Source: Olsenella uli
Lineage (GTDB): Bacteria; Actinomycetota; Coriobacteriia; Coriobacteriales; Atopobiaceae
Reading direction: 5' to 3'
Length of the DNA: 32,266 bases
Assembly (NCBI RefSeq): GCF_016900775.1
Contig: NZ_JACJKN010000022.1
Coordinates: 1 to 32,266 of the forward strand
Shown: one piece after another, positions 1 through 32,266 of the stretch
How positions within the stretch are numbered: the first letter of the stretch is position 1
Layout: each line of letters starts with the position of its first letter
Translations under genes and position numbers: made by a program
Notes under the pieces: model-generated
What the model was told of the DNA's origin: nothing
Databases searched by the model: none
Seen by the model: only the letters and a program-made list of their open reading frames with translations

Positions 1-1231
1 CCTCGACGGGGGCCGCGAAGTCGTAGGCCACGGTGCAGGCCTCATCGGTGTACCAGCCGGCGAAGTCGTAGCCCTCGCGGACGGGGTCGGCGGGCTTGGC
101 AACGGGCTCGCCGTTGGCGACCGTCGAGACGACGTCCTCGTTGCCGTCAACGCCGTCGTCGAAGGTGACATACCGCGCAACGCCCCACTTGGCATAGAGC
201 GTCATGTCGCCCATGACGGGCTCGGTGAAGTCGTACTCTTCGGTGCACTCAGGATCGGTGTACCAGCCCGCAATCACGTACCCCTCATTATCGTCGTAGG
301 TCATCGGATCGGCATAGTCGCCGAAATAGACCTCGGCGGTCTGGTCTTCCACGCCCTCGAGCTGGAAGTCATAGGTCACAACGGGGGTCTGCTTGAACTT
401 GACGTAGAGCGTGGTGTCCTCTCTTACGCCGCCCCAGTTTGTGAACTTACTTCCCGAATAGTCGGGGGTGGTATAGAAGCCGTCGAACTCATAGTCCTCA
501 GGAATCTCGACGTCAAGGTGCTTGAACGCCGCAGTCTTGTTAAGCAGCTCTCTCTGCTCATCAGGGCTGAGGTCGAGGTCAACCGTGACGGTGTAGAAGG
601 GCTCCTTAGACTCAGGGCTCAGGTAGTACGTGACCGTCGGGTCCTTCGTCCAGCCAGCGTAAACGTCGGTATCAGCCTCTACGGCACGGAAGTTGTAGCG
701 CTGCGTGCACTCTTTGTCAGAGTACCAAGCCTCAAACTTGTAGCCATCGCGCTCGGGAGGGTCGTCCGGCCGCGGATGCGTACGGCCATGCTCCACGGTT
801 TGGACAAGATACGGCACCGCATCAGTCATATCGTCGTAGGACGTCTCGTTCCAATACGTTACCGTGTGCTCGCTCTCACCCCACTTGGCGTAGAGCACCA
901 GGTTCTGATCGATGCCCGTGTTGAAGTAGTACTCGTTGGTGAGCTCGGGATCCGTGTACCAGCCATAGATGGTCTCGCCTTCGGTGGCGAGGTAGCCGGT
1001 CGGCCTGCTCACTCGCTTGCCGGCCTCATAGGTCTCGACCTTATCCTCGTTGAGGTCGTCACCGAATATAAAGGTGACGGTATATGTCTCCGCATCTTGA
1101 GCCTCGACGCCCGTCTCCGTGTTTCCGTCGGCGGCAAGCGCAGTCGCTACCGGAGCAGCGACCGGGCTCAGCGCGAGCACGGCGGCAAGGCCCGCGGTCG
1201 CCGCCAGCTTTCCCTTGCTCCTAAAATCCAT
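1..1231 (-). CDS. Secreted InlB B-repeat (Listeria-Bacteroides repeat) surface protein, 3' end off the window
   Basis: Reading leftwards from ATG at 1231, an open frame runs to the window edge without a stop (about 410 codons). The N-terminus is a typical signal peptide: a short basic start (MDFRSKGK), an Ala/Leu-rich core and an Ala-Leu-Ala-Ala cleavage region near residue 30. At least five repeats of about 70 residues follow, each with the InlB B-repeat (Flg_new) pattern: a TVTY/VTF strand, a GY-x-F-x-GWYTD segment and a closing D-x-TLYAKW. A GAAGGG Shine-Dalgarno lies about 9 nt before the ATG. This family is usually surface-exposed and often wall-anchored, but the C-terminus that would show an LPxTG or other anchor is outside the window. 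It is divergent from the similar gene at 2321 and shares its promoter element. The ligand is unknown. Confidence 0.88.
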   Translation of the reverse strand, partial: MDFRSKGKLAATAGLAAVLALSPVAAPVATALAADGNTETGVEAQDAETYTVTFIFGDDLNEDKVETYEAGKRVSRPTGYLATEGETIYGWYTDPELTNEYYFNTGIDQNLVLYAKWGESEHTVTYWNETSYDDMTDAVPYLVQTVEHGRTHPRPDDPPERDGYKFEAWYSDKECTQRYNFRAVEADTDVYAGWTKDPTVTYYLSPESKEPFYTVTVDLDLSPDEQRELLNKTAAFKHLDVEIPEDYEFDGFYTTPDYSGSKFTNWGGVREDTTLYVKFKQTPVVTYDFQLEGVEDQTAEVYFGDYADPMTYDDNEGYVIAGWYTDPECTEEYDFTEPVMGDMTLYAKWGVARYVTFDDGVDGNEDVVSTVANGEPVAKPADPVREGYDFAGWYTDEACTVAYDFAAPVE

Positions 1232-1308
1232 CTCCAGAGTCCCTTCTCTTAGTCAGCCAAATCCGGCATAGGCCGCTACGAAATCAGTCTATGCACGAAT
1301 TATATGGT

Positions 1309-1345
1309 GCGAATATCATAACTCTGACGATGTTAGTTGAGCAAC
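1309..1345 (-). promoter_or_regulatory. Promoter/palindrome element of the left InlB-repeat gene
   Basis: On the minus strand this reads GTTGCTCAACTAA, a short spacer, then CAGAGTTATGATATTCGC. TTGCTC (-35-like) and TATGAT (-10-like) are 18 nt apart. The start overlaps GTTGCTCAAC, a 10-bp palindrome with one changed position. The same 37-bp layout precedes the divergent gene at 2321, which argues for a real shared promoter and operator. The transcription start and the regulator are not known. Confidence 0.6.
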
Positions 1346-2225
1346 TTTGAAGTAGGTTAGCATAGCGTTACTGTTGGTCTGCCTCGGATCGTGCCTCGGC
1401 GTCAGCGTTTGCGAAGGGGGCGTGAGCGGGACACTCCCGTCCCTTCTTTCGGATTTTACCCTAGCATCACCTGCAGGAAGACGAACCTCGCGAGCCTCTC
1501 ATCCCGGCGGGTGGCGCAGCGAGACGAGCGGCAGCCCTCCTCCGCGCATAGGCAGAAAGAGGCCCGGACACAGCTGGCTCCTGGCCCTCGTCATCACGTT
1601 GGCTCTCTCCGCGAATCCCGCGCAGAGGGGCAAGGTCATGCGCATCTTATATATATATATTGCTGCTCGGACACGTGCTGCCGCCCGGCCTCTATGGCGC
1701 CCACGAAGAGCCCGCTGCCAATCTCGGCCATGGGGCGACACGGACGCCCAGACGCCATCTCGGACCCCGTGCGGACAACGCGGAACGGGGCGACGCGGTC
1801 GGGCCTCGGGAAGCGCATTTTGGAGAACCCCTCGGGCGCGCGGAATGACGCCCCCTCGGCTCACGATCGCCATCCGCTTCGCAGTCTTCCCGAGCGCACG
1901 CCGGCTGGCTACGACCCCATCAGCTCAGCAAGTGGGGACATCGACGCCTCGACGCGGCGGGCGCAGCGCTGCGTCCTGGCAGTTCTACCGAGAGGGGCAT
2001 GCAAGACGCTCCCCAGCGCGACCCACGGGGCATGTGCGCGCACGTTGCAAGCAGGCGCACTGAGACACGGCGCCGTACTTGGCATGGAGGCGGCTGTTCG
2101 GGGGTGCCGGGGTGAAGCGGGATGCGCGGCTGCCCGGCCATAGACATGCTGATCCGGCAGAGGCATTTCTAAAGGATGGATGGGCCGCGCCCTCAAACTC
2201 CCTGATTGTGACTAAAAACAAAAAT
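1346..2225. other. Intergenic stretch with no convincing gene
   Basis: About 0.9 kb lies between the two divergent surface-protein promoters. Open frames exist on both strands but are short, Arg/Pro/Ala-rich, mutually overlapping, and show no domain, signal peptide or sensible ribosome site. An alternating TA tract at 1648-1660 stands out in otherwise GC-rich DNA. On the minus strand near 2075-2090 there is a single LHAKYG-like string resembling the LYAKWG end of an InlB repeat, which may be a trace of a decayed repeat gene. It is too short to call. Confidence 0.4.
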
Positions 2226-2262
2226 GTTGCGCAACTAATTATGCCAGAGCTATGATATTTGC
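2226..2262 (+). promoter_or_regulatory. Promoter/palindrome element of the LPETG surface-protein gene
   Basis: The sequence starts with GTTGCGCAAC, a perfect 10-bp palindrome, then CTAA, a short spacer and CAGAGCTATGATATTTGC. TTGCGC and TATGAT are spaced 18 nt as a -35/-10 pair. It matches the element at 1309-1345 (read on the other strand) at most positions, whereas the flanking DNA does not match. The gene starts about 60 nt downstream, at 2321. Confidence 0.62.
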
Positions 2263-2320
2263 CGTCCGTTGAGGCGACCCATTTTGGGCAAAATGGGACA
2301 AAGAGGAGAGCGATACATAC

Positions 2321-3385
2321 ATGAAGAGAAGAACCGGAGGGACTCTCGCGGTAACCGCTGGACTCGCGGTAGCGGTTGCGCTGAGCCCCGTTGCTCTGCC
2401 GATTGCCTCGGCATATGCCGAGGAGGGCGATGCTGCCACGAATCCCGTGTCAGCACAGGATGCAGGCAGCCCGGAGGACAAGTCGGCCCTCGGCTGGCAT
2501 TACGGCAACTGGGAGAACTCGCACCTGTACGTCGACCTGGTCTTCCCATGGGGCATCTGCGATCTTTGCGGCGCGCCTTACTGGGATGGGTTTGGGCCGG
2601 GCTGTGGCGACGATCAGGAGCCGGAGCAGCAGCAGGGCTTCATCACCTTCCAGTGCACCGATCCTGAGAGCGGCGCCTCAACGATGCAGGACGTCGAGGG
2701 TCCCATCGTCGATGGCAAGATGACCATATCCGAGGTGCCCGACCCTGTCGTGTTCGAGGGGTATGACTTTGTCGGCTGGTCTGTCTGCGGCGGCAACCCC
2801 GTCTCCGCGGACCAGCTCATGGGACTGGAGGTCAGTCCGTACATCGTTATCGAGGCGGTGTACGAGCCTTCGACATCCGATCCCGTGATCGAGACCCATA
2901 CGGTTACCTTTGATGACCAAATCGACGAGACGGAAAACGTCGTGGTCGAGGTTGAGGACGGGGACGCCGTTGCCGAGCCGGAGGTTAATCCGACGCGCGA
3001 GGGCTACTCCTTCGAGGGCTGGTACACCGAGCCGGCGTGCCTCACGCCCTATGACTTCTCCTCTGCCGTGACGAGCGACATCACGCTCTACGCCAAGTGG
3101 GTTGAGGTCGAGGACCCTTCGATCGATCCCGATGATCCTGTCATCGTTCCCGAGGATCCGGACACGAATCCGGATGATTCCGGCGCTAACCCGGAGAATC
3201 CCGGCGATGACTCCGAAGACCCGAACGGCGGCGCCCAGACTTCCGGTGCGGCATCCGATGACGAGGCCGACTCTGGGGACGACGCACTCCCGGAGACCGG
3301 CGACGCCACAGTTGCCGTTTCGGGCATTGCCGCGCTCGGCGTCACCGCGGCTGGTGTTGGTGCGCTTCTTAGGCGCCGGAGCTAA
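2321..3385 (+). CDS. LPETG-anchored secreted protein with InlB B-repeat
   Basis: A 354-residue sortase-anchored surface protein. It has a signal peptide (MKRRTGG start, hydrophobic core, cleavage near SAYA, residue ~34). A divergent N-terminal region at ~50-90 carries a CDLC motif and a nearby GCGDD, possibly a small metal or disulfide knuckle. One divergent B-like repeat follows (~105-185), then one clear InlB B-repeat (~190-260) with GYSFEGWYTEP and DITLYAKW. After an Asp/Pro/Glu/Asn-rich stalk (~262-315) comes LPETG at 323-327, a hydrophobic segment and an RRRS tail, the standard cell-wall sorting signal. AGGAG at 2304-2308 lies 12 nt before the ATG, slightly long. It is divergent from the InlB-repeat gene at 1-1231 and shares its promoter element. 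The binding partner is unknown. Confidence 0.92.
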   Translation: MKRRTGGTLAVTAGLAVAVALSPVALPIASAYAEEGDAATNPVSAQDAGSPEDKSALGWHYGNWENSHLYVDLVFPWGICDLCGAPYWDGFGPGCGDDQEPEQQQGFITFQCTDPESGASTMQDVEGPIVDGKMTISEVPDPVVFEGYDFVGWSVCGGNPVSADQLMGLEVSPYIVIEAVYEPSTSDPVIETHTVTFDDQIDETENVVVEVEDGDAVAEPEVNPTREGYSFEGWYTEPACLTPYDFSSAVTSDITLYAKWVEVEDPSIDPDDPVIVPEDPDTNPDDSGANPENPGDDSEDPNGGAQTSGAASDDEADSGDDALPETGDATVAVSGIAALGVTAAGVGALLRRRS

Positions 3386-3712
3386 GTCGTACGAGAAGGG
3401 CCCACTTGCTCAGGGCGACAGACTGCGCGTGAGTCAAGCACCCTGAGAGCTTCGTGGAAGCGACAGGCCTCCGTCATCGCACTTTGCTCGCGGCGCGAGC
3501 CCGCGCGATGGCGGAGGCCTTCTGCACAGCCTGCTCATGCGATGAGAAAAAGGAGGCTGCTTCAGAGCTCGATTGGACTCTCTCGGACGAAAACCCGAGG
3601 GCATGCAGAACTGCTTCTCGATGTGGCTCGCCTCGGGATGTGACACCCACCAAAAACGCTGAAGAGCCCTTTTTTGGCATATCTGTAAACCAAGAAGGAC
3701 AAAGGAGCATGC
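3386..3712 (+). other. Intergenic leader upstream of the acyl-CoA-ligase-like gene
   Basis: This 327-nt stretch contains a large hairpin (3465-3520), a weaker CTCGG/CCGAG hairpin around 3588-3605 and a T6 run near 3670. No convincing small gene is seen, and no riboswitch or T-box consensus was recognised. It could be the tail of the LPETG transcript, a leader for the ligase gene, or both. Confidence 0.4.
3465..3520 (+). repeat. Large imperfect inverted repeat (16-bp arms) with nested hairpin
   Basis: AGGCCTCCGTCATCGC at 3465-3480 is the reverse complement of GCGATGGCGGAGGCCT at 3505-3520 except for one position, which would be a G:T wobble. The interior holds a second hairpin, GCTCG/CGAGC at 3486-3500. 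No T-run follows the stem, so it is not a standard intrinsic terminator on either strand. It may act as an RNA structure or protein site, or as a factor-assisted terminator of the LPETG gene. Confidence 0.7.
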
Positions 3713-3715
3713 GTG

Positions 3716-5491
3716 ATGAACACGGTAGACTCGATGACGGGAAGGCCGAGCGTTGACCGTCCTTGGCTGAAATATTACCCGGAAGCACTTCAGAAGATGA
3801 TACGTCTACCCGAATGCACGGTGGAGGAGTACCTCCACGCAAGCTGCCCGGGGGACGACGTGGACGCCATCGACTTCTATGGTACCCGCATTCGCTGGAG
3901 CGCGGTCTTCGGCCAAGCCGATCAAGCTGCACGCGCGCTGCGCAGCCTTGGATTTGGTGAGGGGGACCAGATTCCTGTGTTCCTCGCCAACGTCCCCGAG
4001 TTCATCTACCTCCTGCTCGCCGCCGAGAAGATTGGCGCCTCGCTGCTGAGCCGCGACAATACCCTGCGCGAGAACGTTGAGGCAGTGCGCAACTCCGGCG
4101 CCAAGGCAATGTTTGCCCAGGACTGGCTCTCGCAGGACGAGCTCGGTCGCTTCCTTGCCGATACGGACGTGGAGCGCGTCGTGCTTCTCGACGCGTGCAA
4201 CTCCTGCAGCCGCGATGACATGCCCGATTACGTCCGGGCCAATCTTGACCGTCGCTATCCCACCGAGAAGGCCCACGGCTCAAAGACCTTGACCTGGGAC
4301 GAGTTCCTTGCCCTCGGCAACAGCTATATCGGCGAGGTCTACGCTCCCACCGACATTGACCGTCCACTTTTCCGCGCCTACACCAGCGGATCTACCGGCC
4401 CCTCCAAGCAGGTTATTCATTCCGCGCGCACCATGCTCTCGGTCATTGCGCAGATGAACTTCTACGCTGGCTCCACCGATCAGCGCCCCACCTGGATGGT
4501 CACGTGCCTGCCGCCTACGCTTGTCGCCGTGGTGGTTGCCATGGTGCTGATGCCGCTCGCATCCAACAAGCTCCTTATTCTCGACCCGTACTGTGCCGTG
4601 GAGGACGTCGATCTTGAGCTGATGCGCAACAAGCCCAACAGCTGGCCCATCATCCCGATGTTCATCGAGACCGTTATGCGCAATGGTCGCGTGCCTGATG
4701 ACTACGACCTCTCTCACCTCACGGCAGCGGGCGCCGGTTCCGAGTCCTACAACAACAATCAGATGCACCGCGCGCAGAAGTTCCTCGAGGACCACAACTG
4801 CCACATCCGCTTTACCACCGGCTACGGCAGCAGCGAGGCGGGCTCCAACGTCTCCCTGCCGATGGCGCCCCACCCCATGGGCAACGGCAACGTTGGCATC
4901 CCCATGCTATTCAACACCGTCAGCGTGTTTGAGCCGGGGACCCAAAACGAGCTGACCTACAACCAGATGGGAGAGATTTGCATCGCCGGACCCGGCCTCA
5001 TGCTGGGATACGACAACCCCAAGGCCACCGCAAAGGCGCTGCAGAAGCACGCCGACGGTCGAACCTGGCTACATACCGGCGACATTGGCTGGATGAATGA
5101 GGACGGCGTCATCTACGTACAGACGCGCGGCAAGGCAACGCGCTTTGGCGGTGGCGACCTCGCAACCCTCCCACTCGAAAACATCGTGGCGGACGCCAAC
5201 ATCCCAGGCATCGACGACGAATTCTTCGTGCTGGTCCCTGACGTGGAGCACACGCGCCATTTCCTGCCCTATCTTTTCGTAGTGCTCAAGGACGGCTACA
5301 CCCTCGCTGACATAGAGAAGCCTGTGCGCGACTGTCTGCCCGAGGAGTACATGCAGCCCGTCGAGATTCGCCAGCTGAACGCCCGTCCCTTCTTCCACTA
5401 CAAGACTAATCGTATCGGTCTTTCCCAGAAGATCCTGGCCGAGAGGACCCAGAAGACCGACGAGATGGATGCCCTCAACGAGAGGTGTTAG
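3716..5491 (+). CDS. AMP-dependent acyl-CoA synthetase/ligase-like enzyme (ANL superfamily)
   Basis: A 591-residue cytoplasmic adenylate-forming enzyme. The family activates a carboxylate with ATP to an acyl-AMP, usually followed by thioester formation with CoA. Visible core motifs are the Ser/Thr/Gly-rich loop YTSGSTGPSKQ (~222-232), TGYGSSEAGS (~368-377), HTGDIGW (~453-459) with a following RGK, and a C-terminal GLSQKIL where the catalytic Lys is expected. AGGAG at 3703-3707 precedes both GTG 3713 and ATG 3716. The ATG has the better spacing (8 nt) and is preferred. No signal peptide or carrier domain is seen, which argues against an NRPS module. The substrate cannot be told from sequence; aromatic, fatty and bile acids are all possible. 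The gene stands alone, with a hairpin after its stop. Confidence 0.85.
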   Translation: MNTVDSMTGRPSVDRPWLKYYPEALQKMIRLPECTVEEYLHASCPGDDVDAIDFYGTRIRWSAVFGQADQAARALRSLGFGEGDQIPVFLANVPEFIYLLLAAEKIGASLLSRDNTLRENVEAVRNSGAKAMFAQDWLSQDELGRFLADTDVERVVLLDACNSCSRDDMPDYVRANLDRRYPTEKAHGSKTLTWDEFLALGNSYIGEVYAPTDIDRPLFRAYTSGSTGPSKQVIHSARTMLSVIAQMNFYAGSTDQRPTWMVTCLPPTLVAVVVAMVLMPLASNKLLILDPYCAVEDVDLELMRNKPNSWPIIPMFIETVMRNGRVPDDYDLSHLTAAGAGSESYNNNQMHRAQKFLEDHNCHIRFTTGYGSSEAGSNVSLPMAPHPMGNGNVGIPMLFNTVSVFEPGTQNELTYNQMGEICIAGPGLMLGYDNPKATAKALQKHADGRTWLHTGDIGWMNEDGVIYVQTRGKATRFGGGDLATLPLENIVADANIPGIDDEFFVLVPDVEHTRHFLPYLFVVLKDGYTLADIEKPVRDCLPEEYMQPVEIRQLNARPFFHYKTNRIGLSQKILAERTQKTDEMDALNERC

Positions 5492-5526
5492 GCATCTTTC
5501 GCTTATCCGCTTCCTGACGGTCTGTC

Positions 5527-5567
5527 GGGCCGCATGCTCCGCCCCTCTGGGGGCGAGCGTGCGGCCC
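5527..5567 (+). terminator. Stem-loop after the acyl-CoA-ligase-like gene
   Basis: GGGCCGCATGCTC pairs with GAGCGTGCGGCCC (13 bp, one G:T) and the stem extends by CGCCCC/GGGGCG-type pairing around a short loop. It starts 35 nt after the stop codon. The T-tract is weak (GCCTTGACTCT), so it may be only partly intrinsic. Confidence 0.6.
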
Positions 5568-5678
5568 GCCTTGACTCTCCTGCGTCCCCGCCCCATTGGA
5601 TTAAGGCGACACATTTGATGTAGCAGAGATTGGCGGATGGATGTCCGCGCTGCAACGCGAGAAGCGCCATAGGGAAAT

Positions 5679-5723
5679 GAGGGGCGCGACAGGCCTCTCC
5701 CCCGCATCTCTTGCGCGCCCCTC
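5679..5723 (-). other. Inverted repeat downstream of the broken toxin gene
   Basis: GAGGGGCGCG (5679-5688) and CGCGCCCCTC (5714-5723) are perfect 10-bp arms around a 25-nt loop. It lies beyond the 3' end of the minus-strand toxin-antitoxin unit and could be its terminator or a recombination remnant. There is no strong T-run on either side. Confidence 0.4.
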
Positions 5724-5780
5724 CAAGAACGGCCGAGCCTCGCCAGCAAATGCTGCGCCGCGTCCTAATTCAGGGTGCCC

Positions 5781-6102
5781 TCACTCAGCGCTCGCTTTCC
5801 TTGCATAGTCGGTTCCCGCGAACAGGACGCGCATCACGGTCGCCACGCGCTCAAGCTCCTCCTCAATCCAGCAGAAAATGCAGATAGTCTCCCACATCCA
5901 TCGTCCGGAACTCATGGCCCAACTCGCACAGCGGCACATAGGCCCTCCTGCACCATGGCATCAGGCAGAGCGACGAGGCCCTCTTCTCAAACTAGTCCAG
6001 GAAGCGCTCGGCGGCTTGGGGGCTGCCGAGCGTCTGTGGCATATACCTCACGGCATCAACCACGCCGCAGCGAGCGGAGGGAAGGACCTCGGCCCTATAC
6101 AC
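5781..6102 (-). pseudogene. Broken ParE/RelE-family toxin
   Basis: Starting at a GTG that overlaps the antitoxin stop by 8 nt, the frame reads VYRAEVLPSA, then VRYMPQTLGSPQAAERFLD. It hits an in-frame TAG (5992-5994) where the family usually has Glu, and continues FEKRASSLCLMPW to MDVGDYL. An extra base near 5880 then shifts the frame, after which it reads IFCWIEEELERVATVMRVL and FAGTDYARK up to TGA at 5781. Restored, this is a protein of about 106 residues with the ParE/RelE layout: an N-terminal strand, NPQAA-like helices, a central Y-P-L/EFR-like strand and a C-terminal V-x-VLF-x-GTDY. The 322-nt length is not a multiple of three. Two independent lesions make this an inactive toxin rather than a sequencing slip. 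Confidence 0.8.
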
Positions 6103-6388
6103 GGCCAGATTCCACGCTCGTGGCTCTTGCAACAGCTGCGCGGGCTTCCAAGAGGACCTCGTCAAGCGAGAAGCGTTTTTCGGTAATTGCCGCCTCACAC
6201 TCTGCCTTGCGCAGTGCCACAAGAACCTCCGGATGAAAGCTCGGCTCCTCGAAGGACTCCATGCTCATGACAACCATATCGCCGCGGCCGTTGCGCGTGA
6301 GGATGACGGGGCGACCGCCCTCGTGCACGTCCTCGGAAATCGCCGCGAACTTGTTCCTCAGGTCACTCACCGGGCGAACGGGCTGCAT
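6095..6388 (-). CDS. Phd/YefM-family antitoxin
   Basis: A 97-residue protein starting at ATG 6388 with GAGAGGAG a few nt upstream. The N-terminal 55 residues fit the Phd/YefM fold: PVSDLRNKFAAI, then GRPVILTRNGRGDMVVMSMESFE, where a short 'VITRNGR' strand is typical. The C-terminal helical part (LRKAECEAAI, LDEVLLEARAAVARA) is the usual toxin-binding tail. In this family the antitoxin binds its own operator and blocks a ParE/RelE-type toxin encoded just downstream. Here the toxin frame overlaps the antitoxin stop but is broken, so this is an orphan antitoxin. Its gene is intact and its operator (6401-6438) is a perfect palindrome. The open frame also continues upstream to 6646, but the palindrome and ribosome site favour the start given. 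Confidence 0.85.
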   Translation of the reverse strand: MQPVRPVSDLRNKFAAISEDVHEGGRPVILTRNGRGDMVVMSMESFEEPSFHPEVLVALRKAECEAAITEKRFSLDEVLLEARAAVARATSVESGRV

Positions 6389-6646
6389 GCCGACTCCTCT
6401 CTGGCGGTTGCTATCATAATTCTGATAGCAACCGCCAGCTTTAATCGCAGCAGAAAAGTCGCCGCCCAGCTCTACCTGCGTTACCCGTAAGCCGTCAATC
6501 TCGCTCGGAGCGCCATCAACCATATCCGCGGCCTTCCCTACGGAGGAGAACCCAAAAGAGGCCAACAGCGTGACTATTGTCGCCAATATCAAGAAGCTAA
6601 ATCTTGCTATGTTGCCATGCCATGAGAAGTCATGCTTTCCGCTCAT
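6389..6646 (-). pseudogene. 5' remnant of a secreted-protein gene, in frame with the antitoxin
   Basis: ATG at 6646 follows a strong AGGAGG four nt upstream. The reading frame starts MSGKHDFSWHGNIARF and continues with a hydrophobic segment (SFLILATIVTLLASF) and an SVGKAA cleavage-like site, a plausible signal peptide. It then reads EIDGLRVTQVELGGDFSAAIK. At about 6440 this coding-like sequence gives way to the antitoxin operator palindrome, and the frame runs without a stop into the antitoxin. The simplest reading is that a toxin-antitoxin cassette replaced or interrupted the rest of a secreted-protein gene. A translated signal-peptide/antitoxin fusion of 183 residues is formally possible. 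I do not recognise the parent family. Confidence 0.45.
6401..6438 (-). promoter_or_regulatory. Perfect palindromic operator/promoter of the toxin-antitoxin unit
   Basis: CTGGCGGTTGCTATCA (6401-6416) and TGATAGCAACCGCCAG (6423-6438) are perfect 16-bp inverted arms around 6 nt. On the minus strand the centre gives TATGAT, a good -10 box, about 30 nt upstream of the antitoxin ATG. Repressor binding would therefore cover the promoter, as expected for antitoxin autoregulation. Confidence 0.75.
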
Positions 6647-6819
6647 AAGGCCTCCTAAATGCCGTATGCCAGCAGATTCCTTTAACTAATTTTCAACTAC
6701 GCATGCTTCGGCCAGATGAAGCAATCGCTCGGAGGCACCTCCCCGGCGAGCGGTTGTGCCAGAGGCTGCCGGGCCCTCTCGCCCGTCAGCCCAAAAGTCA
6801 CAGAATCTCTTTCTCCACT

Positions 6820-7000
6820 CCATGTGTTCATACCAGCCCCTCTTCGCGCCAGCCAAGCGGTATGAGATGCCGCGCCCATCCAGGGAGGCGGTGTAGTGGC
6901 AATCCCCTCCCTAAGCGAAGGGATAGTAGAGCCGATAGACGGGCACGCCTTCGAGGAAGCCGTGCAACCAATGCCCCCCCGATGCTGGCGCGGCCCACCT
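6820..7000 (-). pseudogene. Decayed DUF5648-type repeat
   Basis: Minus-strand reading gives HWLHGFLEGVPVYRLYYPFA, then an in-frame TAG (6911-6913), then GGDCHYTASLDG. In a neighbouring frame GWREEG appears, followed in the first frame by GWYEHMEW. The order VPVYRLY-NP, HYTxS, GW-EEG, GWY is exactly that of the repeats in the intact gene at 7369-8124. The stop and the frame changes mark it as dead sequence. The remaining stretch to 6647 holds open frames I cannot assign. Confidence 0.6.
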
Positions 7001-7084
7001 CCCAGTCCTTGTCATTCTGGCTGCAGCTACAAAGGGGACCGGTTCTATGAGGAGTTCCATTGAATGAGATCTCTACGTCCGGCT

Positions 7085-7368
7085 CTAGGGTTCACCGGCA
7101 TGGCACTGAGTGGGAATGGGCTCGATGAAAATGCCGCCGACACTCAGCCGAACGAGGTCAGTTTCAAACGTTCCCGCACAGGAGCCCTCAACGACAGGCG
7201 AGGCAATCACGCGCGCGGCTGTTTCGGAGTTATCGTCATTTGTACACTCACCTCAGCAAGTGACGCGGAAATTCCATCGTAGAGGGAATTCCCGAGGACA
7301 GTATCCGGCTTATATGCGCAGCCGTAGTCACGTAAGCTAATAGAATCCGCCCAAACGCAGACGCGCCC
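7085..7368 (-). pseudogene. Possible detached C-terminal part of the DUF5648 protein
   Basis: Reading on in the same frame past the TAG stop of the gene at 7369, the minus strand gives 47 protein-like codons (GRVCVWADSISLRDYG, later YDGISASLAEVSVQMTIT). After a -1 shift near 7225 come about 47 more (SETAARVIASPVVEG, later VRLSVGGIFIEPIP) up to TAG at 7085-7087. The composition looks coding rather than random, suggesting that the original protein was about 95 residues longer. This is based on reading quality only; no homologue was compared. Confidence 0.4.
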
Positions 7369-8124
7369 CTATGGGGCGGTATATCCCCAGATATTCCTGC
7401 CAAGACTCCCGTTCAGCGTGCAGTCGGCAAATGCAACGAGCTCGCCGTCCTGGTAGAACGCAATTGGCCTCAGCATTATGTCAGCACCTTCCCAGTAATA
7501 CGGGGCGCCAATCCGGTATGTGATGGACGGAAGATCGGGAACCCCCAGCTGCACGCGGGCCCTTTCCGCAAATTCCTCGTCCGTTATTCCGTGGCCCTCG
7601 CGCACGCCGCGCCAGCCGATCCCCTCATCGCGCCAGCCCGCAGAAAGCAAGTGGGCTCTCTCGGCGCTGGACGTCGTGTAATTGTGAGTGCCCGTGGCCG
7701 CATAGGGGTTGTACTGGCGGTATAGGGGAACGCCCTCCTCGCCCGAAACTGAGTACCAGCCAACACCCTCATCACGCCAGCCGTGAGCAACGAGGCTGGC
7801 GCGCTCCACAGAGGAGAGCGTGTAGTGGTGGTCTCCACCGGGGACCCATGGGTTATACAAACGGTAGACGGGAGCTCCCGACCTCGGTGCGTACCAACCG
7901 ACCCCCTCGTACTCCCATCCACGCATCTCGAGGCTGTCAGCCTCTTCCACGCTCGCCGTGTAGAAGTGCTCGCCCGTGTAGCGGTTGTAGAGACGCCGCA
8001 TCGCAGCGCCATCCTCCGCCGCCAGCGCACATGCCGGGACAAGGAGGGCACCGAAGAGAACCATCATCGCAACGAGCGCACGGATAGTCGCTCCGTACTT
8101 CTTCTCCCTGAATCCAGCCCTCAT
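7369..8124 (-). CDS. Secreted DUF5648-repeat protein, possibly C-terminally truncated
   Basis: 251 residues from ATG 8124, which has a GGTGGGGG run about 8 nt upstream. Longer frames to 8193 add residues without a ribosome site. The N-terminus is a signal peptide: MRAGFREKKYG, then a hydrophobic stretch ending CALAAEDG. Three tandem repeats of about 45 residues follow (~30-165), each with VYRLYNP, HHYT-x-S-x-x-ER, then GWRDEGVGWY, the DUF5648 pattern seen in secreted proteins often linked to wall hydrolases or surface adhesion. The remainder (~170-251), with PDLPSITYRIGAPYYW, is unfamiliar. The frame after the stop codon still looks coding (7085-7368), so this may be a shortened form. The molecular function is unknown. 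Confidence 0.75.
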   Translation of the reverse strand: MRAGFREKKYGATIRALVAMMVLFGALLVPACALAAEDGAAMRRLYNRYTGEHFYTASVEEADSLEMRGWEYEGVGWYAPRSGAPVYRLYNPWVPGGDHHYTLSSVERASLVAHGWRDEGVGWYSVSGEEGVPLYRQYNPYAATGTHNYTTSSAERAHLLSAGWRDEGIGWRGVREGHGITDEEFAERARVQLGVPDLPSITYRIGAPYYWEGADIMLRPIAFYQDGELVAFADCTLNGSLGRNIWGYTAP

Positions 8125-8406
8125 CACGATGACCCCCACCCTACGCAACGTTACCTTTAGCCCATTTTCAACAAGCTTGGACCGTCGTCCCACTCAAATT
8201 AGGCTGGTAGATCCCCCCACTCGGCGAGCGGGAAGCATGAGGCCGACACCTTGGATCTTCCACGTCGGCGGGACATCTCACAAGTCCATCATCTGGGTTT
8301 CTTCCCGATTCCTGCGTTACGCCAAGCAACCTTAAGGCTGTCTCGCCCACTGTCGGTGATAGGCGCCGAAGCGCCACGGCCCGCTGAGGGCTCGCGCAGC
8401 AAACAG

Positions 8407-10017
8407 CTATACCAAGAGCGCAACAGCAATGAAGCGAATCATATACAGGGCATTGAGCCCAGAGAAGAGCGCGAGCGTTATCTGGCCACTCCCCCCAGAC
8501 AGAAAGGCGCGACCAGACCGAAATGACAGCATCAGCAGAGGGAGCGCGGGGAGGATGTATCTCCCCTGGACCCCCTGAATCGTCTCCGAAGTGCTCGGCG
8601 TCCAAGAAACGGCCATAGAGACCATGACAGCGATCCAGACGAGGGCCGCCACGGCAAAGAGCGCCGCACGAAGCCCGCCTGACAAGGCAGCGGCGTCATC
8701 CTCAGATCGTTGGGAGGAATACAGCATGCCGACAACATACAGCCCCATGAGTGAGGAGGGCATGACGAGGTTCTGCTGCAGCCATCCCAGGCTAAAGCCC
8801 ACCGCAGACATCCAATAGTTATCTGCGGAAACGTCGAATGTCCTCGCAAACAGAAAGATCGTCCCCAAGGGGTCGGAAATCAGGTCATAGAGTGAGAACG
8901 TTCGCTCCCCCGGAAAGGCGAAGGTCGTCGTGCCGGAGGACACCGAGGAGACCATTGCGAGCTTGCCCGCCGAAACGGCAAGGGCCGCAAGGGCCAAGAC
9001 GCCCGCCTTATATGCAACGGCGGCCCGCCTTGAGGTGAATCGCCGGCCGGGAATAAGAAGAACGAGCCCCACCTCCAGCACATAGACCGCCTTGCACGGG
9101 GCAAGCAATGTCGCAAATAAGGCGAGGGCGACCATCATCCTACGGCTCAGTGCCCCTTCCCCCAGCACTGCTCTGAGCACAAGCGCGATGAAAACGAAGC
9201 TCAGACCGATGGTTCCGCCGTCATATGAGTAGGATGCGGCCTCCTGGAGGACCATCGGCAGAAACGAGATCGCCATTATGACGTTTTTGCCGACCGGGGT
9301 TATGCGTATTGCAGCAATCACGCATACAACGAAAAACGCCGCAGAGAAGATTCTTCCAAGGTAGAAGACGGGGTACGCGCCCAATCCTAGCAGCCTTCCA
9401 AACAGGAGGCCTACGACTGATCCGACCTTAGCGACGACGTTCTCGTTACCGAGGGTGAAATTGAACATCAAATCTTCGGGAACCTCGTAGGAGCCCTCAT
9501 GCCGTTGCCCCCAGCTGAACTCCTCAAAGACCTGCTGGTAGCTCTCGGCATCAATGGTGAACGTCTGATAGTCATTGCGCTCATCGCGCGCGCCGTGGTC
9601 TGAGTACAGCTCCCAGTCATCCCGACGCATCTCTACGGTCTCTGGACGGTCAAGCCCCGCGGACCCCGTCACACATTCGGAGAGCCAGTACGATGACAAA
9701 TAGTGATGGAACTCATCGGCCACGGAAAACGGGGGGAACAGAACCGAGAACAGGAGGCAGGAGCAGGAGAGCAAGGCCGCGAAGCCGATGAGACGCCCCC
9801 TCGTGCTGGAGAGAATTCCCCTCGCCGCCATCAGGAGGGCGCCAACCGGCAGAACGCCAAACGCCACCATCGCTGCCAGCACGAGCTTACGGCCGCTCGA
9901 GGCATACCAGTACAGACCATATCCAATAAAAAGACATGCCAAAACAGCGGTAGCCAGCAGCCATTTGAACCGCGGATGGCTTCGGACGCGGACGGCATAA
10001 TCTATCAATTGGCTCAT
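8407..10017 (-). CDS. DUF2142-family polytopic membrane protein
   Basis: A 536-residue integral membrane protein. ATG 10017 is preferred over TTG 10032; a GGGG run is 10 nt upstream. About a dozen hydrophobic segments span the length. After two N-terminal segments comes FPPFSVADEFHHY (~95-107), matching the P-P-x-x-V-x-DE-x-x-H/F motif at the first extracytoplasmic loop of DUF2142 proteins. A long hydrophilic loop (~110-190) follows. DUF2142 proteins occur in cell-surface polysaccharide clusters and resemble GT-C glycosyltransferases, in which a loop Asp/Glu is catalytic. The role here is therefore probably glycan transfer or polymerisation, but that is inferred. It is divergently transcribed from the membrane protein at 10146 across a 128-bp promoter region. 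Confidence 0.8.
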   Translation of the reverse strand: MSQLIDYAVRVRSHPRFKWLLATAVLACLFIGYGLYWYASSGRKLVLAAMVAFGVLPVGALLMAARGILSSTRGRLIGFAALLSCSCLLFSVLFPPFSVADEFHHYLSSYWLSECVTGSAGLDRPETVEMRRDDWELYSDHGARDERNDYQTFTIDAESYQQVFEEFSWGQRHEGSYEVPEDLMFNFTLGNENVVAKVGSVVGLLFGRLLGLGAYPVFYLGRIFSAAFFVVCVIAAIRITPVGKNVIMAISFLPMVLQEAASYSYDGGTIGLSFVFIALVLRAVLGEGALSRRMMVALALFATLLAPCKAVYVLEVGLVLLIPGRRFTSRRAAVAYKAGVLALAALAVSAGKLAMVSSVSSGTTTFAFPGERTFSLYDLISDPLGTIFLFARTFDVSADNYWMSAVGFSLGWLQQNLVMPSSLMGLYVVGMLYSSQRSEDDAAALSGGLRAALFAVAALVWIAVMVSMAVSWTPSTSETIQGVQGRYILPALPLLMLSFRSGRAFLSGGSGQITLALFSGLNALYMIRFIAVALLV

Positions 10018-10087
10018 GGTGACCAACCCCAACTGCGCATAGTTCTGACGAGCTTATCGCGACCCTGCCCGACACCAAACTCGACCT

Positions 10088-10116
10088 TTGGTCGCAAGTC
10101 CACGATACGCTACTAT
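10088..10116 (+). promoter_or_regulatory. Probable promoter of the 10146 membrane-protein gene
   Basis: TTGGTC (10088-10093), a 17-nt spacer and TACTAT (10111-10116) make a good sigma-70-type pair about 30 nt before the GTG start. A short inverted repeat CGACC-TTT-GGTCG (10082-10094) overlaps the -35 box and could be an operator. Confidence 0.5.
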
Positions 10117-10145
10117 TCGACAGAAGCCAATCTGATGGGGGAATC

Positions 10146-11951
10146 GTGTCCGCACTCATAAGCATCCTGTATCTCATATCATACGTTCTCGCTTTTTCAG
10201 CCGTAATGATATTCCCCAAGCGCCAGGGGCAGGAAAGCATCCTTGCGTGGATTCCGCTGTCCTTCTTTCTGCTGCTCGGATTTGATGGGCTCTTTGCCGG
10301 AGCCTGCACATTGGCCCATATCCCCGTCTCGCTGCTATCGCAAGCTACCGGCAACCTTGCCCTCGGCGTTTCGCTCCATCTCATCATGCGGAAAAGGGGG
10401 GTCACCCAGTCCCTCACCATCACAAAAAGGGACGTCATCGTGATGGTTGTCTTCACAATAATTGCGCTTGCGGTGGTTCGGCTGGAGTTCGGCCCGGATT
10501 TCACCCCCCATTACATCGTCACCGATGCAATCAACCATTTCAGAAGGTCACTTCTCATATATTTCGATGGCACGGTCACTGGAATGTACCAGGCATGGAA
10601 CTACATAGCCAACGCCTTCGGGTTCTTCTCTCCCTTCATTCGATTTGATTATTTCTATAAGGTCTACTGCCTTTGTGACATAACGTTCTGGTACTTTGGC
10701 GGCCTCCTCCTCTACGCAACGTCTTACGAGCTGCTCAAGGGAGCGCACCGGGAAGCGCTGTCTGGCATCTTCATGATGCTTTATGCGCTGGGCTACCCCC
10801 TCAACGGGATGATCTGGGGCTTTTGTTATCTTGGGGTCGGAGTCTCGTTCGCGGTCCTGGCGGTGTTCTTCTGCATCCGGATAGCTCGGGCGGCAAAATG
10901 GGGATACTTTGCCGGACTCGCAATTTCCCTCTACGGCCTCATTACGAGCTACGCCCTCTTTGCCCCCTTCATTTTTTTCTCCGCCTTCGTCTGTACGGCG
11001 GCAGCCCTGGCGCGCCAAGGCAAGGCCTCGAAACGCCAGCTCGCAACCGTCTGCCTCACGACATTCGCCCTCCCGGGAATCCTGGGTGCTTGGTTCTTCT
11101 ATGACGACATACTCAGGTCTGGAGCGGTAACGGTATCAAGCGCCCTCGACAACGAGGGAGGGATGTATCGCAACCTCTACTCCAATCTCGTACTCTTCCT
11201 GCCGCTCATCATCGTCTCTTTCTGGGATGCCTTCCAAAAACGCAGATTCCTCCAATCCCCCCATGCGCTGACGTTCTGCGTTCTCTGCGCCTCGTTCGTC
11301 GTGCTTCTGGTCCCCACATACTTCCACGCGGTCTCAACCTACTATCTGGGTAAGCTGCAGTTTGCCATTTGGCCCTTCGCCCTACTCCTTGCCTCGGTTG
11401 GAGCGGAAAGGGCGCTTGAGCTGCCGGGGAAGATCTTGCTGGGCGCATATGCAGCCGTTGCCGCATTCTTGGGCATAATGGTCATCGGAAACATCGACCA
11501 ACGATTTGCCAACGCCTATCAGCCTATCGGGACGGGAACCCCGGCGACATATCACCCCTATCTCGACGTCTACCAATGGAACCTCAATACCATGCGAACC
11601 TCCGGTGCTATCAGCGCGGACGTATGGAATCTCTGTCACGAGGCTTCAGACTACGTGGACGAGGGCAAAGAGGTGCCGGTCATTGCATTTGGAATGTACA
11701 GCGGGTGGTACTTTGACATAACGTGTCAGCTTGACGACATTCGCCAAATCAGGGTTAAGCCGGACAACCCGGGAGACAGTGTTGATCAAGTACTCGACGG
11801 CTCGTTCGACTATGTAACGGTCATTACCCTCCCTTATGCCGACCAAGGAGACGATGGTGCTGCTGCGGCATCCGACATTCTGCTGGAGAGCGGTGATGTC
11901 GAGGTCATCTATTCAAACGGAGCTGGCTATATAGCACAGATTGGTGGGTGA
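10146..11951 (+). CDS. Large polytopic membrane protein of the polysaccharide locus (GT-C-like or Wzy-like)
   Basis: 601 residues starting at GTG 10146 behind GGGGGA. About eleven to thirteen hydrophobic segments cover residues 1-455. The last ~140 residues (from about NIDQRFANAYQ) are hydrophilic and probably extracytoplasmic. An acidic loop FGPDFTPHY-x-x-TDAINHF after the fourth or fifth segment has the Asp-rich character of the first loop of GT-C transferases, and the soluble C-terminal domain fits too. A Wzy polymerase is the alternative, since no other Wzy candidate except the DUF2142 protein is seen. The product ends 7 nt before the GT2 gene, so the two are surely co-transcribed. I do not recognise a named family. 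Confidence 0.7.
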   Translation: MSALISILYLISYVLAFSAVMIFPKRQGQESILAWIPLSFFLLLGFDGLFAGACTLAHIPVSLLSQATGNLALGVSLHLIMRKRGVTQSLTITKRDVIVMVVFTIIALAVVRLEFGPDFTPHYIVTDAINHFRRSLLIYFDGTVTGMYQAWNYIANAFGFFSPFIRFDYFYKVYCLCDITFWYFGGLLLYATSYELLKGAHREALSGIFMMLYALGYPLNGMIWGFCYLGVGVSFAVLAVFFCIRIARAAKWGYFAGLAISLYGLITSYALFAPFIFFSAFVCTAAALARQGKASKRQLATVCLTTFALPGILGAWFFYDDILRSGAVTVSSALDNEGGMYRNLYSNLVLFLPLIIVSFWDAFQKRRFLQSPHALTFCVLCASFVVLLVPTYFHAVSTYYLGKLQFAIWPFALLLASVGAERALELPGKILLGAYAAVAAFLGIMVIGNIDQRFANAYQPIGTGTPATYHPYLDVYQWNLNTMRTSGAISADVWNLCHEASDYVDEGKEVPVIAFGMYSGWYFDITCQLDDIRQIRVKPDNPGDSVDQVLDGSFDYVTVITLPYADQGDDGAAAASDILLESGDVEVIYSNGAGYIAQIGG

Positions 11952-11958
11952 CGTCACC

Positions 11959-12966
11959 ATGAGCAGTAAGGCTACGACATCTCGAACGATCTTCGCGAGC
12001 GTCATTGTTCCAATCTACAATGCCGCAGAATACCTTGATAAGTGCCTCACAAGCCTCGCCAAGCAAGATTGCAGCGATTATGAGGTCATCTGCATCGATG
12101 ACTGTAGCACCGATGGATCGTTCGAAATAGCGACGGCCTATGCCGCCACGTATCCCGACCTGTTCAGGATTATGAAGAATGGGGAGAACGTCGGACAGGG
12201 GCAGACGCGGAACAGGGGTATATCGCTTGCGCGAGGAGAGTATGTCACGTTCGTCGATAGCGATGATTACGTAGCCGGCGACTACATTTCGACATATCGA
12301 AGGGCGGCACGACAGGGTGATTTCGACGCAATCGTCGCTGGCTATACTCGCGACGTCGACGGACGGCTAACCGAGTGCCCCGCCCCTCAGATTCCTTGGT
12401 GTCTTTCCACATACTCCATTGCGTGCGCAAAGCTCTTCAGGCTGGCATTTCTTGATGAGCATTCCATTCGCTTTCCCAAAGAGCGGCGCGGTGAGGACAT
12501 CTTCTTCAATCTGGCATGCTTCTGCGGTGGCGCCTCGTGCGAGAGGCTGGATTACACCGGTTACCACTATCGCCTCAACCGACAGTCAACGACGAAAACC
12601 ATCTCTCACGAGATACATTTTGAGAAGAGCGTCGTTAGCATGTTCAATCAGCTTAACGATGAGTTTCCGTTTGCATCGCTCGAGTCCTCTAAACGTGACG
12701 TAGTCTGCTACGCCTATATCGCCAATGCGCTTAACGCGCTCATCACATATGCGCACGGCTGTGGTGTTGAGGATATGCGCTCTCGACGAACCCTAATCTT
12801 CTCCACCGCAAAGCGCCTGTTTCCGGAATATGAGACCAATCCCCTCTTCCACCTTTCGGCATCAACGGGACAGACACTAAAAATAAAATGGTCTTTGTGG
12901 TTCATTATGAATCTTCACAAGATTAAACTCGATGGGATTTTGTTTAATTTCATTTCAATAATGTAA
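11959..12966 (+). CDS. GT2-family glycosyltransferase
   Basis: 335 residues starting at ATG 11959, 7 nt after the upstream stop, with GGTGGGTGA as ribosome site. The GT-A fold signature is clear: VIVPIYNAAEYLDKCL (~15-30), ICIDDCSTDGS (~50-60), NVGQGQTRNRGI (~82-93) and the DxD-type FVDSDDY (~101-107). It is probably an inverting transferase that adds one sugar to the lipid-linked repeat unit on the inner membrane face. The C-terminal 60 residues are Lys/Phe-rich and may associate with the membrane. Its 3' part is AT-richer than the upstream genes. The acceptor and sugar are unknown. Confidence 0.9.
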   Translation: MSSKATTSRTIFASVIVPIYNAAEYLDKCLTSLAKQDCSDYEVICIDDCSTDGSFEIATAYAATYPDLFRIMKNGENVGQGQTRNRGISLARGEYVTFVDSDDYVAGDYISTYRRAARQGDFDAIVAGYTRDVDGRLTECPAPQIPWCLSTYSIACAKLFRLAFLDEHSIRFPKERRGEDIFFNLACFCGGASCERLDYTGYHYRLNRQSTTKTISHEIHFEKSVVSMFNQLNDEFPFASLESSKRDVVCYAYIANALNALITYAHGCGVEDMRSRRTLIFSTAKRLFPEYETNPLFHLSASTGQTLKIKWSLWFIMNLHKIKLDGILFNFISIM

Positions 12967-13054
12967 TTATTAATAAATTGTAGGCTATCGATTCCACCTG
13001 TATTCATTATTATCACGGAATTACGAAAGGGACTCCTCTCCTGTTGGCCTTGAT

Positions 13055-14323
13055 TCATCTTCTGTTCATAAGACGCATCATTTCGACCCTCAAAGCTTGC
13101 TTGTTCTTATTGACATCATATTTTTCATCCCAAATGGCGTACGAACGCCGTGAGAGCTGCTCCCACTCAGCTTGGGGTAGAGAGCATATTGAATCTATTG
13201 CCTCAGCAACCTCGTCTACAGCGGGATTAGGGGACAAGAGCACTCCATTTCCATCTATCATTTCAGAAATGCCCCCGACATCGGTAGCTATAACCGGAAT
13301 CCCAAAGGATTCTGCCTCCATTATCGAAACGGGAAGGCCCTCCGAAGAAGAAGTGGTTATAAAGCATGTCACTAAATGCCTTGAGTAATATGAGATTATC
13401 TCGCTGTTTGGAGCATATCCAAACAGCGAGGCTCTCAGCTGGTTCGATTCGCAATACCTCCTAAGCTTCGGAAGCTCGTCACCATCTCCAAAATGAACCC
13501 ATCGAATATCCGGCCTGGCCAGCTTTGCCAACGCTTCCGCAATTAGGGGCACACGCTTAAGTGGAATCAGATTTGAGCAGCTAACAATGAGCCTCTCTCC
13601 CCCCACCGGCCATCTCATCAGACTACGCTGCTGTGATCTCACCCCCAGCCTGTTGACAACATATTGCCCGAGTTTCTTCTCTGGGCCAAAGGCTGCCGAG
13701 AAGTATGACTTCCCATGTTCTGAGATAAAAAAAATATTGTCGCATGCATCTCTCATTACCCGTTGAAACGGCTGACGTGAATGCAGCTGACGCTCATTGA
13801 AGAGATCATATCCATGCGCACGGGCAACGACCTTCATCTTGGGCTTCCCCAACTTTTCGAAAGAGAGCGTCAAGAGGGGAAGAGCGAACCAAAACGAGTA
13901 ATAAATAGCATCCTCGGAGTAGCCAAAAACGGAATGCTTCCTGCAAAAGCTCTGAAAATCCTTTGCAAGGATTGCCATTTTCAGCGAATCTACCAATCGT
14001 TCGACAGAGAATCCGTCCGAAACGAGATCGATCAGCTCGCGAATCATGACTCTTGAGAACACCGCTCGAAGCGCGTCAAAGGCGAGGCGAGATATGTTAG
14101 CCAGTGCCATCTCAGGTGTTGCGTAAAGCAGGAAGTCTTTCGTGCCGCCAAGCAAATTGCCTTCTTCTCGATTATTTGACGGTACAACAGCTATCAAAAT
14201 AATGTCATAGTCATCTTCAAGACTTCTCAGCTCTGGAGAAATAAACGGCTCCTCCTGAGGAAGGCTTGGGAAACCATTGGTGAACAGATATAGCCTTTTC
14301 TTTGTGAATGAGCTCGTGCTCAC
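13055..14323 (-). CDS. GT4-family glycosyltransferase
   Basis: 422 residues from GTG 14323. No better ATG lies near, and the N-terminus KRLYLFTNGFPSLPQEEPFISPEL has the expected first strand and loop of GT4 enzymes. The C-terminal Rossmann domain shows LIVSCSNLIPLKR (~235), WVHFGDGDELPKL (~280), SLFGYAPNSEIISYYS (~305-320) and the nucleotide-sugar E-x7-E region SSEGLPVSIMEAESFGIPVIATDVGG (~335-360). It is a retaining transferase acting on a lipid-linked glycan. It is the last gene of the minus-strand wbp run, 94 nt after the flippase, and converges with the GT2 gene. Base composition is AT-richer than the wbp genes, suggesting separate acquisition. Confidence 0.9.
   Translation of the reverse strand: MSTSSFTKKRLYLFTNGFPSLPQEEPFISPELRSLEDDYDIILIAVVPSNNREEGNLLGGTKDFLLYATPEMALANISRLAFDALRAVFSRVMIRELIDLVSDGFSVERLVDSLKMAILAKDFQSFCRKHSVFGYSEDAIYYSFWFALPLLTLSFEKLGKPKMKVVARAHGYDLFNERQLHSRQPFQRVMRDACDNIFFISEHGKSYFSAAFGPEKKLGQYVVNRLGVRSQQRSLMRWPVGGERLIVSCSNLIPLKRVPLIAEALAKLARPDIRWVHFGDGDELPKLRRYCESNQLRASLFGYAPNSEIISYYSRHLVTCFITTSSSEGLPVSIMEAESFGIPVIATDVGGISEMIDGNGVLLSPNPAVDEVAEAIDSICSLPQAEWEQLSRRSYAIWDEKYDVNKNKQALRVEMMRLMNRR
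13400..13430. repeat. Perfect inverted repeat inside the GT4 gene
   Basis: CTCGCTGTTTGGA (13400-13412) and TCCAAACAGCGAG (13418-13430) are exact 13-bp arms around 5 nt. It encodes the conserved SLFGYAPNSE segment, so the protein constrains it, yet the complementarity is complete. It would form a strong mRNA or DNA hairpin within the coding region. Confidence 0.75.
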
Positions 14324-14417
14324 CGATGAGACCGCCTTCCAGAATCGACAGAACCAAAGGATCGCCAGCCTTGGTGAACATTACGGCCGGGTAAGAACGG
14401 GGCACCTCAACACAACG

Positions 14418-15701
14418 TTATCCCTTATCAGACAGACTCATAACAGTCTTGAGGTAGATGACACATGATAGAACTGCTCCGGCTATCATGCAGAGATCAT
14501 ATACAGCGGCAGCCCCCACCATACCGAATCTTGGTATCAATACATAGCTGGCAATGACACACACGACGATCATTATGACGCCAATCACGGAATTTGAGAC
14601 GAGCTTGCGCTGGGTGACCAGTAGATTGCCGGCTGGAGTCCTAAATGTCGCAGTTATAAAAAAGCCTATCATTACAATCTGCATAACGGGCACGGCATCT
14701 ACATACTGTTCCCCAAAAATCAAACTAACGATCGGATCGGCAAACACGATAAAGAAGACGGTAATAACTGCCATGAGAATGCCGCCTCCCAACGTCATCA
14801 GAGCATAGTTTCTGAGCGTCCAAACTCGTTCGTCCTTGTGGCGAACAAAGTGCGGGTAGATATAGGTCACGATGGCATTCGGGAAGAAAAGCAGCGCGAA
14901 CGGAATTGTTGTGGCAACGCGGTAGGAGGACACAACCAATTCGTCGGCAATAAACATGCCGATAAACATGGTTCCCAAGAGAGTAAACGCTTGGCTCACT
15001 CCGCTATTAAACGCAGAAATCAGTGCAATCCTCCAAAACTGTGTCATATCATCGCGTTTGAGTGAAGATGACCATAAATAATCACGCTCAAAGGGGAAGA
15101 GACGGCAAAGCCACGCGTAGGCAACCAAGAGAGCCAAGGACTGACCGACCGCTAGGCCAGGTGCCGCGAATGTCAGCGCTCCGACTATCGAGAAAATGCA
15201 GGTCAGAACTGTCTGAAGATTCAACGCAATTGCATAATCTCGGTTTTGGAGACGCACACGAAGAAGAATGGTCTTAATATCAAAAAGTTGCTGAAGCAGC
15301 GGATAGGCACAGTAAAGGACGAGAATCGGACCAGACGACGGAATGCTTAGCGGAACAAGGAGGGCAATAGCTAAAACAAGTAACAGGTATAGGAACCCAA
15401 CAACCAGCGAAACCCGATACGCATATGCATAAAGTCGACACTCCCGATCCTTGTCGTTGAACGCCTCACAGCAAAGCTGCAGCGCCGCAGTCGTAGCCCC
15501 CAACCCATTGAAGATGATAAAGAAACTGGCAATATTAAACGCATAAGAATAGACGCCGTAATCATATTTGGAGAGCACTCGCACCAGCACGACGCTCATT
15601 ATCGTTGCAATGGCCTTGTTGAGAGTCCCAGCTCCAACGATGTCAAAGAAGCCGCCCCTGAATAAGGATCTCCCCAGGTCGGAAAACTTCTTGACTAACA
15701 C
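14418..15701 (-). CDS. Oligosaccharide flippase (Wzx/polysaccharide transporter, MOP superfamily)
   Basis: 427 residues starting at GTG 15701, with GAGGAG six nt upstream and a 7-nt overlap with the stop of the aminotransferase gene (translational coupling). A longer frame to 15788 lies wholly inside the previous gene. The protein has about 12-14 hydrophobic segments and the usual N-terminal RGGFFDIVGAGTLNKAIATI and VLVRVLSKYDYGVYSYA, where 'L-x-x-x-EYG-x-Y' is typical of Wzx. It is predicted to flip the undecaprenyl-linked repeat unit across the membrane. It is AT-richer than the wbp genes upstream. No MurJ-specific feature is seen. Confidence 0.92.
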   Translation of the reverse strand: MLVKKFSDLGRSLFRGGFFDIVGAGTLNKAIATIMSVVLVRVLSKYDYGVYSYAFNIASFFIIFNGLGATTAALQLCCEAFNDKDRECRLYAYAYRVSLVVGFLYLLLVLAIALLVPLSIPSSGPILVLYCAYPLLQQLFDIKTILLRVRLQNRDYAIALNLQTVLTCIFSIVGALTFAAPGLAVGQSLALLVAYAWLCRLFPFERDYLWSSSLKRDDMTQFWRIALISAFNSGVSQAFTLLGTMFIGMFIADELVVSSYRVATTIPFALLFFPNAIVTYIYPHFVRHKDERVWTLRNYALMTLGGGILMAVITVFFIVFADPIVSLIFGEQYVDAVPVMQIVMIGFFITATFRTPAGNLLVTQRKLVSNSVIGVIMIVVCVIASYVLIPRFGMVGAAAVYDLCMIAGAVLSCVIYLKTVMSLSDKG

Positions 15702-16819
15702 GTCAAACTCCTCAAGGCGTGAGCAACCGTCCAAGTATCCTCCCGCGTGAGGTATGGCCCCATCGGCAGGCTGAGAACCTCCTTGCACAGGCGCTCGGTC
15801 ACCGGGCAGGGCAACAGCAGGCGGCCGCCGGCAAACGCGAGCTGCTCGTGCATGGGCTTGGGATAGTAGACGTTCGTGGGGACGCCCCGTGACATGAGCG
15901 CGGCCTGAAGCTCGTCACGGTCAACGCCATCGGGACAAATCACGGTATACTGCGCCCACGAGCTCAGATACCCCTCGAGAACCGACGGCGTCTTGTAAGA
16001 AGTGCTCCCAAGCAGCCCCTCGTACCACACCGCGCGCTCGTTCACGTCATCCAGCTCGTGCTCCGCGAACGCCGCGAGCTTCACGCGCAAGATTGCCGCC
16101 TGGATGGTATCGAGACGGCTGTTCATGCCAACGCGGACGTTGTCGTATTTCATCGAGCCCTTGCCATGTACGGCGTAGCTGCGAATGAGCGTCGCCCATT
16201 CATCGCTATCAGTGAAGATGGCTCCACCGTCGCCGTAGCAACCCAAGGGCTTTGCAGGAAAGAAGCTCGTCGTCGAGATGTCGCCGAAGGAGCAGGCACG
16301 TCTCTCGCCGATGGCACCACCAAAGCCCTGAGCACCATCCTCGAGCAGAAGGAGCTCTTCGCTTTCGCACACCCTGCGAATCGAGGGGTAATCCGCCGGC
16401 TGTCCAAACAGGTCAACAGCGATAACCGCCCGAGGGATGAGCCCCTGCCCCCGCGCCAGGGCACAAGCGGGAGCAATCTGAGAGGGGTCGATATTGAAGG
16501 TATCCTCAAGTATGTCAACAAAGACTGGGGTGGCACCGACGGCGGAAACGACCTCGCCTGAAGAGAAGAACGTGAAGTCCGGCACGATGACGGCATCACC
16601 CGCACCGATCCCCCACGCCATGAGAGCGAGCTGCAGCGCGTCCGTTCCGTTACCACAGGAGATGCAATGCTTAACCCCAACGTAATCGGCAAGCTCTTGC
16701 TCCAGCAGGGAAACGGAATCGCCTCCGATGAAGCGACCAGCAGCAACAGTATCCATAAGCGCCGCGTCGATATCCTCCTTGAGAGCAACGTGCTGCGCCC
16801 TCAGATCCCTGAATTCCAT
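15695..16819 (-). CDS. wbpE: DegT/DnrJ/EryC1/StrS aminotransferase, WbpE-like
   Basis: 374 residues. PLP fold type I sugar aminotransferase. Visible features are FRDLRAQ at the start, the phosphate loop GNGTDAL (~57-62), EDGAQGFG with Asp161 for the pyridine nitrogen, and the Schiff-base Lys190 in SFFPAKPLGCYGDGGA. WbpE transaminates UDP-2-acetamido-2-deoxy-3-oxo-glucuronate at C3, using glutamate. The call rests on the family plus immediate neighbours WbpD, WbpB and WbpA; other 3-amino-sugar transaminases (e.g. FdtB-like) look similar. The start lies 2 nt after the stop of the acetyltransferase gene and the stop overlaps the flippase start. Confidence 0.87.
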   Translation of the reverse strand: MEFRDLRAQHVALKEDIDAALMDTVAAGRFIGGDSVSLLEQELADYVGVKHCISCGNGTDALQLALMAWGIGAGDAVIVPDFTFFSSGEVVSAVGATPVFVDILEDTFNIDPSQIAPACALARGQGLIPRAVIAVDLFGQPADYPSIRRVCESEELLLLEDGAQGFGGAIGERRACSFGDISTTSFFPAKPLGCYGDGGAIFTDSDEWATLIRSYAVHGKGSMKYDNVRVGMNSRLDTIQAAILRVKLAAFAEHELDDVNERAVWYEGLLGSTSYKTPSVLEGYLSSWAQYTVICPDGVDRDELQAALMSRGVPTNVYYPKPMHEQLAFAGGRLLLPCPVTERLCKEVLSLPMGPYLTREDTWTVAHALRSLTC

Positions 16820-16821
16820 GA

Positions 16822-17385
16822 CTAGCCAATCTCCCTAAGCTCGTCACCGTTCTTCTCGTAGCGTCGCCCGCACGAGGGGCAGGTCAAGTCGTCGGACAGC
16901 ACGGCTCCGCATTCGCAGGCCCAGCCGACTTGGCGCGCCGGCACGCCAAGCATGAGTGCGTGGGCGGGGACGTCCGCGGTCACGACGGCGCCGGCGCCAA
17001 TCATTGCCCACTCCCCTATCTCATGCCCGCACACGATTGTGGCATTTGCCCCGATGGAGGCACCGGTGCGCACAAGTGTCCTGAGGTAGTTGGCCGCGCC
17101 CTTGGGGTACTTGGCACGCGGGGTGAGATCGTTTGTGAAGACGCAGGACGGCCCACAGAACACCCAGTCGCCAAGCTCCACGCCCTGATAGATGGAAACG
17201 TTGTTCTGAATCTTCACGCCATCGCCGATGGTGACATCGTTCGCAACGTTCACGTTCTGTCCAAGGCTGCAGCCCTCACCAACCCGCGCACCAGACTGGA
17301 TGTGGCAGAAATGCCACACCTTGGTGCCATCGCCGATGGTGGCCCCCTCGTCAATGACCGCCGTAGGGTGCACGAATGCAGCCAC
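16822..17385 (-). CDS. wbpD: Hexapeptide-repeat N-acetyltransferase, WbpD-like, with C-terminal zinc ribbon
   Basis: 187 residues from GTG 17385, whose first base overlaps the last base of the preceding TAG (TAGTG); GGGGGAG is the ribosome site. The N-terminal 140 residues form left-handed beta-helix hexads (for example VIDEGATIGDGTKVW, IGDGVKIQNNVSIY, IGANATIVCGHEIG), as in WbpD, which acetylates the 3-amino group of UDP-GlcNAc3NA with acetyl-CoA. VFTNDLTPRAKYP is the typical loop. The C-terminus adds CECGAV and CPSCGRRY, a four-Cys zinc ribbon seen in a subset of these enzymes. Its place between WbpB and WbpE supports the assignment. Confidence 0.88.
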   Translation of the reverse strand: MAAFVHPTAVIDEGATIGDGTKVWHFCHIQSGARVGEGCSLGQNVNVANDVTIGDGVKIQNNVSIYQGVELGDWVFCGPSCVFTNDLTPRAKYPKGAANYLRTLVRTGASIGANATIVCGHEIGEWAMIGAGAVVTADVPAHALMLGVPARQVGWACECGAVLSDDLTCPSCGRRYEKNGDELREIG

Positions 17386-18461
17386 TAGAACTCCCCCATC
17401 ATGTCAAGCGTCGAACAGTCCGTGAGCGGCAGCCTCACAGGCTTGCCCGTCCGCTGGCTCTGGTAGATTGCAAGCACCGCTTCGAGTGCCGCGCGGCCAG
17501 CATGGGCGTCCACATAGGGCGTCGTGTGCTTGGCGATGGCGTCGGCCATGTCGGCGAAGAGCGCCGTGTGGCCATTTCCATAGACGTTGGATGTGGCCTC
17601 CTTAAGGCCTTGGTTCTCGACGTCCCCTTTCTCCTCACTCGCGAAGTCCCAGACGTCAATGTTGTTCGTCGAGGTGCCGCCAATCTTGACAGTTCCGGTC
17701 TCGCCAAAGAGATAGAACGTCTCCTCGAGGTTCTTGGGGTAGACGTTGACCGTGCCCTCGACCGTGGCGACAGCGCCATTTGCAAAGGTGAGCACCGCCA
17801 CGCCCACGTCCTCTGCCTCAAGGTAGTCGTGGAAGCGCTGGCGCGTCTGGCCGTAGACCTCTACGAGCTCGTCGCCCATCATCCACCGCAGCAGGTCGAT
17901 GCCGTGAATGCACTGGTTCATGAGGCAGCCGCCGTCCTCAGCCCACGTGCCGCGCCACGGCGCCTGCTCGTAGTAGCTCTTGTTGCGATTCCAACGGACG
18001 TGGATAGAGCCGTGGGAGAGCCGGCCGAAGCGCCCCGCTTCGAGAGCCGCACGCGTCTTCTGGACGGCAACGTTGAAGCGGTTCTGGTGGCATGCCGAGA
18101 CGAGCACGCCGCGCTCCTCGGAGCGGCGGATGATCTCATCCGCGTCTGCCATGGACATGGCCATGGGCTTCTCGATGATGACGTTCACGCCAGCATCGAT
18201 GCAGTCGAGCGCGATGGCGGCGTGCTTGCCGCTTTCGGTGGCGATGGAGACGAGCTCGAGCTCAGGATGCTCTATGAGGAGCATGTGGTAGTCGGTGTAG
18301 CGCGCGATAGAAGCATCGCCCTCAAGTCCGTGCTTGGCAAGGACATCTTCCATCCGATCAGGGACGACGTCGCAGACTGCGACGATGTCGAATTCGTTGC
18401 GCACCGCAGCAGCGATATGATTGGTCGAGATGCGACCACAGCCAATAAGAGCGTACTTCAT
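17385..18461 (-). CDS. wbpB: Gfo/Idh/MocA-family NAD-dependent oxidoreductase, WbpB-like
   Basis: 358 residues. N-terminal Rossmann domain with IGCGRIS (~6-12) and the family's EKPMAMS (97-103); Lys98 is the usual catalytic or cofactor-contact residue. The C-terminal alpha/beta domain holds GGCLMNQCIHGIDLLRWMMG (His186 in the substrate region). WbpB oxidises C3 of UDP-GlcNAc-uronate to the 3-keto sugar, which WbpE then aminates. It begins directly at the WbpA stop (ATAAATG, zero gap) and its stop overlaps the acetyltransferase start by one base. Confidence 0.88.
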   Translation of the reverse strand: MKYALIGCGRISTNHIAAAVRNEFDIVAVCDVVPDRMEDVLAKHGLEGDASIARYTDYHMLLIEHPELELVSIATESGKHAAIALDCIDAGVNVIIEKPMAMSMADADEIIRRSEERGVLVSACHQNRFNVAVQKTRAALEAGRFGRLSHGSIHVRWNRNKSYYEQAPWRGTWAEDGGCLMNQCIHGIDLLRWMMGDELVEVYGQTRQRFHDYLEAEDVGVAVLTFANGAVATVEGTVNVYPKNLEETFYLFGETGTVKIGGTSTNNIDVWDFASEEKGDVENQGLKEATSNVYGNGHTALFADMADAIAKHTTPYVDAHAGRAALEAVLAIYQSQRTGKPVRLPLTDCSTLDMMGEF

Positions 18462-19781
18462 TTATAGCACCTCGATGTTGTCGCGCTTCTCGACAGCCTT
18501 CATGGCATTCTTGGTGTCGAAGACAACCTGAGCGTGAGCCTGCACCATGTCGTAGTCGACGTTGGTATGGGCACAAGTGACCATAACGAGATCGGCAGCC
18601 TCAAGAGCCTCAGGCGTCAGCTCGGGGATGGAAGCGCGCTCAACGCCCTTGAAGCGATAGCTGGACACCCACGGATCAAAGTAGGTGACGTTGGCGCCGC
18701 GCTTCTCAAGGCACTCAATCACGCGAAGAGCTGGACTCTCGCGGTAGTCATCGATGTCCTGCTTGTAGGCCACCCCCAGGACGAGCACGTTAGCGCCACA
18801 GATGGCCTTCTGCGAGCGGTCGGAGAGCAGGCGCTCGGCGCGCTCCACGCAGTACTCGGGCATGCGGTCGTTCACCATCATGGACGCCTCGATCATCGAG
18901 GTGTGGAAGCCGTACTCACGCGCCTTCCAGGAGAGATAGTAAGGATCGAGTGGGATGCAGTGACCACCGAGGCCAGGACCAGGATAGAACGCCGTGAAGC
19001 CGTAAGGCTTGGTCTTGGCAGCCTCGATGACCTCCCAAATGTCGATACCCATGCGGTCACAGAGCTGGGCGAGCTCGTTAACCAGGCCGATGTTCACGTT
19101 GCGGTAGGTGTTCTCGAGAATCTTCTCCATCTCGGCGACGGCCGGACTGGAGACGCGAGTCACGCCACCCTCAAGCACGGACTCGTAGACGCTGGCGATG
19201 AGGTCGAGCGCCTCCGCGCCGATAGCCCCCACCACCTTGGGCGTATTCTTGGTTTTATAGATGAGGTTGCCCGGATCGACGCGCTCGGGCGAAAAGCCCA
19301 GGTAGAACTCAGTTCCGCAGGTGAGGCCGGAGCCCTTTTCCAGGATTGGTCGAATGAGGTCCTCGGTGGTGCCGGGGTAGGTAGTAGACTCAAGGACCAC
19401 CATCACACCCTTCTTAAGGTAAGGGGCAATTTCGCGAGCCGAGCTCTCCATGTACGACGTATCCGGCTGCTGGTGAATATCCAGCGGCGTAGGAACGCAG
19501 ATGGCAACAAAGTCACACTCGGAGACGCGGGAGAAGTCAGTCGTAGCCTCGAGGCGGCCCTCGGTGACGAGCTCCGCCAAGTCCTCCTGCACAACATCGC
19601 CGATGTAGTTCTCGCCGGCGTTGACCTTGTCGACCTTCGCCTGCTGAACGTCAAAGCCAATGGTCCTGAAGCCCGCCTTGGCTTTCTCGACCGCTAGCGG
19701 CAGACCAACGTAACCAAGGCCAACCGTCCCGCACACCAGCGCGCGGCTCTCGATTGCCTGCCTAATCTCAGTGGTATTCAT
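18462..19781 (-). CDS. wbpA: UDP-N-acetylglucosamine 6-dehydrogenase, WbpA-like
   Basis: 439 residues, first gene of the wbp run, with GGGGAG seven nt before the ATG. Nucleotide-sugar dehydrogenase of three domains: NAD-binding GTVGLGYVGLPLA (~18-30), VPTPL (~97-101), central ETYRN-like ILENTYRNVNIGLVNE (~221-236), catalytic Cys275 in PGLGGHCIPLDPYYL, and the C-terminal VLGVAYKQDIDDYRESPA. It oxidises C6 of a UDP-HexNAc to the uronate in two NAD-dependent steps. The adjacent WbpB/D/E set makes the GlcNAc-type WbpA the best reading over WecC (ManNAc) or Ugd (glucose). Confidence 0.92.
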   Translation of the reverse strand: MNTTEIRQAIESRALVCGTVGLGYVGLPLAVEKAKAGFRTIGFDVQQAKVDKVNAGENYIGDVVQEDLAELVTEGRLEATTDFSRVSECDFVAICVPTPLDIHQQPDTSYMESSAREIAPYLKKGVMVVLESTTYPGTTEDLIRPILEKGSGLTCGTEFYLGFSPERVDPGNLIYKTKNTPKVVGAIGAEALDLIASVYESVLEGGVTRVSSPAVAEMEKILENTYRNVNIGLVNELAQLCDRMGIDIWEVIEAAKTKPYGFTAFYPGPGLGGHCIPLDPYYLSWKAREYGFHTSMIEASMMVNDRMPEYCVERAERLLSDRSQKAICGANVLVLGVAYKQDIDDYRESPALRVIECLEKRGANVTYFDPWVSSYRFKGVERASIPELTPEALEAADLVMVTCAHTNVDYDMVQAHAQVVFDTKNAMKAVEKRDNIEVL

Positions 19782-19814
19782 ATGACAGCTCCCCTGCCCG
19801 CATGCCTGAAAACA

Positions 19815-19844
19815 CCTATTCGGTCATTTTACGGTACGAATAGG
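19815..19844 (-). promoter_or_regulatory. Inverted repeat upstream of the wbpA-like gene
   Basis: CCTATTCG (19815-19822) and CGAATAGG (19837-19844) are exact 8-bp arms around 14 AT-rich nt. On the minus strand TTGGCA overlaps the first arm and TAAAAT follows at 15 nt, a possible but short-spaced promoter. The site could be an internal promoter/operator or an attenuator between the GT4 gene and the wbp run. Confidence 0.35.
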
Positions 19845-19875
19845 CTTGCCAAAACGTTTCCATGAACAATCCCCG

Positions 19876-21303
19876 TCACGAAGAAAGGGGCGATTCGTTG
19901 GGGCTGCGACAACTCCCCATCGAAGAAACAAGGCGCTCTGCAAGCTCGGGATACGAATAGCGCCTAACCCGCTCAGCCGCCCTGGAATCACGGTACGTCA
20001 GACCCTTCTCGGACCATTGGAGGTAGAGCCCGCCAACAAACGATACAAGGTCATCGTAGGTTTCCTTGTCCGCCTCTTCATAGCACATGCCTGCCCCGCA
20101 GTCCTCGATGAGGCAGCGAAGGTCAGAGCCAGGGATGTCTCCGGCGCACAGGCCGATTATCGGAACGTCCCTGCTCAGGTACTCGAACACTTTCCCGGTA
20201 AGAACGCCGGTCTGTTTTGAATTGTTCCAACTGGCAACAACGAGCGCCGATGCCCGATCCTGCAGCGCCAGGGCCTCGTCACGCGGAAGCAGGCCATGGT
20301 CGAAGGTGGGTACGTCGGGATACTCCCGCGCAAAGCGCTGGAAGAGATGGGATGTGGTCCCCGCATACTCCACTCGAACACGGGAAAGGTCAAGCCACCC
20401 TCTCCTAGAGGCCTCTTCTATTGCCATAAACAGGGGGGACAGATCCATCCTGCAAGTATCATCAGAGTACAAGGTGCCGGTATAGACGAAAAGGAAGCAA
20501 TCCGAACGCTGTCGCCCGGACACGGACACCTCGTCAGGGTCAAAGCCGTTAACGAGGACGGCCGACGGGCACGTCCCATCAAGATACAGGTTCTCGAGTG
20601 TCCCCTGGCTCACGGCGGTAATCAGATCTGCACGGCTGGTAACTTCCTGAGCAAGTCGGCGATTGGACGGGGTGTCGGTTCGCACCGAGTTGACAATGGG
20701 GTCCCTGAAGTCGGCGACCCAAAGCACGTTGCAATGAGCGCCCTTTATGCCTGCGGCAAGCAGGTGCGGCCAGAGAGGGCCGTACGTGGAAATCATGACG
20801 TCAAAGGAATCCCATTCGACCCTCGCACGAGCTCCGGCACGGACGAGCGCTCTGCCGCACCACCCGTCGACGAGCTCGTATATCCTCTCAGGGAGGCTGC
20901 TGGTAAGCGCGGCGTCGAGCTTCTGGTTTTTCTCGCCAGACAGGGCGCCGGATTGAGCGGGCGTGTCTGGAGCATGGCGTTGAGCGCCTCCGGCGGAGCG
21001 AGACTTCAAGGCATCGAGAGCGTTGCGACCGAGGTTGAAAACGGCGTTGGAAAAGGCCTGGCCAACCGAATGGGGAATCTCAACTGTGGTAAACCACCGC
21101 ATGTCCTTTTCAAGCGCCGGGTCCTTTGCATAGGGCTTGCTCTGAAACACCCCCCGCTTGTAGCTCTTGGAATTGGTAAGCACGGTTACCTCGCAGCCGT
21201 TCTCCTTTGCGAGGTACTTGGCGAACTTGGTCCATCGGATAGAGGCGACTGCCTGGACGGGAGCGATGTACTCGCTGATAATAAGTACCTTCTTGTTTTT
21301 CAT
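19876..21303 (-). CDS. GT4-like glycosyltransferase (GT-B fold)
   Basis: 475 residues. ATG 21303 is chosen over GTG 21318 because GGGA then sits at normal distance and the protein opens MKNKKVLIISEYIAPVQAVA, the expected first strand and loop with the acceptor region. The N-terminal domain has a variable Ser/Gly/Arg-rich insert (~100-135), then DVMISTYGPLWPHLLA and VLWVADFRDPIV (~200-215), common in this family. The C-terminal domain shows FLFVYTGTLY (~275) and KVFEYLSRDVPIIG (~405-420), with E-x7-like acidic residues. It probably adds a sugar to the lipid-linked repeat. It is separated from wbpA by 94 bp and divergent from the GT2 gene at 21455. Confidence 0.82.
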   Translation of the reverse strand: MKNKKVLIISEYIAPVQAVASIRWTKFAKYLAKENGCEVTVLTNSKSYKRGVFQSKPYAKDPALEKDMRWFTTVEIPHSVGQAFSNAVFNLGRNALDALKSRSAGGAQRHAPDTPAQSGALSGEKNQKLDAALTSSLPERIYELVDGWCGRALVRAGARARVEWDSFDVMISTYGPLWPHLLAAGIKGAHCNVLWVADFRDPIVNSVRTDTPSNRRLAQEVTSRADLITAVSQGTLENLYLDGTCPSAVLVNGFDPDEVSVSGRQRSDCFLFVYTGTLYSDDTCRMDLSPLFMAIEEASRRGWLDLSRVRVEYAGTTSHLFQRFAREYPDVPTFDHGLLPRDEALALQDRASALVVASWNNSKQTGVLTGKVFEYLSRDVPIIGLCAGDIPGSDLRCLIEDCGAGMCYEEADKETYDDLVSFVGGLYLQWSEKGLTYRDSRAAERVRRYSYPELAERLVSSMGSCRSPNESPLSS

Positions 21304-21397
21304 GCCGTCCCAAACCACGCACGCTTGTCATCATCCGGCACATAATACTACGCTACATTAATTCGTACGTATGTAAGTCAAAGCAGATGGCCGGGGC

Positions 21398-21427
21398 TTG
21401 GAGATGACCTGATAGTATGGATATACT
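21398..21427 (+). promoter_or_regulatory. Probable promoter of the GT2-DUF2304 pair
   Basis: TTGGAG (21398-21403), 18-nt spacer, TATACT (21422-21427), with the TTG start codon 27 nt further on. The opposite gene has TTGACT on the minus strand nearby, without an equally good -10 box. Confidence 0.5.
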
Positions 21428-21454
21428 TGTCCGTCATACAACGAAGGGTTACCC

Positions 21455-22156
21455 TTGCGCGCTCTCGTTATAATACCCGCATACAATGAGGAAGAGTCCA
21501 TCGTTTCCGTCGTCCAGAGCGTCAAAGCCGCGGGTTTTGACTACCTTGTCATTAATGATGGGTCGCGCGACCGTACGCTCGCGCTCTGCCACGAGCACGG
21601 CATCAACGTTTTGGATCTCCCGCGCAACCTGGGCATTGGCGGTGCCGTTCAGGCGGGTCATCTATACGCACGACAGCACGGCTATGACGTAGACGTCCAA
21701 TTTGATGGGGACGGGCAGCACGACGCCCGCTATGTCGGCGCCCTGGTTGAGAGGGTGTCCAAAGGCGCGGACCTCGTTATCGGATCGCGCTATCTCGAGA
21801 AGACCGAGGGGTTTCAGTCCACCGCCCTCAGACGCGTTGGAATCAAATGGCTCTCTTGGTGGATAGGGCTGTTCTGCAGAAAAGTCGTTACCGATCCGAC
21901 GTCCGGCTTCAGGGCCTGCGGCAGGCGCGCAATCGACCTTTTTTGCGAGAACTACCCGGTCGACTACCCCGAGCCCGAGTCCATCGTGACCGCGATGAAG
22001 CGTGGGCTTGCGATAGACGAGGTTCCAGTTGTCATGCACGAGCGACAGGGAGGCACCTCATCGATCTCCGCGCTCTCGAGCGTCTATTACATGGTTAAGG
22101 TGACGCTTGCCATCGTCATCTCGGCCCTTACCAGCACACCACGCCACAAAGGATAG
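21455..22156 (+). CDS. GT2-family glycosyltransferase, DPM1/GtrB-like
   Basis: 233 residues from TTG 21455, with AAGGG about 6 nt upstream. GT-A motifs are complete: LVIIPAYNEEESI (~4-16), LVINDGSRD (~31-39), NLGIGGAVQAG (~58-68) and VDVQFDGDGQHD with the metal-binding DxD (~80-91), then DLVIGSRY. This subclass transfers a sugar to a polyprenyl phosphate or adds a branch from the cytoplasmic side. A terminal hydrophobic stretch (VYYMVKVTLAIVISAL) may attach it to the membrane. The DUF2304 gene follows 10 nt later; the two families are regularly paired in surface-glycan loci. Confidence 0.9.
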   Translation: MRALVIIPAYNEEESIVSVVQSVKAAGFDYLVINDGSRDRTLALCHEHGINVLDLPRNLGIGGAVQAGHLYARQHGYDVDVQFDGDGQHDARYVGALVERVSKGADLVIGSRYLEKTEGFQSTALRRVGIKWLSWWIGLFCRKVVTDPTSGFRACGRRAIDLFCENYPVDYPEPESIVTAMKRGLAIDEVPVVMHERQGGTSSISALSSVYYMVKVTLAIVISALTSTPRHKG

Positions 22157-22166
22157 AGGTGGCTTC

Positions 22167-22544
22167 ATGAACATGCTCTACAACATTATCTTTCCGCTGC
22201 TCTGCCTTGCCTTCATGGCGTATGTGCTCAGACTCGTCTCGAAGGGGCGTCTCACCCTCAAGTACTCCCTGCTCTGGCTTGTCCTCTCCGTCGCCATGCT
22301 TCTCATCTGTCTTTTCAGCAAGCAAGTAGGCGACTTCACCTACCTTCTGGGCTTCAAGGTCTTCTCCAACTTCGTCTTTGTTGCCGGGCTGTGCTTTCTC
22401 CTCATCATCACGCTTGCCCTCAGCTCCATCGTGAGCAAGCAGGCCAGCGCGATTAAGACACTCACCCAGCGTCTTGCCCTCGCCGAAAAGCAGATTGAGG
22501 AGCTGCGTGAGTCATCCTCCGCCTCGGATACCCCGTCGATATGA
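22167..22544 (+). CDS. DUF2304 small membrane protein
   Basis: 125 residues. ATG 22167 is preferred (GAGGTGG five nt upstream); a longer frame to 22107 overlaps the previous gene. Three hydrophobic segments occupy ~3-20, ~33-50 and ~65-90, with the conserved KGRLTLKYSLLWL motif between the first two. A charged coiled-coil-like tail (QRLALAEKQIEELRE) ends the protein. DUF2304 proteins accompany DPM1-like GT2 enzymes and probably hold them or their lipid sugar at the membrane; the exact role is not established. A perfect hairpin starts right at the stop codon. Confidence 0.85.
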   Translation: MNMLYNIIFPLLCLAFMAYVLRLVSKGRLTLKYSLLWLVLSVAMLLICLFSKQVGDFTYLLGFKVFSNFVFVAGLCFLLIITLALSSIVSKQASAIKTLTQRLALAEKQIEELRESSSASDTPSI

Positions 22545-22582
22545 GAGCTGCCCTGAACGCGATAGGGCGTTCAGGGCAGCTC
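22545..22582. terminator. Bidirectional hairpin terminator between convergent genes
   Basis: GAGCTGCCCTGAACGC (22545-22560) and GCGTTCAGGGCAGCTC (22567-22582) are perfect 16-bp arms around a 6-nt loop. It begins at the base after the DUF2304 stop and lies 31 nt beyond the stop of the convergent CotH gene. No T-run flanks it. Confidence 0.75.
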
Positions 22583-22613
22583 GAGGCGCATCTCCAGCCC
22601 AATGACAGGGCCC

Positions 22614-25600
22614 TTATGCAGACCATCCGTTGGCAGAAAGCCAGTCAAGTCGAGCGATGAGCCAGTTTCTGAAGTACTCGACGTTCTCTCGATACGTCGG
22701 ATACGGGTCATTGCAGTTGTGGAATGACGTCAGACCCCAAAGCACCTCATTCATCGCCTGGGAAGCGCCCACCTCGTTTACCAGCGAGTCCAAGCCTCCC
22801 GACGGCCGTACCAGATCCTCGATCAACGGAGTAAGGATGCTGACAAACTCCCTCTTGGTCAGCTCCTGCACCTGAGAAGAAGCGGTAAACCAATTCCCAA
22901 TGACAAACCACTTAGGATTGGGGAATTCCGGGTTCTCGTTTCTGATGCCGAAAGAGGCATCGAAATCCCAGACGGGGCCACCGTAGAAGATCTGCTTCAC
23001 GCCATTCTCAGCGTCAGCAGAACCAGGCAGGTAGTAGTAGGCAGAGGAGGTCGTAAAGTCAACGTTCTTGGCGAACTCATTCATCAAGTACAGCTTGGAG
23101 AGGGACTCCACGTCAGCATACTCATCAAGTGACTTCCCCGTGCTGGGGTTGACGCCCCCGTTTCCGGCAGCATCAATTGCCTCCTGCATCAGCTCGCTGA
23201 TATAGAGCATCTGAGCATAGGAGAGATTCCCGGGCTCCTTGACCACGAAGGCACCCACCGACGTCATGAACCAGCATCGCTCTGACTTGTAATACGCCGT
23301 GTCGAACTCGGTGAGGTATCCCCCGGAGATATCTGCGGGATTCTTGACCCCGACCACATATTGGAACGTCTGGCCGTACTTGTTTATCGCCTGAGCAGTC
23401 GGAAGCTCGTCAAGATCGACGTCGGGATTTGCCTCCTCGATATCGTCCTCGAGCTTGTGGATGTCGACCCTGCCCCCGTTAATCTCAACCTTCTCGCTCA
23501 GCAGATAGCTCCCCCGGTATTCGCCGTCATAATAGAGGTCGATGGGCGCACACTCAGGCGTGAAATCGAGACCGAGCTTTTGGGCAAGCTGATACGCGAC
23601 AGTGCTGTGAAGCAGGGTGGCGTCATTCGCGTTGGCAAGGAGCACCCAGGTCTTTGCCTCGTTATCCTCATCTCCCGTCTCAAGCAGGTCGGTCTTCTTA
23701 TCGAGCTTGATCTGGTAGGGCTTCTTGTTGCTCGCGCTCCAGGTCGTGTTTCCCCTTCCCTTGATCTGACTCAGCTCCCCGTTATAGACAACCGAGCCGT
23801 CGGGATTAACGAGGAGCATGTGCCCCTTTGCCTTTGCCGAGTGATCGGGGCTGCCATCGACAAACGGGCGTCCCTCGTTGGCGGGGTCCTCGCTGACCAG
23901 ATACATGGCGCGCACGTTGGCGGACATCATGATTGCGAGCGTCCTCGTACGAGCTCCGGAGGACGTTTTGAACGAAATGGTCCTGACCCCATCACGCAAC
24001 GCGAGGCTCGTCAAATCAAAGGAGGATCCGCTCTCTATTCTCTTGAAGTCGCCGCCGTTTATCGAGAAGAGCAGGCTGGAAGAGCCCGCAAAGTCCTCGA
24101 ATGAAAGCACGACGTCACCCAAGTTGGCATGCGCAGGCAGGAAGAGATACGGGGTGTCGCCAACAAAGGTCGCAACAACTCGCGCCTTCTCGTCCTCCCC
24201 CACCGACGCGGCGAAGGTGGGAACGAGCATGCCGTCATTGTCAGCATGCCACGTGGTCGCACCCTCCACGCGCGTCCCGCGAAGCACGTAGCCAACGCGC
24301 CCAAGGCCCAGATAGCTCTCGGACCCCACGGAGAATAGCCCCGCACGGCATGCGTGGGTCTTCTCGTCGATGTAATAGCGCTGCAGCTCGCCGCCATCGT
24401 ACGCCCCGGTGATGAGCCACCCCGGATTCTCGAGGCGGCCATCGTTGTCCGCAAGATAGACGAGACCGGTCTCCGGGTCCTCCCAGCGCCCGCGAACGAC
24501 ATAGCCCCTCTGGGTGCCGAACGCCCACCATCCGCACTCATCCTCACTGATGAGCCCGGTGACGACCTTAGACCCAGAGAACCAGTAGCGCTGGAGACCG
24601 TCGCCAAAGGAATCCGTGACGAGCCAGCCCTCCGTCTTGATGATTCCCTCGTTGTCCGCAAACACGCGGTCGGCGCCAAAGACCCTGCCTCCGCGCAGGA
24701 CATAGCCTTGGTCGGGCATCCCGTAGAACTGAAGGCCATCAATCGTGAAGAAGCCGGTCTTTGCGCGAAGCGAACCGTCCTCCTGCCGCTCAAGCCAATA
24801 CCTCTGGAGGTTGCCCCCATCATAGGCTCCGGTCACAACCCACCCTGCGGTCTGCTCGAGCAAGCCATCGTTATTGGCGAGAAGGACGGTATCGCCCTCT
24901 GCCAGCTTGCCTCGCAGCACGTAGCCGTAACGCGTGACGTAATGATCCCAGCCATCTCCTGAATAGCCAGGCTGACAGGCATGGGAGGCGGCGTTGACGT
25001 AGTAGCGCTGGAGGCCATCGCCATACTCATCGGTAACGACCCAGCCGGGAGATTCGAGCACGCCGTCGTTGTTCGCAAGATACACATACCCCGTATTGGG
25101 GTCCGTGTACTTGCCCCTCACCACATAGCCCTCTGGGCGGGCATACGCCCACCATCCATCCGATGCCTTGATGAGCTCGGACGTCACGACCTTGCCAGAC
25201 TCAATCCAATACCGCTGCAGCCCCTGCCCAAAGCCATCGGTGACGAGCCAGCCAGACTGCTGGACGTTTCCGTCGTTGTCTGCCCACACCATGCCGTCGG
25301 CCGTCACCGTACCGCTTCTCAGCGTGGTGCCGTCCTCCTTGGTGTAGTGCGTCCCGTCATCGGACCATCCCACCACTGCCCCGTGGAGATCCGGATCTAT
25401 GTAGTAGCGCTCTAGGGCTCCCCCGGTGAACTCACCCGTGACGTTCCATCCAGGCGAAAGGAGCTTCCCGTCGTTGTCTGCGAAGTAGATGACGTCCCCT
25501 GCAACATAGCGGCCGCGCACCACATAGCCCTCGGGACGCGCATAGGCCCAATATCCATCCAGCGTGTCAATGAGGAGATTTCTTACGAGAGTGCCGTCCG

Positions 25601-26207
25601 CGCCGAGCCAATAGCGCTGAAGGCCCTGCCCGGCCGCCTCGGGAAAGGCGTCGCTGACAACCCAGCCGTTGGAGACCTTCTTTCCGTCCTGATAATAGGA
25701 CCATCCGCCGTCTTCCTGAGCCCAGCCGTCAGAGAGGGCCGCCTCCGCTTCAGCCTCCACGGGGGCAATGACCCCCTCATCGCCGAGCCCGGAAACTTCT
25801 TCGAGGCTATCATCGGGAGCGACCGAGGACTCGTCATCCGCCATCCCGCCCGGGGCGTCCTCCAAGGGCGATTCCACCTCACTGGGCGACGAGGCATCGG
25901 ACGATGTCAGATCGCCCGATGCCTCATCCTCCCCAAGCACATAAGTCGGGTCGTCCTCGGCAATCGGCACATCGCTGGACTCATCATCAGTCATCTCGGC
26001 CGCATCCGAGTCGGTCGCAACGGCATCATCAGAGTCGTGGGTCACACCTTGGTCGGCAAGAGCTTCCATGCCGCCGGGCATCTCGGCATTAGCCAACGTC
26101 TCTGCATACATATCTTCCGCGTGTGCGACGCCCGGAACAAGCAGAGCGAGGCCAAGCGAGGCCAGGCAGGCAGCTCGGGCAATACGGGGGGAATTCATGC
26201 TATCCAT
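22614..26207 (-). CDS. Secreted CotH-kinase protein with seven cell-wall-binding repeats
   Basis: 1,197 residues. Signal peptide (MDSMNSPRIARAACLASLGLA start, cleavage near AHA, ~30); acidic Asp/Ser/Glu-rich linker (~35-155); seven GW-like repeats of ~68 residues (~178-665); a small beta region (~670-765); then a CotH domain (~765-1190). CotH motifs seen: QIKGRGNTTW with KKPYQIKL (~811-828), WVLLANANDATLL (~850), YRGSYLLSEKVEI (~895) and the metal-binding-like VWDFDASFG (~1078). CotH family members are atypical protein kinases, known from spore-coat CotH, and also occur on extracellular proteins. Here the protein would be exported and wall-bound. GAGGT sits six nt before ATG 26207; the start overlaps the aminotransferase stop by 8 nt, so the genes are coupled. 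The substrate is unknown. Confidence 0.88.
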   Translation of the reverse strand: MDSMNSPRIARAACLASLGLALLVPGVAHAEDMYAETLANAEMPGGMEALADQGVTHDSDDAVATDSDAAEMTDDESSDVPIAEDDPTYVLGEDEASGDLTSSDASSPSEVESPLEDAPGGMADDESSVAPDDSLEEVSGLGDEGVIAPVEAEAEAALSDGWAQEDGGWSYYQDGKKVSNGWVVSDAFPEAAGQGLQRYWLGADGTLVRNLLIDTLDGYWAYARPEGYVVRGRYVAGDVIYFADNDGKLLSPGWNVTGEFTGGALERYYIDPDLHGAVVGWSDDGTHYTKEDGTTLRSGTVTADGMVWADNDGNVQQSGWLVTDGFGQGLQRYWIESGKVVTSELIKASDGWWAYARPEGYVVRGKYTDPNTGYVYLANNDGVLESPGWVVTDEYGDGLQRYYVNAASHACQPGYSGDGWDHYVTRYGYVLRGKLAEGDTVLLANNDGLLEQTAGWVVTGAYDGGNLQRYWLERQEDGSLRAKTGFFTIDGLQFYGMPDQGYVLRGGRVFGADRVFADNEGIIKTEGWLVTDSFGDGLQRYWFSGSKVVTGLISEDECGWWAFGTQRGYVVRGRWEDPETGLVYLADNDGRLENPGWLITGAYDGGELQRYYIDEKTHACRAGLFSVGSESYLGLGRVGYVLRGTRVEGATTWHADNDGMLVPTFAASVGEDEKARVVATFVGDTPYLFLPAHANLGDVVLSFEDFAGSSSLLFSINGGDFKRIESGSSFDLTSLALRDGVRTISFKTSSGARTRTLAIMMSANVRAMYLVSEDPANEGRPFVDGSPDHSAKAKGHMLLVNPDGSVVYNGELSQIKGRGNTTWSASNKKPYQIKLDKKTDLLETGDEDNEAKTWVLLANANDATLLHSTVAYQLAQKLGLDFTPECAPIDLYYDGEYRGSYLLSEKVEINGGRVDIHKLEDDIEEANPDVDLDELPTAQAINKYGQTFQYVVGVKNPADISGGYLTEFDTAYYKSERCWFMTSVGAFVVKEPGNLSYAQMLYISELMQEAIDAAGNGGVNPSTGKSLDEYADVESLSKLYLMNEFAKNVDFTTSSAYYYLPGSADAENGVKQIFYGGPVWDFDASFGIRNENPEFPNPKWFVIGNWFTASSQVQELTKREFVSILTPLIEDLVRPSGGLDSLVNEVGASQAMNEVLWGLTSFHNCNDPYPTYRENVEYFRNWLIARLDWLSANGWSA
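24215..25668 (-). repeat. Seven tandem cell-wall-binding-type repeats in the CotH protein
   Basis: Each unit of about 68 codons follows the order GW-x-VTD-x-FG, LQRYW/YYI, a variable loop, then GYVLRG or GYVVRG, and ADNDG at the end. Units alternate in type: a WWAYARPEGYVVRG form (units 1, 3 and 6, the last a variant) and a form with HACQ- or HGAV-like loops (2, 4, 7). The same repeat family fills the visible N-terminal side of the L,D-transpeptidase at the right edge. Confidence 0.85.
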
Positions 26208-27330
26208 AGAATGACCTCACAGCCTTGATGACGGCGTCTCTGTCCCCTTCTCTCAACCCGTAGTACATAGGCAACCGCACCAAGCGGTCGCTCTCCCTCG
26301 TGGTGTAGACGTCCTCCCCGTGGAACCTGCCGAACTTGAGGCCGGCCGGGGAGCTGTGCAGCGGCACGTAGTGGAAGACCGCCATGACGCCATGCTGCTT
26401 GAGGTACTCGATGAAGGCCGTGCGCTCCTCGAGGTCCCTCACCTTGAGGTAGAACATGTGGGCGTTGTGCACGCATCCCTCGGGCACCACGGGAAGCTCG
26501 ACCCTCCCCGCCTCAGCGAGCGGCGTAAAGGCCTCGTAATAGGCGTGCCATGTGGCAAGGCGGTCGTCGTTGATCTCGTCCGCCCTCTCGAGCTGAGCCC
26601 AGAGATAGGCGGCGTTGAGGTCGCTCTGGAGGTAGGAGCTGCCGCGGTCGACCCACGTGTACTTGTCCACCTGGCCGAGCTTGAAGAGGGACCGGTTGGT
26701 TCCCTTCTCACGGATGATCTCCGCGCGCTCGATGTAGGCGGGGTCGTTGATGACGAGGGCGCCGCCCTCCCCCATCGAGTAGTTCTTGGTCTCGTGGAAG
26801 GAGTAGCAGCCGAAGGCGCCGATGGTCCCCAGGGCACGCCCCTTGTACGTGCTCATGACACCCTGGGCGGCGTCCTCGACCACGATGAGCCCATGCCTGC
26901 GGGCGATGCGGACGATCTCGTCCATCTCGCAGGCGACGCCGGCATAGTGCACAGGCACGATGACGCGGGTGCGCTCCGTGATGGCATCCTCGATCTTGGT
27001 CTCATCAATGTTCATGGTATCCGGTCGGATGTCCACGAAGACGAGCGTGGCACCCATCGCCTGAAAGGCCGTAGCCGTGGAGGAGAAGGTGAAGCTCGGG
27101 AGAATCACCTCGTCGCCGGGCTTGAGGTCGCAGAGCACGGCGGCCATCTCAAGCGCCGCGGTGCCGCTCGTGGTGAGCAGGACCTTCTCCGCCCCGAAAC
27201 GCTCCTCCATCCAGGCGTGGCACTTGCGGGAGAAGGGGCCGTCACCGCAGATCTTGTGGTTCTTCTCGGCGGCCTCGCGAACGTAGTCCATCTCGGTGCC
27301 CACGTAGGGCGGGACGTTGAAGTCAATCAT
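26200..27330 (-). CDS. wecE: Sugar aminotransferase, WecE/RffA-like
   Basis: 376 residues from ATG 27330, with GAGGAG seven nt upstream. The longer frame to 27408 lies inside the preceding gene. PLP fold type I: TTSGTAALEMAA (~53-64), VEDAAQG with Asp153, and the Schiff-base Lys182 in SFHETKNYSMGEGGAL, the strong RffA/WecE signature. WecE converts dTDP-4-keto-6-deoxyglucose to dTDP-4-amino-4,6-dideoxygalactose with glutamate as donor. No dTDP-glucose pyrophosphorylase or 4,6-dehydratase is in the window, so the substrate must come from elsewhere. The start is one base after the ATP-grasp stop (TGACATG) and the end overlaps the CotH gene. Confidence 0.87.
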   Translation of the reverse strand: MIDFNVPPYVGTEMDYVREAAEKNHKICGDGPFSRKCHAWMEERFGAEKVLLTTSGTAALEMAAVLCDLKPGDEVILPSFTFSSTATAFQAMGATLVFVDIRPDTMNIDETKIEDAITERTRVIVPVHYAGVACEMDEIVRIARRHGLIVVEDAAQGVMSTYKGRALGTIGAFGCYSFHETKNYSMGEGGALVINDPAYIERAEIIREKGTNRSLFKLGQVDKYTWVDRGSSYLQSDLNAAYLWAQLERADEINDDRLATWHAYYEAFTPLAEAGRVELPVVPEGCVHNAHMFYLKVRDLEERTAFIEYLKQHGVMAVFHYVPLHSSPAGLKFGRFHGEDVYTTRESDRLVRLPMYYGLREGDRDAVIKAVRSFYG

Positions 27331-27331
27331 G

Positions 27332-28609
27332 TCATCTCTCCTCTTCGGAGGCGATCTCATATGCCATGCGCTCATTATGAAGCAGGAGGGAGGCGCCGTC
27401 CCCGTCACGCACGGAGAACGTGGCGTTGATCTTGTCGGTCAGCTCGTCGAGCTCCCGGCGTGACTCGGCAGCAAGATAGGTCCGCATCACGTAGGGCTGG
27501 GCACCGTGTCGGATGTCCTCCCCAACCGAATAGTACACAAGCGTATCGACTACACGATGGTCCATCTCCGGAGATGGAACGCCCTCGATAGAGGCAATCC
27601 TTCCTTCCCTCCCGTGGAAGAAGAGGCCGCACGCCACCCTATCAAGATGCGGATCGTGCCCCGCCAGCCTCTCCCTCAGACGCTCGGGCTCGTAGACGGT
27701 GTCGATGAGGAGGTCCTCGACGGTAAGCCTGCCATAGGTGGCATACTCGAGCATCTCGTGCTCGGTCCCAAAGACGCGGCCGGCGCACTCGCACACCTGG
27801 ATGTCCCGCCCGGGCTTCCAGAAGAACTGCATGCAGAGCGGGCCGTTCTCAAGGCCGACGTAGCGCGCGACGCGGCCAGCTATGTCACGGGCGACGTCGA
27901 TGACAGCATCTATGAGGAGGCTGGGGTAGACGATCCTGCTCACGTGGGGGATGGCAAACGGGACGTCATGGGTCTTCTCTCGATCCGCGATCTCGAGCAC
28001 GACAGGCTCGCCATCGACGACCCAGCTCATCATGTTGAGCTCATAGCCGTCGTTGTACTCCTCCACGATGATGCTGTCGGCGTCGGAGTAGCCCGCCACC
28101 TCATCGAACCGCTCGATGACCTGATCTGGGGTGTCCAGCAGACAGACGCCGCGGGAACCCCAGCCGTTGAGAGGCTTGGTCACCACGGGGAAGGAGAGCG
28201 TCGACAAATCCTCGCGGATGCTCTGACGCCGCACGACGGCCGTCCTCGGGTAGGGCACTCCCAGCTCGTCGAACATGGCCTTCATGCGCGTCTTATCTCG
28301 CAGGATGGTGAGGCGTGCCGAGGGAAGATAGAACGGCAGTCCCGCCCTCTCTGCGATGGCAGACGCCTGCTCGGCGAGGTTGTCGGAGAACGCCGTGATG
28401 ATGCCGTCGGCGCCCGTCCTGCGGCAGGCCTCGGCGACGGCGTCATGGTCGTAGACGCTCACGTCGCAGCGCTCGTCTGCGAGCGCCTTGGCGGGGCCGT
28501 CAGGATAGCCGTCGCAGGCGACGGTGGCAATCCCCCGCTCGCGAGCGCGCTCGACCAGCGGGGAGAACTCGGACGTCGAGCCGAGGATGAGCAGCTTGTG
28601 TTGGGACAA
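27332..28609 (-). CDS. ATP-grasp ligase (carbamoyl-phosphate-synthase-like), second of two
   Basis: 425 residues from TTG 28609, with GGGAGG seven nt upstream. N-terminal pre-ATP-grasp Rossmann part: KLLILGSTSEFSPLVERA (~5-22), then DGIITAFSDNLAEQASAIAE (~68-87). The ATP-grasp domain holds RDKTRMKAMFDELGVPYP (~107-124), VVTKPLNGWGSRGV (~146-159, nucleotide-binding loop), VEEYNDGYELN (~184-194) and a metal-site-like QVCECAGRV (~275). A C-terminal extension of about 110 residues contains RIASIEGVPSPEM, as in biotin-carboxylase-like ligases. These enzymes join a carboxylate, through an acyl-phosphate, to an amine or other nucleophile. The substrates are unknown; neighbours suggest an amino sugar or amino acid. 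Confidence 0.82.
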   Translation of the reverse strand: MSQHKLLILGSTSEFSPLVERARERGIATVACDGYPDGPAKALADERCDVSVYDHDAVAEACRRTGADGIITAFSDNLAEQASAIAERAGLPFYLPSARLTILRDKTRMKAMFDELGVPYPRTAVVRRQSIREDLSTLSFPVVTKPLNGWGSRGVCLLDTPDQVIERFDEVAGYSDADSIIVEEYNDGYELNMMSWVVDGEPVVLEIADREKTHDVPFAIPHVSRIVYPSLLIDAVIDVARDIAGRVARYVGLENGPLCMQFFWKPGRDIQVCECAGRVFGTEHEMLEYATYGRLTVEDLLIDTVYEPERLRERLAGHDPHLDRVACGLFFHGREGRIASIEGVPSPEMDHRVVDTLVYYSVGEDIRHGAQPYVMRTYLAAESRRELDELTDKINATFSVRDGDGASLLLHNERMAYEIASEEER

Positions 28610-28630
28610 CGTCCTACCTCCCGGTCTTCC

Positions 28631-29989
28631 CTACTCCTCGGCGGGAACGCCCTCTGCCGCGTTGAACTTTCTCACGCCGAACATCTTCCAGCTTAGCAGC
28701 AGGAACACAATGGCGAGCAGCGTGATGACGATTCCGGCCGGCAACCCCCACCCGGCGAGCAGGAGGGTCGGCGTGAGCGCCACGAGCAGCGCGTCCACGA
28801 TGGTGAAGAACAGCCAGACCAGGCCAAAGTCACCGAGCGCCCCGGTCCTGAACTCGGGGTCGGAGACGCGGAGCAGCAGGACGCCCGTGGCGAGGACGCC
28901 CGTGCACTGGCCGAAGATGAAGAGGCCTCGCTCGTACCAGCAGTTCCTGAGAAAGTGGCCCGCGATGACGAAGTGGAAGAAGAACACGCAGGCAAAGCCG
29001 AGCACGGCGAGCACGGCGATGGGGACCGCGTACTTCATGACGACGTTGATGCTGATGGAGGCGACGCCGAAGGCCACGAGGTAGTCCGTAGTGCAGCTGC
29101 AGATGTGCGTGATGGGGCGCTTGTCCACGTAGACGTCCAGCTTGAGCGCGCGCAGCACGGCCTGAAGCATGATGCCGCAGATGATGGCGATCCCGTACGT
29201 GGGGAAGGCGATCTGCGGGAGCACGATAGAGAGCCCATGGTTGATGAGGTAGGCAAGGCCCGTCGTCGCGAGGACGAGCGCGCCGTGCCACGTGAGCGAG
29301 TCCATGGAGATGGAGTTGACCGTGTCGTCTCCGAGCGACTCGCGCTTCTCAGGCGGGTTGAGGCCGACGCGCATCTCCTCGGGGAGCTCCTCGACCTTCT
29401 TGAGGACGCGCGTGTAGCCCTTCCTCGTGCCGAGGTTGACGAGGGCGACGCCAAAGACGATGCCGCCGAGCAGGCCGATGGTCGCAAACGCCTGGCCGAT
29501 GCTCGTCGCCTCGTCCCAGCCGTGCTCGGCAAAGACGCCGCCCATGGCCGCTGCGGTGCCGTGACCGCCCGCGAAGCCCGCCGGCAGCATGAGGCCGAAG
29601 GACTCGTTGATGCCCGGGAAGATGAGCGGGAGCACGAGCACTCCGATGAGGATGAAGATGCCGAACTGCGCGATCTCCGCGGCGCCGTTCACGAAGAACG
29701 AGTCGCCCGCCTTCTTGACCATGGACCCAAAGGAGACCTTGCGACGCTCCCCGAGGAACATCGTGCCAAAGACCACGGAGATGAGCACGCCCGCATAGTC
29801 CGATATGGCAGAGGAGAACGGCAGGACGTTCAGGAACTGGTGGCCGAGGAAGAGGCCGAGGAATCCGGCGATGAGCGGCGCGGGGATGTAGAGGTTCTGG
29901 AAGAGCCTCACCCTCGTGCGGACGACATGCGACACGAGAAGCAGGCCGGACATGATGCAGAAGTCGAGCAGGAAGTCTGTGACGGTCAC
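28631..29989 (-). CDS. gltS: Sodium/glutamate symporter family transporter (GltS/ESS)
   Basis: 452 residues from GTG 29989, with AGGGA five nt upstream, 8 nt after the ATP-grasp stop. About ten to twelve hydrophobic segments; the reentrant-loop signature GFAGGHGTAAAMGGVF (~148-163) is that of GltS, followed by GQAFATIGLLGGIVFGVAL. A hydrophilic central loop (~185-225) separates two halves and a second GQCTGVLATGVLLLR motif (~365-380) is the mirror of the first, as expected of this inverted-repeat fold. The family moves glutamate with sodium. Placement between two ATP-grasp ligases and before a glutamate-using aminotransferase suggests that it supplies an amino acid to the pathway, but another amino acid or acid is possible. 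Confidence 0.85.
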   Translation of the reverse strand: MTVTDFLLDFCIMSGLLLVSHVVRTRVRLFQNLYIPAPLIAGFLGLFLGHQFLNVLPFSSAISDYAGVLISVVFGTMFLGERRKVSFGSMVKKAGDSFFVNGAAEIAQFGIFILIGVLVLPLIFPGINESFGLMLPAGFAGGHGTAAAMGGVFAEHGWDEATSIGQAFATIGLLGGIVFGVALVNLGTRKGYTRVLKKVEELPEEMRVGLNPPEKRESLGDDTVNSISMDSLTWHGALVLATTGLAYLINHGLSIVLPQIAFPTYGIAIICGIMLQAVLRALKLDVYVDKRPITHICSCTTDYLVAFGVASISINVVMKYAVPIAVLAVLGFACVFFFHFVIAGHFLRNCWYERGLFIFGQCTGVLATGVLLLRVSDPEFRTGALGDFGLVWLFFTIVDALLVALTPTLLLAGWGLPAGIVITLLAIVFLLLSWKMFGVRKFNAAEGVPAEE

Positions 29990-29997
29990 GGCAGTCC

Positions 29998-30978
29998 CTA
30001 GTCCTCGAAGATCTTGGTGATGTACTCCTCGTACTTGCGGGCGATGATCATCTGGTGGCGGTAGGTGTAGTCCTCGATGTCACGGCCCTGGAAGCAGCGG
30101 AGGTGGTTGTCGATGAGCTCGTAGCCGCTCATGACGGTGAACTCGGCGCCCGCCGAGAAGCGCGGATTGCACTCGACGAAGTGGTACGTGCCCTCGGCGT
30201 CGAGAATCCACTCGAAGTTCACGCTGCCGCGGATGTCAAGCGCCTCGGCGAGCTCGCGGCTGCGCGCCTCGAGATCCTCGTCGTGATACATTCGCACGGT
30301 GATGGCGCAGAAGTTGCTCGTCTCGAGAAGCTCCTCGCGCACCACGACGACGGTCTTGCCGCTCTCGGGGTTGCGCACGATCTCAGACATGACGATGGGG
30401 CCTTCGACGAAGGGCTGGACGATGTAGCGCTCCGGCTCCTCGATGGCGGCCATGGCGGCCGCCCAGTCATACTCGTTGTAGATGCGATAGAGGCCGATGC
30501 TGCTGCGCCCGTCGTACGGCTTCACGATGACGGGGTAGCCGAACGGCGTGCCGCCCTGGCACTCGGTCAGGCTGAGCGTGGTGATGGTCTTGATCTGGGG
30601 GCAGCGCTCGTTGATGAACTCCGCGAGCGTCTTCTTGTTGCGGATGGTGTCGAGCGCGCTCTTGGGCGACATGCAGAAGGTGGCGCCCGTCTTGGCGAGG
30701 CGGTCGCGGTTGGCGTTGAAGACGTCAATGTCGAGGTCCGTCATGGGAAAGACGAAGTCGACGTGTTCGCGCGCGCAGACGTCCTCGATGAAGGTGAGGT
30801 AGTTCTCGACATCCATCGTATAGGGGGCCTGATAGAAGGCGCCGACCTCAAGGGCGTCGGGGACGTACTCCCTTGGATAGATGTCGGTCCCCACCACGCG
30901 GTGATTGAGGCGCTTGAGGGTCTTTATGGTGATGTCGCCCGCGACGGAGCCGAGCGAGGTGACGAGAACGGTAGACAT
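29998..30978 (-). CDS. ATP-grasp ligase (carbamoyl-phosphate-synthase-like), first gene of the operon
   Basis: 326 residues from ATG 30978, with a perfect AGGAGG 11 nt upstream. N-terminal STVLVTSLGSVAGDITIKTLKR (~2-23) and FVFPMTDLDIDVFNANRDRLA (~75-95) form the pre-ATP-grasp region. The ATP-grasp domain carries KSALDTIRNKKTLAEFI (~106-122), YPVIVKPYDGRSSIGLYRI (~149-167), YIVQPFVEGPIVMSEIV (~185-200) and the metal-binding EWILDAEGTYHFVECNPRFSAGAEF (~253-277), where E and N-P-R are the expected ligands. It is about 100 residues shorter at the C-terminus than the other ATP-grasp protein and clearly a different subfamily. The substrate is unknown. Confidence 0.83.
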   Translation of the reverse strand: MSTVLVTSLGSVAGDITIKTLKRLNHRVVGTDIYPREYVPDALEVGAFYQAPYTMDVENYLTFIEDVCAREHVDFVFPMTDLDIDVFNANRDRLAKTGATFCMSPKSALDTIRNKKTLAEFINERCPQIKTITTLSLTECQGGTPFGYPVIVKPYDGRSSIGLYRIYNEYDWAAAMAAIEEPERYIVQPFVEGPIVMSEIVRNPESGKTVVVVREELLETSNFCAITVRMYHDEDLEARSRELAEALDIRGSVNFEWILDAEGTYHFVECNPRFSAGAEFTVMSGYELIDNHLRCFQGRDIEDYTYRHQMIIARKYEEYITKIFED

Positions 30979-31038
30979 GCGCTGAAAGACCTCCTGAATA
31001 GTTTTCTGCTGACCCAGATAGTTTAATACAGGCTGAAA

Positions 31039-31069
31039 CGCGGCGTCCGAGAGTCGCTCGGACGCCGCG
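31039..31069 (-). terminator. Intrinsic-type terminator of the L,D-transpeptidase gene
   Basis: CGCGGCGTCCGAG (31039-31051) and CTCGGACGCCGCG (31057-31069) are perfect 13-bp arms with a 5-nt loop. On the minus strand the stem is followed by TTTCAGCCTG, a modest T-tract. It separates the transpeptidase transcript from the ATP-grasp operon starting 60 bp later. Confidence 0.75.
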
Positions 31070-31091
31070 CGAAGGTCTGGATGAAGCTAGG

Positions 31092-32266
31092 CTAGACGGT
31101 CACGACCTTGGTGCCATAACCGGCGTTGTAGTAAATCCACTTGGCGTTTTCCTCGAGTAGGCGAATGCACCCATGGGAGATCTTCTTGCCAATCTGGTTG
31201 GGGTCGCTGTACCCGCCATCCCAGCCAATGGTGGAGTGGAAGCCAAGATCAAGGCAGAAGTTGGTGTACCACTTGATGTCATCCTTGGCAAAGTAGGTCG
31301 TCTGCCACGTATAAGGATCGCCCCACTCGGAGAAGTCCGGGTCATCCGTCCAGTTGCAATAGGAGTTGTCGCCGCCAATGGTCCACTCGCCGCGAATGGT
31401 CCCCTGGCCGTTGTTGTACTGGGGAAGGCCAACGCCGCAGAGCCAGTCGAAGATGGGGGTCCAGTTGCCCGCACTCCCCTGGAAGACAACCGTGTGGCAG
31501 TTCTCACAGTCGACGGCAATCAGATACTGCGTGGCGCTCGAGACGTTCTTGATGCGGTTCCAAAGATTGATGGCAACCTGCGAGAGCGGTATGGTCGTCA
31601 GAACGCCGTCGCTGTCCCCGTAATACGCCTTGCCAGAGGGAGCGATATAGAGGCCGATGACAACATAGCCCTCATCCTCACGGCCATAGTAATCATTGCC
31701 ACCGAGAGTAAAGAAGCCGATTCGCGCGCCCATAAGGCCGTCGCCAGGAGCGGTGTCAATCCGATAGCGCTGCAGCACGCCATCGTAGATGTCGGTAACG
31801 AGCCAGCCTTCGGTCCAGGCCAGCACGCCGTCGTTGTCTGCGAGCAGCATTCCGTTTCCGTAGCGAAGCTTGCCACGCAGAATCTGGCCCGTATCAGGAG
31901 AGCCGTAGTAGTGGCGCCCTCCGTACTCGATGTGCCCAGACTTGGTGTAGAGGTGGCCATCGGATGCCCTCACGAGGTAATACCTCTCAAGGGAGCCCTC
32001 AAAGGCGTCGGTGACGACCATTCCTGCCGTGTACTTGCCCTCGGCAAGGCACCCATCGTCATCAGCAAGCAGGAAGCCGTTGGAAGTCTTCATCTTCCCG
32101 CGCAGGACGTAGCCGTTCGAGGTGGTGTAGTGCGCCCAGCCGTCGTTGGAGAAGCCCACGACCGCCGCGTGCTTCCCGGCGTTGATCCAGTAGCGCTGCA
32201 GGCCCTGGCCGAAGTCGTCGGAGACGACCCAGCCGCCCGCGGCGCCGCCGGCGAGGTTGCCGTCAT
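31092..32266 (-). CDS. L,D-transpeptidase (YkuD) with cell-wall-binding repeats, 5' end off the window
   Basis: The open frame runs from the right edge to TAG at 31092-31094 (about 391 codons visible). Three repeats like those of the CotH protein (GWVVSDDFGQGLQRYWI and so on, ending ADDDG, ADNDG or GDSDG) are followed by a YkuD domain of about 130 residues starting ATQYLIAVDCENCHTVVF. The catalytic motif ISHGCIRL is near the end, with its Cys codon at 31167-31169. YkuD enzymes crosslink peptidoglycan stems between two meso-DAP or attach proteins to the wall; they are extracytoplasmic. The signal peptide would lie beyond the edge. The repeats may hold the enzyme on the wall. A strong hairpin follows the gene. 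Confidence 0.9.
   Translation of the reverse strand, partial: DGNLAGGAAGGWVVSDDFGQGLQRYWINAGKHAAVVGFSNDGWAHYTTSNGYVLRGKMKTSNGFLLADDDGCLAEGKYTAGMVVTDAFEGSLERYYLVRASDGHLYTKSGHIEYGGRHYYGSPDTGQILRGKLRYGNGMLLADNDGVLAWTEGWLVTDIYDGVLQRYRIDTAPGDGLMGARIGFFTLGGNDYYGREDEGYVVIGLYIAPSGKAYYGDSDGVLTTIPLSQVAINLWNRIKNVSSATQYLIAVDCENCHTVVFQGSAGNWTPIFDWLCGVGLPQYNNGQGTIRGEWTIGGDNSYCNWTDDPDFSEWGDPYTWQTTYFAKDDIKWYTNFCLDLGFHSTIGWDGGYSDPNQIGKKISHGCIRLLEENAKWIYYNAGYGTKVVTV
31600..32266 (-). repeat. Three tandem cell-wall-binding-type repeats in the L,D-transpeptidase
   Basis: Units of about 68 codons with GW/GM-x-VTD, LQRY or LERY, a loop (HAAV in unit 1), GYVLRG-like and DNDG ends match the units of the CotH protein at 24215-25668. 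More units may lie to the right of the window. Confidence 0.8.

Follow-up and report, generated by a model that had tools for sequence, protein, structure and literature searches.

The window analysed here, a stretch of 32,266 nucleotides from Olsenella uli, a Gram-positive member of the class Coriobacteriia, carries an operon of five genes on its minus strand. They encode an ATP-grasp ligase (ATP-grasp 1), a GltS-like symporter, a second ATP-grasp ligase (ATP-grasp 2), the transaminase WecE and a secreted protein with a CotH kinase domain. The partnership of WecE with an ATP-grasp ligase is conserved, catalytic residues are conserved, and RmlA and RmlB are present in the genome. Its products probably build an amino sugar, attach an amino acid or a similar acid to it and place the result on the cell surface. 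On balance, we lean towards a more specific reading, that the operon supplies the first, cytoplasmic steps of a lipid-linked pathway for sugar decoration resembling Arn, in which the ligase acylates dTDP-4-amino-4,6-dideoxygalactose (dTDP-Fuc4N). The pairing of WecE with a ligase in dozens of related genomes suggests that an undescribed decoration pathway of this kind is widespread.

All five genes were confirmed as open reading frames, and they are as tightly packed on one strand as the sequence-only reading had described. The junction between ATP-grasp 1 (29998–30978) and the GltS-like gene (28631–29989) is 8 nt; that between the GltS-like gene and ATP-grasp 2 (27332–28609) is 21 nt and contains a GGGAGGTAGG site; ATP-grasp 2 and WecE (26200–27330) are separated by 1 nt, and the frames of WecE and the CotH gene (22614–26207) overlap by 8 nt. 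The longest WecE frame reported by the ORF tool starts at 27408. However, the ATG at 27330 lies one base past the ATP-grasp 2 stop codon (27334–27332), which points to it as the true start and gives WecE the extent 27330–26200. The AGGAGG ribosome-binding site ascribed to the operon was found at 30995–30990 on the minus strand, 11 nt ahead of the first ATG, and both of the strong hairpins said to bound it were recovered. One of 14 bp lies upstream on the minus strand (31070–31038, −29.5 kcal/mol, z −4.8) and one of 16 bp where the CotH and DUF2304 genes converge (22582–22545, −38.5 kcal/mol, z −5.2); for each, 0 of 200 shuffles were equally stable. Both are likely terminators, although each lacks a classical T-run and the terminator scan listed neither. 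The upstream hairpin is likely to end the transcript of the neighbouring L,D-transpeptidase gene.

The identity of WecE (PF01041) is well founded, its scores of 624 bits with TIGR02379 (cut-off 434.85) and 632 bits with NF008687 (cut-off 375) being far above both curated cut-offs; it also matched structure 4piw with 582 bits. A search for rmlA and rmlB in the same genome had been proposed, and RmlA and RmlB were both found elsewhere in it. Two RmlB proteins scored over the cut-off, and RmlA is encoded on contig C14 together with a pair of SMR transporters and a GT2 glycosyltransferase.

The two ligases belong to different ATP-grasp families. ATP-grasp 1 is PRK12767-like, with an ATPgrasp_Ter region and a PylC-like N-domain, and falls in PF02655/PF15632 (PF02655, 34.8 bits against a gathering score of 23.2). 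Residues K115, K153, E256, E269, N271 and R273 are invariant over four orthologues. ATP-grasp 2 matched PF13535 with 36.1 bits (gathering score 27), and its sequence relatives include 4dim and the L-amino-acid ligase BL00235 (3vot), the latter matching the ATP-grasp 2 profile at 3.6e-14 across positions 68–370. Over nine orthologues, K106, K145, E183, Q261, E274 and R278 are invariant. We take the invariant lysines, glutamates and arginine of both enzymes to bind ATP and metal. Structure models of the two ligases made from two-sequence alignments were unusable, with mean pLDDT values of 37.9 and 44.1. Since we know of no characterised enzyme of the ATP-grasp 2 clade, we infer acylation of dTDP-Fuc4N by this ligase solely from its genomic partnership.

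That partnership, rather than the operon as a whole, is what recurs. The exact five-gene order was found in no other genome, and the view of the five genes as a fixed set had to be given up: the closest relative, Thermophilibacter provencensis, has four of them side by side and CotH 26 kb away, and CotH and ATP-grasp 1 are optional. The conserved partnership of WecE and ATP-grasp, in turn, was upheld, with an ATP-grasp 2-family gene at 60 of 72 fetched WecE loci, a tally that uses score thresholds chosen by eye and genomes of one class, which are not independent data. In the 140 genomes of the family, such a gene lay within 10 kb of WecE at 40 of 46 places (within 3 kb at 37), and a repeat tally with our own profiles again gave 40 of 46. 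It was present in 41 of 43 family genomes with WecE and in just 11 of 97 without. In the rest of the class, an ATP-grasp gene accompanied WecE at 20 of the 26 loci fetched. The fetched span lacked an ATP-grasp 2-family gene at six of the 46 family loci and six of the 26 others; in one of the latter (G305) the gene lies 9 kb away. Most ATP-grasps in this broad tally are distant, scoring 55–130 bits on our own profiles, and may use other substrates. Among the nine close orthologues in the family, eight lie within 2 kb of WecE and that of G132 is 27 kb off.

These counts bear on the direction of the ligation. The ATP-grasp enzymes could instead act on a sugar acid and join an amino compound to its carboxylate, as happens in capsules that contain amidated glucuronic acid; WecE would then be a neighbour only through sharing the glycan locus. 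At 15695–19781 the window does encode a nucleotide-sugar dehydrogenase (TIGR03026, 435 bits), a Gfo/Idh oxidoreductase, a NeuD-like acyltransferase and another aminotransferase, which together would yield a diamino-uronic acid. The abstract of PMC11800379 names amidated glucuronic acid as part of a capsule. We nevertheless consider this explanation unlikely, given how closely the ligase follows WecE in the 72 loci and how rarely it occurs in family genomes that lack WecE. Three loci (L014, L015 and L084) even join RmlA, RmlB, WecE, GT2, ATP-grasp 2 and two SMR genes in one compact run.

Acylation of the WecE product by ATP-grasp 2 leaves the other three genes to be accounted for, and they could be recombination passengers of a variable glycan locus in which only WecE and ATP-grasp 2 cooperate. 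This possibility is compatible with our main reading. In its favour, the five-gene set was found only here, and the three genes differ in how they bear on it. The GltS-like protein is a divergent sodium/carboxylate symporter (PF03616, 55.4 bits, gathering score 26). It had no NCBIfam match at E 0.01, its homologue in L111 had none at 1e-6, and no solved structure was related to it by sequence at E up to 1. The subfamily is rare, with five close homologues in 296 Coriobacteriia genomes, and each of the five has a close ATP-grasp 2 orthologue no more than about 4.1 kb away, including three of three in a second family. No module genes were found near six distant homologues with fetched flanks. 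The transporter thus belongs with ATP-grasp 2. ATP-grasp 1 is present in eight of the 140 family genomes. Two of these (G048 and G129) have no WecE over the cut-off, which fits a passenger; against this, it lies within 3 kb of WecE in five of the eight, adjoins ATP-grasp 2 in a sixth, and is part of the ATP-grasp 2–WecE run of G292. The CotH gene is the loosest member of the set. It lies within 4 kb of WecE in only two genomes, in one of which (G084) a DUF2142 gene comes between; yet it lies within 30 kb in six of the 20 genomes having both, where random placement would give about 0.5. Taken together, an origin of all three genes as passengers seems improbable to us.

The CotH protein has a signal-peptide-like start, repeats and a C-terminal kinase domain at residues 815–1189 (PF08757, 83.4 bits against 23.8, profile positions 1–321 of 322). 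WDFD and other residues are invariant in four homologues. No Pfam model matched ahead of residue 815, and no solved structure was related to the protein by sequence at E up to 0.01. Residues 196 to 608 contain six copies of the motif LQRYW/Y. The neighbouring L,D-transpeptidase (YkuD; 31092–32266, minus strand), whose frame runs off the contig, has repeats of the same class. The description of the CotH protein as wall-bound is based on its signal-peptide-like start and on these repeats, of a kind shared with the adjoining enzyme. In G091 (L012) and G132 (L018), too, an L,D-transpeptidase gene adjoins the orthologous genes.

The surface-glycan setting proposed for the operon is borne out by neighbouring glycan genes in the window. 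The sequence-only reading had overlooked a set of recurring companions: an ArnC/PgfS-like GT2, an SMR pair, and a YfhO or DUF2142 membrane protein. Across the 72 WecE loci, the GT2 was found in 48 (21 of the 26 outside the family), the ArnE/F-like SMR pair in 35 (18 outside) and, with our own profiles, a YfhO protein in 45 (28 of 46 family loci and 17 of 26 others). The SMR pair was missing from 29 and the GT2 from 19 of the 46 family loci. The recurrence of these genes suggests lipid-linked export. Their family assignments are by best match: the GT2 stays under the cut-offs of both the ArnC and the PgfS model, its ArnC score being 162 bits in locus L017 and 160 bits on C14 against a cut-off of 529. 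In L017 ArnC is the best match of the GT2, ArnE the best match of SMR1 (ArnE 32 and ArnF 23 bits, below cut-offs of 92 and 99) and the second-best of SMR2, and the YfhO-type GT-C scored 188.7 with PF09586 (gathering score 28.5).

In the window itself, a PpgS-like GT2 gene on the plus strand (21455–22156; PF00535; NF058614 93 bits, below the cut-off of 370) adjoins a gene for a DUF2304 membrane protein (22107–22544, plus strand; PF10066, 74 bits), and is a candidate polyprenyl-phosphate sugar transferase for the pathway. No transferase gene lies within the five-gene operon. The SMR–GT2 set on C14 belongs to an rmlA-rmlB-rmlCD run with the look of a dTDP-rhamnose locus, and may there serve another sugar. 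A tree of 55 GT2 sequences places it with those of G091, G084, G044 and G132, where WecE lies apart, and also with L069 and, at a greater distance, with L034, L045 and L047, where the set is beside WecE. Alternatively, Fuc4N could be built into the backbone of a polymer by a Wzx/Wzy route, the way enterobacterial common antigen is made, rather than serve as a decoration linked through lipid phosphate. A Wzx-type flippase gene (14418–15788) and genes for GT2 and GT1 glycosyltransferases in the window would fit a backbone role, as would the lack of an SMR pair or PgfS-like GT2 in the operon. The companions argue the other way: GT2, SMR pair and YfhO or DUF2142 protein all occur beside WecE and ATP-grasp in 12 of 46 family loci and 15 of 26 others. 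A backbone role is therefore somewhat unlikely in our judgement.

The lipid-linked decoration pathway that we prefer would run as follows. RmlA and RmlB, encoded elsewhere in the genome, would supply dTDP-4-keto-6-deoxyglucose, which WecE would convert to dTDP-Fuc4N. ATP-grasp 2 would activate a carboxylate, most likely that of an amino acid, and join it to the 4-amino group, replacing the ArnA formyltransferase that acts on Ara4N or the WecD acetyltransferase that acts on Fuc4N. The carboxylate, glutamate or a relative, would be brought in by the GltS-like symporter, and in genomes that have ATP-grasp 1 a second group might be added by it. A polyprenyl-phosphate glycosyltransferase would then put the acylated sugar onto the carrier lipid, an SMR pair (C14 carries one here) or the DUF2304 protein would aid membrane crossing, and linkage to a wall glycan would fall to a membrane glycosyltransferase of the YfhO or DUF2142 type, with the secreted CotH kinase acting on the decorated layer. 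It is quite doubtful that one complete route serves the Coriobacteriia at large, displaying amino acids on the surface by means of a dTDP-Fuc4N handle, an aminoacyl or short peptidyl group built by one or two ATP-grasp ligases, carboxylate import by a dedicated GltS-like carrier, lipid-linked flipping by an SMR pair, YfhO/DUF2142 transfer and CotH phosphorylation.

To our knowledge, the surface chemistry of Coriobacteriia has been little studied. Literature searches for ATP-grasp enzymes in connection with Fuc4N and O-antigen or with glycans of Coriobacteriia, and for CotH kinases in connection with glycosyltransferases and polysaccharide biosynthesis, found nothing, and among the titles and opening parts of abstracts listed by wider searches none concerned such a system. 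No viral contig matched and phages gave two weak partial matches; the 65 plasmid records were all below 60% identity (24.5–29.4% among the 20 matches listed). A defence role finds no support, as PADLOC matched neither ligase nor the CotH protein. If the pathway is real, the WecE and ATP-grasp pair marks acylated amino sugars on many Coriobacteriia cells, and could affect how these cells are charged at the surface, recognised by the immune system, bound by phages and protected against cationic peptides. There would also be a defined enzyme for assays, and a GltS-like and a CotH protein would gain their first functional context.

Among known systems, the Arn pathway (ArnB, ArnA, ArnC, ArnD, ArnE/F and ArnT) adds aminoarabinose to lipid A: a transaminase makes the 4-amino sugar, which is N-acylated (for Ara4N by the ArnA formyltransferase), transferred by a GT2 to undecaprenyl phosphate, flipped by SMR proteins and transferred by a GT-C enzyme. 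The present genes likewise include a DegT/DnrJ transaminase, a putative N-acylating enzyme, a GT2, an SMR pair and a GT-C, the order of action being read from the genes. However, the sugar would be dTDP-Fuc4N, the acyl step would fall to an ATP-grasp ligase and the transferase is YfhO/DUF2142-like, and the GT2 and SMR scores are far under the ArnC and ArnE cut-offs. The WecE-WecD-WecF branch of enterobacterial common antigen shares the formation of dTDP-Fuc4N by WecE, but there the partner is WecD, which N-acetylates the Fuc4N amine, whereas here it is an ATP-grasp ligase. BL00235 and other ATP-grasp carboxylate-amine ligases are of the same sequence family as ATP-grasp 2, which is distant in sequence from BL00235 and differs in having a sugar transaminase as its genomic partner. 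In the CsbB-GtcA-YfhO system, as described in the main text of PMC8035078, teichoic acids are glycosylated with GlcNAc, Glc or Gal by way of a GtrA-family flippase; that main text does not mention SMR, ArnE, EmrE or ATP-grasp. The two systems have in common a GT2, a small membrane flippase and YfhO, in Gram-positive cells whose wall polymer is decorated from outside. The one proposed here would differ from the system of that text in having an SMR pair in place of the GtrA-family flippase and an acylated 4-amino-6-deoxy sugar as the decoration.

The window is the whole of contig C15, part of a draft genome of 2.48 Mb. The five genes run from 30978 to 22614 on the minus strand, spaced by 8, 21 and 1 nt and with the last two overlapping by 8 nt; WecE starts at the ATG at 27330, as against the longest-ORF start at 27408. 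Both flanks carry strong hairpins, and classical T-runs are absent from either. The coordinates, junctions and hairpin analysis bear out the sequence-only reading of five tightly packed same-strand genes between two strong hairpins. Directly upstream (31092-32266, minus strand) lies an L,D-transpeptidase with wall-type repeats, its open frame cut by the contig end; such a neighbour also stands beside the first ATP-grasp gene (grasp1) in G091 (Thermophilibacter provencensis) and beside the second (grasp2) in the family genome G132.

The identity of WecE is unambiguous from its sequence. It scored 624 bits against TIGR02379 and 632 bits against NF008687, each above cut-off, and 582 bits against the solved TDP-4-keto-6-deoxy-D-glucose transaminase 4piw, which upholds its earlier assignment as a 4-amino-4,6-dideoxy sugar nucleotide transaminase. 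Grasp2 is an ATP-grasp_4 protein; among solved structures it is closest to 4dim and to the L-amino-acid ligase BL00235 (3vot). Grasp1 is PRK12767-like (120.8 bits, under the cut-off of 218), with ATPgrasp_Ter and PylC-like regions. Residues expected from the fold to bind ATP and metal do not vary among nine orthologues of grasp2 and four of grasp1. The GltS-like transporter is a divergent member of PF03616 and matched no NCBIfam model. In CotH, a full PF08757 domain (residues 815-1189) follows some 800 residues in which an LQRYW/Y motif recurs.

The five-gene order, which had been read as one system, did not recur as five in relatives. The nearest relative found, T. provencensis, belongs to the same genus (Atopobiaceae, Coriobacteriia) and its grasp2 is 89% identical; it keeps L,D-transpeptidase, grasp1, GltS, grasp2 and WecE in the order of the window, with CotH 26 kb from WecE. 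The recurring unit is instead the pair of WecE and an ATP-grasp gene, and the five-gene operon represents a local form of this wider variant.

In the family, TIGR02379 scored above cut-off in 43 of 140 genomes, at 46 places. A grasp2-family match lay within 10 kb of WecE at 40 of these places and within 3 kb at 37, counting matches down to about 1e-10 and excluding weaker rows; a repeat with our own profiles again gave 40. Such a match was present in 41 of the 43 genomes with WecE, versus 11 of the 97 without. Close grasp2 orthologues (at least 50% identity) numbered nine in the 140 genomes, eight of them within 2 kb of WecE and the ninth (G132) 27 kb away. In the class sample, 49 of 296 genomes had WecE, 25 of them (26 places) outside the family. 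As lower bounds (the fetched spans reached at most about 20 kb, and less where a contig ended), the 46 family and 26 extra-family WecE loci contained, respectively, a grasp2-family gene in 40 and 20, the ArnC/PgfS-like glycosyltransferase GT2 in 27 and 21, both ArnE/F-like transporters (SMR1 and SMR2) in 17 and 18, YfhO in 28 and 17, RmlB in 10 and 11, and RmlA in 8 and 10; ATP-grasp, GT2, SMR pair and YfhO/DUF2142 stood together in 12 and 15. On these tallies the ATP-grasp protein is the constant partner of WecE among the 72 loci; GT2, the SMR pair and YfhO each occur in roughly half to two thirds, and RmlA/RmlB in a minority. G305 was tallied as lacking the ligase, yet has one 9 kb from WecE. 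At locus L017, GT2 scored 162 bits for ArnC and 142 for PgfS and SMR1 scored 32 bits for ArnE, all under cut-off; YfhO there (PF09586, 189 bits) and DUF2142 at L013 (136 bits) exceeded their gathering scores.

Three ATP-grasp genes of the searched kinds occur in 14 of the 46 family loci (among them L032, L033, L038, L039, L047, L050 and L051), a pattern that would fit the addition of, or a choice between, several acyl groups; these include relatives of an L017 protein matching PF14397 ('sugar-transfer associated').

In the 20 fetched loci with a close grasp2 orthologue (at least 400 bits on our own profile), WecE lay within 10 kb in 17, with GT2 in 14, the SMR pair in 13, a LysA-like decarboxylase in 10, RmlB and YfhO in 10 each, RmlA in 9, grasp1 in 6, GltS in 5 and CotH in 2. 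Most of these loci were fetched through a WecE, grasp2 or GltS match, which biases their WecE and GltS figures upward; the bias does not touch the counts of grasp2 near WecE (8/9) or GltS near grasp2 (5/5). In the three loci without WecE in the span, it lay 9 kb off (G305), 27 kb off (G132) or on another contig (G304). A phylum sample of 396 genomes gave six grasp2 matches at 1e-40, the four strong ones (>500 bits) all from the same order. The LysA-like PLP decarboxylase (L014, L015, L019, L063, L075, L076, L081, L084, L111, L112), in some loci accompanied by an epimerase-like gene, could serve to make the acyl donor or to trim it. In the L063 grasp2 orthologue (G205:C1:1643735-1645000), the match contains a single TGA and the open frame spans 777 aa.

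At 1e-20, GltS-like matches in the 140 family genomes were confined to the source genome and T. provencensis. At 1e-15 the 296 class genomes gave 12, five close (at least 46% identity) and seven at 30-33%, the latter all in family f12. The distances of the five close genes to a close grasp2 orthologue were 0, 1, 875, 4050 and 4039 bp; G304 and G305 carry, on one strand and in this order, RmlB, grasp2, SMR1, SMR2, GT2, epimerase-like, LysA-like and GltS genes. Next to six of the seven distant genes (all but that of G231), the fetched flanks had none of the other 16 searched gene families. These findings are the strongest argument for a joint role of transporter and ligase, and they make an imported carboxylate the likely ligase substrate. 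Glutamate is suggested only by the family name. In G323 the GltS-like gene is split across two overlapping frames (L086:3896-5372, plus strand), a frameshift or assembly error.

Of the 140 family genomes, eight carry grasp1: it lies within 3 kb of WecE in five and adjoins grasp2 in G132; in G048 and G129 it was near neither a WecE above 400 bits nor a close grasp2. Seven of the 296 class genomes had it, together with grasp2 and WecE in G292, and among other glycan genes with no WecE above 400 bits in the fetched span in G293, G327 and G339. CotH (1e-8) occurred in 42 of 140 family genomes. In the 20 with both genes it lay within 30 kb of WecE in six, against about 0.5 expected at random (our arithmetic, from 60 kb in 2.5 Mb and 20 genomes), and within 4 kb in two, one of which (G084) has a DUF2142 gene in between. 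Its N-terminal part near these loci varies (SLH in G084, DUF5648 in G044) and had no Pfam match in the window or T. provencensis. CotH thus favours WecE loci as a surface protein, yet is the least certain member.

The search for rmlA and rmlB in the same genome was positive: RmlB scored above cut-off twice, and contig C14 carries rmlA, rmlB, SMR1, SMR2, a PgfS-like GT2, a YfhO gene and what we read as an RmlC-RmlD-like fusion. The stretches of T. provencensis matched by C14 and the window lie within 1584.5-1599.6 kb and 1606.9-1612.5 kb, so the two contigs are probably neighbours. Since the genes on C14 resemble a rhamnose set, the GT2 and SMR pair there may act in a pathway other than that of Fuc4N; the GT2-DUF2304 pair adjoining CotH is the other candidate for loading and flipping the Fuc4N carrier. 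Elsewhere in the window, a row of DegT aminotransferase, NeuD-like hexapeptide acyltransferase, Gfo/Idh oxidoreductase and nucleotide-sugar dehydrogenase (15695-19781, minus strand) looks like a route to a diamino-uronic acid, presumably of the WbpE/D/B/A type, and the protein encoded at 2321-3385 (plus strand) has a Listeria-Bacteroides repeat that scored above cut-off, together with a weak match to an LPXTG anchor that fell slightly short of its own.

In the proposed pathway, WecE yields a sugar with a free 4-amino group, a carboxylate-amine ligase-type ATP-grasp protein would acylate dTDP-Fuc4N, and the acylated Fuc4N would be loaded onto a lipid, flipped and transferred to a wall glycan. 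Because the ATP-grasp protein is the constant partner and GT2, SMR and GT-C-like genes adjoin in many genomes, this is the simplest reading, and we give it slightly better than even confidence; the case for the carrier route in this strain is weaker than that for acylation. A literature search, with subscription journals mostly outside it, found nothing joining these parts. The 4-amino group is formylated in the Arn pathway and acetylated in enterobacterial common antigen, whereas here the constant partner of WecE is an ATP-grasp protein. Every part belongs to a known family, and the logic is common to Arn and, as described in PMC8035078, to CsbB-GtcA-YfhO, making this a variation on a known theme.
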